Positions 1-64,000 of a stretch of 64,000 bases of DNA are shown in pieces. Each line of letters begins with the position of its first letter. Within the stretch, counting starts at the first letter, position 1. Location of the stretch: contig JODX01000027.1 in assembly GCA_000719105.1 (NCBI GenBank), positions 1 through 64,000 of the forward strand, given 5' to 3'. The notes beneath the pieces are model-generated. The model did not search any database and was not told the DNA's origin. It saw nothing but the letters and a program-made list of their open reading frames with translations. The translations under genes and the position numbers were made by a program. Source of the stretch: Streptomyces sclerotialus (lineage in GTDB: Bacteria; Actinomycetota; Actinomycetes; Streptomycetales; Streptomycetaceae).

Positions 1-435
1 GAAACACAGGGAAACGCGCCGTCCGCTCCCACAGGACAGACGGACGGGCAGGCCGGAACCCGGACAGCAGGAATCACCCGACACCGCGGTCATGAGACCG
101 GGACGATCTCGACCGGCACGGACGGCACCCGGTCGGCCCTCGGGTGACGCACGGCAGGCTGGGGCGGGGGTTCGACGAAGGCATGGGGGTACTCCATCGC
201 GGCTCAGCCGGGGGACCGCCACGCGGCGTCGCGGAGCTCTCCGACTATGCGAAGAGCCAGGCTGCGCTGCTGCGAACCTCACCGGAACGAAACGGCATGG
301 CGCAGGTGCTCTGGTGCGCGGATCTGCCGTGCGGCACGGTTTGCTCAGGGCCGACGTGGTTCGAAATCTCGGTCTGTGGTCGGTTTCCCAGACAGGGATG
401 ATTGAGGGATTGCCGGTGACCGTCAATACTTACCG
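1..435. other. no gene recognised upstream of the first glycosidase
   Basis: Open frames cross this stretch on both strands, but none gives a recognisable protein and no start has a convincing ribosome site. I treat it as non-coding or as decayed sequence. The regulatory part begins near 436. Confidence 0.5.
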
Positions 436-473
436 CGGAAAAAGTTTCCGTTTCCCGTCCGAAACTTTCGGAC
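436..473 (+). promoter_or_regulatory. two inverted repeats of the CGAAA/TTTCG type
   Basis: CGGAAA-AAG-TTTCCG lies at 436-450. A near-perfect 17-bp palindrome, GTCCGAAACTTTCGGAC, lies at 457-473 (8-bp arms around one base). This form is typical of LacI-family operators; xylan and xyloside regulators of Streptomyces such as BxlR are known to bind CGAA-type palindromes. The sites lie about 230-260 bp upstream of the predicted promoter of the GH62 gene. That LacI-type repression by sugar availability occurs here is inference. Confidence 0.5.
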
Positions 474-698
474 CGCCGTCGAGTCGGACGGCGAATCCCC
501 CGGCGCCGCTGTCGGCGGATGCCGTGGGGACAGGGGCGGGACCAGGACGAGTGTGCGGACGCCGCCTGCTCAACCCACCCCCGCGTGGACCCTCGGACTG
601 GCGTGCCGTATCGCCGAACTCCGGAGTGTCTGCGGTCGGCGCAACAGCTTGGCACGCTCCAAGCGGAGGAGCTGTTTGCGACAGATCGGCGATAAACC

Positions 699-765
699 TT
701 GACCAGGGGGCTCCACATTCCTAGCTTGTGGCGTCAAAGATTCGGGAACTCGTCGAAAGTTTCGA
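699..765 (+). promoter_or_regulatory. sigma-70-like promoter and operator of the GH62 gene
   Basis: TTGACC at 699-704 and TAGCTT at 722-727 are separated by 17 bp, a good match to a vegetative promoter. A palindrome TCGAAA-G-TTTCGA at 753-765 would lie about 20-30 bp after the transcription start, where a bound repressor would block the polymerase. It shares its core with the sites at 436-473. Confidence 0.55.
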
Positions 766-839
766 ATCGTCCCTGCCCCCGGTACGGCCGCTCCGCGGTT
801 CATCGACGTCACCTCACCCCTCTCCAAGGAGACACTTCG

Positions 840-2306
840 ATGCGGTTTCGCCACCCGTCCTCGATCCGTCATAGACGCTTACTCGCCGTCCTTGCACCCC
901 TGCTGCTCGTGGCCGCCTTCCTCGGCGCACAGCCCGCCGAAGCGGCGACCGTAGACCCCAACGCCTCGTATGTGCTGGTCAACCGCAACAGCGGCAAGGC
1001 CCTGGACGTCTACAACATGGCGACCGGCGACGGCGCCCGCATCACCCAGTGGACCAGGAACGATCAGAACCAGCAGCAGTGGCAGTTCGTCGATTCCGGG
1101 GACGGCTACTACCGCATCAAGTCCCGCCACTCGGGCAAGGTGCTGGACGTCTACAACTGGTCCAACGCGAACGGCGGCTCGATCGTCCAGTGGGCCGATC
1201 TGAACGCCACCAACCAGCAGTGGCGGCTGGCCGACAGCTCGGACGGCTACGTGAGGCTGATCTCGCGCCACAGCAACAAGGCCCTCGAAGTACAAGGCGC
1301 CTCCACCGCAGACAACGCGAACATCGTCCAGTACGACGACTGGGGCGGCACCAACCAGCAGTGGCAGCTCGTCAAGGTCGGCGCCGACACCCCCGGTTCG
1401 TGCGCTCTTCCGTCGACCTACCGCTGGACATCGACGGGCGCGCTGGCGCAGCCCAAGCAGGGGTGGGTCTCACTCAAGGACTTCACCGTCGCCCCCTACA
1501 ACGGCAGACAACTCGTCTATGCGACGACGCACGACACGGGCACGAGTTGGGGTTCGATGAACTTCGACCTGTTCACCAACTGGTCGGAGATGGCCTCGGC
1601 CAGGCAGAACACCATGTCGACGTCCACCGTTGCGCCCACGCTCTTCTACTTCGCGCCGAAGAACATCTGGGTACTCGCCTACCAGTGGGGCGGAAGCGCC
1701 TTCTCCTACCGGACGTCGAGCGACCCCACCAACCCCAATGGCTGGTCGTCCCCGCAGGTGCTCTTCTCCGGAAGCATCACCGGCTCCGGAACGGGACCCA
1801 TCGACCAGACACTCATCGGCGACGGGACGAACATGTACCTGTTCTTCGCCGGCGACAACGGCAAGATCTACCGGGCCAGTATGCCGATCGGGAACTTCCC
1901 GGGCAGCTTCGGCTCGAACTCGACCGTGGTCATGAGCGATACGACGAACAACCTGTTCGAAGCCCCGCAGGTCTACAAGCTGCAGGGCCAGAACCGCTAC
2001 CTCATGATCGTCGAGGCGATCGGCTCGCAGGGCCGCTACTTCCGCTCGTTCACGGCCACCAGCCTGAACGGCTCGTGGACACCCCAGGCCGCGACCGAGA
2101 GCAATCCCTTCGCCGGCAAGGCCAACAGCGGCGCCACCTGGACCAACGACATCAGCCATGGCGAACTGCTCCGCACCAGCCCCGATCAGACCATGACCGT
2201 CGATCCCTGCCATCTGCAGTTGCTCTACCAGGGGCGCAGCCCCAGCTCAGGCGGCGACTACGGCCTCCTGCCCTACCGTCCGGGCCTGCTGACACTGCAG
2301 CGCTGA
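840..2306 (+). CDS. secreted GH62 alpha-L-arabinofuranosidase with CBM13 module
   Basis: This 488-residue protein should remove L-arabinose side chains from arabinoxylan outside the cell. Residues 1-31 form a signal peptide: a basic start, a leucine/valine core and an AEA end. Residues about 35-180 are a ricin-B-like CBM13 module with three QxW repeats (QQQW, NQQW, NQQW). Residues about 185-488 match glycoside hydrolase family 62 throughout, with the LKDF, PIDQ and LFEAPQ segments that carry the family's catalytic acidic residues. ATG at 840 is chosen because AAGGAGA lies just upstream and the signal peptide starts here. The gene stands alone, followed by a strong hairpin. A paralogue with the same architecture is at 50302-51756. 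Family assignment is firm; exact substrate is inferred. Confidence 0.93.
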
Positions 2307-2345
2307 CGGCATGACACGGGTCCGGCTCCGGTATGGAGCCGGCGT

Positions 2346-2374
2346 GGCGGGCCCGGCGGAAGGCCGGGCCCGCC
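2346..2374 (+). terminator. intrinsic-type hairpin after the GH62 gene
   Basis: Perfect 12-bp arms (GGCGGGCCCGGC / GCCGGGCCCGCC) flank a 5-base loop, about 40 bp after the stop codon. There is no U tract, as is usual in Streptomyces. Confidence 0.75.
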
Positions 2375-2632
2375 CGAATCAGGCGCAGCGCTCAGGTCGT
2401 GATCCCGGACCGGGTGGAAAAAACTCAGCCTCGCACGGACGACGTGCTCCACTCCCTTTTGGATTGAGCCGCGGAGAGCCGCCTGAAGCACCCGAGTAGA
2501 TTCTTCGTCTACTGGTAGTACACGCCCGACTCGCCTTCGACCTGCGAGGTGCGCTGTCCGGTGCACCGGCGTCCGAAGCGTTACCCAGCCAATTCCCCGT
2601 GCCGCCTTGGGCAACCTCACCAGGAGGTACCC

Positions 2633-2928
2633 GTGAAGATGCTCATCAACGTCTCCTGGTGCGGCGCGGAAGCAGCGTTCCGGGAAGTACACCTCCTCGT
2701 GGCTCTCCCGCCGCCCGAGTACATACCGCGCAAGATCACCATTCCGACCCTCGACGAGATACTCGCCGCTCAAGGACGCCGGCAGTGACGGACTCCGCGT
2801 CATCATCGGCCTCATGTCGCACCTACGCATTGCGCCACTTCTTCGCCTCCGACTGCCTGGCCATGGGGATACCGATCACGGACGTCGCAGAATGGATGGG
2901 ACACAGGAACATCAACATGACGTTATGA
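2633..2928 (+). pseudogene. tyrosine integrase remnant
   Basis: Near 2820-2928 one frame reads YALRHFFASD...VAEWMGHRN, the LRH box and the WMGH box of tyrosine recombinases that carry catalytic Arg, His and His/Trp. The catalytic Tyr is absent because the frame stops shortly after. Just upstream a different frame, opened by GTG 2633 behind AGGAGG, contains RKITIPTLDEILAAQ, which resembles the linker before an integrase catalytic domain. The frames do not join and most of the catalytic domain is missing, so this is a decayed 3' end. The C-terminal motif is clear; the upstream part is weaker. Confidence 0.6.
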
Positions 2929-3534
2929 CGTTCAAGATCTTCCGCCACCTCATGCCGGCATCGATCGGACGCGCCGCGAAGCTCTGAGATGTACGTCCCT
3001 TCCCGATAGTGCCGCAGCGACGCGCGCAGGATCACAACGGAGCTCGAACCGGTGCCGGACAGCCTTGCGCTCGGACCCTGTCATGCCACCGCGAACACCT
3101 TCGGTATCGCCGCACTCCAGAGCGACTTCCAGGCAGGTCCCTTGCTACCTCGACGGCCGTGGCACAGGCCTCCCTCTGCTGCCAACTGTGATCTTCCCTG
3201 ACACGGGGTCGCGGGTGCTCGTTGTGCGGGGCCCCGCGGTGGCCCGGTCGCGGCGGCCGCGGCGGCCGCGGCCAGAATGCTGGTCCTCGTGAACAGCGTC
3301 GTGTCCGTCCGCGACCGCCAGGGGACCGCTGGTGCTCGGCGACTACGGCGCGGGCTCCGAGCCCGCCCTTCGCCACACCGAGACGGGCCGTCGACGCGGC
3401 CACACATCGCCCAGTCCGATCAGGGATCCGCACACCCTTGACCTGGTGATCGGTGCGGGAACACAAGGGTGCTGACAGTTCACCCGAGTTCGAACGCAAC
3501 ACCGGGTCGGGCGTGCCGTGACAAGCTTCTCCTC
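2929..3534. other. no intact gene
   Basis: I see no recognisable coding sequence, RNA gene or clear repeat here. The stretch separates the integrase remnant from the acetyltransferase gene. Confidence 0.5.
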
Positions 3535-4092
3535 GTGACCGCATTCGACGTCGCCGCACTCACGTTCACCCAGTTCACCCGGCCGCCCGAGCTCTCCGGC
3601 GCCCTCCGGCGGGAACTCGCCGCCTGTTGGGCAGCGGTGGTCAACTCCGGCGGGGCGGTCATTCCAGCGGACTGTCCGCTGCCGCCCCTGACGCCGGCGG
3701 ACGTCGACGCCGCCGTGGGCCGTATCGCGGAGAGCCTGGCGCCGGAGCGCAGCAGGCTGCTGGCAGCCACGCTCGACGGTGCTCTCGCGGGCTGGCTGCT
3801 CGTCCGCCGTGAAGGGCACCCGCTCGAAGCGCACTGCGGTGTGGTGAACCACGTGCAGACGCAGGTGCACCTCAGGGGCCTGGGTATCGGGGCCGCGCTG
3901 ATGCACCGCGTCCGCCATGTCGCACGGGAGGAGATGGGCCTGGAACGACTCAAACTGGCGGTGCGGGCCGGTCTGGGACTCGAGCACTTCTACCGCAGGG
4001 CCGGCTGGACCGAGGTCGGCCGGTGGCCGGGTGCGCTGCGCCTGGCGCCCGGTGACGACCGCGACGAGATCCTCATGAGCCTCGTACCGTGA
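3535..4092 (+). CDS. GNAT family N-acetyltransferase
   Basis: This 185-residue protein probably transfers an acetyl group from acetyl-CoA to an amine; the substrate is unknown. The fold is read from the C-terminal half: VNHVQTQVHLRGLGIGAALM gives the beta-4 strand and the acetyl-CoA loop in the R/Q-G-x-G/A form (RGLGIG), followed by the ERLKLAVR strand and LEHFYRRAGWTEVGR, the usual GNAT C-terminal segment. GTG at 3535 is preferred over upstream starts because the recognisable sequence begins soon after it; the ribosome site is weak. The gene stops about 100 bp from the convergent methyltransferase gene. Family is secure, function is not. Confidence 0.85.
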   Translation: MTAFDVAALTFTQFTRPPELSGALRRELAACWAAVVNSGGAVIPADCPLPPLTPADVDAAVGRIAESLAPERSRLLAATLDGALAGWLLVRREGHPLEAHCGVVNHVQTQVHLRGLGIGAALMHRVRHVAREEMGLERLKLAVRAGLGLEHFYRRAGWTEVGRWPGALRLAPGDDRDEILMSLVP

Positions 4093-4195
4093 CGACGGCC
4101 TCGACTACGACGGCGTCGACACCCCCCGGCGACAACGCCTCCCGGCGGAGCGCCGGGGCAGGGTCCGGCACAGGACCGAGAGCACCGAGAGCCCG

Positions 4196-4963
4196 TCAGT
4201 CCTTCAACGCCACGAGCACACAGCTGTCCCCCACCTGCCACACCGGCGTGACGCGGCTGAACCCCGCCTGGCGCAGCAGTTCGGCGTGGCGGCACACGGG
4301 GAGGTGCCGGTTGCCGCCTCCGCCGCCGGACGACGGACGGCTTCGCTCCCGCTGCTCGAACAGGTCGGCCAGCTCGGGGTCCGCGGCCGCCGCCCGCCAC
4401 CAGGACTCCCAGTCCTCGCTGCCGTGAACACCCGCCCGCTCGGCCCGGCGGCGTCCCACATGGGCGGTCAGGTCCGAGCAGGACCGCATGTCCGGAGGGA
4501 AGTGGTCCCCGTTGACCAGCGCCCCGCCGGGGCGGAGCAGAGCCGCGAGGGAGCGGTAGGTCTCCAGCAGGTCGCGGGCGGGGAGGTAGTGCAGCGCCGT
4601 CGTCGAGACGGCGACGTCCAGGCTGCGGGGCAGCTCCAGGGCATCGGCCCAGCCGTCCTCGCCTATCACCGCGTGCACATAGCGGGCGGCGTCCGCGTGG
4701 TGGGTGCGCCCCAGCTCCAGCAGTACGGGGTCCATGTCGACCGCGACGATCTCCGCGTCCGGCAGGCGGCGGGCGAGCCGGGCGGACAGGGAACCGGGTC
4801 CGCAGCCCAGGTCCAGCAGGAGCGGCCGGGTACGGCCGGCGCAGACGTGCTCCACGACGTCCGAGATCACTGTGAAACGTTCCTCGCGGTCCACCGCGTA
4901 CCGCTGCTGCTGCCGCTCCCAGCGCTCCACCCACGTCCTGGCCGCATCCATGCTCACGCCCAT
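4196..4963 (-). CDS. class I SAM-dependent methyltransferase behind a Zur-like site
   Basis: This roughly 255-residue soluble methyltransferase has the motif I glycine loop LLLDLGCGPGS followed by the acidic EIVAVDMD motif, then VSTTALHYLP and the LLRPGG loop. A glycine run and an Arg-rich stretch precede a C-terminal segment about PVWQVGDSCVLVAL. Such proteins methylate small molecules; the substrate cannot be read. The start is uncertain: ATG 4963, ATG 4951 or GTG 5002 are in frame. A Zur-box-like 15-mer lies at 5022-5036 just upstream, so repression when zinc is plentiful is likely. It follows the PLP-enzyme operon on the same strand (82 bp from the stop at 5045 to ATG 4963) and may serve the same pathway. 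Confidence 0.8.
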   Translation of the reverse strand: MGVSMDAARTWVERWERQQQRYAVDREERFTVISDVVEHVCAGRTRPLLLDLGCGPGSLSARLARRLPDAEIVAVDMDPVLLELGRTHHADAARYVHAVIGEDGWADALELPRSLDVAVSTTALHYLPARDLLETYRSLAALLRPGGALVNGDHFPPDMRSCSDLTAHVGRRRAERAGVHGSEDWESWWRAAAADPELADLFEQRERSRPSSGGGGGNRHLPVCRHAELLRQAGFSRVTPVWQVGDSCVLVALKD

Positions 4964-5021
4964 CCGGTTGCGCCACCTCTTCCGTCTCTCACCTGTCGGC
5001 ACCTGCTGCGCAATCTACAGG

Positions 5022-5036
5022 TGGAAACGATTATCA
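5022..5036 (-). promoter_or_regulatory. Zur-box-like operator of the methyltransferase gene
   Basis: On the minus strand the sequence reads TGATAATCGTTTCCA, a 7-1-7 partly palindromic site close to the actinobacterial Zur form TGAAAATGATTTTCA. It lies 59-73 bp upstream of ATG 4963. Binding is inferred from sequence only. Confidence 0.6.
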
Positions 5037-5044
5037 ATAACCAT

Positions 5045-6253
5045 TCACGCCAGGGAGGCGAGAACGCTCAGCAGGCGGTCGATCTCCTCGTCGGTGTTGT
5101 AGACGTGCAGGCTCACCCGTACGGATCCGGCCTTGTCGTCCGCGCCCGCCTGGCAGAGGCTGTCGGCCCGGACCATGAAGCCGTGGCTGAAGAGGACGAA
5201 CCCGAGGTCGTCGGACGGGATGCCGCGGTGCCGGAAGGTGACGATGCCGTGCCGTCGCTGGGCCGCGGGCAGCGCGGAGTCGGCGGCCAGACTGGCGGGG
5301 CAGCCGAGGACCTCGTAGGCGTCCAGGCGGCGCAGCCGGTCGGTCAGGCGGGTGGCCAGACGGGTGACGTGATCCGCGACGCGGTCGACGCCGACCGCGT
5401 CCAGCCAGTCGAGGGCGGCCAGCAACGACACGACGCCCACGGTGTTGGGGGTGCCCTGCCAGCCGGAGGGCACCAGGGCGGGTCCGCGGGTGTTGCGCGC
5501 CCAGACCGCGCCGGTGCCGGGCAGGGCCAGTGCCTTGTGCCCGGAGAAGACGACGAAGTCCACGTCGAGCGCCGGATCGCCGACCCGGACGGGAAGATGG
5601 CCGACACTCTGCGCGGCGTCCAGGCAGATGGGGACGTCAGGGCCCACGGCGGCGCGGAGGCGGTGGACGTTCATGTCCCCGCCGTAGACATGGTGGACAT
5701 GGGTGGCGGCGACGAAGCGGGTGCGGGGGCCGACGGCGTCGGCGAGGGCACGGTGGTCGTAGTCGCCGGACACCTCCTGGTACGGCAGGGCGCGGACGCG
5801 CACCTCGGTGCCGCGCTCCGCGAGCAGGCGCCGGGCTTCGAGCCAGGGTTCGAGGTTGGCCCGGTGGTCGGCGAACGGGACCAGGATCTCGTCGCCGTCG
5901 GTGAGGTGCTCCACGAGCCAGTCGCGGGCGACGGTGCGCAGGCCCTCGGTGGTTCCGCTGGTGAAGTGGACGGTGGAGCGGTCCGGTTCCCGGTCGCCGA
6001 GGAACTCCTTGACCCGCTCACGGGCCCGTTCGATCAATTCCGTGGTCCGGTTGGCCCAGGGATAGGTGCCGCGGCCCGCGTTGGCGTTCGACGTCGTCAG
6101 GTAGGTCTGTACGGCGTCCAGGACGGCCTGTGGCTTCTGCGAGGTCGCCGCACTGTCCAGGTACGCCAGCTCCGGATGCGCCGTGATGATCGGGAACTGC
6201 GCCCTCAGCTTCTGCTGCCAGGGCCCGTCTCCGTCATGGGTCGTGCCGTGCAC
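5045..6253 (-). CDS. class V PLP enzyme, cysteine-desulfurase-like
   Basis: This 402-residue protein has the SufS/CsdA layout: LDSAATSQKP near residue 33, HFTSGTTEG near 96, ADHRANLEPW with His about 130, LDAAQSVGH with the PLP Asp about 212, and FSGHKALALPG with the Schiff-base Lys about 240. The segment RADSLCQAG keeps a Cys (about 367) where SufS-type enzymes have their sulfur-carrying cysteine, and RVSLHVYNTDEEID follows as in that family. It may therefore take sulfur from a cysteine-like substrate, although class V folds also do epimerase or lyase chemistry. GTG 6253 has GAGGGAG at good spacing; an earlier GTG at 6259 overlaps the upstream stop. It is the third gene of the operon from 9095. 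Confidence 0.85.
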   Translation of the reverse strand: MHGTTHDGDGPWQQKLRAQFPIITAHPELAYLDSAATSQKPQAVLDAVQTYLTTSNANAGRGTYPWANRTTELIERARERVKEFLGDREPDRSTVHFTSGTTEGLRTVARDWLVEHLTDGDEILVPFADHRANLEPWLEARRLLAERGTEVRVRALPYQEVSGDYDHRALADAVGPRTRFVAATHVHHVYGGDMNVHRLRAAVGPDVPICLDAAQSVGHLPVRVGDPALDVDFVVFSGHKALALPGTGAVWARNTRGPALVPSGWQGTPNTVGVVSLLAALDWLDAVGVDRVADHVTRLATRLTDRLRRLDAYEVLGCPASLAADSALPAAQRRHGIVTFRHRGIPSDDLGFVLFSHGFMVRADSLCQAGADDKAGSVRVSLHVYNTDEEIDRLLSVLASLA

Positions 6254-6255
6254 GG

Positions 6256-7593
6256 TCACTCCCTCGTCAGCGGTGCGCCCGCGTCCCGCCAGGCGACGAT
6301 GCCACCCGCCAGGCTGCGCACGTCCGGGTGCCCCATGCGGGTCAGCAGCGCGGCGTAGCGCAGCGACTTCTCCCCCACCGGACAGGCCAGCAGCACCGGT
6401 GTCCGCCTGCTGAACGGCAGCCCGGTCCGCACCAGTTCCTCGAACATCTCGTCGACGATGTTGACCGAGCCCTCGATGTGCAGGGCGGCGTAGGCGTGCG
6501 GGCCGCGCAGGTCGACCACCAGAGGACGGGGATCGCCCTCCGCCGTCCAGCGCCGGGCGTCCTCGACGCCGATGACCCGGGCCTCGGCACGTATCTCGCT
6601 GTCGGTGAGCGACGACACCGAGGGCCCGCGCCGTGCTCTGCCCAGCAGCTCCGGTCGGCGCCGGCGCACATAGCTCAGGTAGCTCTCGGCACGGTCGCAC
6701 ACGATGAAGACGGCGCTCTGGCGACGGCCGGTGCCCGCCAGCCCGGCGTCGACGGACGCCAGGTGCCGGATGGCTCCCTGATAGGCGGCACCGCCGGTCG
6801 GGCCCGACAGCAGCCCGCAGCGGCGGATGAGGGTGACCATTCCGTCGATGGCCTCCTGGGAGGTGACCGACGCGAGGGAGTCGTACGTGGCCGGGTCGAA
6901 CAGACCGACCTGGTGCACCTCGTCGATGGTGCGGATGCCGGGGATGAAGTCGGACTTGTCGGCGACCAGCCCGAGCACCCGGACCTGCGGATCGTGCTCG
7001 CGCAGCACCTGGGCGACACCGGTGGAGGAGCCGGCCGTGCCGACGCAGGCGATGAACCAGTCCGGTGCCTGCCCGTCCAGGTCCTTGACGATCTCCGGCC
7101 CGGTCCCGGCCGCGTGTGCCTCGACGTTGCGGGGGTTGAAGTACTGGTCGGTGTGCAGATACGTGCTTCCGGGCTCCGAGAGGGCCTGGTGGAAGCGGGT
7201 GAGCGGATCGTCGGTGTCCGTCGGGTCGAGGCACTCGCTCTGCCCCGGGAGTTCCTCGATCTCCGCCCCGAGGAGCAGCAGCAGTTCCTTGATCTCGGGG
7301 ACGCGCATCCGGTTGGTGACGCTCTTGAACTTCAGCCCGTGCAGGCCGGCCAGCAGGGCGAGGGCCTTGGCCGTGTTGCCGCTGGAGAGTTCCACGACCG
7401 TGCCGTCACCGCCGGCCGCCTCCTCCAGGTGCGGGCGGGCCATGTGCCAGGCAGGCCGGTCCTTGACGGACCCGAACGGGTTGAGCATCTCCAGCTTGGC
7501 GTACAGGTCGATGTTGTCCAGTCCGTGCACGGACGGATCGATGCGGACCAGCGGTGTGTTGCCGATGGCCTCGGTGATGCTGTCGTATCTCAA
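6256..7593 (-). CDS. CysK/CBS-like PLP enzyme fused to a rhodanese domain
   Basis: Residues 1 to about 310 are a beta-family PLP enzyme: IGNTPLVRI near the start, NPFGSVKDRPA with the PLP Lys about 44, ELSSGNTAKA near 69-77, and GTAGSSTGVA for phosphate binding. Residues about 335-445 are a rhodanese domain with LVVDLRGPHAY and an active-site-type Cys about 404 in LLACPVGEKS. This pair of domains could make a carbon-sulfur or carbon-nitrogen bond by beta-replacement and carry sulfur. The start is TTG 7593, which overlaps the TGA of the upstream gene and has GGGAG in front; a longer GTG/ATG start would run into the upstream gene. The downstream gene begins within a few bases of its stop, so the three are translationally coupled. 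Confidence 0.87.
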   Translation of the reverse strand: MRYDSITEAIGNTPLVRIDPSVHGLDNIDLYAKLEMLNPFGSVKDRPAWHMARPHLEEAAGGDGTVVELSSGNTAKALALLAGLHGLKFKSVTNRMRVPEIKELLLLLGAEIEELPGQSECLDPTDTDDPLTRFHQALSEPGSTYLHTDQYFNPRNVEAHAAGTGPEIVKDLDGQAPDWFIACVGTAGSSTGVAQVLREHDPQVRVLGLVADKSDFIPGIRTIDEVHQVGLFDPATYDSLASVTSQEAIDGMVTLIRRCGLLSGPTGGAAYQGAIRHLASVDAGLAGTGRRQSAVFIVCDRAESYLSYVRRRRPELLGRARRGPSVSSLTDSEIRAEARVIGVEDARRWTAEGDPRPLVVDLRGPHAYAALHIEGSVNIVDEMFEELVRTGLPFSRRTPVLLACPVGEKSLRYAALLTRMGHPDVRSLAGGIVAWRDAGAPLTRE

Positions 7594-9095
7594 GACGGCA
7601 CTCCCTGCGGGTGTGTGAGCGGCCAGTAGTCCTCGTCCAGACACCAGTGCCGGGCACCGCCCTCCTCCGTGACCGCCACGGTCCGCGCGACGGGCTGCCG
7701 CTGCGCGTGGTGGGCATGGAAGTCCGAGACGTAGCCGGCGGTGTTGACGAAGGCCAGCAGGTCCCCGGCGCGGGGCAGGCGGGGCAGGAAGACCAGCCGC
7801 CGGGTGATCAGGTCGGCCTCCAGACAGAGGTTGCCGACGAGATGGACCCCGACCGGTCCGTCGTCCGGCGCCGCGTCCCGGGAGTCACCGCGGGGCAGCA
7901 GCACGGGGTCGACGAGGACCCCGTGCTCCTCCAGACTCACGTCCCCGGCGTTCATGCCGAGGCGCACCAGGTGCCGGGTGGGGTCGCCGTCCATGGGCCG
8001 CACGTCCAGTACGCGGGCCAGTGACAGTCCGCACTGGTCGACGAGGGCGCGCCCCGGTTCGACGTACAGATCGTTCAGGTGCTCCAGCAGGAGCGTGGCG
8101 GGCGGCCGGCCCAGGACCGGGGCGGTACGCGAGAGCAGTTGGTCGAGGTAGCCGGGTCCGGCGACGGGCCGGTGGGCGGGGTACAGGGCCGCCGCGCCGC
8201 GTACCGTGCCGCCCTCGTTGCGCAGCCCGTAGCCGTGACCGCGCCAGGTCAGGGACGGCCGCGCGCCGAGCACCGCTTCGCTCAGCGCGGTGGTCCACCG
8301 CTCCCACTCGCCCGCCTCGGCGACGTAACCGACTCCGAACCCCCCGCCGATGTCGACGACGCGCGGCGTCAGGCCCCGCGCCCGGCACTCGTCCATCGCC
8401 AGCACGCACCGCTCCAGCGCCCGGGCCTTCTCCTCCAGCCCGGTGGTGTCCAGGTGGTACGCCAGACCGGTCAGTGCGACGGCGTCCTGATGCCGCTCCA
8501 GCGCCGCCCACAGCTCATCGGCTTCGGCGAGAGGCGTACCGAAGCGGCTGCGGCGCGACAGCACCCGCGTGCCGGCACCGCCGTGCCCGGTGTCCGACTC
8601 GAACCCTGACAGACGCGCCAGCACGTCCACCCTGCCCAGTCCGTACGTCCGGACGAGCTGCGCCAGTTGCTCCAGCTCGCCGACCGAGTCCAGGTTGACC
8701 GTCGCCCCCACCCGGGCCGCCAGCCACAGGAACTCCCGGTCCTTGGGACCGGTGGCCATCACCCGGTCCCCCGTGAACCCACAGCTCAGCGCATGCCGTA
8801 GCTCCTCCAGAGAGGCCACGTCGATGCCGACGCCGGCCGGGTCACAGGCGGCCAGCCTCCGCACCAGGGCGCTGGAACGATTCGCCTTGTGCGCGAAGTA
8901 CACCCGGCCGGCGAGGTGATGGCGGCGGTAGACGGACCGGAAACGTTCGGCGTTCTCGGCGACGGCCTCCGGGAGCAGCACATTGAGCGGCGAGCCCAGT
9001 ACGTCGACCAGCGAGTGCAGGAACGGCACATCCCCCAGCAACGAGGCCAGCGGCGGATCCACCCGCGGCCTCAGATACAAGGGCGCGTCCTTCAC
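7590..9095 (-). CDS. fold-III PLP decarboxylase, Y4yA-like
   Basis: This 501-residue protein matches the diaminopimelate/ornithine decarboxylase superfamily. VYFAHKANRSS places the PLP Lys at about 70, AYHLDTTG contains the PLP-stacking His, VDIGGGFGVGY is the phosphate-binding glycine loop at about 248-257, VEPGRALVDQ is at 345, and GNLCLEADLI places the partner-subunit Cys at about 424. It is longer than LysA (about 420). A related family, Y4yA, occurs with a CysK-like protein (Y4xP) and a siderophore-synthetase-like protein in Rhizobium NGR234, as I recall. GTG 9095 follows GGGGAGGG. It is the first gene of the operon and lies 57 bp from a Zur-like site. Its substrate is unknown. Confidence 0.85.
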   Translation of the reverse strand: MKDAPLYLRPRVDPPLASLLGDVPFLHSLVDVLGSPLNVLLPEAVAENAERFRSVYRRHHLAGRVYFAHKANRSSALVRRLAACDPAGVGIDVASLEELRHALSCGFTGDRVMATGPKDREFLWLAARVGATVNLDSVGELEQLAQLVRTYGLGRVDVLARLSGFESDTGHGGAGTRVLSRRSRFGTPLAEADELWAALERHQDAVALTGLAYHLDTTGLEEKARALERCVLAMDECRARGLTPRVVDIGGGFGVGYVAEAGEWERWTTALSEAVLGARPSLTWRGHGYGLRNEGGTVRGAAALYPAHRPVAGPGYLDQLLSRTAPVLGRPPATLLLEHLNDLYVEPGRALVDQCGLSLARVLDVRPMDGDPTRHLVRLGMNAGDVSLEEHGVLVDPVLLPRGDSRDAAPDDGPVGVHLVGNLCLEADLITRRLVFLPRLPRAGDLLAFVNTAGYVSDFHAHHAQRQPVARTVAVTEEGGARHWCLDEDYWPLTHPQGVPS

Positions 9096-9151
9096 GAAGT
9101 ACCCTCCCCACGTCAGCCGGCCGTCGATTCGTCGTCACGACGACCGTCCCG

Positions 9152-9166
9152 GGATAGTCGTTTCCC
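9152..9166 (-). promoter_or_regulatory. candidate Zur-box-like operator of the PLP operon
   Basis: The plus strand reads GGATAGTCGTTTCCC, which equals the site at 5022-5036 (TGATAATCGTTTCCA in the same reading) at 12 of 15 positions. It is 57 bp upstream of GTG 9095. It is the weakest of the six sites: both outer bases deviate. Position and similarity support it; binding is untested. Confidence 0.45.
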
Positions 9167-9189
9167 TCTACACGCGCTGCTAAGCGCAA

Positions 9190-9355
9190 GCTGGTGCTTC
9201 ACGAAGGCGTGGTCGGTGACCGTAGCGACCTGTCCGCCTGGCCCAGTCGCCTCGCGTCGCGGCGTGTCGGCTCGTTCGACGGTCCAGCCGAAGGACGGCA
9301 GGGCGAGTCCGGCGTACACCTCGTCCGGGGTGGGGAAGTACGTGTCCTGGTCCTG
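9190..9355 (-). pseudogene. 3' end of a SAM methyltransferase, remnant
   Basis: The frame TYFPTPDEVYAGLALPS...WTVERADTPRREATGPGG...VATVTD resembles the C-terminal end of small Streptomyces methyltransferases. No N-terminal glycine loop is present, and the frame runs upstream straight into an unrelated ABC-ATPase frame. It is a fragment without a start. Confidence 0.4.
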
Positions 9356-9506
9356 GTTCCATGTCCACGGGCATCTCACGCACGTCGGTGCCGCCGACGC
9401 GGACCGATCCGGCGTCCACGTCGAAGAAACGGGCGATGAGCCGGACCAAGGTGGTCTTGCCGGCACGGGACGCGCCGACCACCGCGGGTGCGGGCGTGAT
9501 GTTCAC
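9356..9506 (-). pseudogene. ABC transporter ATPase fragment
   Basis: About 49 codons read VVGASRAGKTTLVRLIARFF then DAGSVRVGGTDVREMPV, the Walker A loop and following strand of an exporter-type ABC ATPase. There is no signature motif or Walker B. The fragment ends abruptly at the methyltransferase tail near 9356. It marks a rearrangement scar. Confidence 0.6.
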
Positions 9507-9521
9507 GGTCGTAGTGCGGAT

Positions 9522-9564
9522 GTGAGTAGTTGCGGTACAGAAAGTGCCGCTGAGATTGATCTTG
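9522..9564 (+). repeat. dispersed repeat, copy 1
   Basis: It begins GTGAGTAGTTGCGGTACAG and ends GATTGATCTTG. Copy 2 at 12901-12944 matches at about 38 of 43 positions, and a weaker relative at 39101-39143 shares the two ends. Copy 1 is directly followed by a tnpA fragment, so it may be a transposon end; that is inference. Confidence 0.6.
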
Positions 9565-9573
9565 CTCGGCTAG

Positions 9574-9872
9574 CGATCTCCCGCCACAAGCTGGCCCGGG
9601 ACGGAACCAGCTCGGCTCGCTCACTCTGGTCCTCAGCACCATCGTGCTTTGGACGACCCGTTACGTCGACGCCGCCGTCGCCCAGCTACCAGGCCGAGGG
9701 CCACGCGATCCGCGAGGAGGACATCACCCGGCTCTCCCCTCTCAAGCACCGCAACCTGAACCTGCTCGGCCGCTACAGCTTCACCGCCTCGACCCCGGCC
9801 GCCGACGCCCTGCGCCCGCTGAGCGACGCGGACGCGCTCGAGCTGGACGGAGACGACGCATGCGCGGACTGA
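9574..9872 (+). pseudogene. Tn3-family transposase, 3' fragment
   Basis: ISRHKLARD, then in a second frame LSTIVLWTTRYVDAAVAQL, then in a third DITRLSPLKHRNLNLLGRYS, all match the end of the tnpA product encoded at 16363-19349. About 20 residues are missing after KLARD and one base change shifts the frame after AQL. Only the last 100 or so residues survive, on the opposite strand to the larger tnpA. It is a second, independent Tn3 remnant. Confidence 0.8.
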
Positions 9873-9971
9873 ACGCCCGCATCGGGTGACGCGGGCATAT
9901 CAGGTGGCCGGGTGCTCGGGAATCGCAAGCGCCGGCAGGGGAGCTGATGCCAGGCCGCCCGACATGTCCGA

Positions 9972-10268
9972 CTAAGCCTTGATTGATGCGGCCGACCTGG
10001 CGGCCTGCTCGATCTTCGCGCAGTAGGCTGCACGGGCTTCCTCGTCGATCTGCTGCTCGTATTCGGGGCGCACCCCGGTCCGGCCTTCGAGGCCCTCGCG
10101 CAGGATATCGGCGTGCCCGGCATGCCGGTTGGACTCGCTGAGGACATGGACCATGACGGCGAACAGGTTCGTGTTGGGATACGGCTTCCGCCACCACGGC
10201 ACGTGGCCGGGGGCGTCGAGGGGTAGCTCGTTGGGCTGGCAGAGCCGAGTCAAGGACTCCTCACACAA
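9972..10268 (-). pseudogene. DinB/DUF664 family protein, 5'-truncated
   Basis: The frame reads LDAPGHVPWW...NLFAVMVHVLSESNRHAGHADILRE, the C-terminal half of DUF664 (DinB-like, mycothiol-dependent enzyme fold) with the HAGHAD metal-ligand motif. Family members are about 170 residues; here at most 98 remain and the N-terminal helix with the first His ligand is missing. A start at 10268 would be fortuitous. It lies downstream of the MFS gene on the same strand. Confidence 0.65.
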
Positions 10269-10356
10269 TGAGCTACCGGGAATGACTGCCTGTCAGAGAG
10301 ACGTGGGGGCGGGGGCGGGGTGCGTGACGGCTCGCGGCCGACCCGACCTACGACGG

Positions 10357-11673
10357 TCACTGCGCAGGAGAACTACACGCATGCTGTTCGGTGCCGTTCT
10401 CTGATCCCGTTGAGAGGTTCGGGACGGGGACCGGGGAGGTGGGCCGGTGCCAGGTGAGAATCCAGCCGGCGGTAAGCGCCACCGCGCCGCCTGCCAGGGC
10501 GATTGCGCCGCCTGTTCCCATGCCTGCGGCCACCGCGCCCAAGCAAACCGGTCCGACACCCTGTAGCGTCATGCTGCCGGAGCCGAGCAAGCCGAAGGCC
10601 TGGCCTTGGCCATCCTGCGGCAGGGCGTCCAGGAACGGGCGTTGCAGGCCGAGACCGTAGGCGTATCCGAGGCCGCTGAGCAGCAGCAGACAGGACGAAA
10701 CGCCCACTCCGGGCTCGACAGCAAAGCCGATCAGAGGCAGCCCCGCCAACGCAATCAACGGGACTACCAGTCGCTCCCGGGCGCGTGGCCGTAGCAGTCG
10801 ACCCACCAGCAGGTCACCGACAAGCATGCCAACTGGCAGACAGCCCATCAGCACCGCGTACCAGCCGGGCGCGAAGTGGCGTTCTCCCGCGTAAGCGACG
10901 ATGAGGCCTTCCGCGCCCGCTACGAACGCGACGGGTAACCACTGGGCCAGCATCAGTCGTCGCACTGTGCGTCCGCGCAGCAGCATGCCTGCACCATGCA
11001 GGCTTGCACGGACGGCCCCGCTGTCGCCCCCAGCGCTGCCGGGTGTGCCGCCGAACTCTCCCGGCTGCAGCCGGGGTAGCCGGAAACGGATAGCAAGCGC
11101 GCAGCCGAGGTAAAGGACGGCGCTGACCGCGAGCGCCCGGCGTGGGCCGAGTGCCGCGACGACCGCACCTGCCAGCGCCAGACCGAACAATTGCGCGCCG
11201 GCGCCAGCGATGTTGTTCAGAGAACGGCCCAGTACATAGGCGTCGCCCTCCAGCGACTGCGCGACCAGCCGACTCGACGCGCCGTGAAACACCGGTGTGG
11301 CAAGGGAGAGCAGCGCCACGACACCAAGGCTTGCCGCGACCGGCATCCGCACCAGGGCGAGCAGCAGGGCGGCGGCGCACGTCAAGGCGTAGCCGCCGGT
11401 AATGAGCGCGCGGGGCGGCAGTCGGTCGGCCAGTGAGCCCAGCAACAGCGAGCCGAACAGCTGTGGGATGAAGCCGATGCCGAAGGCTACTGCGCTCAGC
11501 AGCGCGGAGCCGGTGGCCGAGAAGACCAGAACCGAGAACGTGGTGATCCGCAGCGCGTCCGCAGTGATCGCGACGGCGCGGGTTGAGAAGAGCAGCCGGA
11601 ATCGCGGCTCGGCCAGCACCTCCCGGTAGGTGGCACGGTGGTTGCCCGGCGCGGGCTCGGCGGTTGGGGTCAT
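10357..11673 (-). CDS. MFS transporter, drug-efflux type
   Basis: The 438-residue membrane protein has about twelve hydrophobic segments and the MFS loop motif GSLADRLPPRALI between segments 2 and 3. It probably exports a small molecule by proton antiport. ATG 11673 is chosen; upstream in-frame starts would run through the divergent promoter. The gene is divergent from the HTH regulator at 11761 with an 87-bp gap containing a perfect inverted repeat, which suggests local repression relieved by the substrate. A low-complexity proline-rich tail ends the protein. The substrate cannot be told, and no link to the nearby PLP operon is shown beyond proximity. Confidence 0.88.
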   Translation of the reverse strand: MTPTAEPAPGNHRATYREVLAEPRFRLLFSTRAVAITADALRITTFSVLVFSATGSALLSAVAFGIGFIPQLFGSLLLGSLADRLPPRALITGGYALTCAAALLLALVRMPVAASLGVVALLSLATPVFHGASSRLVAQSLEGDAYVLGRSLNNIAGAGAQLFGLALAGAVVAALGPRRALAVSAVLYLGCALAIRFRLPRLQPGEFGGTPGSAGGDSGAVRASLHGAGMLLRGRTVRRLMLAQWLPVAFVAGAEGLIVAYAGERHFAPGWYAVLMGCLPVGMLVGDLLVGRLLRPRARERLVVPLIALAGLPLIGFAVEPGVGVSSCLLLLSGLGYAYGLGLQRPFLDALPQDGQGQAFGLLGSGSMTLQGVGPVCLGAVAAGMGTGGAIALAGGAVALTAGWILTWHRPTSPVPVPNLSTGSENGTEQHACSSPAQ

Positions 11674-11712
11674 GACGCCCAGCCTCTCCGTGCGCCCACG
11701 CCACTCACCAAT

Positions 11713-11732
11713 GATTCGTCGCTGGACGAATC
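11713..11732. promoter_or_regulatory. operator-like inverted repeat between MFS and regulator genes
   Basis: GATTCGTC-GCTG-GACGAATC is a perfect 8-bp inverted repeat with a 4-base loop, 40 bp upstream of the MFS start and 28 bp upstream of the regulator start. It is the natural operator for the adjacent regulator. Confidence 0.65.
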
Positions 11733-11760
11733 GGAACAACGTCCGCGGTAGCATGGCAGA

Positions 11761-12738
11761 GTGCTGCGCTTCGAAGTCTCCGTCGAGGACCTGCTGCGCA
11801 GCCGGTTCGCTCTGTCGCCCGCGCTGGACCTCTGCCTACTGCTGCGCTCGCTCGCCGGTCAAGACCGGCCGCTGCCGCGAGCATGGGCCGCCCGGCTCAT
11901 GCCAGCCTTTGAACGCCTTCGCCGCGAGACCGAACTGAACGCCGCCCTTGCCCTGCAGACCCCGCGATCCGGACCGAACTTCGTCGCCCCGCCTCCACGC
12001 GGCCTCAACCAGACCTGGGCAGACGACCTGGCTATGATCCGGGCCACACCGCTGGAAGCGGCCCGGCACGAATTCGCCACCACTTTGCCTGGCCTGTCCG
12101 CCCGCGATCCCCGCGTACGCGCAGTGCTTGACTCGAAGGACGCCGTCCCCAGGATCGCCGAGGCGATGGACCAGGCGTGGCACGAGCTGCTCGCCACGGA
12201 CTGGCCGCAACTGCGCGCGATCTGTGAGCGCGATGTCGTGCACCGGGTGGGTGTGATCGGCGACCACGGATGGGCCACGACCATCGAGAGCCTGCACCCG
12301 GGCATCGCCTGGCAAGCCGGCGGCATCGAGATCGGCTTCTTCCGAGGCGGAACAGTCCGCCTCGCCGGCGACGGGCTCCTGCTGATCCCATCGGCCGTCG
12401 TCGGGCATATCGCCGCCCACACGGAAGACCCCTGGCCCAGGACCTTGGTCTATCCTGCCCGCGGCACCGCTGCCCTGTGGGGCGAGCAGGAGACCGTCCC
12501 TCAACCGGACGCGTTGACCGCTCTGGTCGGCCGGGCCCGAGCCCGGCTGCTGGTAGCGCTGGACGCCCCGGCCAGTACCAGCCACCTCGCCCGAAACCTC
12601 GCCATGGCACCCGGCGCGGTAGGAGACCACCTCGCCATCCTGCGAGGCGCGGGGCTGCTCGTCCGCGCCCGGTCCGGACGGTCGGTGCTCTACCGGCGCA
12701 CCCCGCTGGGCGAGGCGCTGGTCGCCGGTTCGGGCTGA
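11761..12738 (+). CDS. ArsR-like winged-helix transcriptional regulator
   Basis: This 325-residue protein has a long N-terminal region without a recognised fold and a C-terminal winged helix (about 255-320): RLLVALDAPASTSHLARNLAMAPGAVGDHL is the helix-turn-helix and GLLVRARSGRSVLYRRTPLGEAL is the wing. This layout is found in DUF5937/ArsR-type regulators of Streptomyces. It has no metal-binding Cys pair in the winged helix. GTG 11761 is the first codon of the recognisable protein. Its divergent MFS partner is the likely target. Confidence 0.85.
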   Translation: MLRFEVSVEDLLRSRFALSPALDLCLLLRSLAGQDRPLPRAWAARLMPAFERLRRETELNAALALQTPRSGPNFVAPPPRGLNQTWADDLAMIRATPLEAARHEFATTLPGLSARDPRVRAVLDSKDAVPRIAEAMDQAWHELLATDWPQLRAICERDVVHRVGVIGDHGWATTIESLHPGIAWQAGGIEIGFFRGGTVRLAGDGLLLIPSAVVGHIAAHTEDPWPRTLVYPARGTAALWGEQETVPQPDALTALVGRARARLLVALDAPASTSHLARNLAMAPGAVGDHLAILRGAGLLVRARSGRSVLYRRTPLGEALVAGSG

Positions 12739-12900
12739 GGGCTCAGATCAGCGCTGCTTTTTGAGGCGCCGCCAGCAGATGATTGCGCAGCCGAGGGTGA
12801 GGCCCCGGTGTCCTATCTCTGGCCCACGGTGCAAAGTAGGCGCTACAGCTCGAACGCCAAGCTACCCGGAGGCTTCGAGGGCTGTACGACTGGCCTCCGG
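12739..12900. other. gap with a possible transposase tail
   Basis: On the minus strand, 12815 down to the TGA at 12748 reads HRGLTLGCAIICWRRLKKQR, which looks like the end of a DDE transposase. It is too short to assign. Nothing else was recognised. Confidence 0.3.
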
Positions 12901-12944
12901 GTGAGTAGTTGCGGTACAGGAAGTGCCGCCGAGGATCGATCTTG
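12901..12944 (+). repeat. dispersed repeat, copy 2
   Basis: It is nearly identical to 9522-9564, with one extra G and four substitutions. No transposase fragment adjoins it on its right. Confidence 0.6.
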
Positions 12945-12979
12945 TGTAGCTGTCCGCGAGAGCGGGCGGGCTGCGTGAC

Positions 12980-13601
12980 TCAGACGTCGTCGAACGACAA
13001 CTGGTTCGGGCTGTCCCAGCCTGTCTTCTCGACACATGTGAGGCATGTAGAAGCCCGCATTTCGGTAGAGATGGGCATCCACCGGCTCTCGACAGACTCG
13101 CCTCCCGGGAAGCACGCGCGTGTTCTCACGACGGAACGACCGCGCAGCCCGCTGTATCGGCACCAGAAGTGGCCGTCCGTAACGCCACACCACTTCAGCG
13201 TTTGGAAGAGCTCAAGCGTCCACGGGAGCTCGCCCACCTCGTCATACCCGTATGCGGAGATGCTCCGGCCGTCCTCCATGACCAGGTCGTGTGTGCGCCC
13301 GCCCCCCAAACTCGTCGATGGTGCGTCAGTTGCCAGAGAGCCGTGCCGCTGAAGTACGAAGGGGACGCCTGAACTTCGACGGCCACGACTTCGCGGGGGA
13401 CTCGCTCAAATCGCGCAGTCGTAGTTCGAACTGCGGCCGCACCAACTCATGCTCCTCGCGGTGTTCATGGAGCATGGTGCATGAGACCGTGAGCTTGACC
13501 TTTGGCCTCTTCCTCCGATAGTTGGCGTAGCTTACTGCCATGTTGCACGCAGTCCCTAGTGCGCTCGCAGCGGCAATCACCCGCGCCACGTCGTCGGCCA
13601 T
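12980..13601 (-). pseudogene. hypothetical protein broken by two frameshifts
   Basis: Three consecutive frames look coding: MADDVARVIAAASALGTACN with a following basic region (start about 13601), then AVEVQASPSYFSGTALWQL, then RTHDLVMEDGRSISAYGYDE to the stop at 12980. The first part resembles short Streptomyces proteins with one hydrophobic helix followed by a KLTVS-type beta domain. Frames change near 13400 and 13315. No function is known to me. Sequencing error cannot be excluded. Confidence 0.45.
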
Positions 13602-13730
13602 ACCTCCCCCTTGTCTGCTCGCTACCTGGAACCCGTCACCACAGCTTTCGTCCGATCCCGGAGCAAGCAAACCGAGCTTGAATAGTTGTTGAGGTATCGG
13701 CTGCGGTTCTCGGGCTGGATCGGCATGTGG

Positions 13731-14349
13731 TCACAGCTCCCAGGGTTCGAGCTGGTGGGGGACGGTGCCGGAGCGCAGATCGCGCAGGTCGGGGATGTGG
13801 TTGTAGAGGGTGCCCGGGGAGACTCCGAGCAGCTTGGCGATCGAAGTGATCGAGCGGCCGGGGTCGGGCAGCAGGTCGCGGGCGGCCCGGATGATCTCCT
13901 AGGTGGCGACGGTGGGGCGTCCCCCGACCCGGCCGCGGCGCGGGCGGCGGCCAGGCTTTCGCGGGTGCCCTGGACGATGAGTTCGCGGATGAACTCGGCC
14001 AGGGCGGCGAAGACGTGGAAGACAAGCCGCCCGCCGGGTGGTGGTGGTGTCGAGGTTCTCGTGCAGCGAGGTGAAGCCAATGACGCGCTCGCGCAGTGCG
14101 GCGACCATGTTGATGAGGTGCTGGAGGCTGCGGCCGTAGCGGTCGAGCGAGGGGACGACCAACGTGTCGCCGGCGGCGAGGAAGGCGTGGCACGCCTTCA
14201 GCTCCGGGCGCAGGTCGGTCTTGCCGGACTTCTTGTCCGCGAAGATCTTCCGGCATCCGGCGGCGGTGAGGGCGTCGATCTGCTGTTCGAGCTTCTGGCC
14301 GCTTCCCGACACACGGGCGTACCCGATCTTGATCTCGGTGCGTACGAGA
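13731..14349 (-). pseudogene. tnpR: serine resolvase, broken by indels and a nonsense codon
   Basis: IKIGYARVSGSGQKLEQQID has the YARVS motif with the catalytic Ser, and LVVPSLDRYGRSLQHL follows, both typical of resolvase/invertase. ENLDTTT is followed by a +1 change into LVFHVFAALAEFIRELI, another change restores the frame at RGRVGGRPTVAT, and the next codon is TAG (13899-13901) where Glu would be expected. The frame then continues EIIRAARDLL...SITSIAKLLGVSPGTLYNHI, the DNA-binding helix-turn-helix, to TGA at 13731. The upstream start was not identified. The gene cannot give a full protein. Confidence 0.8.
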
Positions 14350-14417
14350 GGTTCGGCGACGAGGAGTTCGGGATGGCCGGATGGCTCCGGGAGGTCACTC
14401 GTGGCCTCGGATCATGT

Positions 14418-14538
14418 CAGAAAACAGTGATCCGGGGTTCTTGAATGACCCAGGTTTTTGAAGGGTTTTTTGCAGGCCCTGTGGGAGCGTGCGGGCCCTC
14501 GCCCGATGATCTTCAGAAAACGATCGTGTTGAAGACCG
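14418..14538. repeat. possible res site beside tnpR
   Basis: TCAGAAAACAGTG at 14418 and TCAGAAAACGATC at 14514 are direct copies; each is followed by a TTGAA block and GACC after 15 and 8 bases. Tn3 resolvases act on such arrays of dyads next to their own gene. Spacing and full subsite structure were not worked out. Confidence 0.35.
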
Positions 14539-14647
14539 CGTTACCCCGTGACGACGGGGATGGGGGTGATCTCTCGCAGCGAAGGTTGAGTGGCTGTCGG
14601 GACGTGGGGGCCTGTCCGGCGGATCATGTGACTACTAGGCTGCGACG

Positions 14648-15280
14648 ATGCAGTCTGCAGATCGGGGCCAGGCGAACGACTACGACAGCTTCGCCGCAAC
14701 GTATGCAGCGGAGAACGAGAACAGCCTCGTAAACGCGTACTACGAGCGGGCCGCAATGTTGGCCTCGGCCGGAGACGTGACTGGCCGTCGGATCCTGGAC
14801 GCCGGCTGCGGCTCAGGGCCCCCTGTCCTCTGCACTACGCGACCGCGGTGCCGTCGTCACCGGCATCGACGCCAGCGGCTGGGATGCTGGCGCTGGCGAG
14901 GCGGCGGCTCGGCGACGATGCAGCCCTCCACGTGGTCGACCTACGCGACGCTCTGCCGTTCGGCGACGGGACGTTCGACGACGTGGTCGCGTCGCTAGTA
15001 CTGCACTACCTGGAAGACTGGGGGCCGGCACTGACCGAGTTGCGGCGGGTACTCAGGCCCGGCGGCCGGCTGATCACGTCGGTGAGCCACCCTTTCACGG
15101 CCTACGCGCACCGGAATCCGCGACCCGACCGGCTTCCGCCTTTCCGTCATCAGCGAGCCGCAGCCTGAACCGGCCGCCCGCGAACTGTTCCCGGATGGCT
15201 TCCAGGACCTGTCGACCAACCCCAACTTCCTGTTCTTCGTCGTCGAGGTACCGCCGTCGGCCACGGGCTCAGGCAGCTAG
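14648..15280 (+). pseudogene. SAM methyltransferase with frameshifts and an internal deletion
   Basis: ATG 14648 opens NDYDSFAATYAAENENSLVN and RRILDAGCGSGP (motif I). After the CCCCCC run near 14822 the frame is lost; LHVVDLRDALPFGDGTFDDV and LTELRRVLRPGGRLITSVSH continue in another frame. After HPFTAYAHRNPRP about 45-50 residues are missing and a third frame resumes GFRLSVISEPQPEP to TAG 15280. Normal relatives are about 240 residues. At least two frame changes and one deletion make it nonfunctional. Confidence 0.8.
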
Positions 15281-15334
15281 CCAGTCGCGGATCACGAGCG
15301 AAGCCAGAATCCTGCCCCAGTAGTGTGGCTTCGC

Positions 15335-16237
15335 ATGACCGACTCCGAGATCGAGATCACCGCAGACCTGGTTCATGACCTGCTGCAGGAGCAGCATCCG
15401 GACCTCGCAGGACTGGCCATCCGCGAAGTAGCGGGCGGGTGGGGTAACCAAATGTGGCGCCTTGGGGACGACCTGGCTGTGCGCATGCCGCGTACAGAAG
15501 GTGCCCCGGACCTCCTGCGCAAAGAGTGCCGGTGGCTGCCCGTCCTGGCCCCGCGCCTGCCGCTTCCGGTCCCCAACCCCGTACGGATCGGTGAACCGTC
15601 CACGCGCTTCCCGAAGCCCTGGACCGTCATGACGTGGGTCCCGGGCGAAGCACTGGACTACACCTCCATCAGCCGCGGCGACCACGCGGCCGACACGCTG
15701 GCGGCCTTCCTCACCGCGCTCCACGTGGAGGCACCCGAAGACGCGCCGATCAGTGAGGACCGCGGCGACCACCCCAAAAAGTGCACGGACGGCTTTGACC
15801 ACTTCTTCCACGCCGTCGTCCCCGACGACCTCGCCGACGACGTCCGCGCCGTCTGGGACGACGCCGTCGCGGCACCCGAGTGGGAGGGCCCGCCGCTCTG
15901 GGTGCACGGCGACCTTCACCCCGCGAACGTCGTCGTCTCGGACGGGACGCTCTCGGGCGTGATCGACTTCGATGCCATGTTCGCTGGCGATCCGGCGTGG
16001 GACCTCGCCGCCGCATGGGTCGTCCTTCCCGCTGGCACCGCCTCGCGCTTCTTCGACGTATACGCGCAGGCAGACGAGGGGACCATCCGGCGCGCCCGCG
16101 GGCTGGCCGCCCTGAAGAGCCTGTTCCTCATGCTGATGGGCCAGAACGGCGACCGGGGCCTTCCTGGCGGCAAGCCGACATGGGGACCCGCAGGCCGGGT
16201 AGCACTCGATCGTGTTCTGAGCGGCGGTCTGATATAG
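15335..16237 (+). CDS. aminoglycoside phosphotransferase (APH) family kinase
   Basis: This 300-residue protein has the APH/choline-kinase fold: GGWGNQMWRLGDDLAVRMPR with the ATP-binding Lys position held by Arg, TWVPGEALDY, the catalytic loop WVHGDLHPANVVV with Asp and Asn, and GVIDFDAMFAGDPAWDLA with the Mg-binding Asp. Such kinases phosphorylate aminoglycosides, macrolides or metabolites; the substrate is not predictable. ATG 15335 begins the recognisable sequence; GTG 15323 is in frame upstream. It lies inside the suspected Tn3 element and is its only intact gene, so it may be cargo. Confidence 0.85.
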   Translation: MTDSEIEITADLVHDLLQEQHPDLAGLAIREVAGGWGNQMWRLGDDLAVRMPRTEGAPDLLRKECRWLPVLAPRLPLPVPNPVRIGEPSTRFPKPWTVMTWVPGEALDYTSISRGDHAADTLAAFLTALHVEAPEDAPISEDRGDHPKKCTDGFDHFFHAVVPDDLADDVRAVWDDAVAAPEWEGPPLWVHGDLHPANVVVSDGTLSGVIDFDAMFAGDPAWDLAAAWVVLPAGTASRFFDVYAQADEGTIRRARGLAALKSLFLMLMGQNGDRGLPGGKPTWGPAGRVALDRVLSGGLI

Positions 16238-16362
16238 GCACGGAGCGACCGGGCCTCATTCGATACCCGCTGCCGAAGTTGCCGCGATCTCTGTCCCGTC
16301 CCGCCGGTCGGCGGCGGGTTTCCCGGAGTGCAACTATCCGCCCCGGACGGCGGATGCGGCAC

Positions 16363-19349
16363 TCACTCCTCCTGGCCGTCGTCGTCATCGTCAGGCTCGG
16401 CAGTGTCCGGGTCGCGCAGGGGCCGGAGCCCCTTCACGGGCTGGGATGCGGTGAAGCTGTAACGGCCCAGGCAGTTGAGGTTCTTGTGCTTGAGCGGGGA
16501 CAGCCGCGCGATGTCCTCGTCCCTGATCTCGTGGCCCTCGGCGCGGAGCTGGGCGACAGCGGCGTCGATGTAGCGCGTCGTCCACAGCACCACGGCGTTC
16601 AGCACGAGCCCCAGCGCCCCGAGCTGGTCCTCCATCCCGTCCCGGTACGCCTGGTGGATGGTGCCCTTCTTGCCGTGACAGATGTCGCGGGCGAGCTTGT
16701 GGCGGGATTCCTGGACGGTGAGCTGCTTGTGCATCTGGCGACGGTAGGTGTCGTCGACCGGGTCGACGACGGCGAGCAGGTGGAGGGTCTTGGCGATGCG
16801 CCCGTACTCGGCGAACGCCTGCCCCAGCGGGGTGGGATGCCCCTCGCGGCCGAACATCCGCAGCAGGTCGTAGGCGCGGACCTGGTTGGTGACCAGGGAG
16901 CCGGCCACCCGCAGCATGTCCGGCCAGTGCGTGATCACCTTCTTCACGTTCACCTTGTTCCGCGCGATCGCCTCCAGCGGCCCGTACCCGCCCGCCGTCT
17001 CGGCACCGGGCATCTGGGCCTTCCAGAACCGCTGGTCTTCAAGGTCTTTGAAGCGCAGGGAGAAGCGGTAGCCGAGTAGCTTGAAGATGCCGAAGACCAT
17101 GTCGGAGTAAGAGGCGTTGTCGGTGGCGACCATCTCCGGCTTCACCCCGCCGTCCAGGTTCAGCAGCGCGTCCAGGATGAACAGGAAGTCGCGCGGGGTG
17201 CCGGGCACCACCATCTGCCCGGTGCCGATGACCTGGTCATTGATCGCGTTGAGTCACGTGATGCCGGTCTTCTTCGCGAAGTATTTGGGTGACGGGGCGG
17301 CCTTGATGGTGCGGACGGGGACGACGAAGCGCAGGCCGTCGACGGAGGCGAGCAGGCCCTTGCCCCAGTGCTCAACGATGGGCACCTGGGCCTGGGCCTC
17401 GATCAGAGCGGCGTTCGCCGCGGCGATGGTTTCCGCGCGCAGGTAGTACTGGTCGACGTGGACCAGCCGCGAGCGGGTCAGGGCCTCGTGGTTCGGGTTG
17501 ATGACCGGGGTCATCCCGATGTTGCACGCCTCGCTCACCAGCAGGGCGACGACCGAGGTGGTCAGGTCCTTCATCCGGGTTCTGCCATCGCCCAGGTACA
17601 CGAAGGCGTTCAAGAACCCGGTCCAGGCGTGAATCTCGAACAGCAGGTCTCGCAGATCGTTCTTCGGGAGCATCTTCTCGACGCGCTCGCGCAGCCACTT
17701 CAGCGACTTCGGCTCGCCGAGCGCGTGAAACTTCTCCACGTTCAGCTTCACCCGGCCGTTGGGCTGCACCTCAACGCTGATCTTTGCGTCTGCGCCTGCC
17801 TCGTGAAGGCGCGCGGCCATCTGCTTCCACGTCGCGTCCAGTACAACGACCAGTTCCCGAAGGTGCTGTTCGGCGTCCTCGTCCAGGCTCAGGCCCGCAA
17901 GGACGTCCTCGCGTACGGCGTCCCACCCCTTGCCCTGAAGCAGCCGGGCACGCGGGTCGGACCAGCGGTGCGAGGGGGAGGCGAAGATGTCACGGCGCTT
18001 CTCGCCCACCTTCCGCCGGGAGAGGGCCGGGAGCCGCTGTACCCGGTGAGGATCCGTCTGCCGCCGGGTGCCGCGTCCAGCGCCTTTGACTCGCCCAGCA
18101 GCGACAGGAACGGCTTGACGGTGTTGTAGCGCAGTGCCAGCGCCCCGCGCAGCGCGGTCTCCGCTGTGTCGTCGTCGTCCGGCACCAGGCTCACCACTGT
18201 GGAGGCCGCGCTGGAGAGCGCGGCCCGGGGCGCGACCTCTTCCAGGGCTCGCCACAGCGCGGCCACGTCCACATCGCAGCCGGTCTGTTCGATGAGCTCC
18301 AGTTCCTCGACGACCACCTTCGAGACCCGGGCGGTGATCCGTGCCGCCTTCTCCAGCTGCGGAAGGGTCGACAGACGCTGCTTGTCCGTGGACCGTTTCG
18401 CGGTGCTGATCAGCCGGGTGGCCATCAGGATCTCGAACAGGTCCAACGCGTCGTCGATCGCCTTCGCCTCCAGGTGGCGCATCACCGCGGTGAGTATCGC
18501 CGTGCGCTTGGGCTCCGGGGTCCGCTCCAGCTTCGGCGCCTTGGTGCCCAGCCCGTACCGGGCCAGCGCGGGAAGCCGGTTCGGCGGGATCTGCTCCAGC
18601 TTGAGGCGGCCCAGCTGGAAGGCGGCGATGTCCTCGCCCCGCAGCAACGCGGCCTTCATCGCGGTGCCGGTGGTCCGCGTCGGCGGCCGGCGCATCCGCT
18701 CCAGCTCCGAGTATCGCTTGCCCTCAGGCGTCTTCAGCGTGGCGACCAGGTCGCCGGGCAGCGCAGGGTCCGCCCGCCGGGCCGCCCTGGCGACCGTGGC
18801 GTGCAGCCACTTGTCCGCGACGGCACGCGCCTCGGCGACCTGCCGGGCCAGCACGTTCACCCCCGGCAGGAGCACCCGATTCCGGCACAGCCAGCCCACG
18901 GCGTGATCGAACAGAGCCTTCGGCACCTCCGCGTGCGCCGTCCACGCCCGGCCGTGCAAAGAAGCCCGGAACTTCCGGCCCTGGTCGTGGTCCTCGTACT
19001 GGTGGTAGCCGTACGCATCACGTATCTCCCACGCGTGCTCGTACGCCGTCGGCCTGCGCTCGGTATACCGCTTGATCTGGGAGACGTCTCCGATCTCCAG
19101 TTGCTCGGCCAGATGCTCGACGACCGGCCACGGCACCGCGAGGGGGTCCTCCAGGAACAGCCCGATATACCTCACCGTGCACATCTGGAGAGCGAAACCG
19201 AGACGGTTATGGTCGCCGCGCCGCTTCGCGATCAGCTTCAGGTCCTCGTCATCGAGGAAGAAGAAGCGCTCCAGCTCGGGCCTCGTCGGCTCCTCGGCGA
19301 ACTTTCCATACGCCTCAGCCTGTTCATCAGTCAGAAATTCCACCGGCAT
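16363..19349 (-). pseudogene. tnpA: Tn3-family transposase, frameshifted and with an in-frame stop
   Basis: The product would be about 990 residues, normal for TnpA. It starts MPVEFLTDEQAEAYGKFAEE at about 19349. The frame is lost near 18050-18080, around LDAAPGGRR, and resumes in another frame at LPALSRRKVGEKRRDIF. At 17254-17256 the sequence reads GIT-TGA-LNAIN, where Trp is expected, a TGG to TGA change. The same frame continues through VVPGTPRDFLF, VATDNASYSD and the C-terminal VVLWTTRYIDAAVAQ to the stop at 16363. The gene has two independent lesions and must be inactive. Confidence 0.9.
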
Positions 19350-19470
19350 GCGGCGGACCGTAACCATCACCCCCTAGTGATTGAGGACCTTCCGCCGAAC
19401 CCCCGCACGGCACCGATCACCCGTGCTAGAGGCCCAAGATCAAGTGCTTAGCGTTACTGGCTGTTCTGTT

Positions 19471-19490
19471 GGTCCCCAAGGCTGGGGACC
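19471..19490. other. isolated 8-bp hairpin
   Basis: GGTCCCCA-AGGC-TGGGGACC is a perfect hairpin about 120 bp beyond the tnpA start. It could be a terminator for the converging gene at 19576 or a remnant of an element end. The rest of 19381-19575 shows nothing. Confidence 0.4.
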
Positions 19491-19575
19491 GCCCCGCACC
19501 CGGACGACCGGGGCGTGCCCGCGCTTGGCCATCCGGTGACTCAGGAGGAAACGGTCCGCCCCTCTGGCTTCCGGC

Positions 19576-20064
19576 TCACTTGTCCGGCTGTGTCCACATC
19601 ACCCTGACCCGGTCGGCGGCGATGTCGAACCCGAGCAGCGGCTCCGTACCGCCGCCCTCGGGGAAAAGCAGGACCGACTTGCCCAGCCGTCGCCCCATCA
19701 CCGTGAGGAACCCGCACAGGACATCCAGCCGCTCCTGTCCCTGGAGTTCCCGGAGGTCAACGTCGAAGTCGATCTGCTCGTCCCCGAGGAAGCGGAAGAT
19801 CGCACAGACTCCGGGATACGGCCACACTCTCAGGCTCGGGCACTCGGCGCCGGCCGGGCGGGACAGCACGGCCTCGGCTCGGGGCAGCGGCAGCACCGCG
19901 TCGCCCTCGGCGTACTCGAAGACCCAGCCCTCTTCCTCGATCAGGTCGAGCACGACCTGCCAGTCCGCCGCTGTCGTCTCCTCGACGAACACGTCGGGGA
20001 GGCAGCCCCCATCGGCTGGATCGAGCAGCCACGCGACCTGGTCGTCCCACAGCAGATAAGCCAC
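19576..20064 (-). CDS. hypothetical protein
   Basis: A 162-residue acidic protein begins at GTG 20064 with AYLLWDDQVAWLLDPADGG. It is rich in aromatic and acidic residues, has no signal peptide or membrane segment, and looks intact in codon use. The pattern of short beta-strand-like stretches (GWVFEYAEGD, LRVWPYPGVC, QIDFDVDLREL) resembles small Streptomyces proteins of unknown function. I do not recognise a family. It lies between the Tn3 element and an IS630 remnant. Confidence 0.6.
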   Translation of the reverse strand: MAYLLWDDQVAWLLDPADGGCLPDVFVEETTAADWQVVLDLIEEEGWVFEYAEGDAVLPLPRAEAVLSRPAGAECPSLRVWPYPGVCAIFRFLGDEQIDFDVDLRELQGQERLDVLCGFLTVMGRRLGKSVLLFPEGGGTEPLLGFDIAADRVRVMWTQPDK

Positions 20065-20139
20065 CCCGCCATCTTGCCCTCCGAGGCACGCCAGGCCGCA
20101 TGCTCCTGTGGAACCGGCACCCAACCAGTGTCTAGATGC

Positions 20140-20448
20140 GCTCCGGGATCCAGGTCCGGTCCGGCCGGCCGTGCGCGACCGGGCTCCCTGGCCGATTCCC
20201 GTGCCGGCACCGCGACCAGGTCCTCACTGAGCTTGGTCCGGGCGGCCGAGCCCTTGGAGTGCAAGGTCGGCGGTCCGCCGCCCGGCCAGGCACGGCGCCG
20301 GCGCTGCACCGAGGGCACACCGACCCGCAACTGCTCGGCCACCAGCGCGTTGTCCCGCCCGGCCGCGAACAACTCCCCCGCCTCCAGGCGCAGCCTCTCG
20401 CGGAAGGCCCGCCGCTCAGCAGTCAGGCCACCGCCGCGGATACCTCAT
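20140..20448 (-). pseudogene. IS630-type transposase N-terminal remnant
   Basis: From ATG 20448 (MRYP) the sequence goes through one frame change into AERRAFRERLRLEAGELFAA, NALVAEQLRVGVPSVQRRRRAW and GPPTLHSKGSAARTKLSEDL, the winged-helix DNA-binding part of IS630-family transposases. The DDE catalytic domain is missing. The upstream 20449-20752 shows no gene. Confidence 0.7.
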
Positions 20449-20752
20449 GGTTCGTGCATACCGCAGCCCTCATCGGCCGTCTGCCCCCGACGACATCACG
20501 CCCACGATCTCAGCGACCGGCGATGCGTCAGGCATGGAGCACCCGAGCGCCAGCCGCTTCTCGGGCGGCCTGAGCAGCTTCAAGGCAGGAACCGCCCTTC
20601 CCCGGTGACGACCGGCTCGCCGACCACGACGGCGTGCGACCGGCACGTCACCTGACCCTCGCGTTCGCCCAGGTCACCGCAGCTCACCGCGACCTCAAGC
20701 ACGACCCCTCGCCCCCGTCCTCGGACGGGCTCGGAACACCAGCAGGTCGTAA

Positions 20753-20767
20753 TGACATCCATTTTCA
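20753..20767 (+). promoter_or_regulatory. Zur-box-like operator of rpmF-COG0523
   Basis: TGACATCCATTTTCA is a 7-1-7 site whose right arm is the perfect ATTTTCA; the reverse reads TGAAAATGGATGTCA. It is 40 bp upstream of the rpmF start. In Streptomyces coelicolor, Zur controls cysteine-free ribosomal protein genes, which supports this call. Confidence 0.75.
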
Positions 20768-20807
20768 TGTACCGTCTACCTCGCTCACCGTCACACCGGA
20801 GGTCCAC

Positions 20808-20978
20808 ATGGCCGTACCCAAACGCAAGATGTCGCGCAGCAACACCCGGCACCGTCGCGCGCATTGGAAGGCGACGACGCCTCAGCTCGTGACGGTCACG
20901 GTGGACGGGGTTCCGTACCGCGTCCCCCAGCGGCTGGCCAAGGCGTACGAGCGTGGCCTGCTCCACCCCGAGGACTGA
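20808..20978 (+). CDS. rpmF: 50S ribosomal protein L32, zinc-independent paralogue
   Basis: This 56-residue protein begins [20 protein letters not shown], the hallmark of L32. It has no cysteine at all, so it lacks the zinc ribbon found in the usual actinobacterial L32. Such copies replace the zinc form when zinc is scarce and so free zinc. ATG 20808 has CCGGAGG about 6 bp upstream. The Zur-like site in front and the zinc GTPase gene 6 bp downstream fit this role; a zinc-containing copy is expected elsewhere in the genome. Confidence 0.95.
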
Positions 20979-20984
20979 CACCGT

Positions 20985-22172
20985 ATGACCCACGTCCCCT
21001 CGGCGCGTCTTCCCGTCACTGTTCTGTCGGGGTTTCTCGGTGCCGGCAAGACCACCCTGCTCAACCATGTCCTCGGAAACCGAGAGGGCCTGCGCGTCGC
21101 TGTCATCGTCAACGACATGAGCGAGGTCAACATCGACGCCGCCCTGGTGCGCGGCGGCGAGGCAGCGCTGTCGCGCACCGAGGAACGCCTGGTCGAGATG
21201 ACCAACGGATGCATCTGCTGCACCCTGCGCGACGATCTGCTGGAAGAGGTGGACCGGCTGGCGCGCGAGGGGCGTTTCGACTACCTCCTCATCGAGTCCT
21301 CCGGCATCTCCGAGCCCATGCCGGTGGCCGCCACCTTCTCCTTCGCCCGTGACGACGGCGCCACCCTCGGCGAACTGGCCCGGCTGGACACGATGGTCAC
21401 GGTGGTGGACGCCGCCAACTTCCTGCCCGAGCTGGCCGGAGGTGACGAGTTGGCCGAACGGGGCCTGGATCAGTACGAGGACGACGAACGCACGGTCAGC
21501 GACCTGTTGATCGACCAGATCGAGTTCGCCGATGTCATCGTCCTCAACAAGCTCGATCTCGTAGACGCCGCGTCCGCCGGCCGGCTGCGATCCGCCTTGG
21601 CGCGGCTCAACCCCGCCGCCCGCGTGGTGCCGGCCGTGCGGGGCCGTGTACCGGTCGGCGAGGTCCTGGGCACCGGCCGCTTCGATCTGGAGCGAGCGCA
21701 GCAGGCCCCGGGCTGGGTCAGGGAACTCAATGGTGACCATGTTCCCGAGACGGAGGAGTACGGCATCTCCTCGACCGTCTTCCGCTCCGGAACGTCCTTC
21801 CACCCCGGGCGACTGTGGACGTTCGTGACCGAGGCTCTCGACAGCGGAGCCTACGGACAGGTGCTCAGGTCCAAGGGCTTCTTCACGCTGGCCAGTCGCC
21901 CTCACATAACGGGGCTGTGGTCCCAGGCCGGCTCGGTGGCACGCTTCGAGCCCTCGTCCGCGCGTAACGTCGACAGCCCTTTCGCCCAGGAACTCGTGTT
22001 CATCGGCACCGACCTGAACGCCGAGTCTCTGCGGGCGGCCCTGACCGACTGCCTCATGAGGGAAGACGAGCGGCATCCCCGCTCCGACCCTTTCCCCGCC
22101 TGGGACACCTACGGCCTCGACGAGGTCTGTGCGCACGAACACGAGCCCCTCACCGCCATGACGGGTCGCTGA
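20985..22172 (+). CDS. COG0523 (CobW-type) GTPase, probable zinc metallochaperone
   Basis: This 395-residue G3E GTPase has Walker [10 protein letters not shown] (about 16-24), the metal motif CICC (about 76-79), switch region [14 protein letters not shown] for guanine recognition, and a C-terminal CobW_C domain ending in an Asp/His/Glu-rich tail. Proteins of this type under Zur control deliver zinc to client enzymes in zinc shortage. ATG 20985 is 6 bp after the rpmF stop, so the two are co-transcribed. A further gene for a methyltransferase follows after 74 bp. Client proteins are unknown. Confidence 0.93.
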
Positions 22173-22246
22173 GACTCCGGGCCGGACGGTGGTCGCAGCC
22201 ACGGCGCCGTCCGGCCCGGTACACGATCCGCGTCAGGGAGGCCACC

Positions 22247-23073
22247 ATGGACAGGGAGCAGCCGAACCTGGGGACGGTCCAGGAGACTCTCCTCCTTCCG
22301 CTGTACGCACGCGCGATGGAGAACCGCAAGGAATTCCCCATACTGCGCGACGCCCGGGCCGAGGAGATCGTCGCCGCGATCGAGTACGACTTCGCGCGCT
22401 TCGACGGTCTTCCCAGCCTCATCGGCGCGATGTTGCGTACCGTGCTCTTCGACCGGTGGGTGGCCGACTTCCTGGCCGCACATCCCGACGGAACCGTGGT
22501 CGAGATCGGCACCGGACTGAACACACGCCAGAACGCCTCGACAACGGCCGGGCCAGGTGGTTCGACCTCGACCTGCCCGACGTGATCACCCTGCGCGGGA
22601 ACTTCTTCGCGGACACTGCGCGGCGGACGATGATCGCGGCCTCGGTGACGGACGAGGCATGGGCCGCCGAGGTGGCCTCTCGGACCGACGGGCCGTACCT
22701 GTTCGTCGCGGAGGCCGTACTGCCCTATCTGCACGAACCCGATGTCCGACGAGTTCTCGACCTCCTCTCCGACCGCTTCCAGGGTTCGCTGCTGGCGCTC
22801 GACACCGCCGGTCCCGGCTTCTTCGACACCCAGGAACAGCACGACGCCCTCAGCAAGGTCGCGGCCCGTATGCACTGGTACTGCCCCGGCCCGGCCGGGC
22901 CGGCCGCCTGGCGGCCGGGCGTCCGCGTACTGGCGTCGCACACCCTCACGAGCCTTTCTCGCACCCTGGTCGACGAACTACCGGTCCCCTACCGAGAGAT
23001 GCTGTCCGTGCTGGCCGCGCAGCGGCTCCCTCAGGCCGAGGGGTACCGGCTCAACCTCCTGCGCCTGCCCTGA
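22247..23073 (+). pseudogene. Ppm1/TcmP-type methyltransferase, single frameshift
   Basis: From ATG 22247 (GGGAGG upstream) the first 95 or so codons read NLGTVQETLLLPLYARAMEN and TVVEIGTGLNTRQ, the glycine loop of the leucine-carboxymethyltransferase/TcmP family. At about 22531 one base appears missing: restoring one G gives ERLDNGRARWFDLDLPDVI and the frame then stays open to TGA at 23073 (about 275 residues in all, full length for the family). Everything else is intact, so a very recent mutation or a sequencing error is possible. Its place behind rpmF and the COG0523 gene implies Zur control. Confidence 0.8.
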
Positions 23074-23111
23074 CGACACCATGACAGCCCCGGACCCGCG
23101 GCACTCCGCCC

Positions 23112-23170
23112 CCGTTCGAGGATCGCCTTGCGCTTCTCGTTCTGCGCGATCCTGCTCTTCTTGCCCGTCA
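23112..23170 (-). pseudogene. 30S ribosomal protein S14 N-terminal fragment
   Basis: The frame reads GKKSRIAQNEKRKAILERG, close to the first 20 residues of cysteine-free S14. The start codon is not preserved (CTGACGGGC) and nothing follows the first 19 codons. It lies directly after the L28 fragment on the same strand, as in known Zur-regulated ribosomal operons. Confidence 0.65.
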
Positions 23171-23296
23171 GGCCTTCCCTCCCCGGGCTCGCATGCGGGC
23201 CACGGCGGCCTCGATGCCGATGCTGTCGACGGTTTCGATCGCCTTCGCGCTGAGTGTCAGCCGGACATACCGGCCCTCGCTCGGCAGCCAGTACGC
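23168..23296 (-). pseudogene. 50S ribosomal protein L28 C-terminal fragment
   Basis: Forty-two codons read [20 protein letters not shown] and [21 protein letters not shown], the second half of L28. The N-terminal half, where the zinc-binding cysteines lie in the zinc form, is missing: the frame meets an oppositely oriented CobW fragment at about 23297. Confidence 0.75.
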
Positions 23297-23299
23297 GCC

Positions 23300-23660
23300 G
23301 GAGGACCTCTGCTGCGCTGCCGCCCGGAGCCGCGGGCGGTTCTGGCTCGCCGACCGCCCCGACACCCTGCTCGCCTGGGACGCCGCCGGCGGAGCCCTGT
23401 GCGTGGAGGACGCCGGCCCCTGGCTGGCTTCCCTGCCCGACGCCGCCTGGGACCCGGTCCCGCCCGTGCGCCGGGCCACAGCCGCACCGGACTGGCACCC
23501 GGAGCGCGGCGACCGCTGCCGGCACCTCGTGTTCACCTCGCCCGGACTCGATCGCGACGGGCTCGCACGACTCCTCCATCTCTGCCTGCTCACCGATGCC
23601 GAGTACGCCGCAGGACCCGAGATGTGGAAGCGCCTGCCGACCGCGTTCGCCCCCTTCTCG
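23300..23660 (+). pseudogene. COG0523 GTPase C-terminal fragment
   Basis: The frame reads [38 protein letters not shown] and [18 protein letters not shown], the CobW_C domain of a second zinc GTPase. The GTPase domain is absent. A small frame change occurs near 23650. It is followed in the same direction by the S18 fragment, as in intact cobW-rpsR pairs. Confidence 0.7.
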
Positions 23661-23725
23661 ACCCGGTCGTCCAGACCTGGACCACGCATCGGCCCGGCCG
23701 CCCACCCATCACGCAAGGAGCACCC

Positions 23726-23968
23726 ATGGCCCCCCGCCAAGGCCCCCGCAAGCCGCCGAAGTCCCGCCCCAACCCGCTGGACGCAGCCGGGATCACCTAC
23801 TTCGGCTACAGGGACACCGATCTGCTGCGGAGCTTCATCTCCGATCGCGGCAGAATCCGCAGCCGCCGGGTCACCCGCGTGCCTTCGGTGTCTGGCGGGC
23901 AGCGCCATCTCGCGGGCGTTCTTGATCGCTTCGGCGAGCTGCCGCTGCTGGGCCGTGGGGTGAGGACC
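23726..23968 (+). pseudogene. 30S ribosomal protein S18 gene split by a micro-inversion
   Basis: The plus strand at 23726-23880 reads [20 protein letters not shown] and [13 protein letters not shown], the first 50 or so residues of S18. The remaining 25 residues, [20 protein letters not shown], are on the minus strand at about 23968-23881. Flipping about 85 bp would bring them together apart from one base. The N-terminal part lacks cysteines, as in zinc-free S18. It is broken. Confidence 0.75.
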
Positions 23969-24010
23969 GTTCCCGCCGCCGGCAGCGCCGCGCGAGCGGT
24001 ACGTGGCGGT

Positions 24011-24054
24011 GTGCCCTCGCCGCCGCAACCGGAAGGCCGCGGCGGCGAGGGCAC
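24011..24054 (-). terminator. hairpin after the azt operon
   Basis: Sixteen-base perfect arms (GTGCCCTCGCCGCCGC and its complement) surround a 12-base loop. It ends 11 bp from the aztD stop codon. Confidence 0.8.
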
Positions 24055-24064
24055 GGAGGTGGGG

Positions 24065-25267
24065 TCAGTGTCCGGCGACGACGCCCGACAGCTCGTTGGT
24101 GCTCTCCGGCAGGGTGACGGAGGTGATCTTCTTCCCCGTCTCCAGGTCGATGGCGTGCAGGGCCTTCTTGCTGGGTTCGGAGACGTACGCGGTGTGGTCG
24201 CGGACGAAGAGGGTGGGCCGGGCCTGCTGCCAGTCCAGCGGCTCCTGCCACTCGCCCACGGCGGGGATCTCCTTCTCGGCCTTTCCGGTGTTCTGGTCGA
24301 TGACGTGGATGGCGCCGTCGGTGCCGAGGACCAGGGCCTCGCCGTGCGGGCCGCGGGCCAGTGAGCGGAAGGAGTAGCTGGTGCCCAGGTCCACCAGGCG
24401 CAGCTTCTTCTTCTCGGTGTCGATGAGGGAGATACGGGTGGGCCGCTCCAGCTCGGCCTCGGGGTCGGTCTTGTAGTCGCCCAGGAGGATGGGCGAGGTG
24501 TCGCTGCCGGCCTGGTTGCCGATGCGGCCGTAGTCGTCGGGGGCGTCGATCTTGGTGAACTTGCCGTCCTCGTAGATCAGGATGCCGTCCTCGCAGCCGA
24601 CGGCGATGGCCTCGTTCTTGGCGGCCGCCTCACCATGGACGCCGGGGCAGTTCTCGTTGCGCGCGATCTCCTTGTTGTTCTCGTCCAGCACCAGCGCGCC
24701 GGTGCGCTTCTCCTCGGTGCCCAGGGTGCTGAGGAGTTCGCCGTTGGCCAGTTCGATGGCGACGCCGTGGTGTGCCTCGGCGGAGGTGTAAGTGCGTCCT
24801 TCCGGCTTCTTGCCGCTGCTCAGGTCGGCGGGGTCGAAGACGTTGACCTCTCCGGTGCCGTCGGTGAAGAGCACGGTCTTGCCCGCATGACGTACGACGT
24901 GGCCGGGCTTGGCGCCCTTGTACTCGATGTCGGTGAGGGTCTGCTGGGTGGCGTTCAGGACACGGAAGCCGCTGTCGGTGGAGACGACGACGTGGTCCTC
25001 GTCCCCCGCGGGGTTGACCCGGTTGAAGCCGGGAAGCCTGATGGTCTTGGCCGGCTTCAGGCTCTCGCCGTCCAGGATGTACATGCCGCCGTCGAAGGTG
25101 GCGACCAGCGGGTCCTTGACCGCCGCGGCGGGCGTGGCGCTTGCGGTGCCGTCGGACTTGGCGTCGGCGGAGGAGGAGTCCTCGCCTCCGCAGGCGGTCA
25201 GAACCGTGGACACCGCCAGGGCGAGTGCCGTGCCCGTGAGGGCTCTGTTGCGTATGGACTTGTTCAT
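24065..25267 (-). CDS. aztD: periplasmic zinc metallochaperone AztD, lipoprotein
   Basis: This 400-residue protein starts with a lipoprotein signal ending LTACGG (lipid-bearing Cys about 26), followed by a Ser/Ala-rich linker. The rest is a run of beta-propeller-like repeats such as DGGMYILDGESLKPAKTIRL, DEDHVVVSTDSGFRVL and DHTAYVSEPSKKALHAIDLE. Histidines at VVRHAGKT and SAEAHHGVAIELANG are the kind of ligands AztD uses to bind zinc and pass it to AztC. ATG 25267 is a clear start. It is the last gene of the operon that starts at 28454, after a 95-bp gap from aztC. Confidence 0.9.
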   Translation of the reverse strand: MNKSIRNRALTGTALALAVSTVLTACGGEDSSSADAKSDGTASATPAAAVKDPLVATFDGGMYILDGESLKPAKTIRLPGFNRVNPAGDEDHVVVSTDSGFRVLNATQQTLTDIEYKGAKPGHVVRHAGKTVLFTDGTGEVNVFDPADLSSGKKPEGRTYTSAEAHHGVAIELANGELLSTLGTEEKRTGALVLDENNKEIARNENCPGVHGEAAAKNEAIAVGCEDGILIYEDGKFTKIDAPDDYGRIGNQAGSDTSPILLGDYKTDPEAELERPTRISLIDTEKKKLRLVDLGTSYSFRSLARGPHGEALVLGTDGAIHVIDQNTGKAEKEIPAVGEWQEPLDWQQARPTLFVRDHTAYVSEPSKKALHAIDLETGKKITSVTLPESTNELSGVVAGH

Positions 25268-25362
25268 CGGTGTGTTCCTTTCCGCGCCGCTCGACAGCGG
25301 TATGGCGGTATGGGGGTGTGACGTGCCGGCCCGTCGGCCGGTGTGCCGGGAGATCCGGAGAG

Positions 25363-26340
25363 TCAGTCGCCGGCCAGGCCGTCGACCATGGCCGTGGTGT
25401 TGGCGCGCATCATCCGCAGATAGGTGTCGGCGCCCTCGCCCTCGGCGGTCAGCGACTCCGAGTAGAGCTCGACGACCCGGACCTGGCCGCCCATCTCGGT
25501 ACGCAGTACCTCGGCGAGCCGTTTGGGCTGGGAGGAGTCGGCGAAGACGGTGCGTACGCCTGCCTTCTCCATCGCCTCGGTGAGTGAGCGGAGGTCCGAG
25601 GAGCTGGGTGAGGCCAGTGTGGTGCCGCTGGGGACGACCGCGCCGATCACCCGGAAGCCGAAGCGGTCGGCGAGGTAACCGAAGACATGGTGGTTGGTGA
25701 CCAGGGCCCGCTCGTCCTCGGGGACGCGGTCGAAGGACTTCTCCATCCAGGCGGCGAGGTCGGTGAGTTCTTCGGCGTAGCGGTCGGCGTTGCCGCGTAC
25801 CGTGTCGGCGTCCACGCCGTCGACGTGCTCGATGACCTGGTCGGCTATGAGGCCGGTGGCCTTGCGCACCCGGTCGGGGTCGGTCCAGAAGTGCGGGTCG
25901 GGCTGTCCTGTCTCGCCCTCGGGACCCCCGTCGTCGGCCGCGTGGAAGGTGAGCGGGTCGGCCGCCTCGCCGGCCGCGAAGGTGGCGACACCGGACTCGC
26001 GGGCGGCGTCCACGTGCCGCAGTACGTTCTCCTCCAGGCCCAGGCCGTTGTAGACGACCAGATCGGCCCGTTCCAGCTCGGCGGCCTGCACCGCCGAGAG
26101 GCCGAACGAATGCGGGTCCGCGTTGGGCTTCATCAGGACGGTGACGTCGGCCTCGTCACCGACGATCTCCCGGGTGACGTCGCCGAGGATGTTGGTTGTG
26201 ACAACGATGCCGGGCTGGTCCTCATCGGTGGTGCAGGCGGTGGCGGTGGCGGCCGTGACGAGGGCGAGCAGGCCCACGATCAGGCTGCGCAGGCGGGCGA
26301 TGCCCACCCTCGCGCGCTGCTTCGCCTCGGTCCGGCTCAT
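25363..26340 (-). CDS. aztC: zinc ABC transporter substrate-binding protein AztC
   Basis: This 325-residue lipoprotein (Cys about 36 in ATACTTD) belongs to the ZnuA/cluster A-I binding proteins. Predicted zinc ligands are His in KPNADPHSF, His in PDPHFWTDP, His in VTNHHVFGYL and Asp in FADSSQ. A short acidic and glycine-containing loop (DDGGPEGETGQPD) lies before the second ligand. Its start codon overlaps the stop of the preceding AztD-like gene (ATGA), so they are translationally coupled. It should bind zinc outside the membrane and pass it to AztB. Confidence 0.93.
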   Translation of the reverse strand: MSRTEAKQRARVGIARLRSLIVGLLALVTAATATACTTDEDQPGIVVTTNILGDVTREIVGDEADVTVLMKPNADPHSFGLSAVQAAELERADLVVYNGLGLEENVLRHVDAARESGVATFAAGEAADPLTFHAADDGGPEGETGQPDPHFWTDPDRVRKATGLIADQVIEHVDGVDADTVRGNADRYAEELTDLAAWMEKSFDRVPEDERALVTNHHVFGYLADRFGFRVIGAVVPSGTTLASPSSSDLRSLTEAMEKAGVRTVFADSSQPKRLAEVLRTEMGGQVRVVELYSESLTAEGEGADTYLRMMRANTTAMVDGLAGD

Positions 26341-27572
26341 CGTCCGGTCTCCGCCATGAGGGCCGGCTTGACGTCCAGGTCGAACGAGCGCGCGATGCGC
26401 AGGCCGTCGTTGTAGTCGATTTCGTACACCTTCTTGCCCTCGGGGTCGTTCACGTAGGCGCGGCTGCGGTCGACCTCGATGACGGGGGCGCTGCCGTCGG
26501 TGCCGGCCCGCTCTCCTCCCGTCAGGAGCGGCTCGGTCCGCGCGGTCTGTTTTCCGGTGGCGATGTCATAGCCGTGCAGCGAGCCGTCGGTCTCCAGGAC
26601 GAGCAGTGGAGAGCCTTCTCCTGCCGTGTTGGCCGCGACGACCGGTCCGGTGTCCACCCGGGTCCAGGTTCGCTCGGTGACGTCGAGGACCCATACGGCG
26701 TCGTCTCCGGCCGGGGCGGTGAGGGTGTCGCTGCCGGGTCGCTGGCGGAAGGCGGTGGCCCGTTCCTTCGCCGGGACGTCCTTTCCGTAGGGGATCTCCT
26801 CGGCGGTGAAGGCGCCGCCCTCCGCACGGACGAGCAGGGCGCCGCCGGCGCAGCCCAGGATCACGCCGCGCCGGGTGACGGCGTCTCCTCGCGGCTCCGC
26901 GCACTCCACGCCCGGGGAGGCGACGCGCTCACCCTCGCGGTCGAGGACGACGAGCTCGGTGGTGCCGCCCTCGTCCGCGAAGGCGAGCAGGTGCTCCTCG
27001 TACGGCACGACGGCGCCGGTGTAGGTGCCCGGCAGCGTCCGGGGGGATGCGATCCCTCCCTTCTCCAGCTTGGTCCGGTCGTAGAGGAGGGTGCGCCCGT
27101 CCTCGTCGGTCACCGCGGTCACGACGACGTCGCTGCGCACCTGTGCCCGGCTGCCCACGGGAAGCTCACCCACGTCGCGTATCGCGGCGCTGTAGTAGTG
27201 CACGTGGTCCCCGTGGTCCACCATCCAGGCGCCGCTGTCGAGCACATGGGTGCCGCCGGGGGCGTGGAAGTAGCCGAACCTGCCGTCCGTCCCCAGCCGG
27301 ACGGCACCCTTCACCTGGGCTGTCTTGTGCACCTTGCCGGTGATGAGGTCGAGAACCCTGCTGTCTCCGCTGTCGGGGTCGTTCAGGAGGAGCCGGGACT
27401 GCTGCTCGGCTGCCTCCTGTGCTCCCTCGACGTACCCGTGCGGGGTGGCGGAGGGAGAACTCGCCGCGGGGCGGGCGTCGTTGCCCTTGTCTCCCGCGCA
27501 GCTTGTGGTGAGCAGCGCGGTGAGCACCAGTGCGGCCGAAGCCCACGGAGTGACTTTTCTGCGGACGGTCAT
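26337..27572 (-). CDS. second AztD-like lipoprotein
   Basis: This 411-residue protein has a lipobox TTSCAG (Cys about 25) and beta-propeller-like repeats similar in plan to AztD: RVLDLITGKVHKTAQVKG, GTHVLDSGAWMVDHGDHVHY, LLVLETDGSLHGYDIATGK. The DHGDHVHYY patch supplies three close histidines that could bind zinc. Sequence likeness to the aztD product is moderate, so this may be a paralogue with its own partner. It lies between aztB and aztC, 21 bp after aztB and overlapping aztC by four bases. Azt systems known to me have one AztD. Confidence 0.75.
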   Translation of the reverse strand: MTVRRKVTPWASAALVLTALLTTSCAGDKGNDARPAASSPSATPHGYVEGAQEAAEQQSRLLLNDPDSGDSRVLDLITGKVHKTAQVKGAVRLGTDGRFGYFHAPGGTHVLDSGAWMVDHGDHVHYYSAAIRDVGELPVGSRAQVRSDVVVTAVTDEDGRTLLYDRTKLEKGGIASPRTLPGTYTGAVVPYEEHLLAFADEGGTTELVVLDREGERVASPGVECAEPRGDAVTRRGVILGCAGGALLVRAEGGAFTAEEIPYGKDVPAKERATAFRQRPGSDTLTAPAGDDAVWVLDVTERTWTRVDTGPVVAANTAGEGSPLLVLETDGSLHGYDIATGKQTARTEPLLTGGERAGTDGSAPVIEVDRSRAYVNDPEGKKVYEIDYNDGLRIARSFDLDVKPALMAETGR

Positions 27573-27593
27573 GACGATCGCCTCAGGCTTCTT

Positions 27594-28454
27594 TCAGTTG
27601 ACTTCGAGTACGGGGGCCGGGGCGTGGGCGTGGCGCGTACGGCGGTACCGCAGCCCGGACAGCGCGTGGGAGAGGAAGAACAGGCTCACCGCGAGGGCCG
27701 CGACGGTCGCGCCGGCGGCGGTGCTCAGATGCCAGGACAGCAGCAGGCCACCGAAGGTGGCGGAGGCGCCGAGCAGGGCGGCGAGCGCCATGACCCCGCG
27801 CACGCTGCGGGCCCAGGGCAGAGCGGCCGCCGGCGGTGCGATGAGCAGTCCGAGGACGAGCAGCGTTCCCACGATGTGGAACGAGGCGACGATCGCCAGA
27901 CCGAGCAGGCCGAGCAGCACGGCGTGGGCCAGGCGCGGCCGCAGCCCCAGGGTATGGGCCTTGCGCGAGTCGAATGCCAGGGCCAGGAAGGCGCGGTGGC
28001 CGAGGACCGACACCACCAGTGCCGCGAGCAGCGCCGCCGCGAGCACGAGGAGGTCCTGCTGCCTGACGGCGAGGACGTCACCGAAGAGAAGGCCGGTCAG
28101 GTCGACCGCGAAGGACTGCGAGCGCGACACGATGATCACTCCGAGCGAGAGCATGCCGACGAACAGCAGCCCGATGCCGGTGTCCTGGGACAGCCTCGGC
28201 GTACGGCCGAGCGCGGTGACGCCGGCCGTCATGACGGCGGCACTGACCACCGCGCCCACCATCAGGTTCCCGCCGAGCAGCGCGGCCAGCGCGACGCCCG
28301 GCAGCAACCCGTGGGACATGGCGTCACCGAGGAAGGCCATCCCCCTCAGCACCACCCAGGTGCCCGCCGGCGCGCAGATCGCGGACACGAGTATCCCGGC
28401 CCACAGGGCTCGTTGTACGAAGGTCACCTCGAAGGGGGCCGTCAGCCATTCCAT
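27594..28454 (-). CDS. aztB: zinc ABC transporter permease AztB
   Basis: This 286-residue protein has eight or more membrane segments and the cluster A-I permease pattern, FVQRALWAGILVSAICAPAG, VLRGMAFLGDAMSHGLLPGV and SFHIVGTLLVLGLLIAPPAA. It carries zinc through the membrane, powered by AztA. ATG 28454 lies only 15 bp from the divergent aztA start, so both share one control region with a Zur box. The C-terminal tail (RTRHAHAPAP) has two histidines. Confidence 0.93.
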   Translation of the reverse strand: MEWLTAPFEVTFVQRALWAGILVSAICAPAGTWVVLRGMAFLGDAMSHGLLPGVALAALLGGNLMVGAVVSAAVMTAGVTALGRTPRLSQDTGIGLLFVGMLSLGVIIVSRSQSFAVDLTGLLFGDVLAVRQQDLLVLAAALLAALVVSVLGHRAFLALAFDSRKAHTLGLRPRLAHAVLLGLLGLAIVASFHIVGTLLVLGLLIAPPAAALPWARSVRGVMALAALLGASATFGGLLLSWHLSTAAGATVAALAVSLFFLSHALSGLRYRRTRHAHAPAPVLEVN

Positions 28455-28469
28455 GCCGAGGACACTACA

Positions 28470-29213
28470 ATGAAAATCATGTTCAATAAACCTCCGCCCT
28501 CGCCCACCCCACCCCCGCAGCGGACTGCTCACGTCCGTTTCTCCGGGTTGTGCGCCGGCTATCCAGGCCGTTCCGTCCTTCGTCAAGTGACCGCGGAAAT
28601 ACCCGAGTTGGCCACAACGGTGCTCGTCGGACCGAACGGCAGCGGCAAGTCGACCCTGCTCGGTGTTCTCGCCGGTGTGATCCGTCCGACATCCGGTGAT
28701 CTTCACCGCACCGGGAACCGGGCACCCGCGTTCGTACCGCAGCGCGGAGCCGTCGGCGACACCCTGCCGCTCACCGTCCGGCAGACCGTGGAGATGGGGC
28801 GCTGGGGCGAACGCGGTCCGTGGCGCCGGCTGACCCGCCGGGACCACACGGCCGTGGACGCGGCGCTCGACCGGCTCGGCATCCGGGACCTCGCCTCACG
28901 TCAACTGGGCGAACTGTCGGGTGGGCAGCGACAACGCGCGCTCATCGCGCAGGGGTTGGCGCAGGAGTCGGACCTGCTGCTGCTCGACGAGCCGACCACA
29001 GGTCTGGATCCGGAGGCGAGGGAGCGGATCGGGACGCTGCTGACGGCACTCGTCGCCGACGGGGTGACGGTCGTCCAGGCCACGCACGACCTGGAGGTCG
29101 CGCGCGCGGCGGACGCATGCCTTCTGCTCCAGGACGGCCGCCTCGCCGCACAGGGGCATCCGGACCAGGTCCTCACCACGTCGGCGCCGGCCCGCGTCCG
29201 GCAACCACTCTGA
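28470..29213 (+). CDS. aztA: zinc ABC transporter ATPase AztA
   Basis: This protein of about 245 residues has Walker A VGPNGSGKST, Q-loop FVPQRGA, signature LSGGQRQRA and Walker B LLLLDEPTTGLD. ATG 28470 and ATG 28479 are both possible and both lie inside the Zur-like palindrome, with no ribosome site; the mRNA would be leaderless. If so, bound Zur would sit over the start of the gene. A proline-rich stretch of about 10 residues precedes the ABC domain. It is divergent from aztB and energises that permease. Confidence 0.9.
   Translation: MKIMFNKPPPSPTPPPQRTAHVRFSGLCAGYPGRSVLRQVTAEIPELATTVLVGPNGSGKSTLLGVLAGVIRPTSGDLHRTGNRAPAFVPQRGAVGDTLPLTVRQTVEMGRWGERGPWRRLTRRDHTAVDAALDRLGIRDLASRQLGELSGGQRQRALIAQGLAQESDLLLLDEPTTGLDPEARERIGTLLTALVADGVTVVQATHDLEVARAADACLLLQDGRLAAQGHPDQVLTTSAPARVRQPL
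28471..28485. promoter_or_regulatory. Zur-box-like bidirectional operator of azt
   Basis: TGAAAATCATGTTCA is a 7-1-7 palindrome with two arm mismatches, overlapping the aztA start codon and 17 bp from the aztB start. One site could repress both directions. It has the best left arm of the six sites. Confidence 0.75.
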
Positions 29214-29568
29214 GGAGCGGCCCCGACCGCGACCGCCCTGCCGGGAGCGCCGGCCGGTACGGGGCCGAGGTGCTCGCCCGGTGCGGCGTCATCGGACCCG
29301 AGCGGACCGCAGGCCCGGCTCCGACCGCCGGAGCTCTCCGGCCTGGGACCCGCACGTGATCGACGCGGATGCCGACTTGTCTCGCGGCGAGCGAGGAGGA
29401 GGACGCAGCCCGAGAGTGGACCGGCCGCCGTCGGTGGCGTCGAAGTGACGGCGTCGGTGGGGTGTGCCTCCGATGTCGACGACGACGTCGAAGCCGACCG
29501 GTGCCGTCCTCAGTCCGTCGACCACCTCCGCAGGAGCACCGCTCGGGGTTCTGTCACGGTTGCCTCCG
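29214..29568. other. gap between aztA and the anchored transporter operon
   Basis: The two transcription units converge here. No good hairpin beyond weak GC stems was seen and no frame gives a recognisable protein. Confidence 0.5.
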
Positions 29569-30456
29569 TCAGTGAGCGGGTTCCGGAGCGGTGTGCGCGT
29601 CGACGTCGCCCCCGCGTCGCCGCGCCCGGGCGAGCAGCCCGTGCCGGGGTGCCAGGCACCAGGTCACGGTGAACAGCAGGGTCAGGACGCAGACGATGGA
29701 GCCGCCGGCGGCGAGGTCGTAGGCGTACGACACGTACAGCCCGGCCAGTGCGCCCGTGCCGCCGAGCAGGGAGGCCAGCAGGGTCATCGCCCAGAGCCGT
29801 TCGGTGAGCATGCGGGCCGCCGCGGCCGGGGTGATGAGCAGGGAGAGGACGAGGATGTTGCCGACCGCCTCCAGGGACATCACGATCGTGGCGGTGACGA
29901 CGGCGTAGAGGATGAGGTCGAGCCGCAGAACGGGGAGTCCGGCCGCCCGGGCCGTCTCGCGGTCGAGGCTGACGGCGACCAGCTCCTTGCTGAGCAGCAG
30001 GACGACCGTCACCAGGACCGCGCCGAGGCCCGCCGCTGTCCACACGTCCTCGGGGCCGACCGCGAGCACCTGTCCGAACAGGAACGAGGACAGGTCGGTG
30101 GACCAGCTGTCCTGCGTGGACACCAGGACGATGCCGAGGCCGAACGCGCAGGAGAAGAACACGCCGATGACGGTGTCCTCCTTCAGGCGCCGGTTCTGGG
30201 AGACGAGCGCGATGAGGAGGGAGGTGGTCAGGCCGGCGAGCGCGCCGCCCAGGAGCAGGTTGCCCTGGAAGGCGTAGGCGAGGGCGACCCCCGGGAACGC
30301 CGAGTGGGACACGGCCTCGCCGATGAACGCCATCCCGCGCAGCACGACGTACACGCCGACGACCCCGCACACCAGCCCGGTGATCACGGCGACGGCGAAC
30401 GCCCGCTGCATGAAGGGCAGCTGCCAGGGGTCCGTGAGGAATTCCAGGAACGTCAC
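29569..30456 (-). CDS. metal ABC transporter permease of the anchored-repeat system
   Basis: This 295-residue integral membrane protein has the ZnuB/cluster A-I pattern: FMQRAFAVAVITGLVCGVVG, VVLRGMAFIGEAVSHSAFPG and NILVLSLLITPAAAARML. It is the channel of a second zinc importer. Its start overlaps the ATPase stop by four bases (ATGA). The C-terminal tail is Arg-rich. It is the last gene of a six-gene operon that begins at 36792. Confidence 0.92.
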   Translation of the reverse strand: MTFLEFLTDPWQLPFMQRAFAVAVITGLVCGVVGVYVVLRGMAFIGEAVSHSAFPGVALAYAFQGNLLLGGALAGLTTSLLIALVSQNRRLKEDTVIGVFFSCAFGLGIVLVSTQDSWSTDLSSFLFGQVLAVGPEDVWTAAGLGAVLVTVVLLLSKELVAVSLDRETARAAGLPVLRLDLILYAVVTATIVMSLEAVGNILVLSLLITPAAAARMLTERLWAMTLLASLLGGTGALAGLYVSYAYDLAAGGSIVCVLTLLFTVTWCLAPRHGLLARARRRGGDVDAHTAPEPAH

Positions 30457-31193
30457 GCGGCGGCTCCGATCGCGGTGTCCAGGCCGAAGGCGCGCAGCAT
30501 CTGCTCCGGATCGGCGAGCAGCCCGGGGCCGCCCTCGGCGACGACCGTGCGGTTGAGCAGCGCCACCCGCGTGCAGGTGCGGGCGGCGGCCGCCAGATCG
30601 TGGGTGGTCATCAGCAGCGCCCTGCCCTCGGCGGCAAGGCGGCCGAAGAGGTCGTTCAGCAGTTCCTGGGTGGGCACGTCCACGCCGGTGAACGGCTCGT
30701 CCAGGAGCAGCAGCCGGGGGTCACAGGCCAGTGCGCGGGCCACGAGCACCCGCTGCCGCTGCCCGCCCGACAGCTCCCCGATCGGGCGGCGGCGCAGCTC
30801 GGCGAGGCCGACCAGCTCCAGTGCCTCGTCGACGGCCGCCCGGTCGGCGGGCCGCGCCCGGCGCAGCCAGCCGATGGAGCGGGTACGGCCGGACAGCACG
30901 GCCCCCGCGATGTCGACGGGGAAGTCCCAGGCGAACTCGTGGCGTTGCGGGACGTAACCGATGAGGTGCCGGGCGCGGGCCGGGGGCAGGCCGTCGATCA
31001 GCACATCGCCGCCCGCGAGCGGGACCAGGCCGAGCACGGCGCGCAGCAGGGTCGTCTTGCCCGCCCCGTTCGGGCCGAGCAGGCCCAGCAGATCGCCCCG
31101 GTGCACGGTCAGCCGCGCGTCCTGGACGGCGGGTCTGCCGCCGAGGAGCACATGCACGTCACGCGCCCGCAGCAGTGGCTCGGAGGCGTTCAC
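30453..31193 (-). CDS. ATPase of the anchored-repeat ABC transporter
   Basis: This 246-residue protein has Walker A LLGPNGAGKTT, Q-loop YVPQRHEF, signature LSGGQRQRV and Walker B LLLLDEPFTGVD. HEFAWDFPVDI after the Q-loop matches the metal-importer branch of ABC ATPases. It overlaps the genes on both sides by four bases, which points to strong translational coupling. It powers the permease encoded at 29569-30456. Confidence 0.93.
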   Translation of the reverse strand: MNASEPLLRARDVHVLLGGRPAVQDARLTVHRGDLLGLLGPNGAGKTTLLRAVLGLVPLAGGDVLIDGLPPARARHLIGYVPQRHEFAWDFPVDIAGAVLSGRTRSIGWLRRARPADRAAVDEALELVGLAELRRRPIGELSGGQRQRVLVARALACDPRLLLLDEPFTGVDVPTQELLNDLFGRLAAEGRALLMTTHDLAAAARTCTRVALLNRTVVAEGGPGLLADPEQMLRAFGLDTAIGAAA

Positions 31194-32806
31194 GCGGCGG
31201 TCCTCCCGGCGGTGCGGCCGCGGCGCTTGCGGGTGACGGCGACGAAGGCGGTCCCGAGCGCGGCGAGTACGGCGGCCGTCCCGCCCACCAGTACCGCGTT
31301 CCCGGCGCCGGTCGAGGCCATGGAGCCGCCGCCGTCACCGTCGGAGGAGTCTCCGGCGGCCGGGGAGGTGTCGTCGCCGGATGCTCCGGTGCCGGACGAG
31401 CCGCCGTTCGCTCCGCCGGGTCCGTCGTCACCCGTTCCGGAGGAGGAGCCGTTGCCGGATCCGTTGCCCGGCTTCACGGCGTTCGGGTCCTCGTCGCCGA
31501 CCACGAACGCCACGGTCTCGGTGTCGCTGACCGCCGTGCCGTCGGCGAGCTCGCCGCTCATCTTGAACGTGAGCCGGTACGTCCCCTCCTCGGTGAACGC
31601 CCAGCCGCCGTGCGCGTGTGTGTTCGCCGGGATGTCGAAGGCGTCCGGAACCCCGTCCTTGCTGTTGAACAGGACGGTCGCGCCCGACATGGCGTCGTAG
31701 GTGTAGAGCGCGGCGGTGCCGGGGCCCTCGACCCCGGTGAGGGAGAAGGTGACTCCGCCCTTGGTGGCTCCCGCCTGGATGTTGTCGGTGGACCAGCCGG
31801 GCCACAGCAGTCCGTCCTGCTGCACCTGGTCGAGCAGCCACACGGGGTCCCCGGCCTTGCCGAGGAAGGTGAAGTCGTCGCTGTCGGGAACGGTGTTCCT
31901 GGCGGCGGGCTTGACGTGCAGGACCACGGAGGAGGGTTCGCGCCAGGTGGTCTTCCCGGAGACCGTGCCGTCCTTGATGTGGATCCGCATCGTGCGGTCC
32001 ACGACGCGGGCGGCGATGTCGATGTGGCCCTCGTCGATGACCTTCGGCGTCGACACGACCGTCTCGGCCTTCGCGGCGGCCGGTGCGGAGAGCTTCGCGG
32101 CGGCGGGTGCGGAGGACACGGTCGGGGCCGCCGCCCCGGCGACCGGGGCGATGAGGTGCGGCGGCTCGGCCGACGGGTCCGTGCGGGGGACGACCGCGGG
32201 CGGGACCTCGGCAGCGCCGCCCGGCGCTGCGTCGGCCTCACCGGCGGCTTCCTCCCCGACCAGCACCGTGTGGACGGACCCGATGGACAGCTCCCGCCCG
32301 TCGAGCGTCCTGGCCTCGGCGGTGAAGACGGCCTGGTAGGTGCCCTCGGCGGTGAACTCCCACCGTGTGGCGCCCTTCTGACCCGCGGGCAGTTCGTAGC
32401 CGTCGGGCAGTCCGTCCGCGCTGTCGAAGAGGAGCGAGCCCGTCCCACCGTCGCCGTCCCGCGCGTACACCTTCAGGTCGCCCGGTCCGTCGAGCCCGGT
32501 CAGCGACCACCGCACGGTGTCCCGGTCCACGGTGCCCTCGGGCACCCCGGTGGTGTCCCACCCGGTTTCCGCTGCGTCGGCCGGCCCGGTGACCGGGACC
32601 TCGATGACGGATGCCGCGGCTCCGTCCTGGTCCACCGGGCCGCCCAGGCTCAACGCCCCGTCCGCGTAGGCGATCCGGCCCGGCCCGGAGCGTGCGCCGG
32701 TGCCGCCGTCGTCCGCCGCCGCCGCGACGCCGCTGCCCGTGAGCGCGGCCGCGAGCGCCACCGCCGCGGCGACGCGTTCCCTGCGTACGTTCCCCATGGC
32801 CCTCAT
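31190..32806 (-). CDS. TIGR03773-type transporter-associated surface protein
   Basis: This 538-residue exported protein has a signal peptide (VAAAVALAAALTGSGVAAAA). Two repeats of the actinobacterial surface-anchored type follow, each ending in a G-x-W-x-F-T-x-E-G-T-Y motif (RWEFTAEGTYQAVF about 150, GWAFTEEGTYRLTF about 385). A Gly/Ser-rich spacer leads to SMASTGAG, a hydrophobic helix and KRRRGR, a sortase-like or membrane anchor. ATG 32806 overlaps the stop of the preceding gene (TGATG). It probably keeps zinc capture at the cell surface; its direct role is not established. Confidence 0.88.
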   Translation of the reverse strand: MRAMGNVRRERVAAAVALAAALTGSGVAAAADDGGTGARSGPGRIAYADGALSLGGPVDQDGAAASVIEVPVTGPADAAETGWDTTGVPEGTVDRDTVRWSLTGLDGPGDLKVYARDGDGGTGSLLFDSADGLPDGYELPAGQKGATRWEFTAEGTYQAVFTAEARTLDGRELSIGSVHTVLVGEEAAGEADAAPGGAAEVPPAVVPRTDPSAEPPHLIAPVAGAAAPTVSSAPAAAKLSAPAAAKAETVVSTPKVIDEGHIDIAARVVDRTMRIHIKDGTVSGKTTWREPSSVVLHVKPAARNTVPDSDDFTFLGKAGDPVWLLDQVQQDGLLWPGWSTDNIQAGATKGGVTFSLTGVEGPGTAALYTYDAMSGATVLFNSKDGVPDAFDIPANTHAHGGWAFTEEGTYRLTFKMSGELADGTAVSDTETVAFVVGDEDPNAVKPGNGSGNGSSSGTGDDGPGGANGGSSGTGASGDDTSPAAGDSSDGDGGGSMASTGAGNAVLVGGTAAVLAALGTAFVAVTRKRRGRTAGRTAA

Positions 32807-34353
32807 CAGGCTTCCTTCCCCAGGCACGTGGCGAGTTCGGTCGCGTTGTGCCGCATCATCGATACGTAGTCGTGGATCCGGTCGTCGAAGGAATCGCCGT
32901 AGATCGTGCAGACCCCGACTCCCTGGTCCTGGGCGACCCGTTTCAGCACGTCGGCGCGGGCGGCGAGGTTGGGTTCCAGGAACACCGAAGGCACCTGCTT
33001 CTCCCGGATGGTGGCGCCGAGCTCCTCCACCTCGGCCGCGCTCGGCTCCCGGTTGGGCACCGGTACGACGAAGCCCGCGACCTCCATGCCGTACGCCTCG
33101 GCGAGGTACCCGAAGGCGTCGTGCGTGGTGATCAGCTCGCGGTTCTCCTCGGGGACGGCCGCCAGCTCACGGGCGACCTCCTGGTCGAGGGCGTCGAGCG
33201 TCTTCAGGTACGCCGCGGCGTTCTTCTCGTACGTCGCCTTCCCGTCCGGATCGGCCTTGACCAGCTCGGCCTCGACGCGGCGGACGTACGCCTGGGCGTT
33301 GGCGACGTCCTCCCAGGCGTGCGGGTCCATGTCGCCGTGGACGTGCTTGCCGATGACGGCCTGCGGCAGCACCCACACCTCGTCACCGGGCCGGCCGAGG
33401 AACGCGTACGGCTTCTCCTTCGGCACGGCCTCCTTCGCCCGGTCGGGCACGTTGAGGACGACCCGGTCGGCCGGGTGCCGGGTGCGTGCGCCGCTTCTGC
33501 CGTCCTCCGCGCGGACATCGACCTTGCCGCTCTCGGCGTTGAGCGTGACATCGGCATGCCCGCCGTCGAGCACGGTCGTCCCGTCGGGGGCGTCGGTTCC
33601 GTCGCCGACGGTGAAGGTGAAGGTGCCGCTGCCGAACTCCTCGGCTCTGCCGTCGAGGGTCTCGGTGCGGCCTTCGACGGTCAGCCTGTACGTACCGGGC
33701 TTGCTGAAGGCCCAGTTGACGTGCGTGTGTGCCTCGGGCGGCAGGGTGAAGGAGTCCTCGGCGCCGAAGCCGTCGGCGGAGTCGATGTACACGTTCGGCC
33801 TGCCGAGCGTGTCGGTGAGGTAGACGCGCAGCTCGCCGGGCCCCTCGAGCTTCGTGGCCGTCGTCCGGACCTGGGACCCCTCGCCTGCCACCTCGCCCTC
33901 GACGGCCCAGCCCAGCCAGAGCACGTCGAGACCGAGATCCTCCTCCAGCTTCATGACCGTGCCGCCGTACTGCTCCAGCTTTTCGGCGAGTGCGATCTTG
34001 GTAGTGCCCTTGGGCGCGTTGTTGTGGACCATCTTCATGATTCCGGGCTCCTCCAGCAGCAGCCCGTTGCTGAACACCAGGTCGGCCTCGGCGACCCTGG
34101 CCGCGTCCTTGGGGCTCGGCTCGTAGGAGTGCGGATCGCCGTTGTGCGGCACGATCGAGGTCACGTCGACGCGCTCGCCGCCCACCTGCCTCACCAGGTC
34201 CGCGACGATCGCCGTGGTGGCCGAGACCGTCAACGCGGCGTCGGATGCGCCGGGCCGCGCGCCGCTGCACCCGGCCGCCGCCGTGGCGAGCAGTGCGCAG
34301 CCTGCCGCGAGCGCGGCCCTTGCCCTCGTGGTGCCTCTGGGGTGCCCCCGCAT
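32806..34353 (-). CDS. anchored-repeat ABC transporter substrate-binding protein
   Basis: This 515-residue lipoprotein (Cys about 29 in AAAGCSG) is a ZnuA-type binding protein with a long insertion. The first lobe has HNGDPHSYEPSP; then, after LWLGWAVEGEVAG, about 200 residues are a surface-repeat domain with HTHVNWAFSKPGTYRLTV; the second lobe resumes at HVHGDMDPHAWEDV and has LITTHDAFGYLAEAYG. Zinc ligands are expected from His in DPHSY, DPHAW and THDAFG. This architecture is the TIGR03772 family. The inserted repeat may let it dock to the partner surface proteins. Confidence 0.92.
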   Translation of the reverse strand: MRGHPRGTTRARAALAAGCALLATAAAGCSGARPGASDAALTVSATTAIVADLVRQVGGERVDVTSIVPHNGDPHSYEPSPKDAARVAEADLVFSNGLLLEEPGIMKMVHNNAPKGTTKIALAEKLEQYGGTVMKLEEDLGLDVLWLGWAVEGEVAGEGSQVRTTATKLEGPGELRVYLTDTLGRPNVYIDSADGFGAEDSFTLPPEAHTHVNWAFSKPGTYRLTVEGRTETLDGRAEEFGSGTFTFTVGDGTDAPDGTTVLDGGHADVTLNAESGKVDVRAEDGRSGARTRHPADRVVLNVPDRAKEAVPKEKPYAFLGRPGDEVWVLPQAVIGKHVHGDMDPHAWEDVANAQAYVRRVEAELVKADPDGKATYEKNAAAYLKTLDALDQEVARELAAVPEENRELITTHDAFGYLAEAYGMEVAGFVVPVPNREPSAAEVEELGATIREKQVPSVFLEPNLAARADVLKRVAQDQGVGVCTIYGDSFDDRIHDYVSMMRHNATELATCLGKEA

Positions 34354-34453
34354 GAGGCTCCTCCTTCTCTTGCGCCCCCGGTGGCGGGGACATGATCAAG
34401 CCGCGTACGGCGGACCGGAACGCTGCCGGGCGGGTCCGCCGTACGCGGAGTTC

Positions 34454-36145
34454 CTATCGAGCGCTACGCCGTCGGCGGACCGCGATCACGGCCGTGCCGC
34501 CCGCCAGCAGTGCGGCCGCGGCGGCCCCGGCGAGCACCGCGGCACCCGTACCGGTGGAGGCCAGCCCGCCGGTGGGTGTGCTGCCCGGCACCGAACCACC
34601 GCCCGTGTCCGTGCCGCCGGATCCGGATCCCCCAGCCGTGGACACGCCGCCCGAGGCGGAGGAGGCCGGGTCGGCCGTCGGCGACGCGGACGGCAGCCCC
34701 GAGGAGGAAGCCGGCGGTGACGGCGGGGCCGAGGCGGACAGGGAAGGCGATCCCGTGGCCGTCGGGGTGGCCGTCGGCTCGTCACCCGCTCCCGGCGTCA
34801 CCGTGGAGGGGTCCACGTCGTCCCCGACGACCCAGGCGATCGTCTCGGTGTCGCTGACCTCGCGGCCGTCGGCGAGGGTGGCGCTCCACGTCCAGGTGGT
34901 GCGGTAGACGCCCTCGGCGGTGAAGGCCCAGTAGGTGTGCCGGTGGGTGTCCGCGTTGATCGTCGTGGCGTCGGGCAGGCCGTCACCGCTGTTGACCTGG
35001 ACGTCCGTTCCGCCCAGCGAGCCGTCGCTGAACAGCGCCACGGCTCCGGGTCCCCGCACGGAGTCGAGCCGGTAGGTGAACCGGCCGTCGATCTCGCGCT
35101 TGGCCCAGTCCGTGGTCGACCATCCCGGCCAGACGATGTCCGGGTGCTGGCTCAGGGGCAGCCACCACACCTGGTCGCCGGGGGTGCCGAGGAAGTCGTA
35201 CCCCTGTGGGATCTTCCGCCGCGCGACCGGGGTCACATGGAAGACGACCTCGTCCGGCTCGTACCAGTCGTAGTCCTCGGCACTGCCCTCCCTGACCTGG
35301 AACTGCAGGTCGCCGTCCGCCTTGCGGGCGGCCAGGTCGACGTGGCCCCTGGCGATGACATGTGCCGCCGGGGAGGTGGCCGTCGGGCTGGGGCTCGGGG
35401 CCGTGGTGCCGGTCGGGGTCGGGGTCGCCGTCGGCGTGGAGCCGTCGCCGGGCAGGACGTCGGCCGGGTCGACGTCGTCCCCGACGACGACGGCGAGGGT
35501 CTCGGTGTCCGTGGCGGCGCCGCTGGTCACGGTGAAGGTGAGGCGGTGGACGCCCTCGGCGGTGAACATCCAGACGGGCAGCTTCCGTTCCTCGTCGCCG
35601 GAGAGCGTGAAGGAACGCGGGGCCTCGCCGGTGTTCCCGAGGTGGATGTCCGGCGCCTGGTCCGACCAGTCCATCTCCTGGGTGTACGTGAACATGCCGA
35701 AGTCACCGGGTCCGTCGTACCCGGACAGCGTCACCTCGGTGTCACCGCCCGCCTCGGTGCCCTTCCAGCCGGGCTCGGGCGCGAAGAGGTCCTCGGACGC
35801 CCAGCCGTTGAGCTGCCAGGTGTCCAGGTCGGTGGTGCCGAGCGCGTTGGCGGCCGGGTTCGGCGTGTACTGCAGGGACAGCTGTGGGACGTGCAGGACC
35901 ACGGTCGACGGCTCGCGCACGACCGGTGCGGCACCGCTCCGGTCGTGGATCTGCAACTGAAGATCTCCGTCGGCCGGTCGGGGCGCGATGTCCAGCTCGC
36001 CCTCACCGAGCACGACGGCACCGCCGGCGGCGCGGGCATCCCCGCTGCCGCCGGCGACCAGCCCTGCCGCGCCCACGAAGGCCGCGATCGCCGCGGTCAG
36101 CACCGCGGTCGTATATGCGCGTCCGCCGCGCGTCAGGGCCCTCAT
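34454..36145 (-). CDS. choice-of-anchor M surface protein with two repeats
   Basis: This 563-residue protein has a signal peptide (about 1-40) and two surface-repeat domains: VWMFTAEGVHRLTF near residue 200 and YWAFTAEGVYRTTW near residue 415. A long Ser/Pro/Ala-rich spacer then leads to GGLASTGTG, a hydrophobic helix and RRRRSAR. LASTG resembles the LAxTG sorting signal of Streptomyces class E sortases, so covalent wall attachment is likely. Its ATG shares one base with the previous stop (TGATG). It belongs to the zinc transporter operon; a zinc-binding role is plausible from its His patches but unproven. Confidence 0.87.
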   Translation of the reverse strand: MRALTRGGRAYTTAVLTAAIAAFVGAAGLVAGGSGDARAAGGAVVLGEGELDIAPRPADGDLQLQIHDRSGAAPVVREPSTVVLHVPQLSLQYTPNPAANALGTTDLDTWQLNGWASEDLFAPEPGWKGTEAGGDTEVTLSGYDGPGDFGMFTYTQEMDWSDQAPDIHLGNTGEAPRSFTLSGDEERKLPVWMFTAEGVHRLTFTVTSGAATDTETLAVVVGDDVDPADVLPGDGSTPTATPTPTGTTAPSPSPTATSPAAHVIARGHVDLAARKADGDLQFQVREGSAEDYDWYEPDEVVFHVTPVARRKIPQGYDFLGTPGDQVWWLPLSQHPDIVWPGWSTTDWAKREIDGRFTYRLDSVRGPGAVALFSDGSLGGTDVQVNSGDGLPDATTINADTHRHTYWAFTAEGVYRTTWTWSATLADGREVSDTETIAWVVGDDVDPSTVTPGAGDEPTATPTATGSPSLSASAPPSPPASSSGLPSASPTADPASSASGGVSTAGGSGSGGTDTGGGSVPGSTPTGGLASTGTGAAVLAGAAAAALLAGGTAVIAVRRRRSAR

Positions 36146-36792
36146 CACGAGCTGACGACGACGGTGTACGTCTCGGTGGCGGACTTGGTGACGCCGCCGA
36201 CCGTGCCGGACACCCGGAAGGTCAGCTGGTAGGTGCCGGGCTCCTCGAAGGCCCAGTTGGCGTGGTTGTGAGTGCCGACGCCGAAGGTCTTGGACTTGTA
36301 GCTGGTGGTGGCCGTGTTGCTGTCGTACCAGCGGGAACCGGCGCCCGCGTAGACGCTGAAGTCGTCGGTGGAGGAGCCGTTCCTGGTGGCGCCGGTGAGG
36401 CGGTAGGTCACCGTGTCGTTCGCGAAGACGCCGGTGGTCAGGTGCTCGGTGGAGATGCCCGGGAAGAGCACGCCGGCGGCCTCGGCCTTCAGCTCGTCCT
36501 CCGGCAGCAGCCAGATCTGGCTGCCGGTGCCGAGGAAGCCGTAGCCCGGGTTGGAGACCTTGGCGGCGGCCGGCACGGACAGCGTGACGTCCGCGGGTTC
36601 GTACTCGGCGCCGGCCTCCTCGTCGTGGACGTGCAGGTGCAGGTCGCTGCCGTCCCACTCGGCGTCGAGGACGTCGACGTGGCCGCTGCCGAGTGTGGTG
36701 GCGGCGGCCGCCGGGGTCGCCATGAGGCCGCCGAGCGCGACGGCCGCGGCCACAGAGCCGGAGATGGTCAGAGTGCGGGCAAGGGTACGCAA
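36145..36792 (-). CDS. secreted choice-of-anchor M protein, single repeat
   Basis: This 215-residue protein has a cleavable signal peptide ending ATPAAAA, then one surface-repeat domain with HLHVHDEEAG, YGFLGTGSQIWLLPEDE and HNHANWAFEEPGTYQLTFRV. No C-terminal anchor follows, so it should be free or bound to its partners. His pairs in HLHVH and HNH could bind zinc. It is the first gene of the operon, with a Zur-like site about 150 bp upstream. Confidence 0.87.
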   Translation of the reverse strand: MRTLARTLTISGSVAAAVALGGLMATPAAAATTLGSGHVDVLDAEWDGSDLHLHVHDEEAGAEYEPADVTLSVPAAAKVSNPGYGFLGTGSQIWLLPEDELKAEAAGVLFPGISTEHLTTGVFANDTVTYRLTGATRNGSSTDDFSVYAGAGSRWYDSNTATTSYKSKTFGVGTHNHANWAFEEPGTYQLTFRVSGTVGGVTKSATETYTVVVSS

Positions 36793-36944
36793 GGTGATTC
36801 CTTCAGGAGATGGGAGTTGTACGGGGACGAACCGGGGGATGGCCGCTCGGATCGGTCCGCTACGAGACGCGGGTCAAGGCACGCATGATGAATCCCCCCG
36901 GATCGAAGGCGCACTTCGCTTTGAAGATGCACCGACAAGTCACA

Positions 36945-36959
36945 TGGTAATCATTTTCA
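36945..36959 (-). promoter_or_regulatory. Zur-box-like operator of the anchored transporter operon
   Basis: The minus strand reads TGAAAATGATTACCA, differing from a perfect TGAAAATGATTTTCA palindrome at two positions. It is the best of the six sites and lies 153 bp upstream of the first gene of the operon. The leader between them (36793-36944) shows no gene. Confidence 0.8.
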
Positions 36960-37045
36960 ACTGAGAGGGCAACGGAAAAGTGAGTGACGTGTGTGCACTC
37001 CGGGTGCGGCAGGGTCGAGAACCGGCCGACGTCACCCGAACTCGC

Positions 37046-37165
37046 CTAGCCGAGTCGCGCATGCCCGATGTGGTGGACGGCTCGGCCGAGGAGCGCGGCC
37101 ACGTGGCCGTCGCGGAGACTGTGGACGGTGCGGCGACCCTCGCGCTGCCCGGTGACCAGGCACGA
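37046..37165 (-). pseudogene. ArsR/SmtB-type regulator, C-terminal remnant
   Basis: The frame LVTGQREGRRTVHSLRDGHV followed by LGRAVHHIGHARLG-stop matches the wing and last helix of ArsR/SmtB repressors; HHIGH sits where SmtB-type proteins have their zinc site. Upstream the frame breaks down before a helix-turn-helix. The rest of 36960-37445 holds no recognisable gene. Confidence 0.5.
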
Positions 37166-37445
37166 CCAGCACGGTGATGAAGACCGTGCCCGACCCGTAA
37201 CGGCCCATGGTGCTACCGGGTGAGCACGGGACGTGCCGCCGTACGACCACGGGTGGAGGGCGGCGTGGACCGCCCGGGTCACCGGTTCTGCCGAAACCTG
37301 ACTCACAGCCGATGGGGATGAACGCGGGTGGACTTCGACGAAGTACTGCTGCCCGGAGTGGACCTGCCGCGATCCCGCCCCGGCGGCGAGGGCCGAACGC
37401 GGCCCGCCCGCCAGGACAAGGACGCCACACCCGCCATGCCGACGC

Positions 37446-38219
37446 TCACTCGTCGGCGCGCGTCACCACACGCAGCCCGAGCTCCGACCGCCCTGCAGGC
37501 CGGAACACCAAACCCTCAGCCGCCACCTCCTCGGCCAGTGCGTCGTCCCCCATCACCCACCACCGGTAGTCGACCGACACCCGGGACACCTCATCGGTTC
37601 CTCGTGCAACCCGGTAGTCCATGTGCCAGACCACCTGGTCCTCGCCGGCCGGCTCGGCCTGCGCCCAGCCCTCGTACGTCAGACCCCCTAGAGTCAGGTG
37701 TGCCATGCGCGCTCGGGGGACCGGTTCAGGTGCGAAGGGAGGCGTCACCGTAAGAAGCAGGGCTCCACCAGGAACGAGACGACGAGCGGTTTCCCTCCAC
37801 AGGGAGCGGCGCTGGTCCGGCGGCAGATGCCCCAGAACGTTCATGACGAGTACGGCTCGTATCCGGTCGGGCAACTCGGCGTTCGAGGCATCTGCGGGCA
37901 ACACCGTGACGCCGGTGCGCAGTGACGGCTCATCATGCACTCGGGCCAGCAGCACGGCCCTCATGGCCGGGGAAGGCTCGAAGGCCAGCACCGGGACGCC
38001 GGGGAGGACTTCCCGAACGGCGCGCACACCCCTGCCCGATCCCGCCCCCAGGTCGACCACCACCCCCTCCGAGGCACGCAATCCCTTGAGGACCGACTTC
38101 ACCTCGGACGCCAAACCCTCCCAGGTCTCCGCGATCATGATGTCGATGTACTCGGCCGACAGCGCGTACGGATCTGCCCCCACCGGAACCCGCCTCACAT
38201 GATTGTCGTTTTCATTCAT
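37446..38219 (-). CDS. SAM-dependent methyltransferase with a Zur-like site over its start
   Basis: This 257-residue protein has motif I VVVDLGAGSGRGV, an acidic end of beta-2 (VLAFEPSPAM), VLPADASNAELP, VLVMNVLGHLPPDQ and the LVPGGALLL loop. It is a class I small-molecule methyltransferase without further clue to its substrate. ATG 38219 leads into MNENDNH, and the Zur-like 15-mer covers codons 2-7, so a leaderless transcript controlled by Zur is likely, as for aztA. It is the third intact or broken methyltransferase gene with a Zur link in this window. Confidence 0.87.
   Translation of the reverse strand: MNENDNHVRRVPVGADPYALSAEYIDIMIAETWEGLASEVKSVLKGLRASEGVVVDLGAGSGRGVRAVREVLPGVPVLAFEPSPAMRAVLLARVHDEPSLRTGVTVLPADASNAELPDRIRAVLVMNVLGHLPPDQRRSLWRETARRLVPGGALLLTVTPPFAPEPVPRARMAHLTLGGLTYEGWAQAEPAGEDQVVWHMDYRVARGTDEVSRVSVDYRWWVMGDDALAEEVAAEGLVFRPAGRSELGLRVVTRADE
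38200..38214 (-). promoter_or_regulatory. Zur-box-like operator over the methyltransferase start
   Basis: The minus strand reads TGAAAACGACAATCA; the left arm TGAAAA is perfect and the right arm is partial. It begins 5 bp inside the gene. Binding is inferred. Confidence 0.6.
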
Positions 38220-38520
38220 GGCGCCACTGTCGCACGCCTGTCAACGGTCGAGCCGCACCCCATGCGCGAGACGTGGTGGAGACCTGCGGGTCTGCACCAC
38301 CCGCACCTCCCCGTACGCAGTCACCCGAGCGCCCGGCTGCGCACCTCCCGCGCCGCGTCGAGCGCGACAGGCCTCCTCAGGGCCCCCAGGCCGGCGCGTG
38401 CGTCGCCACGCTGTGCGCCTCCGTCGTCGATCCCTCAACCCACCGACGGCAGGCAGAGGAGAGCGCCGACATCGCGACGCCATAGGAGGCGATGAGTCGA
38501 TCCGTCGGCAAGCCCGCGGA
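38220..38520. other. no gene recognised
   Basis: Between the methyltransferase start and the IS3 remnant I see no gene, clear hairpin or repeat. Confidence 0.5.
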
Positions 38521-38892
38521 TCAGATCCGGACCATCACCCTGGGCACCGCGGCAGCATCCGTCAGCCACCGCCCTCTCGGGAATGGGCCGCCCGATCGAC
38601 TCGACATCGAGGCGAAATACTTCGCGGCCTTCCGCAGGACCTCGCGCTCTTCCGCCGGCTCACGGACCTTCTTGTGCAGCGCGGCATTACCCGCCTCCAG
38701 CGGCGTGGGCGGCTCGACGGACACCTCCGCCCGGCGGCCCCGCGGCCGACTCGCACCGGCCGCCCGAACCCGGTTCCGCAATGTCTCCGAGGTGATTCCC
38801 GGATCGGCGGCGACCTGCCGGATCGTCACCTCGGGCCGCGACCGGTACAGCGCGACCGCGTCCGCCTTGAACTGCGGCGGAGAGTTTTTCAT
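38521..38892 (-). pseudogene. IS3-family OrfA transposase remnant
   Basis: ATG 38892 opens MKNSPPQFKADAVALYRSRP and ITSETLRNRVRAAGASRPRG, the helix-turn-helix of IS3/IS911 OrfA, followed by the heptad region LEAGNAALHKKVREPAEERE and LRKAAKYFA. Pro in the coiled coil (REPAEERE) and ADPGIT for ADLGI look like decay. The frame then runs into unrelated sequence and no OrfB with a DDE domain follows. Confidence 0.75.
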
Positions 38893-38989
38893 GACCACGA
38901 GATGTCCGTTCTCGGATCCTCAGGATCCAGCGTCTCGTGTGTCCGAGATCCGGGGTCAAGGCCCGGCTCCTCGGACCGGCGGCAGATGT

Positions 38990-39067
38990 CGCGACCTCCA
39001 CCGACTCCGGAAGGCCCTCACCCATGCAAGACCGCATGCCGTCACCAACGTGCCCGAACAGCACACC
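38990..39067. repeat. dispersed repeat shared with 54308-54403
   Basis: Both copies share GATGTCGCGA, CTCCACCG, AAGGCCCTC, GCATGCCGTCACC-like and ACAGCAC blocks in the same order, about 75 percent alike. The second copy adjoins an IS481 transposase remnant, so this may be the upstream end of that element. Confidence 0.5.
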
Positions 39068-39100
39068 TAGCTCGGACACCAGGCAGCATGTGACCGGCCA

Positions 39101-39143
39101 GTAGTTATCGGCAGGCGAGCCGATACCGGCGAGATTGATCTTG
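39101..39143 (+). repeat. weak third copy of the 9522/12901 repeat
   Basis: It shares GTAGTT at the left and CGAGATTGATCTTG at the right with the copies at 9522 and 12901; the middle differs. It lies between IS remnants and the ABC permease. Confidence 0.35.
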
Positions 39144-39231
39144 AATGGTGAGAGGACCCTGCCGACGCCGTGAGGGGCAGCCGGATCTCAGCTGCCCCTC
39201 ACGGTCACTCCCGTAGTGGGACTGGCGTTCG

Positions 39232-40240
39232 TCAGGTCACGCGGCGGCGGATCCACCAGGCGCAGAACCCGGTCAGGGCCAGGGCGAGGCCGAGGTAGAG
39301 CCCGGTCTCGGCCCATTGAAGGGCCCAGAAGTTCCCGGCGGGCTGGTACGTCACCTGCTGCTTGTAGCCCAGGGCGCCGAGGTCGGCGACGCAGCCGTCG
39401 ACCTGCTGCAGGGCGGGCGGGCCCGCCTCGGTGCGCAGGCAGTCGGCGAAGGACGACGGCACGAGGGCCGGCTGGCCTGCGGCGTTCAGCGTCTGCTGGG
39501 AGGTGACCCAGGCCCCGGGCACTTCTTCGAGGTGCGCGACGATCTGCCCGGCGTCGTCCTGGATGCTGATGGGGGCGCCGTCGGGCTCGATCGGCACGGT
39601 GGTCCGGTCCGCGGCAGCCAGGTGGGCCCGGATCCACATCGGCACGGCGATCTGGACGGTGGCGTAGAGGGCGAACGTGGTGGCCATCGCGGGCAGGGTG
39701 CGGCGGATGACCAGGCCGAGGGCGACGCCCAGGACGAAGGCGAAGGCGGCATGGGCCATGGGGACGACACCCCGTGCGGCGAAGGCCACGGGGTCGAGCC
39801 GCGGGAAGTACGTGTCCGTCGCGCCGCCGCCGTTGACAGCCCGGTCGATGGGGCTGCTCCACCAGCTCACCGCGAGGCTGGTCAGTCCGGCAGCGGTCAT
39901 GGAGGCCGCCGCACCGAGGCTCAGCTTGGTCGCCAGCCAGCGGGTACGGGTGACGCCCTGGTTCCATGCGAGGTAGTGGGTGCCGGTCTCCAGTTCCCGG
40001 GCGATCAACGGCGCGCCCCAGAACATCCCGATGACCGCCGGTACGGCGAGCACGACCAGCAGTCCGGTGTAGTAGAGGGTCTGGTCCGCGGGAGACCTGG
40101 TCCACCAGGCTGCTGCCGGCCGTCCGATAGAGGTCGGCCAGCTGCGGGCCGGAGACCGCGAGGGTGGCGGCGAGGGCGGCCACGGCGGCGAACAGCACGG
40201 CGGCCTGGGTGCGGAACTGGCGCCAGGTCAGCCAGATCAT
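39232..40240 (-). pseudogene. ABC transporter permease, one frameshift
   Basis: ATG 40240 opens MIWLTWRQFRTQAAVLFAAV, the first membrane helix of an ABC-2-type permease. Near 40118, in an AGCAGC run, the frame changes by one base; the next frame reads WTRSPADQTLYYTGLLVVLA, then FWGAPLIARELETGTHYLAWNQ, and stays open to 39232. It has about six hydrophobic segments. It overlaps the end of the ATPase gene by four bases. Except for the single indel it is complete (about 335 residues), so sequencing error is a real possibility. Confidence 0.8.
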
Positions 40241-41141
40241 CGGAGTACCTCCAGTGCGGGCCGGGTGTCGCGTACCGCGTCGGCGGGCCGGGTCATGTAG
40301 GCCAGGACGATGTCTTCCAGACCGAGCGGGCTGACGGTCCAGGCCGGATCGTGGACCGCCGTGTCGGTGCGCACCAGGAGGGTGGTCTGCCGGTCGGTGT
40401 GGCTGGCGGTGATGACGTGCTGACCGGCCGGCAGCGTCTCCGGGTCCCGGCGCGGTCCGGTGAGCCGGTGGTGGCAGGCGACCAGGTCGTCGATGTCGCC
40501 GGCCACCTGCACCGGGAGTCGACCAGGACGATGACGTAGTCGCAGGTCCGCTCCACGTCGGAGACCAGGTGGGAGGAGAGCACGACGCTCAGCTCATGCT
40601 CGGCGACGGCCTCCATCAGGTCCTGCATGAACTCCCGCCGGGCGAGCGGGTCCAGGGCCGCGACCGGCTCGTCCAGGATGAGCAGTTCCGGGCGCTTGGC
40701 GATGCCCAGGGTGAGAGCGAGCTGCGCGCGCTGGCCGCCGGACAGCTTGCCGGCCTTCTGCCGCGAATTCAGGCCGAGGTGACGGATCCGGTCGCGCGCC
40801 ACGGCGTCGTCCCAGGCCGGGTTGAGGCGCTTGCCGAGGTCGAGGTGGTCGGCGACGCTCAGCGCCGCGTAGACCGGGGTGTCCTGGGCGACGAAGCCGA
40901 CCTTGGCCAGTTGTTCCACACCCTCGGCAGGACGGCCGCCGCACACCTCGATGGTGCCGGCCGTCGGGGTGAGCATGCCGGAGGCCAGGTTCAATAAGGT
41001 CGACTTGCCGGCGCCGTTGGGGCCGACCAGGCCGACCAGGCCGACCACCCGGCCGGCGGGGATGTCCAGGTCGCAGTTCTGCAGCGCCCAGCGCTGTTTG
41101 TACCTCTTGCCCAGGCCCTGGGCTCGCAAGACGGCGCTCAC
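40237..41141 (-). pseudogene. ABC transporter ATPase, one frameshift
   Basis: GTG 41141 overlaps the GntR stop (GTGA). The protein has Walker A VGPNGAGKST preceded by a repeated GLVGLVG, signature LSGGQRAQLAL and Walker B LLILDEPVAALD, and matches YtrB-like ATPases. At about 40513 one G appears missing (CGGTGCAGG for CGGGTGCAGG); after it VQVAGDIDDLVACHHRL continues in the next frame to 40237. The ATPase core is upstream of the lesion, so a truncated but folded protein could be made. Confidence 0.8.
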
Positions 41142-41530
41142 GCTACGTCCTCTCCGGCGGCGTCGCGGAATGTGTTCATGAACAGCGCCTCGATGCTCTC
41201 GTCGTCGAGCCCGGCCAGGCGGGCCTTGGTCAGCCAGCGCTGCAGGTCCTTGCGGAGCGGTCCGTGTGCGGCGAGCGTGCCGTCGGCCAGCGTCCGGGTC
41301 ACGAACGTCCCGACGCCGGGACGGGCGGCCACCAGGCCGTCGTGCTCCAGCTCGCGGTACGCCTTGAGCACCGTGTTGGGGTTGACTGCCATCTGCTTCG
41401 CCACGTCCTTGACGGTCGGCAGCCGGTCTCCCTCGTCCAGCAGGCCGAGGCGCAGTGCGTGCCGAACCTGCTGGACCAGCTGCTGGTACGGGGACAGGCC
41501 GCACCGGCTGTTCAGGTGGAACTCAATCAC
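41138..41530 (-). CDS. GntR-family regulator, YtrA type
   Basis: This 130-residue protein has an N-terminal winged helix, SPYQQLVQQVRHALRLGLLD then LPTVKDVAKQMAVNPNTVLK and LVAARPGVGTFV, and a short C-terminal helical tail (about 80-130). That short tail marks the YtrA subfamily, which represses its own ABC transporter operon. It is followed with overlap by the ATPase and permease genes. ATG 41530 has GGAGGAACC upstream. Confidence 0.92.
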   Translation of the reverse strand: MIEFHLNSRCGLSPYQQLVQQVRHALRLGLLDEGDRLPTVKDVAKQMAVNPNTVLKAYRELEHDGLVAARPGVGTFVTRTLADGTLAAHGPLRKDLQRWLTKARLAGLDDESIEALFMNTFRDAAGEDVA

Positions 41531-41546
41531 CGGTTCCTCCGTTTAT

Positions 41547-41558
41547 CTAGTTGCCTAG
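41547..41558 (-). promoter_or_regulatory. possible GntR operator
   Basis: CTAG-TTGC-CTAG, with symmetric CTAG boxes, lies 17 bp upstream of the GntR start. Autoregulation through such a dyad is common for YtrA-type repressors. Confidence 0.4.
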
Positions 41559-41778
41559 CACTATAGCCATCTGCGTCGACCAAGTGGCAAGGCGTGCACT
41601 GCGGGCGCGACGGCCCGGCGTTGCAGGGAGCCAGCCGCGCCATCTGGCGCTCGGCAGACCTCGCTCGGGTGTCGAGGAACGACCGTCTGCCGACACTCGT
41701 CACTGTGATCACGAACCCGCAGGTGGGCACTGCCGACAACTCGACTCGGAAATCAACGGCGATGCACGGCCCAGCCGA

Positions 41779-42010
41779 TAGCTCATCGGCTACGTGCGGG
41801 TCTCGACCGCCGACCAGAATCCGCACCACCGGGTCGGCGGACGCCGACCGCGCCTCACCGAAGACCAAGCCGCGCTCGCCCAACGCCTCAACGACAAGCG
41901 GGACAAGACCGTCCAGCAGGTCGCCGACATGTTCGGCGTGCCGCGCTCCACGGTGTATGGACACCTCGACAAGACCAGGACCGTCCCACGCCAACCGAAG
42001 AAGAGCACGG
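41779..42010 (+). pseudogene. serine recombinase with most of its catalytic domain deleted
   Basis: LIGYVRVSTADQNP gives the catalytic Ser motif of resolvases and is joined directly to GRRPRLTEDQAALAQRLNDK and VQQVADMFGVPRSTVYGHLD, the C-terminal helix-turn-helix. About 120 residues between them are missing in frame. It has no stop at the usual end. The stretch 41567-41778 shows nothing else. Confidence 0.7.
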
Positions 42011-42096
42011 TTACGAAGCCGAGACAGCTATCGATGAGTTACCTGGTCCCTGGTGTTCGGGCTAGGACTCCAGGGTCTGATATTGGTGATAACGGG

Positions 42097-42807
42097 CTAG
42101 CAACTGCCGTCGACGGTCTCGCCGGGCGTGACGAGTCCTGTCTCGTAGGCGAGTACGACGGCTTGGGCCCGGTCGCGCAGGGTCAGCTTGGCGAAGATCC
42201 TGGCCACATGAGTCTTCACCGTCGCCTCGCTCAGTGTCAGTTCCTGGGCGAGTTCGGCGTTGGACAGGCCTCTGCCCATGAGGGTCAGCACTTCACGTTC
42301 GCGCGGCGTCAGTACGGCGAGGTCACGGTGGACAGTGAGGCTTGTCGAGCCAGGAGCGGTCCGTCCGGCACTGGAGGCGTGGCGTTCCACCAGACGGCGG
42401 GTGATCGAGGGCGCGAGCAGTGCGTCGCCGGTGTCGACCAGGCGTACGGCGGCGGCGAGATGTGCCGGGGTGACGTCCTTGAGCAGAAAGCCGCTGGCGC
42501 CGGCTGCGAGGGCTGCGTAGACGTAGGAGTCGAGGTCAAAGGTGGTCAGCATGATCACTCGGCAGCCGGGGGCCTGTGCGAGGACGCGGCGGGCGGCTTC
42601 CAGGCCGTCCATGTTCGGCATGCGGATGTCCATGAGGACGACGTCTGGACGCAGGCGGCGTACGGCTCGCACGGCCTCGGCCCCGTCTGCGGCTTCGCCG
42701 ACCACGTTGATGCCGCGTGCGGTCAGGATGAGGCGGAAGCCGGTGCGGACCAGCTCCTGGTCGTCAGCGATCACCACGCGGGGGGTGGGGTCGGTGGGTG
42801 TGGTCAT
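42097..42807 (-). CDS. NarL/LuxR-type response regulator
   Basis: This 236-residue regulator has a receiver domain (VVIADDQELVRTGFRLIL with acidic pair, VVLMDIRMPNMDG with the phosphorylated Asp, VIMLTTFD, FLLKDVTPA with the conserved Lys) and a C-terminal LuxR helix-turn-helix (VLTPREREVLTLMGRGLSNA, LSEATVKTHVARIFAKL). ATG 42807 overlaps the kinase stop by four bases, so kinase and regulator are coupled. It probably controls the ABC genes that diverge at 43784. Confidence 0.95.
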   Translation of the reverse strand: MTTPTDPTPRVVIADDQELVRTGFRLILTARGINVVGEAADGAEAVRAVRRLRPDVVLMDIRMPNMDGLEAARRVLAQAPGCRVIMLTTFDLDSYVYAALAAGASGFLLKDVTPAHLAAAVRLVDTGDALLAPSITRRLVERHASSAGRTAPGSTSLTVHRDLAVLTPREREVLTLMGRGLSNAELAQELTLSEATVKTHVARIFAKLTLRDRAQAVVLAYETGLVTPGETVDGSC

Positions 42808-43670
42808 GGCCGGTCCAGTGGAATCCGGGCGCGGACGCGGTAACCGCCGCCCAGGCGGCGCCTGGCGTCCAGGTCGCCGCCGTAGACGGCGACCCGCTCC
42901 CGCAGGCCGAGCAGCCCGCGTCCCGCTCCGTGGGGCCGCTCCGCGGCCGGGCGGCTGCGGGGTCCGGAAGCGTCGCCCGACAGGACGCTCGGTCCGCTGT
43001 TCAGGACTTCGACGCGCAGATAGTGCTCCGCGTACCGGACTGTCACCTCGGCTTTCGCTCCGTCGCCGTGCTTGAGGACGTTGGTCAGCGCCTCCTGGAT
43101 GATCCGGTAGGCGGTGACGTCGATGCCGGTCGGCAGCGGGCGAGGTTCCCCGGATATGCGCACCTCCACGGGCAGGCCGGCGAAGGCGATCCGGTCGATC
43201 AGTGGACTGAGCCGGCTCAGGCTCGGCTGGGGTGCCAGATCCTGGCCGTAGGGTTCGTCGTCGCCGCTCTGCGCGGGGGCGAGCAGGCCGAGCAGGTGCC
43301 GTAGCTCGGTCATCGCGGTCCGCCCGGCGCCCTCCACCGCACTCAGCGCGGCCTCGGCCTCGTCGGGCATGGTGGCCAGCACCTCGCGGGCGGCCCCGGC
43401 CTGCACCACCATGAGGCTCACATTGTGGCTGACGATGTCGTGGAGTTCGGCCGCGATCCGGGCTCGCTCGGCGTCGACCGCGGTCCGCGCCGCGCTCTCC
43501 CGCTCGCGCTCCAGCGACCAGCCGCGCTCTTCGATGGCCGCCCGGTGCCGCCGCCGTGCCCGGACGAGCGCCGCACTCAGGACGATCACCGCGGCGCACG
43601 CCGCCGCCAACGCCGTGACCAGCCAGACCAACCCCGAACTCCCCACCGCACAAGCCTCGCAGCCCAGCAT
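42804..43670 (-). CDS. sensor histidine kinase with one membrane helix
   Basis: This 288-residue HPK7-type kinase has one N-terminal membrane helix (LVWLVTALAAACAAVIVLSA), an Arg-rich linker, the phosphoacceptor box ERARIAAELHDIVSHNVSLM with His about 102, and an HATPase domain with IIQEALTNVLKHG and GRGLLGLRERV. Kinases of this group usually have four to six membrane helices; here the sensing part is nearly absent, so it may sense through the neighbouring ABC permease. ATG 43670 is chosen; the upstream in-frame part would run through the divergent promoter. Confidence 0.88.
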   Translation of the reverse strand: MLGCEACAVGSSGLVWLVTALAAACAAVIVLSAALVRARRRHRAAIEERGWSLERERESAARTAVDAERARIAAELHDIVSHNVSLMVVQAGAAREVLATMPDEAEAALSAVEGAGRTAMTELRHLLGLLAPAQSGDDEPYGQDLAPQPSLSRLSPLIDRIAFAGLPVEVRISGEPRPLPTGIDVTAYRIIQEALTNVLKHGDGAKAEVTVRYAEHYLRVEVLNSGPSVLSGDASGPRSRPAAERPHGAGRGLLGLRERVAVYGGDLDARRRLGGGYRVRARIPLDRP

Positions 43671-43783
43671 GCCATCCGCGTCATGCTGTGGATCCAGACA
43701 CCTACATCCCCAGGATGACCCGCGGGACCGGTTACATCCGGTGAGGGACGTCACACCTGCCCTGCCGCTTTTAGGTTCATGCC

Positions 43784-44497
43784 ATGACAACTGATCTGGA
43801 CAACCGCCCGCCACGGACCGTCGTGCGGCTGGACGACGTCCGCAAGGAGTACGGCGACGCGACGGCCCTGGACGGCGTCTGCCTGGAGATCCGCGCCGGG
43901 GAAGCGGTCGCGGTGATGGGGCCCTCCGGGTGCGGCAAGTCCACGCTGCTCAACATGGTCGCCGGACTGGACCGGCCGTCGTCGGGCACGGTGCAGGTAC
44001 ACGGCCAGGACCTGGGAGCATTGAACGAAACCGGGCTGGCGCTGTTCCGGCGGCGGCACATCGGCATGATCTTCCAGTTCTTCAACCTGATCGACGACCT
44101 GCCCGCACTGGACAACGTCGCGCTGGCCGCCCAGCTGACCGGCGCGTCCGCCCGGCAGGCCCGGCGCCGCGCGCTGGAACTCCTCGACGAACTCGGCATA
44201 GCCGACCGCAAGGACACCTACCCGGCGGCATTGAGCGGAGGCGAGCGGCAGCGCGTGGCCGTGGCCCGGGCGCTGATGAACCGCCCGGCCCTGCTCCTGG
44301 CCGACGAGCCGACGGGCGCGCTGGACAGCCGCTCGGGCGAGCAGGTCATGGACCTGCTGATCGACCTCAACCAGATCGGGCAGACCCTGCTGATCGTCAC
44401 GCACGACCCCCACCTGGCCACCCGCTGCGCCGGCCGCCTGATTGAGGTCGCCGATGGCCGAGTGGCCCGCGAGAGCACCCTGGAGCCCGCCGCATGA
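43784..44497 (+). CDS. MacB/LolD-like ABC transporter ATPase
   Basis: This 237-residue protein has Walker A MGPSGCGKST, Q-loop IFQFFNLIDDL, signature LSGGERQRVAV and Walker B LLLADEPTGALD, the sequence pattern of the LolD/MacB branch. It energises the FtsX-like permease next to it, whose ATG overlaps its stop (ATGA). It is divergent from the two-component genes with a 113-bp gap, a common arrangement for peptide or antibiotic resistance modules. Confidence 0.95.
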   Translation: MTTDLDNRPPRTVVRLDDVRKEYGDATALDGVCLEIRAGEAVAVMGPSGCGKSTLLNMVAGLDRPSSGTVQVHGQDLGALNETGLALFRRRHIGMIFQFFNLIDDLPALDNVALAAQLTGASARQARRRALELLDELGIADRKDTYPAALSGGERQRVAVARALMNRPALLLADEPTGALDSRSGEQVMDLLIDLNQIGQTLLIVTHDPHLATRCAGRLIEVADGRVARESTLEPAA

Positions 44498-46800
44498 GCG
44501 CCGTGTGGAGGGCCGCGCGGGCGGCGGTGAAACGCCGCCGCCTGCAGACATGCGTCATCGGGCTCGTGGTGCTGTGCTCCACCACGACCGTCCTGCTCGG
44601 GCTGGCACTGCTCACCGCCGCCTCAGCCCCCTTCGACGGAGCCTTCTCCCATCAGCGCGGGGCCCACACCGTGGCGGCGTTCGACCTGACGAAGGCGTCG
44701 CGTCCGCAGCTGGCGCAGACGGCCCGTCGACCCGGCGTCCAGGCCGCCGCCGGACCCTTCGGGCAAGCCGTCCTCGAGATGCCCGAGGACTGGCTGTGGA
44801 TGTCGGCCGGGTCCCTTTCCGTCGTGGGCCGGGCCGATCCGGACGGCCCGGTGGACCGCATCCGCCTCCTGGAAGGCCGCTGGGCCACCGCACCCGGTGA
44901 GATCGTCGTCAGTTGGCCCGTCGACGGCACGCCCGGCCCCGGCCGACTCGGCACCAGGCTCAAGGCTCGCGGAGCCCCGACCCTCACCGTCGTCGGCTTC
45001 GCCACCAGCATGAGCAAGTCCGCCGGAGCCTGGGTCTCGCCCGAACAGATCGACCAACTCCGCCCGGCCACGGCTCAGATGCTGTACCGCTTCACCGACG
45101 CCGCGACCGATCAGCAGCTGCGCACCGGCCTCACCACGGCCACCGCCGGGCTGCCCGCCGGTTCGCTGACCACCGCGCAGTCCTACCTCACCATCAAGCG
45201 GGCCTTCGCCGCACAGGCCGACGCGTATCTGCCGTTCATGACGCTCTTCGGCGTCCTCGGCCTGCTGGTCTCCGTGCTGATCGTCGGGAATGTCGTCAGC
45301 GGGGCGGTCGTCTCCGGGCACCGGCACATCGGCGTACTCAAGTCGCTGGGCTTCACCCCGAACCAGGTGGTGGCGGTCTACCTGACAATGGTCTCCGTCC
45401 CCGCGGTCATCGGCTGTGTCATCGGCACGCTGATCGGCAACGCGGTGGCCGCCCCCCTCCTGCGGGTGGCCTTCTCCGGCATCGAAACGGGCAGCGCCTC
45501 GATCGGTATCGGATGGTGGCCGTCCGTCCTCTGCCTGGTGGGCATGCCCGCCCTTGTCGTCGTCGCCGCCCTGATCCCCGCCGTGCGCGCGCACCGGCTG
45601 TCCGCGGCGCAGGCGATCACGGCAGGCAGCGCACCGCGGACCGGACGCGGGCTGCGGGCCCAACGTCGACTCGGCGGAACCCGGCTGCCGCGCCCCGTCA
45701 GCCTGGGACTGGGCCAGCCGTTCGCCCGGCCGGGCCGTTCCCTGCTGACCATGGCGGCCATCGTCCTCGGGGTCGCCACCGTGACCCTGACGACCGGTCT
45801 GACCAGCACCATGGTCGCCTACGGGAACGCCGGCAAGGGCGACGGCACCGCCCGGGTCGACGTGCAGTCTGGCTCGCCCGCGGCCGGCCGGACCGCTTCG
45901 GAACTGAGCGACCGGCAGATCGAACAACGGCTGCGCTCCCTGCCCGGCGCGGACCGGGTGACCGCCCGCGCGCTCACCAAGGTGCGCCTCGCCGGATACA
46001 CGCAGACCGTATTCGCCAACTTCTACCGCGGAGACACCCAAGACCTCGCCTCCGAGATCGTCAAGGGCCGCTGGCCGGCCGGCGCGGGGGAGGCCGCAGC
46101 CGGGCCGGCGTTCCTCAGTCAGCACGGGCTGTCCGTGGGCGACCGGGTCACCGTCCAGCTGAACGGCAAGCAGACGCCCGTGACCATCGTGGGGGAACTC
46201 ATGGAAGGCAACGCCCAGGCACTGGACTCGAACTGGCGAACGCTGGCGCGTCTCGATTCGACGATGCAAGCTGCCGAGTACACGGTCCGACTCGCCCGCG
46301 ACGCCGACGCCCGCCGCTACATCACAGCCGTCGAAGCGACCGATCCAGCTCTCCGCCCCGCACTGCGGCGCTCGGACGACACCGCCACCACGACCGTGGT
46401 CGGTTTCGCGTCGGTGTTCACCGTACTGCTCACCGTCGTCGCTGCGCTCGGGGTCTTCAACACCGTCCTGCTCAACATCCGAGAGCGGCGCCGTGACCTG
46501 GGCATGCTCAAGTCGATCGGGATGACACCACGCCAGGTGATGACGATGACCGTGTCGTCGGTCGCCGCGCTGGGCCTGGCCGGCGGGCTGCTGGGCATCC
46601 CCCTGGGCATCGTCGCGCACCGGCTGGTCGTGGACCACGTCGGAGTGATCTCGTTCCCGGAATCCATGAAGCAGGTCTGGCACCTGCCGCAGCTGGCCGC
46701 ACTGATTGTGGCGGGCGTCACGATCGCCGTCCTCGGCGCGCTGATTCCGGCGAGGTCGGCAGCGCGACTGACTATCGCCGAGGTGCTGCACAACGAGTAG
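44494..46800 (+). CDS. FtsX-like ABC transporter permease
   Basis: This 768-residue membrane protein has the MacB/FtsX plan for a pseudo-dimeric permease: one N-terminal membrane helix, an extracellular domain (about 60-240), three helices (about 250-370), a second N-terminal-type helix near 410, a second extracellular domain (about 440-600) and three helices near 620-755. Both halves contain the GVLKSLG or GMLKSIG motif before a membrane helix. It probably removes hydrophobic compounds or peptides from the membrane or handles cell-envelope stress. The substrate is unknown. Confidence 0.93.
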   Translation: MSAVWRAARAAVKRRRLQTCVIGLVVLCSTTTVLLGLALLTAASAPFDGAFSHQRGAHTVAAFDLTKASRPQLAQTARRPGVQAAAGPFGQAVLEMPEDWLWMSAGSLSVVGRADPDGPVDRIRLLEGRWATAPGEIVVSWPVDGTPGPGRLGTRLKARGAPTLTVVGFATSMSKSAGAWVSPEQIDQLRPATAQMLYRFTDAATDQQLRTGLTTATAGLPAGSLTTAQSYLTIKRAFAAQADAYLPFMTLFGVLGLLVSVLIVGNVVSGAVVSGHRHIGVLKSLGFTPNQVVAVYLTMVSVPAVIGCVIGTLIGNAVAAPLLRVAFSGIETGSASIGIGWWPSVLCLVGMPALVVVAALIPAVRAHRLSAAQAITAGSAPRTGRGLRAQRRLGGTRLPRPVSLGLGQPFARPGRSLLTMAAIVLGVATVTLTTGLTSTMVAYGNAGKGDGTARVDVQSGSPAAGRTASELSDRQIEQRLRSLPGADRVTARALTKVRLAGYTQTVFANFYRGDTQDLASEIVKGRWPAGAGEAAAGPAFLSQHGLSVGDRVTVQLNGKQTPVTIVGELMEGNAQALDSNWRTLARLDSTMQAAEYTVRLARDADARRYITAVEATDPALRPALRRSDDTATTTVVGFASVFTVLLTVVAALGVFNTVLLNIRERRRDLGMLKSIGMTPRQVMTMTVSSVAALGLAGGLLGIPLGIVAHRLVVDHVGVISFPESMKQVWHLPQLAALIVAGVTIAVLGALIPARSAARLTIAEVLHNE

Positions 46801-46920
46801 CCCCTGTCTCCCTGTCGGTGCCTGCGCCAGGCCACCCACATCCCCGTGATGCCGATCGCGGCTTACGGTCGGGGGCCGGGCGGCGGCCTGAGCGGGAGCG
46901 GGCCCGCGGGTTGGGTGGCT

Positions 46921-47150
46921 TCAGGTCGTTGAGCGGGGGAACGGCACGACGTTGCGGGAGACCGGGTCTTCTTCCGCGTGCCTGTCGCCCTCTTGGATGA
47001 GGACGGCGCCGGCGAGGCTCAGCCTGGTTACCAGCTGGCGAAGCTCCTTGATCTCAGCTCGCTGGTTGGCGACGGTCTCTTTGAGCTGGGTGACGGTTTC
47101 ACGGAGACGTCCTTCGGTTTCCGGGACCTGTGGGGTCTCCGTGCGGACGC
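46921..47150 (-). pseudogene. coiled-coil protein remnant of a Tn554-like element
   Basis: The frame RLRETVTQLKETVANQRAEI followed by KELRQLVTRLSLAGAVL shows clear heptads and ends NVVPFPRSTT-stop. Such coiled-coil tails are found in DUF6262/TnpC proteins encoded after large tyrosine recombinases. It begins directly after the recombinase remnant but no start or N-terminal DNA-binding part was found. Confidence 0.45.
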
Positions 47151-47174
47151 GCTCGTAGCACTCGTTCTTCAGGT

Positions 47175-47545
47175 CTACGTGGTCTGGTCGGGGAGCCCGT
47201 GGGTCAGGGCTTCGCGGGTGGCCCAGTTGACGAAGGACTCGATGCGCTTGGTCAGGGTCTGCTTCTTCAGCGCGCCCGATGTGCCGCAGTTGCTGTGGTG
47301 GGCGGCGTTGAGCAGGACTTCCCCGGGCGGCACCATGCGCTCCAGCACAAGTGCCGTCCAGGGGCGCCGCCGGCGGTGGGTGCGGGGTCGGGGCAGCACC
47401 CGGAGCGCAGGCCTTGTACTTCCTGCGGGCGCATTCCGGTCAGGTACAGGCTGATGATCGCGGCAGCGGTGCTCAGGTGCCGCGATCAGGTCATCCGCCT
47501 CGTTGAAGTCGAGGTGCTCGCGCCAGGGCTCTCTGTGAGGCCCGT
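47175..47545 (-). pseudogene. large tyrosine recombinase (Tn554-like) remnant
   Basis: Two frames carry pieces: TAAAIISLYLTGMRPQEVQG with GLRSGCCPDPAP, the segment with the first catalytic Arg in large actinobacterial integrases, and then LVLERMVPPGEVLLNAAHHS with RIESFVNWATREALTHGLP. The C-terminal catalytic His-Arg-Tyr part is missing. Together with the coiled-coil remnant downstream it indicates a decayed integrative element. Confidence 0.6.
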
Positions 47546-47929
47546 TGCACCTGCTCGTCCGGCAGCACCTGGACGCTTTGATGCGTGCCCGGGAAGTGTT
47601 GAAGAGGGCGGCCTTCGCGCGTCACGGTTGTTTTGCGAGTCCGCCGGAACGGAGCTCCGCCCAGTCCGTGGCTTGGCGCCCACAGCTGCGCGTCGCCGTG
47701 GCCGACGCCGAAGGCCAAAGGGCCAACCGGCCGGGGCCGCTCCGTGTGCTGGTGTCTTCGCGTGGGGTAGTGCGTCCGTGCGACCATCAGCAGCTGCACG
47801 CTGGGGCTCAGGCGGGCGGCCGGAGCACGTCCGTGCGCGGTGGCTTCCAGCGCCTGGGTGATCAGCCTTCCGGGGGAGTCGGCCCCGGAGTCGGTGATGT
47901 TCTCCGTGGAGGTCCAGTGCCCGCTTCCC

Positions 47930-48462
47930 TTCCGCTCTCCACGTCCGGAAGTCGGCGGCGACGCGCTTGAGGACGTCGTCCCACAGCACCATGCCGTACT
48001 GCTGGGCGTTGCTCTTGGTGACGGAGAGACCTTGCGGCGGGTGCGGGTACACGCGGGATCGAAGGCGAAACGCACGATGCGCTCCCAGCCGACCTGGGAA
48101 CAGGACGGACTGCACGGCGACCACCGCCGGGTCCGCGTCCCGAGAGGTTGCGGCCGCTGAGACCAGCGTACTCACCCTCGCTGTTCTCGCGGACGACGAC
48201 CCCGTCCAGTTCGTTGTCGTCGGCCTTGCGCAGCGGGCTGGTGATGCCGGGCAGGAAGCGGACCGGGCGGACGTTGGCCCACTGGTCGAAGCTCTGGCAG
48301 ATCTTCAGCCTCAGGCCCCACAGGCTGATGTGGTCAGCGGCGGTGGGCCAGCCGACGGCGCCGAAGCAGATGGCGCCGAAGCCCGTGAGCTGGTCCAGAC
48401 CGCCGTCGGCCACCATCTTCCCGGTGGGGGCGTAGCAGTCGCTGTCCCAGGGGAACTCCTAG
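47930..48462 (-). pseudogene. tartrate/isopropylmalate dehydrogenase-type gene, broken
   Basis: One frame reads EFPWDSDCYAPTGKMVADGG, FGAVGWPTAADHISLWGLRL, ANVRPVRFLPGITSPL and VVVRENSEGEYAG, which is the decarboxylating dehydrogenase family with its substrate Arg and NAD-site residues. A second frame then gives VTKSNAQQYGMVLWDDVLKR with the catalytic Lys segment. The N-terminal nucleotide-fold start is missing behind a TAG, the middle changes frame and the last third is gone. It is nonfunctional. Confidence 0.75.
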
Positions 48463-48838
48463 CGAATCTCCCGAGCGGGAGCCAGACATCTGTGCCCAGG
48501 TCTCCCGCCGCGACGGTCACCAGGTCAGCAAGCCGGGACGCCTCCGCGTCTCATGCTGACCTCTTGCTGACCCGAGCGACTGAAACATGCCCCTGACCTG
48601 AACAGATGACCAAGCAATGGATCTTGGACATGAACGTGGCACGAAGCACGGGGGCGCTTTCGAGCGAGCAGTCGCAAGGGAGCTGAGGGGCGTGAGCAGA
48701 AGGACCGAACAGTGACACCCGCACCGGGTGCGGCCCCACCCTCCGCCGCGGGTCCGTTGAACGGACCGGGGACGTCGTACGTCTCCTGCGCGAGGCACAT
48801 CATGGCTCCCCCATCGCTCCGACCTCTCAGGAGATTCA
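48463..48838. other. no gene recognised
   Basis: The stretch before the esterase gene has no recognisable coding sequence. The part near 48540-48575 resembles the edge of an integrase gene in composition only. Confidence 0.4.
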
Positions 48839-50185
48839 GTGCGATCTACTCTCCGACAAGGACCTGCCTGTCTGGTGAGCCTCCTTGTCCTGCTGGGCCT
48901 CATAGCGGCTGTACCCGCGTCGGCCGCCCCCCGCTCCTTGACCATCTCCACTGACAAAGGTTCGGTCGCGGGAGCCTCGGCGGACGAGGTCGACCGTTTC
49001 CTCGGCATTCCGTACGCGGCTCCGCCCGTCGGTACCGGACGCTGGCAGCCTCCGGCACCCGCCGCTGCCTGGACGGGCACCCGGTCGGCCACCTCCCCCG
49101 GCTCCCGCTGCCTGCAGTTCGGTGGCGACACGGGCCCGGGGATGAGTGAGGACTGCCTGTACCTGAACGTCTACACCCCGGCCCACCGGAAGAACCGCCC
49201 GCTGCCGGTGCTGTTCTGGATCCACGGCGGCGGCTTCTCCTCCGGTTCGGGAGACACGCAGGACGGCTCGCTGATCGCGAGGACCGACGACGTCGTGGTC
49301 GTCACGATCAACTACCGCCTCGGTGTGTTCGGTTTCCTCGGCCTCCCCGGACTGAGCAAGCAGGGCGCGGGCAACTACGGCCTGCTCGACCAGCAGGCGG
49401 CGCTGCGCTGGACCCAGCGCAACATCGGCGCGTCCGGCGGGGACGCGAGCCGGGTCACCATCGCCGGTCTATCGGCCGGCGGCCACTCCGTCTGCGCGCT
49501 CCTGGCCTCTCCCCCGGCCCGTGGTCTTTTCTCCGGCGCGATCATCCAGAGCGGCGGATGCCCCAGCCACACCGTCAAGCAGGCCGTCGCCCGCGGGAAG
49601 AAGTACGCGGCGGCCGCCGGTTGCTCCGCGTCCCCGGTCGGTCTGGCCTGCCTGCGCGCCAAGCCGGCCAGTGAACTCCAAGCCGCCGCGCAGAACTTCA
49701 CCGGTGGCGCCCTGAGCGGCTCGCTGCCCGTGTCCGGGGTTCCCGAACTACCCGTCGCGCCGCTCAAGGCGGTACGCACCGGCCGGACCGCGAACGTCCC
49801 CCTCCTCATCGGCCACACCCGAGACGAAGTGCGCTCGCGGGCCACGCCGTTCGCGGACGCGACGAAGGAGCAGTACGAGCGAGCGGTCCGGATCGAGTTC
49901 GCGGACGAGGCCGACGCCGTGCTCGCGCACTATCCGTTGGAGACGGTGCGCTACTGGGGCTCGTTCATGAAGCACGGGAACCCCGCAACCCCAGTGCTCG
50001 CCGCCTGGCCTTCGTACCGGGCGGGAACGTTCATGTCCCTGCTGCCGGGCGGTGAGAGCCGGGCCCTGAAGACCGAGGTGTACGAAGCGCGTCGCCAGTG
50101 CGCCTTCTGGAACTCCATCGACTATGACTGGCTCCCCGTCAACCCGGACCGACTCGCCGCGCAGGCTGGTGTTTCCCGGTCCTGA
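48839..50185 (+). CDS. secreted type B carboxylesterase lacking an internal segment
   Basis: This 448-residue protein has a signal peptide (LVSLLVLLGLIAAVPASA) and the start of a type B carboxylesterase: FLGIPYAAPPVG, SEDCLYLNVYTP, oxyanion-hole WIHGGGF and nucleophile box IAGLSAGGHSV. An acidic residue is in GHTRDE. After about residue 365 (LAHYPLE) the sequence jumps to VRYWGSFMKHGNPATPVLAA, which is normally about 100 residues further on, so the part with the catalytic His (usually H-G-x-E-L-P-Y) is absent. The frame is kept. GTG 48839 has AGGAG upstream. It may be secreted but is probably inactive as an esterase. Confidence 0.85.
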   Translation: MRSTLRQGPACLVSLLVLLGLIAAVPASAAPRSLTISTDKGSVAGASADEVDRFLGIPYAAPPVGTGRWQPPAPAAAWTGTRSATSPGSRCLQFGGDTGPGMSEDCLYLNVYTPAHRKNRPLPVLFWIHGGGFSSGSGDTQDGSLIARTDDVVVVTINYRLGVFGFLGLPGLSKQGAGNYGLLDQQAALRWTQRNIGASGGDASRVTIAGLSAGGHSVCALLASPPARGLFSGAIIQSGGCPSHTVKQAVARGKKYAAAAGCSASPVGLACLRAKPASELQAAAQNFTGGALSGSLPVSGVPELPVAPLKAVRTGRTANVPLLIGHTRDEVRSRATPFADATKEQYERAVRIEFADEADAVLAHYPLETVRYWGSFMKHGNPATPVLAAWPSYRAGTFMSLLPGGESRALKTEVYEARRQCAFWNSIDYDWLPVNPDRLAAQAGVSRS

Positions 50186-50241
50186 CCCGGCAGGCTGCCG
50201 CCGGAACCTCACGCCGCCGCAGTGCGCGCTCCCGTGGGAGA

Positions 50242-50266
50242 ACCCCGGCCGCCGCACGGCCGGGGT
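50242..50266. terminator. bidirectional hairpin between esterase and GH62 genes
   Basis: ACCCCGGCCG-CCGCA-CGGCCGGGGT has perfect 10-bp arms and lies between two convergent genes. Confidence 0.75.
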
Positions 50267-50301
50267 CCCCCGAGGCGCTGAGTGTCGGTCAGCGGGTCGG
50301 G

Positions 50302-53704
<3,403 letters not shown>

Positions 53705-54061
53705 CCAGGGAACGGTGCACGTCACACCATTGAATGGCGAGGTCGCCCTGGCCTCGGGCGCCGGGGTGGATCAATCATGCGGACGGTGTCGCCACCCGGC
53801 CGACCGCGTCTACGGCATCCTTGACACGCCGAATTTCCGAACGGAGTCCGGAATCCCACCCCCCTCTCCCCCGATGATGAGTCGAGAAGCCCAGGCAGCC
53901 GGACGATCTCTCGCCCGTACTCGCGCACACGCGCCCCCTGCAACTGACGGCCGTACAGGACGAGCGTCGTCCTCAGGTCGGGTCAGCAGGCAGGCATCAG
54001 GACCGGTGCGGGCAGCCGGCCTGAGCCATCCGGTCGGCACTCCTGGCCGCATCCGCACCGC
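53705..54061. other. no gene recognised
   Basis: This stretch between the GH43 promoter and the IS481 remnant holds no recognisable gene. Confidence 0.45.
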
Positions 54062-54287
54062 CTGGTCCTCGACTGCGGCGGCGACTGCGCGTGAGTGAGT
54101 AACGGGGAAGGCCGGAGCGGTCATACATGCCGGCCCGTCCCAGCGGCCGGTACCGGTCGGCCCATCGCTTGGCGGTGGTCCGGCCGACCTGGGACCGTTC
54201 GGCCGCCGCTCGACGCAATGGCCGGCCGTCCTCGACCACCCTCCTGGCCGGGCGCAGCCTCCCGGTCGGAGTCAGCCGGGTATGGCC
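54062..54287 (-). pseudogene. IS481-family transposase N-terminal remnant
   Basis: The frame HTRLTPTGRLRPARRVVEDG, PLRRAAAERSQVGRTTAKRW and YRPLGRAGMYDRSGLPRYS matches the N-terminal helix-turn-helix of Streptomyces IS481 transposases. The DDE domain is absent and the frame degenerates after about 75 codons. Confidence 0.75.
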
Positions 54288-54307
54288 ATAGCAGACGAGA
54301 GCCCCCT

Positions 54308-54403
54308 TGACCAGCGGACGATGTCGCGATCTCCACCGGAACAAGAAGGCCCTCGCCCACGCCAGGCGCGTGCCGTCACCGACACGTCGGGACAGCACGC
54401 CTG
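54308..54403. repeat. dispersed repeat shared with 38990-39067
   Basis: It lies immediately upstream of the IS481 remnant, where the left end of such an element would be. See the other copy for shared blocks. Confidence 0.5.
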
Positions 54404-54410
54404 GCGCCGC

Positions 54411-54450
54411 CGGTGGGGGCCGGGCGGGTCCGCCCGCCCGGCCCCCACCG
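54411..54450 (-). terminator. 18-bp hairpin after the CBM20 gene
   Basis: Perfect 18-bp arms (starting CGGTGGGGGCCGGGC) flank a TCCG loop, 8 bp after the stop codon at 54458. It is the strongest hairpin in the window. Confidence 0.85.
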
Positions 54451-54457
54451 CGGGCGG

Positions 54458-54883
54458 TCAGTTACGGAAGGTCTCGTGGGTGATGTAGGTGCCCGTCGGC
54501 GGGGTGATGGTGGTGCGGTTGGGGCCGGTCTCCCACACGACGGGGGTGTTGGCGGCCTTGACGATGTACTTGTACTCCACGCCGGTGTTGGCCGGCAGGA
54601 CCACGGTCGCCGACCAGGTCGGGTAGGAGGCCGAGGAGAGCGGCACCGCCTTGTCCGGGTTCCACGACCCGAGCTCCGGGCGGTTCCCGGTCACGTATAC
54701 CTGCTGGCCCCACTGTGTGTACGTGGTGACGTTGAACGTCGCCACGACGGAGTTCTCAGCCGCTCTCGCGGACGGCGCGGACGGCGCGGCCAGCGCCGGC
54801 GGGGCCACCAGCACCCCGAGGAACAGGGCGAGTACGGCGGCGAAACCCAGGCGCAGGCGGGTTCGGGGACGGCTGTGGTTCAC
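54458..54883 (-). CDS. secreted free-standing CBM20 starch-binding protein
   Basis: This 141-residue protein consists of a signal peptide (about 1-33, ending PPALAAP), a short Ala/Ser linker and one CBM20 domain (about 46-140): ATFNVTTYTQWGQQVYVTGN, PELGSWNPDKAVPL, SYPTWSATVVL, YKYIVK and VVWETGPNRT with the binding-site Trps. No catalytic domain is present. It could help cells hold or disrupt starch granules, or be the tail of an amylase that kept or gained a signal peptide. It has its own operator-like palindromes and terminator, so it is a genuine gene. Confidence 0.87.
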   Translation of the reverse strand: MNHSRPRTRLRLGFAAVLALFLGVLVAPPALAAPSAPSARAAENSVVATFNVTTYTQWGQQVYVTGNRPELGSWNPDKAVPLSSASYPTWSATVVLPANTGVEYKYIVKAANTPVVWETGPNRTTITPPTGTYITHETFRN

Positions 54884-54961
54884 GAGGAACGTCCTTTCGG
54901 ATGACGGCGAAAAAGGTCTGTCGGGCCCTGACGGACGCCATCCTTATGACGTGTGCACGTC

Positions 54962-54990
54962 TTGCGCAAAGATCTGAAAGACTTTTCAGA
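54962..54990 (-). promoter_or_regulatory. two palindromes upstream of the CBM20 gene
   Basis: TTGCGCAA at 54962-54969 and TCTGAAA-GACT-TTTCAGA at 54973-54990 are perfect inverted repeats 79-107 bp upstream of the start. TTGCGCAA also overlaps a possible -35 (TTGCGC) with TAAGGA 17 bp further on. TTGC-GCAA cores are typical of maltose regulators such as MalR, which would suit a starch protein. Confidence 0.5.
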
Positions 54991-55620
54991 CATAGTGGAA
55001 CGCTCAAGCAACTGACCTGTTCACGTACCTGTAGCCGAAATGAAAGGCTTGCAGAGTGCTCTCTGAAGCTGTCGGCCCCGGAGATGCCGTCGCCGGGGCG
55101 CACCGGGGAGTCGCTGCCGCGTCTCACGTGCCGTTCGTCCCGGAGCACCCCGAGTCGGCCGGAATGGCCGGCCGTGAAGACTCCGGCCGTCAGCCGGGCC
55201 GGTCAATGTCTCGATCTGCACGCGACAGGCCCTGATGCCCGGACAGCCGGCTCATGCCGGACGGCAGCCCGGACCGGGCTGGAAGGAGAACAAACCGTGC
55301 AGTGCGCCGCACAACTCAGGCCCGGCCGCGCAGGCCCGGCCGCTCAGGCCCGGCTGACACCGGACCCGCTGTCGGCCGGAACGCCGGAGCCACACGAACC
55401 CTGCACATCCTCGGCGTGGGTCCAGCCGCCCGCGCTGCCGCCCGCCCGCCTCCGGCAAGGCCCAGTGACAGCAGGAAGCAGTGCCGCGCGGTGGCCACCC
55501 GCTGAAGGCTCCGCTCGGCCCCCACCGGCCTGAGAAGGCGTGGAGGCCGGCGGTCAGACCGTGACGCGGAGCTTCGCGGGTTCAGGCTCTGGGCCCGCGT
55601 TCGCGTTCCTCGGAGGACGG
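54991..55620. other. no gene; short tandem repeat at 55317-55358
   Basis: No recognisable protein is encoded here. CAGGCCCGGCCG recurs three times in 14-bp steps near 55317-55358. Confidence 0.45.
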
Positions 55621-56592
55621 TCAGTTCCCGGCGTCCCCCATGTCGATCACGATCTTGCCCACCGCCGTGCCCGCGCGCAGCCGCTCCACCGCTTCGCCGA
55701 GCGCGTCCATCCCGTACCGCTCGTACGGCAGCGACAGCGCGCCCGAGGACAGGTCCGGCAGCAGGCGCAGCACCTCGGGGGCGACCTCCTCGCTGCGGGA
55801 GATCATGTTCACGGGCAGGAGGGAGACGTCGGCGAGGAAGAAGTCCGCGAGGTCGAGGGTGAGTTCGCGGCCGGCCGTGTAGCCGAGGAGCGCGGCCCGG
55901 CCGCGCGGGCGGACCAGGGTGAGGGCGTTGCGCAGGATCGTGCCGCCGACCGTGTCGATCAGTACGTCGACCTTGCCGCCGATCGCCTCCTCGGACAGGT
56001 CCGAGGCGAGCAGTGCCTTGGCGACGCCGGGCACGTGCGGCAGTTTCGCGGGGCGGCCGACCGCGCCGACCACCTCCGCGCCGGCGCGCGCCGCGAGCTG
56101 CACGGCCACGGCGCCGACCGCGCCGGACGCGCCGGTGACCAGTACCCGCTCGCCCGGCTGCACCTGGGCGATCGCGTGCACGGTCGCCCACGCGGTGCCG
56201 ACCGGCGAGAAGTAGATGCAGGCGAGAGCGGGGTCGGTGCCCTCGGGCATGGCCTCCGCGGCCGCGTCCGGCACGAGCACGTGCTCGGCCCAGGCGCCGT
56301 CCCGGCTGAGGCCGAGTCCCTCGCCGCGCAGTCGGACCAGAGCGCCCTCGGGGTGCGTGTCCGAGGCGACGACGTAGCCGCTGCCCTGGGTGCCGGGGAC
56401 GAACGGCAGCTCGGGCAGGATGCCGAACTGTCCGTCTAGGATGTTCAGGTCCAGGTGGGCGACGGTGGCCGCCGCCACCCGTACGAGGGTGTGTCCGGGG
56501 CGCGGCGCGGGCACGGTCCGCTCCCCGAGCCGCGGCAGAGTGCCGAACTCCTCAAGGACCAGGGTGCGGGACGTGGACGAGGAAGTGCTCAC
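55621..56592 (-). CDS. MDR-family NAD(P)H quinone-oxidoreductase-like protein
   Basis: This 323-residue medium-chain reductase has a GroES-like N-terminal domain (VRVAAATVAHLDLNILDGQF, PFVPGTQGSGYV) and a Rossmann domain with ERVLVTGASGAVGAVAVQLA, the AxxGxxG-type NADP loop. It has no structural or catalytic zinc Cys pattern, so it belongs to the quinone reductase branch. ATG 56592 is near GGAGAG. It is monocistronic; the substrate is unknown. Confidence 0.88.
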   Translation of the reverse strand: MSTSSSTSRTLVLEEFGTLPRLGERTVPAPRPGHTLVRVAAATVAHLDLNILDGQFGILPELPFVPGTQGSGYVVASDTHPEGALVRLRGEGLGLSRDGAWAEHVLVPDAAAEAMPEGTDPALACIYFSPVGTAWATVHAIAQVQPGERVLVTGASGAVGAVAVQLAARAGAEVVGAVGRPAKLPHVPGVAKALLASDLSEEAIGGKVDVLIDTVGGTILRNALTLVRPRGRAALLGYTAGRELTLDLADFFLADVSLLPVNMISRSEEVAPEVLRLLPDLSSGALSLPYERYGMDALGEAVERLRAGTAVGKIVIDMGDAGN

Positions 56593-57354
56593 GTGCTGTG
56601 CTCTCCGTTCTTCCCCCGTTGGTCGCTGTGCTTCCCCCGTTGCCCCCGTTGATCACTGCAGTCTCCGTTTACACCTTAGCTCCGTACTTGTGCAGTACAC
56701 GCAACGCGATCAGGCGCAGCACACGGGAAGCTGTTGCCCATGGCCGGACGGGCGCCCGTGGGGATGTACGGGACGGTCGACGGGAGCACGACGCGGCGCA
56801 GGATCTGGCCGCGGCCGGCTCCGAGGCCGAGCTGCTCTGCTCACCGAAGCTGTGGGGCAACGCGAACTCAACACGGCCGCGTCGATCAGCGATGTCCTCG
56901 TATGGCGCCTGCGCCGGGCCGCGGACCTGCCCGCTGACACGATCAGCATGGCGCACGACGGAGACCCGACGGAGCACTTCACGCGCCGGCCGAGGCAGCG
57001 TGGCTCACATCCAGCAGCATGGTCCCACTCAGAGATTCCACCAGCCAGGGATCGGCGACAGACCCCGGCACGGCCTTGCGACGACGAGGCGCACCAAGGC
57101 GACGGCCCTGCCGATCACGGCTGTTGAGCCGGTGCATTGAAACAGGTCGGGGCGTCAGGTCACGATCACCAGGCGTACAGGACGGGACGAGGGAGAACGC
57201 CGGCATGTTCCACCGCATACGCCGCCGAGCGGCGGAGCCCAGCGAGCTGCAGCGGCGCAGCTACGAGACTTAAGGCGGGCAACCCTCACCACGGACGGCC
57301 GGCTCGGCGCTCCGGGGGCCGCACGACCGCACTCGGCAGGGGCGTCACACCGAT
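56593..57354. other. gap with a possible relaxase-like remnant
   Basis: At about 56829-56960 on the plus strand a frame reads LLTEAVGQRELNTAASISDV then LVWRLRRAADLPADTISMA, which looks coding and vaguely like a segment of a MobF-type relaxase. It has no start, no flanking domain and is too short to assign. The rest shows nothing. Confidence 0.3.
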
Positions 57355-57426
57355 GCGAGCGGCCCCGCACGCGCGGTGCGTGCGGGGCCGGGACGGCTCA
57401 TGACCCGAACGGGCCGGGGCGCAGCC
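57355..57426 (+). repeat. 72-bp perfect direct repeat, copy A
   Basis: It is identical to 61274-61345 over 72 bp. It includes a hairpin with 12-bp arms (GGCCCCGCACGC, 57361-57389) that probably ends transcription, and on the minus strand codes for [13 protein letters not shown], a possible gene 3' end. The segment between the copies is 3.85 kb. Confidence 0.95.
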
Positions 57427-57435
57427 GGGGCTGGA

Positions 57436-57720
57436 TCAGGGGCGCTCACGCCAGTCGACTTCGACCTGGCCGTAGTAGTTGACGTGGGAGTAGTAGACCC
57501 TCGGGTCCGAGCCGTCGAAGTTGTAGGCGCCGTGAATCTCCTTCGGAGCCGCCAGAATCGCGCTCAGTTGCCGGCCCGGCACCCAGCGCGGCTCTCCCCA
57601 CCTGTCTGTCTCCCGAACGTACCCCCATCCCTTCTCCGGGAGGTTGTAGACGTTCACACGGATCGCGCCGCCACCGGAGAAGTAGTCCGTGCGGACGGAG
57701 ACCTTGATCTGCCTAGGCAT
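57436..57720 (-). CDS. hypothetical protein
   Basis: This 94-residue protein starts MPRQIKVSVRTDYFSGGGAI, is rich in Tyr, Trp and Arg, and has no membrane or signal segment. Its even codon use and lack of a competing frame support a real gene. It resembles small actinobacterial proteins with a repetitive beta pattern (AIRVNVYNLPEKGWGY). I know no function. It lies just inside copy A of the 72-bp repeat and ends at the hairpin. Confidence 0.6.
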   Translation of the reverse strand: MPRQIKVSVRTDYFSGGGAIRVNVYNLPEKGWGYVRETDRWGEPRWVPGRQLSAILAAPKEIHGAYNFDGSDPRVYYSHVNYYGQVEVDWRERP

Positions 57721-57972
57721 GGTGCGAGCGCGGTGAGCGAGTCGGTCAGGGCGACCTCGGCACCGGTCGCAGCGCCCAGCTTCGCCTCGACCTTGCGTGC
57801 TTCTCGTTGGTGATGCGGGTCCGCGGGGGCTGGGTTGTGGTGGTGGTCATCGTTCGTCCCTCCGACGCTGCTGCCGGGGCTGACCGCCCCGTGACGAGGC
57901 GGGACGTTGGCCGGACGTCGGGCTAGCGCCGCAACAGCCGGCCGGAGGGCGGGACCGCACGTGGCAGGGGCG

Positions 57973-58482
57973 TCACATCGACGGGTCCTCGACGAAGTGC
58001 AGGATCGCGCAGAGCCCGAGCGCCACCGGCCGGTCCAGGTCGAGCGAGGCGCGGGCCCCGTCGAGGATCGCGTCCGGGGTCCGCAGGTCCGCGTCGAGGT
58101 AGGCGGTGCGCCCCTCCGGGCTGCTGGACAGCAGGGCCCGCGCGTGCGCGAGGACCACCGGGTCGTGGTCCACGTACACGACGCGGGTCTCCGGGGCGAC
58201 GTCCTGGGCGATCTCGTGCACGTTCGGGCGGGTGGGCAGGCCCGTGCCGATGTCGAGGAACTGGCGCAGGCCCGCCTCGCGCGTCAGGTGCAGCACCGCG
58301 CGCCGCATGAAGTCCCGGTTGTGGCGCACGTCGAGGTAGCCGCGCGGGTTGCGCCGCAGGGAGCCCTCGACGGCGGCCCGGTCGACGGGTTAGTGGTTCT
58401 TGCCGCCGAGCAGCGCGTCGTAGACCCGCGCCGGGTGCGGCCGTGAGGTGTCGATGCGTGCGCGGATCTCCCGGTCGGTCAT
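57973..58482 (-). pseudogene. SAM methyltransferase (DUF574/Methyltransf_19), nonsense and truncated
   Basis: ATG 58482 opens MTDREIRARIDTSRPHPARV and DALLGGKNH; the next codon is TAA (58392-58390) where Tyr is expected. The frame continues VDRAAVEGSLRRNPRGYLDV, LRQFLDIGTGLPTRPNVHE (motif I) and VVYVDHDPVVLAHARALL, then stops at FVEDPSM, about 100 residues short of the family's normal 270. It has two lesions and is not functional. Confidence 0.85.
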
Positions 58483-58557
58483 GCGGCCCCCTCGCGTCGC
58501 GTGTGTGACGTGCGGGGCACAAGGTACCCCCGGTGATCAGGGACCGCGACGGCGGCT

Positions 58558-59526
58558 CTACGGACGGACGTCGAAGACCAGCTTCCCCGTGACGTGGCCC
58601 GTCTCGCCCTCCGCGTGCGCCTTGGCCGCCTCGGCGAGGGAGTACGTCCGCTCGACGTGCGCGCGCAGCTGCCCCGACTCGGCGAGCGCCGCGACCGCCG
58701 CCATCCCCGCCTGGTCGTGCTCGACCAGCATGAAGGTGGCGCGCACCCCCAACTCGGCAGCCTTGACGGGGACTTGGCTCCACTTGTCGGGCAGGATCGA
58801 CACGAGGACGCCGCCGGGCCTCAGCACCTCCAGGGAGCGCAGGCAGTTCTCGCCGCCCAGGGAGTCGAGGACGACGTCGACGTCGCGGGCCTCGGCCGTG
58901 AAGTCGGCGGTGCGGTAGTCGATGACCTCGTCCGCGCCGAGGCCCCGCACGAAGTCGTGCTTGGCGGCGCTGGCCGTGCCGATGACGTACGCGCCGCGCG
59001 CCTTGGCGATCTGCACCGCGAGGTGGCCGACGCCACCGGCCGCCGCGTGGACCAGCACGCGCTGTCCTGCCTGGAGCCGGGCATGGTCGACGAGCGCCTG
59101 CCAGGCGGTCAGCGCGGCGAGCGGCAGCGCGCCCGCCTCGACGTGGCTGAGCCCGGCGGGCTTGGGCACGAAGGCGCGGGCGGGCCCGGTCACGTACTCG
59201 GCGTGCGAACCGGCGCCGTACGGGTAGGGCAGCATGCCCATGACCTCGTCGCCGGGGGAGTGGAGGGAGACGCCGAGGCCGACCGCCTCGACGACGCCGG
59301 ACACGTCCCAGCCCAGGGTGAACGGCGGCTCGCCCAGGAAGAGGCCGGACTCGCGGTGCTTCCAGTCGGTGGGGTTGAGCCCGGCGGCGTGCACCGCGAC
59401 GAGGATCTGGCCGATGCCGGGTTCGGGGCGGGGCAGCTCGGCCTCGCGCAGCACGCCGGGGTCGCCGAGGGTGTCCTGGGTGAGGGCGGTCATCGTGGGC
59501 TTGCCCGTGGTGTCGTTGGTGGTCAT
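58558..59526 (-). CDS. NADP-dependent MDR oxidoreductase
   Basis: This 322-residue quinone-reductase-type protein has AAGLNPTDWKHRESG and FTLGWDVSGVV in the GroES-like domain, then QRVLVHAAAGGVGHLAVQIA, the NADP loop, and DVVLDSLGGENCLRSLEVL. It lacks zinc-binding Cys. ATG 59526 is a clear start, 69 bp from the divergent AraC-type regulator that probably controls it. It may remove reactive enones or quinones. Confidence 0.92.
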   Translation of the reverse strand: MTTNDTTGKPTMTALTQDTLGDPGVLREAELPRPEPGIGQILVAVHAAGLNPTDWKHRESGLFLGEPPFTLGWDVSGVVEAVGLGVSLHSPGDEVMGMLPYPYGAGSHAEYVTGPARAFVPKPAGLSHVEAGALPLAALTAWQALVDHARLQAGQRVLVHAAAGGVGHLAVQIAKARGAYVIGTASAAKHDFVRGLGADEVIDYRTADFTAEARDVDVVLDSLGGENCLRSLEVLRPGGVLVSILPDKWSQVPVKAAELGVRATFMLVEHDQAGMAAVAALAESGQLRAHVERTYSLAEAAKAHAEGETGHVTGKLVFDVRP

Positions 59527-59595
59527 GGAGCCAGCCTGCCCCGCGCCGCCGACCTCGGCAATGGCAAGATTGCCATGAACCGATAACATCGTGCC

Positions 59596-60576
59596 ATGCC
59601 CTCTGACATACGGATCACCCCTCGGCCGCACCGCGTCGTCACCCTCGCTCTCGACGGCGTCTACCCCTTCGAGCTGGGCATCCCCAACCGCGTCTTCCCG
59701 CTGGTGCCGGGCGCGTACGAGGTGGTGACGTGCGCGGCGTCGCAGGAGCGCACCGTGCGCACGGACGCGGACTTCACGATCACCGTCGAGCACGGTCCCG
59801 AGGCGCTGGAGACGGCGGACACGGTGGTGGTCCCGCCCTACGACCTGCGGCGGCTCTCCGCCGACCTGCCCGACGAGGTGCGCGCGGCGCTCGCCCGCAT
59901 CCGCCCCGGTACGCGCATCGTCTCCATCTGCACGGGCGCGTTCACCCTCGCGGCGGCGGGCCTGTTGGAGGGCCGCACGGCGACGACGCACTGGGCGCTC
60001 GCGGACCACTTCCGCGCCCTGTTCCCGCACGTCGACCTCAACCCCGACGTGCTGTTCATCGACGACGGCCCCGTCCTCACCTCGGCGGGCGCCGCGTCCG
60101 GCGTCGACGCGTGCCTGCACGTCGTCCGCTCGGACCACGGCAGCGCGGTCGCCAACCGGGTCGCCCGGCACTGCGTCGTCCCGCCGTGGCGCGACGGCGG
60201 CCAGGCGCAGTACATCGAGCAGCCCGTCCCGGACGAGGGCGAGACCGGCACCGCCGCCACCCGCGCCTGGGCCCTGGAGCACCTGGACCAGCCGCTGGCC
60301 CTGCGCGACCTGGCGGCGCACGCCCGGATGAGCCAGCGCACCTTCGCCCGCCGCTTCCAGGAGGAGACGGGCACGAGCCCCGGCCGCTGGCTGATCCAGC
60401 AGCGTGTGCACCGCGCCCGCCACCTCCTGGAGACCACCGACCTGCCCGTGGACCGCATCGCGGCGGAGGTCGGCTTCGCCACGGGCACGTCGCTGCGGCA
60501 GCACTTGCAGGCGGCGATCGGGGTGTCGCCGCGCGCGTACCGCCGCACCTTCCGCACCGAGACGGCGCCCGTCTGA
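59596..60576 (+). CDS. GlxA-type transcriptional regulator (DJ-1/PfpI plus AraC)
   Basis: This 326-residue regulator has a DJ-1/PfpI-like domain (about 10-185) with IVSICTGAFTLAAAGLLEGR, where the Cys sits at the nucleophile-elbow position, and two AraC helix-turn-helix motifs (about 225-320) with LRDLAAHARMSQRTFARRFQ and VDRIAAEVGFATGTSLRQHL. It is divergent from the MDR reductase gene, so regulation of that gene by a small-molecule signal is likely. ATG 59596 starts the recognisable sequence. Confidence 0.93.
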   Translation: MPSDIRITPRPHRVVTLALDGVYPFELGIPNRVFPLVPGAYEVVTCAASQERTVRTDADFTITVEHGPEALETADTVVVPPYDLRRLSADLPDEVRAALARIRPGTRIVSICTGAFTLAAAGLLEGRTATTHWALADHFRALFPHVDLNPDVLFIDDGPVLTSAGAASGVDACLHVVRSDHGSAVANRVARHCVVPPWRDGGQAQYIEQPVPDEGETGTAATRAWALEHLDQPLALRDLAAHARMSQRTFARRFQEETGTSPGRWLIQQRVHRARHLLETTDLPVDRIAAEVGFATGTSLRQHLQAAIGVSPRAYRRTFRTETAPV

Positions 60577-60604
60577 AACGGGCGGCCCCGTACGTGACCG
60601 GGGG

Positions 60605-61273
60605 TCAGTCGGTGGGCCACTCCCACCGCTCGATGTCCCGCAGCCACGCCCGCGCGTTGCCGTCGGACGGGGCGCGCCACTCACCGCGCGGCGACAGCGC
60701 GCCACCGGCGGAGACCTTCGGCCCGTTCGGCATCGCGGACCGCTTGAACTGCGCGAACCCGAAGAACCGCTTGCAGAAGTACTCCAGCCAGTGCTGGATC
60801 TCCGCGAGGTCGTAGGAGCCCCGGTCGGACTCGGGGAAGCCGGGTGGCCACTCGCCCGCGTCCTTGTCCCGCCAGGCGTGCCACGCCAGGAACGCGATCT
60901 TCGAGGGCCGGAAGCCGTGGCGAAGGACGTAGAAGAGGGTGAAGTCGTGCAGCGCGTACGGGCCGATCTTCGACTCCGTCGACTGCAGCTCCTCGCCGGG
61001 GACCAGCTCGGGGCTGATCTCGGTGTCGAGGATCGCGGTCAGGATCTGCCCGGCCTCGTCCCCGAACAGATCGCTGCTCACCACCCACCGGATGAGGTGC
61101 TGGATCAGCGTCTTCGGCACGCCGCCGTTGACGTTGTAGTGGCTCATCTGGTCGCCGACGCCGTACGTGCACCAGCCGAGCGCCAGCTCGGAGAGGTCGC
61201 CGGTGCCGAGGACGATGCCGCCGCGCTGGTTGGCGATGCGGAAGAGGTAGTCGGTGCGCAGACCGGCCTGCAC
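60605..61273 (-). pseudogene. nadE: NAD+ synthetase, 3' fragment only
   Basis: About 222 codons match the C-terminal third of glutamine-dependent NAD synthetase: [40 protein letters not shown] and [17 protein letters not shown]. Full-length enzymes have about 680 residues; here the sequence stops at [10 protein letters not shown] and enters copy B of the 72-bp repeat. The amidase domain and the P-loop are missing. Codon use is undecayed, so the loss is recent and an intact copy is expected elsewhere. Confidence 0.88.
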
Positions 61274-61345
61274 GCGAGCGGCCCCGCACGCGCGGTGCGT
61301 GCGGGGCCGGGACGGCTCATGACCCGAACGGGCCGGGGCGCAGCC
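61274..61345 (+). repeat. 72-bp perfect direct repeat, copy B
   Basis: It is identical to 57355-57426, with the hairpin at 61280-61308. Its left edge cuts nadE. The outer flanks of the two copies differ. Confidence 0.95.
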
Positions 61346-61482
61346 TGGGGTCAGAACGGTGGTTCGTCGTCGTAGCCTCCGGCCCAGCCGGGCCCGGCCT
61401 TGTCGGCGGGCAGGGGCGGATGGCCGGTGGTGTGGCGCCGCACGCCGATCCGGCGGCGCAGCCGGTCGAGGAAATGGAGCGG

Positions 61483-61650
61483 TCACAGGGGCAGGTTCGC
61501 GAAGAGGACGCGGTAGGCGGGGCATGCCGGGCAGGGGACGGCGGTGTCGGCGGCCCCGTCGGGGGTGATGTACCTGGGAAGGTAGCCGCTGCCGTCACAG
61601 CGGCGACAGCAGCGCTGACTGCGGATTGAGTACTTGGGGCCCCGGGACAG
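61483..61650 (-). pseudogene. small zinc-ribbon-like coding fragment
   Basis: The frame [20 protein letters not shown] and [24 protein letters not shown] has a CxxCxGxG and a CPxC pair as in DnaJ-type zinc fingers. No start codon with a ribosome site lies near, and the upstream frame overlaps the divergent gene at 61684. It may be a truncated or TTG-started gene. Confidence 0.4.
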
Positions 61651-61683
61651 GGACAGGGTCTCAACAGGCGGAAGGCCGACCAG

Positions 61684-62040
61684 GTGCCGCCGGAAGTCGA
61701 ACGGACGCGGGCCACGCAGCAGCCCGCTGAGCCGATATCGACAGCGGACGACTTCCTTCCGCCGGATCTGCGCGTGCCGAGCCACGACCAGCTCAACGGC
61801 CGGATGATGCCCTGGACGCAGCCGATCGTCCTCGACGGCGCGGTCGTTGCCTGCGCCGGGTGCGGCGCGTACCGGCACTGGCTCATCCTGTCCACTCGGG
61901 ACCAGATCTGGCTGCGATGCCGCCAGGGACATCAGCAGCAGGAGATTCGGCTCGACACCGCTTGGTACGGCCGGCACGCCGGCCCTGCGGACGCGCACCA
62001 CGAGACGTTCGAGGACTGCCTGCGGCACCTCGGCCACTGA
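61684..62040 (+). CDS. hypothetical protein with a Cys/His cluster
   Basis: This 118-residue protein starts at GTG 61684. Its middle, VVACAGCGAYRHWLILSTRD followed by LRCRQGHQQQEIRLD, has a CxxC and a CxxxH pair that could form a zinc ribbon. The C-terminus is His-rich (ADAHHETFEDCLRHLGH). No signal or membrane segment is present. The function is unknown to me; codon use looks genuine. Confidence 0.65.
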   Translation: MPPEVERTRATQQPAEPISTADDFLPPDLRVPSHDQLNGRMMPWTQPIVLDGAVVACAGCGAYRHWLILSTRDQIWLRCRQGHQQQEIRLDTAWYGRHAGPADAHHETFEDCLRHLGH

Positions 62041-62350
62041 CTGCCGTCCCTACGACCCCACCGGGCCGCCGGGCCCGCGCTGCCCGAACGTCGCGATGTG
62101 CCGGAGGGATCAGCTCCGCCATGCGTATCCGCGGCGCCATTACCGTCCTCGGCGTGACCGTCGTTGCCGTCTCGTTCCGATCGCTGCTCGTGGTCCGCGC
62201 GAGTCGCGGCGTTCGGCGTTCACCGGGCTTCAGATGCCCGACTGCCGGCGTTAGCCTGGCCTCAGGTCAGCGCTGACGGGGTGGTTATCCACCCGGACCC
62301 GTGCATGATCCTCCGATCCCGGTCGCTGACACCGCCGATCGGAGTCGATC
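62041..62350. other. no gene recognised
   Basis: The gap before the GAF-ANTAR gene has a short open frame (about 62102-62275) without a known match and no clear operator. Confidence 0.4.
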
Positions 62351-63202
62351 ATGCCCCTCCCACCCGTTCCCGCGCCGGACCCGCTTCCCCCGGACAGTGA
62401 GCCGGTCCGCCTTCCCCGGGAGATGCGGGTGACCGCCGCGCTGATCGACCTGGCCGACATCCTGGTCGCCGACTTCGACCCCACCGACTTCCTGTACCGC
62501 GTCGCCGAGCACTGCATGGACCTCCTCGACATCGGCGACGCCGGCGTCATGCTGGCCACCCCCGGCGCCGGGCCCCTGCGCCTGGTCGCCACCACCTCCG
62601 AACGCGTACGCCTCATTGAGCTGTTTGAACTTGACGCCCGCGAGGGCCCCTGCTTCACCGCCTACCACGAGGCCCATCCCGTCGACCACCAGAACCTGGC
62701 CGTCCCCTCCCGCTGGCGTGCCTTCAGCGCCCGCGTGCACCGCGCCGGTTACCACTCGGTGCACGCCACCCCCATTCAGCTGCGGGAGCAGACCATCGGT
62801 GTGCTCAACCTCTTCCGCCGCACTCCCGGTCCCCTGCCCGACGCCGACCGGCACCTGGCCCGGGCCCTGGCCGACATCACCGCCATCTCCCTGCTCCAGC
62901 AGACGTGCCTGGACCACCACCGCACGCTGAGCATGCAGCTGCAGCAGGCCCTCACCACCCGCAGCATCATCGATCAGGCCAAGGGCTACCTCACCTCCCA
63001 CCACGGCGTCGATCCCGAGACCGCGTTCCAACGCCTGCGCGCCTACGCCCGCCACCACCAGGTCCGCATCGCCGACCTCGCTCGCGACGTGATCGACGGC
63101 ACTGTCAAGCTCCCCCTCCCGACCGACAGCACGGCACAGAGCACCCTCTCCAGGCGGAAAACCGCCCGCCCAGAGCAGGGAATCACCGACCCCGGCGATT
63201 GA
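62351..63202 (+). CDS. GAF and ANTAR domain RNA-binding regulator
   Basis: This 283-residue protein has a Pro-rich start, a GAF domain (about 30-175) with LLDIGDAGVMLATPGAGPL and DAREGPCFTAYHEAHPV, and an ANTAR domain (about 185-250) with LQQALTTRSIIDQAKGYL and PETAFQRLRAYARHHQVRIA. ANTAR proteins bind paired RNA hexaloops and stop transcription termination. ATG 62351 is the first codon of the domain-bearing frame. A hairpin follows the gene. The signal sensed by its GAF domain is unknown. Confidence 0.93.
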   Translation: MPLPPVPAPDPLPPDSEPVRLPREMRVTAALIDLADILVADFDPTDFLYRVAEHCMDLLDIGDAGVMLATPGAGPLRLVATTSERVRLIELFELDAREGPCFTAYHEAHPVDHQNLAVPSRWRAFSARVHRAGYHSVHATPIQLREQTIGVLNLFRRTPGPLPDADRHLARALADITAISLLQQTCLDHHRTLSMQLQQALTTRSIIDQAKGYLTSHHGVDPETAFQRLRAYARHHQVRIADLARDVIDGTVKLPLPTDSTAQSTLSRRKTARPEQGITDPGD

Positions 63203-63545
63203 GGCGAGGACGCTCAACTCGTGTCCGGACATGACATCCGTGGAAGCTGACGCAGCGACCAGCCGGCGCGGGGCACCGCCGAAGACCTTGGGGGCTTCAA
63301 TGTGCCGACACATGCGAAGCCCGGCTGCCGCTGTCAGGGTGGCCGGGCTTCGCGTGTGTCGGATGGGCGCAGTGCAGCCGGGCCCCGGTGCCGAATCCGG
63401 GCGCTTCACACCCCATGACGGTCGAGGGCGCTCAGGTACGTGTAACTCGCCTTCGTTGGCGGGCGCCTTCGCGAGCTATGTGTCGGGCGAGGGCAGGGCG
63501 GTACCCCCCTCTCTCCGTGCTGGGCCGAAGGCAGAACTCCGGTCA
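63203..63545. other. gap with terminator only
   Basis: Apart from the hairpin at 63315-63352 I see no gene or repeat between these convergent genes. Confidence 0.5.
63315..63352. terminator. hairpin between GAF-ANTAR and DUF317 genes
   Basis: CGAAGCCCGGC and GCCGGGCTTCG are perfect 11-bp arms around a 16-base loop. It may serve both converging genes. Confidence 0.7.
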
Positions 63546-64000
63546 TCATCCAGCTGGGACGCGCAGGATCCGATCCCTGGTGCTCTCGGGCAGCACCTGG
63601 CACAGAACCGGAGCCGTGGAGCTGAGGGAAGCAGCGAACGCGGCGACGAGGTCGTGCGGCACGCCGGCGGCGAACGACGCGGCCCACAAGCAGGGGGCAC
63701 CCATCAGCGGCGCGGCCCATGCCTGCCACCCGGCCGGGCCTTCCTCACCGCACTCGGTCATGAAGATCCCCAGATCGCCGTCCTGGATCAGGGGTGGCAC
63801 CTCACCGAGGCTGATGTGAGAGGTGAAAGTCGGGTCCGTCGCTTGCGCGTGGGGCTGGTCGAAGTCGCGGAGCCAGCCGTGTGCGGTGACGGCGTCGAGA
63901 ACCTGCTCGGGGCCCGCGCGCGGCGCAATAGGCTGATCGCGGGCGTCGAGCGCGACGAGAAAGTCGGCAAGTGCCTCTCCGGGAACGTCGGGGGTGAAGT
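63546..64000 (-). CDS. DUF317 domain protein, partial
   Basis: The frame is open from the window edge to TGA at 63546 and reads LADFLVALDARDQP, HGWLRDFDQPHAQA, TFTSHISLGEVPP and GWQAWAAPLMGAPCLWAASF, the repeat type called DUF317, common in Streptomyces mobile or accessory regions. At least 150 residues are present and the N-terminus lies outside the window. The segment GEVPPLI is not a start. The function of DUF317 is not known; ssDNA-related roles have been suggested only by context. Confidence 0.8.
   Translation of the reverse strand, partial: FTPDVPGEALADFLVALDARDQPIAPRAGPEQVLDAVTAHGWLRDFDQPHAQATDPTFTSHISLGEVPPLIQDGDLGIFMTECGEEGPAGWQAWAAPLMGAPCLWAASFAAGVPHDLVAAFAASLSSTAPVLCQVLPESTRDRILRVPAG

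Follow-up and report, generated by a model that had tools for sequence, protein, structure and literature searches.

A conserved PLP-enzyme and methyltransferase operon of Streptomyces with a predicted link to Zur and zinc starvation

Closest described systems

The synthesis of staphyloferrin B involves the CysK-like enzyme SbnA and the decarboxylase SbnH, and this combination of a CysK-like enzyme with a fold-III decarboxylase in a metallophore pathway resembles the locus described here; however, its CysK-like protein, CYSK, scores below the SbnA cut-off and groups elsewhere, and SbnB or a synthetase is absent at the operon. The rhizobactin-type and other Y4yA clusters likewise pair a decarboxylase of the Y4yA family with an adjacent CysK-like PLP enzyme, whereas in the present case CYSK is CysM-like with an added rhodanese domain, the SufS-like enzyme SUFS and the methyltransferase MT are present, and no opine dehydrogenase or synthetase stands at the operon. 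Rhizobactin itself is described as containing an ethylenediamine unit (PMC7676072). By regulation, the locus may be likened to the pathway for the small-molecule zinc ligand [S,S]-EDDS of Amycolatopsis japonicum, given as Zur-repressed in two papers (PMC6103462, PMC9252823). Coelibactin, the type of the thiazoline NRPS zincophores, is stated in another to be Zur-controlled (PMC5472717); in a Nocardia genome, the three PLP genes (the trio) are close to an NRPS cluster of the thiazoline type, but the thiazolinyl reductase is absent from the genome studied here and its co-occurrence with the trio is not significant. Finally, SUFS and CYSK have catalytic residues in common with SufS desulfurases and Mtb CysM, respectively, although all the NCBIfam scores shown for the operon are below their cut-offs.

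The operon and its enzymes

The window, i.e., the whole stretch of 64,000 nucleotides analysed, covers positions 1 to 64,000 (forward strand) of contig JODX01000027.1 of Streptomyces sclerotialus GCA_000719105.1, a genome of 7.02 Mb at 85% completeness. On the minus strand, DEC, CYSK, SUFS and MT follow one another (Table 1), with 4-bp overlaps at DEC/CYSK and CYSK/SUFS and a gap of 42 bp that leaves MT outside the overlapping set, which confirms the tight three-gene PLP operon plus methyltransferase proposed by the first-pass annotation. Its statement that no NRPS or synthetase gene is present agrees with the window, where none was seen adjoining the operon, and its suggested check on the three-gene order found that order kept, as is the full DEC-CYSK-SUFS-MT succession, in 61/64 loci. 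CYSK is present in 68 of 295 Streptomyces genomes, about a quarter of those examined. The GNAT gene, which in 29/61 loci is convergent with MT and no more than 1.5 kb from it, is at most a possible member.

Table 1. Features of the window, with coordinates and scores
Feature	Position	Strand	Score and remarks
GNAT acetyltransferase	3469..4092	+	Convergent with MT; possible member
MT, class-I SAM-dependent methyltransferase	4196..5002	-	Methyltransf_25 60.4 bits; match in 61/64 loci
Candidate -10 element TAGATT	5012..5017	-	Just downstream of box, before MT; putative promoter role
Strong Zur box, SUFS/MT spacer	5022..5036		22.8 bits, rank 4 of 63,986 window positions
SUFS, SufS-like class-V PLP enzyme, predicted desulfurase	5045..6259	-	Aminotran_5 237.6 bits
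CYSK, CysM/CysK-type PLP domain with C-terminal rhodanese	6256..7593	-	PALP 178.9 bits, Rhodanese 55.9 bits
DEC, fold-III PLP decarboxylase	7590..9095	-	Pfam Orn_Arg_deC_N 86.9 bits
Weak, degenerate Zur-like site before DEC	9152..9166		5.1 bits; inside conserved block
Zur box upstream of ZigA-like gene	20753..20767		23.3 bits, rank 3
ZigA-like COG0523-type GTPase	20985..22172	+	NF038288 517 bits, below cut-off 600
AztD zinc metallochaperone	24065-25267	-	491.9 bits, above cut-off
AztC zinc-binding protein	25363-26340	-	393.3 bits, above cut-off
Zur box between AztB-like and AztA-like frames (opposite directions)	28471..28485		23.9 bits, rank 2; frames named by inspection
Anchored-repeat metal ABC transporter genes	29569..34353	-	TIGR03770, TIGR03771, TIGR03772, TIGR03773 above cut-off
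Zur box upstream of probable first anchored-repeat frame	36945..36959		24.7 bits, rank 1; perfect genome match; frame named by inspection

DEC is, as judged from its sequence, a member of the Y4yA family, found in metallophore-like clusters: it resembles Y4yA-annotated relatives at 31-33% identity over about 95% of its length and groups with them; no NCBIfam model bearing the family name gave a match. The AHK lysine motif and the CLE of GNLCLEAD are invariant in 62 DEC sequences, the residue counts being made without truncated or frame-broken rows (kept: DEC 62, CYSK 63, SUFS 58, MT 47). In Rhizobium sp. Pop5, whose cluster probably makes a rhizobactin, the Y4yA member lies beside a CysK-like gene and opine dehydrogenase, IucA/IucC, MFS, ABC and TonB genes; in M. 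avium and one Streptomyces locus (L134), it lies beside CysK-like, ornithine-cyclodeaminase/SbnB-like and MATE genes.

The first-pass likening of the operon to SbnA/SbnH holds for DEC, whose relatives adjoin CysK-like genes, and fails for CYSK, which groups in the tree with CysM/K sulfhydrylase rows, apart from SbnA-like rows (98/98 split, with a long-branch warning), and reaches 140.6 bits against the cut-off of 349.95 for the SbnA model TIGR03945. Its Lys44 is invariant in the alignment of loci. CYSK Arg221 aligns with an arginine of Mtb CysM, which we take to be Arg220, but is not diagnostic because the same Arg aligns in OASS-B 2jc3. The rhodanese domain has an active-site cysteine loop, CPVGEKS, with Cys404 invariant in 8 aligned sequences at identities down to 40-48%; a rhodanese-named chain of PDB 8h4q/8h4h matches CYSK, and no paper on these entries was found in the literature search. 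The AlphaFold model of CYSK, built from 8 sequences, has a mean pLDDT of 73. In SUFS, the PLP lysine and catalytic cysteine of a SufS are found as Lys242 and Cys369 (positions assigned by eye), invariant in 8 aligned sequences down to the same 40-48% identity, and its score with the SufS subfamily model TIGR01979 is 248.2 bits, below the cut-off of 475.1.

Predicted Zur boxes and link to zinc

Zur sites were scored with a matrix trained only on sites that precede ZigA and RpsN2 genes, which replaced a published text motif too coarse as a scorer. Across the genome, TGRNAAYSRTTNYCA is matched perfectly at five places, among them the box at 5022; the other four matches precede an anchored-repeat-like gene, ribosomal L28 and S14, and two binding proteins, one ZnuA/AztC/AdcA-like and one FecB-like. 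A site between SUFS and MT, the conservation of which the first-pass annotation had proposed to check, occurs in all 62 spacers (the window and 61 loci; set without L090, L098 and L099), each at p<0.01 against 200 shuffles, and a CTGTAGATT-like sequence is found in most of the SUFS-MT spacers printed. With the box placed at a candidate promoter and specific among the sites of the genome, predicted control of MT by Zur is well supported; MT is the only gene that this strong box can control.

The two 15-mers at 9152 and 5022, noted earlier as Zur-like, both exist and match each other at 12 of 15 positions; that at 5022 is far beyond chance, whereas that at 9152 taken alone is not (rank 48 among the window positions; with the matrix, p=0.09 against shuffled versions of the 150 bp upstream; with the coarse text motif, p=0.78). 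The block TGGAAACGACTAC at 9152 is, however, conserved across loci. Among 62 DEC-upstream regions (set without L045, L072 and L099), 27 reach p<0.05, with 3 expected, and 15 reach p<0.01, the related loci not being independent, and far better matches (18.2-24.3 bits) precede DEC in L037, L040, L043 and L093. Zur control as proposed for the whole operon is well supported for MT and no more than plausible for the trio.

In 23 of the 48 loci with full flanks (14 of 62 with short flanks left out), genes of the zinc-starvation type are found no more than 10 kb from the operon. The predicted link of the operon to zinc is strongly supported by such neighbour genes and by those at the five perfect sites. 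In Nocardia, the trio is near a thiazolinyl imide reductase gene and Zur-like boxes (L090/L138), and in one genome (G105) the ends of two NRPS genes lie some 10 kb upstream of it.

Possible routes and products

The four genes may constitute a self-standing zinc-starvation pathway leading to a small zinc ligand or building block, a reading to which we assign a little less than an even chance. In the presence of zinc, Zur would block the MT promoter, its box lying just upstream of the TAGATT element, and, more weakly, a promoter before DEC; zinc starvation would release both. SUFS would then draw sulfur from cysteine, a persulfide on Cys404 of the rhodanese would carry it, and the CysM-type domain would add sulfur (or a thiol) to aminoacrylate from an activated serine. 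DEC could strip the carboxylate from the resulting amino acid, in keeping with the placement of its relatives in metallophore-like clusters, and MT could methylate the product, yielding a small methylated molecule, an aminothiol or thioether amine, that would bind zinc as a ligand, whether secreted or kept in the cell, or serve as a building block. Against this route, a desulfurase working together with a sulfhydrylase on unmodified serine would amount to futile cycling of cysteine. The grouping of CYSK with CysM/K and not SbnA, together with the invariant SUFS and rhodanese cysteines, favours a sulfur-containing product over the SbnA analogy, and the sulfur idea of the first-pass annotation is strengthened by these cysteines. 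A zinc ligand is the leading idea for the product; that the four genes alone make such an aminothiol or thioether amine by the sulfur relay and Y4yA-type decarboxylation, without an NRPS, NIS synthetase or opine dehydrogenase, is rather unlikely. In Nocardia L130-L132, no perfect Zur-like box was found in the 14-19 kb fetched, and one encoded protein bears a metal domain of the HMA type, better known from copper proteins; both points count against the zinc-starvation pathway. The predicted structure of the HMA-domain protein (pLDDT 70) gave no fold match at E<=0.001.

Most loci have no linked transporter, whether the exporter or the importer expected of a zincophore pathway, and no linked NRPS or NIS gene. 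ABC-exporter-like matches occur in 14/64 loci, 10 of which also contain the YcaO cluster. The MFS gene at 10357-11754 was rejected as an exporter (tblastn match in 0/64 loci), as was a FecB-like importer as dedicated uptake (4/19 Streptomyces genomes with the trio vs 3/42 without, p=0.19), which belongs rather to the YcaO cluster. The usual lack of a linked transporter is compatible with an intracellular role with nothing secreted, in which the genes would make a low-molecular-weight thiol buffering zinc, as bacillithiol does, or SUFS and the rhodanese would form a zinc-free sulfur carrier in place of the zinc-dependent SufU relay. The invariant catalytic cysteines and zinc-starvation-type neighbours fit as well; a carrier alone, however, does not account for the association of DEC and CYSK with SUFS, and the DEC relatives are placed in metallophore-like clusters. 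We regard this role as improbable. If the trio instead supplied a cysteine-derived unit for azole or thiazoline metallophores (of the Nocardia NRPS, or a YcaO/SagB-type cluster in some Streptomyces), its position near the NRPS cluster in G105 and directly downstream of the YcaO/SagB-type cluster in 10/64 loci and G027 would be accounted for. Yet the YcaO cluster C-protein occurs in 11/68 genomes with the trio vs 26/227 without (p=0.30), and the thiazolinyl reductase in 3/19 vs 2/42 (p=0.17), by which the YcaO cluster as a partner and dependence on a coelibactin-like NRPS were both rejected; the window's genome, 85% complete, contains neither. Such a supply function has a small probability.

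An SbnA/SbnH-like route to a diaminopropionate or ethylenediamine ligand was rejected as the main reading, given the grouping of CYSK with CysM/K, and it retains a very slight likelihood: the DEC relatives do adjoin SbnA- and SbnB-like genes, but at the operon no gene was observed for SbnB, for an opine dehydrogenase or for an NIS synthetase, and the rhodanese and SUFS cysteines would lack an explanation. Equally doubtful is that MT alone is Zur-controlled, the trio being ordinary sulfur metabolism, independently expressed and incidentally linked. The strong box before MT only and the weak DEC-upstream site of this genome point that way; MT following the trio in 61/64 loci, the conserved DEC-upstream block and the good boxes in four loci argue against it.

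Having only four genes and an evident candidate for its regulator, the proposed zinc-starvation pathway is directly testable. Carried by 68 of 295 Streptomyces genomes, and with the searches yielding no function for it, it would widen the known bacterial responses to zinc scarcity, and a sulfur-containing zinc ligand, if true, would add a route that escapes methods built to detect NRPS, NIS or opine clusters.

Gene order and distribution of the operon

The predicted operon comprises a fold-III PLP decarboxylase (DEC), a CysK-like PLP domain fused to a rhodanese (CYSK), a SufS-like enzyme (SUFS) and a class-I methyltransferase (MT), with overlaps of 4 bp at both junctions of the DEC-CYSK-SUFS trio and a gap of 42 bp between SUFS and MT. 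Among the matches listed, the NCBIfam scores of the operon proteins were all far under cut-off, so that these models identify no plain CysK, SbnA or SufS among them. A short ABC-ATPase fragment (9180-9506), perhaps a decayed transporter, lies directly upstream of DEC. No paper on the operon was found among open-licence PubMed Central papers.

With CYSK as query and one genome per species, 70 loci were collected, including 64 close relatives (L036-L099). The conservation of gene order in other actinomycetes, which the first-pass annotation had proposed as a check, was confirmed in 61 of these 64, where all four genes were matched as DEC-CYSK-SUFS-MT on a single strand; L098 and L099 end at contig ends, and L090 (Nocardia) is without an MT of the operon type. 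Of 295 Streptomyces genomes, 68 carry CYSK (E<=1e-150); an earlier draw gave 19 of 61, and at the phylum level 5 of 396 genomes matched (E<=1e-100).

Operon genes and candidate Zur boxes in the window and elsewhere in its assembly (contigs C1, C4 and C36)
Feature	Position	Strand	Domain or context	Remark
DEC	7590-9095	minus	Pfam Orn_Arg_deC_N	
CYSK	6256-7593	minus	Pfam PALP and C-terminal Rhodanese	
SUFS	5045-6259	minus	Pfam Aminotran_5	
MT	4196-5002	minus	Pfam Methyltransf_25	
Zur box	36945		before anchored-repeat-like frame	among top four matrix scores in window
Zur box	28471		between AztB-like and AztA-like frames	among top four matrix scores in window
Zur box	20753		before ZigA	among top four matrix scores in window
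Zur box	5022		before MT	among top four matrix scores in window
TGRNAAYSRTTNYCA site	C1:566932		before binding protein	best to AdcA/AztC, also ZnuA models, all below cut-off
TGRNAAYSRTTNYCA site	C4:244950		upstream of L28 and S14 ribosomal genes	both above cut-off
TGRNAAYSRTTNYCA site	C36:32007		before FecB-like binding protein	below cut-off

Predicted Zur boxes of the operon

The S. coelicolor Zur motif tGaNNatSatNNtCa, published in PMC5472717, gave as text scorer p=0.78 for the DEC-upstream region of the window, p<0.05 in 10 of 62 such regions (median p 0.53) and p<0.05 in 34 of 62 SUFS-MT spacers (median p 0.05). Since this motif is coarse as a scorer, a matrix was trained on 19 distinct sites from 54 examined regions upstream of the ZigA and RpsN2 genes of the same loci, all of them differing at two positions or fewer from the actinobacterial core that PMC5472717 cites and none from the operon. 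Its four best of 63,986 window places scored 22.8-24.7 bits and the fifth 14.2. A site at p<0.01 was found in 62/62 SUFS-MT spacers (the window and 61 loci), and DEC-upstream regions reached p<0.05 in 27 and p<0.01 in 15 of 62, counts that are non-independent because the loci are related; the window's own DEC-upstream region gave p=0.09. The upstream block TGGAAACGACTAC is kept in many loci, with a good Zur box in L037, L040, L043 and L093.

The assembly to which the window belongs (7.02 Mb, 85% complete) has five perfect places for TGRNAAYSRTTNYCA, namely 5022, 36945 and the three tabulated on other contigs. A stricter pattern had 3 places against 0 for the reversed control; with at most one mismatch TGRNAAYSRTTNYCA had 19 against 10, and this set is therefore not clean. 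For MT, Zur control is nearly as sure as it can be made from sequence alone; for the trio it is likely, though unproven. A second methyltransferase (37446-38219; daptide MTase-like, 63.8 bits, below cut-off) has a weak Zur-like site, 38200, next to its start.

Neighbouring genes and clusters

Neighbour families were counted without prior choice in 63 sequences (the window and 62 loci; threshold at least 8; operon and wrong-frame copies set aside), giving a GNAT gene in 22, a ZigA-type GTPase in 16, an upstream same-strand family at the presumed place of ABC exporters in 13, a second GTPase family, COG0523-like by eye, in 12 and the S14 paralogue in 9. At least one of ZigA, the second GTPase, the S14 paralogue, AztC/D or anchored-repeat genes lay within 10 kb in 23 of 48 full-flank loci and none in the other 25; in the window zinc-type genes lie 12-28 kb from the operon.

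The trio stands directly downstream of a YcaO/SagB-type cluster with two ABC exporters in genome G027 and in 10 of 64 loci (L046, L047, L051, L056, L060, L062, L066, L074, L092, L097), short-flank loci being unable to show linkage; four further loci (L036, L041, L054, L077) have exporter-like matches without the cluster. The C-protein of the cluster occurs in 37 of 295 Streptomyces genomes and (E<=1e-30) showed no association with the trio there (11 genomes had both, 57 the trio alone and 26 the C-protein alone; p=0.30), and for this reason we take the trio to be an independent module. The cluster itself (L188:5853-18595 of G027, and L191-L200) runs from Zur-boxed FecB-like importer genes through a C-protein-like gene (recognised by eye and unmatched in Pfam), S15 peptidase, YcaO and SagB-like nitroreductase to the two exporters. 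In 9 of 10 genomes with the cluster a 37-aa peptide was found before the C-protein; its final 33 residues are identical, all 10 variable nucleotides of its gene fall at third codon positions, and TGAAAATCANATTCA lies about 60 bp upstream. The cluster looks RiPP-type and zinc-linked; among the papers searched, none had both YcaO and zincophore. The genome of the window retains the FecB-like importer with its Zur box and the two exporters (G000:C36; L167, L190), with the end of the SagB-like gene as sole match in the FecE-to-exporter interval and no C-protein match anywhere in the genome.

Upstream of the trio in Nocardia L090 lie genes, each directly preceded by a Zur-like box, for a thiazolinyl imide reductase (above cut-off), a P450, a methyltransferase and a Fur-family protein; downstream there is a methyltransferase gene in convergent orientation, whose box has one mismatch. 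Neither methyltransferase showed a clear relationship to MT. The same reductase recurs in L138 (genome G105), with boxes at corresponding places, and two NRPS genes of that genome terminate about 10 kb upstream of DEC. In G105, DEC at C98:159264-160676 has an internal stop, and a second DEC-CYSK-SUFS set is on C93. In a second Nocardia type (L130-L132), a protein carrying an HMA-type domain at its C terminus (L130:5022-6311, L132:10771-12048) is encoded between SUFS and DEC, and CYSK is present as well; the 14-19 kb examined contain no perfect Zur-like box. The N-terminal region of the HMA-type protein had no Pfam or fold match, and its named relatives among the matches listed are Nocardia.

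Enzyme chemistry and the candidate product

The earlier comparison with SbnA and SbnH of staphyloferrin B held in part for DEC but not for CYSK. DEC is 31-33% identical to Y4yA-family proteins across about 95% of its length, and their surroundings are in part metallophore-cluster-like: opine dehydrogenase, IucA/IucC, MFS, ABC and TonB in Rhizobium sp. Pop5; CysK-like, ornithine cyclodeaminase and MATE on an M. avium plasmid; ornithine cyclodeaminase and CysK-like in Agrobacterium; SbnA and an FAD protein in Sulfitobacter; and arginine-hydroxylase-like, SbnB-like, SbnA-like, MATE and NikA-like in Streptomyces L134. In a tree that carries a long-branch warning, CYSK groups with housekeeping CysM/K rows, split from the SbnA-like ones at 98/98 support. 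Among solved structures it matches best O-acetylserine sulfhydrylase B and Mtb CysM. Rhodanese Cys404, CYSK Lys44, and SUFS Lys242 and Cys369 are invariant in eight aligned sequences per protein, down to 40-48% identity. Because of this CysM/K placement and the invariant catalytic residues of rhodanese and SUFS, sulfur rather than nitrogen would be added ahead of decarboxylation. The product would most likely be a small sulfur-containing amine, which may be secreted as a zincophore, serve as an internal zinc buffer or be passed on as a building block.
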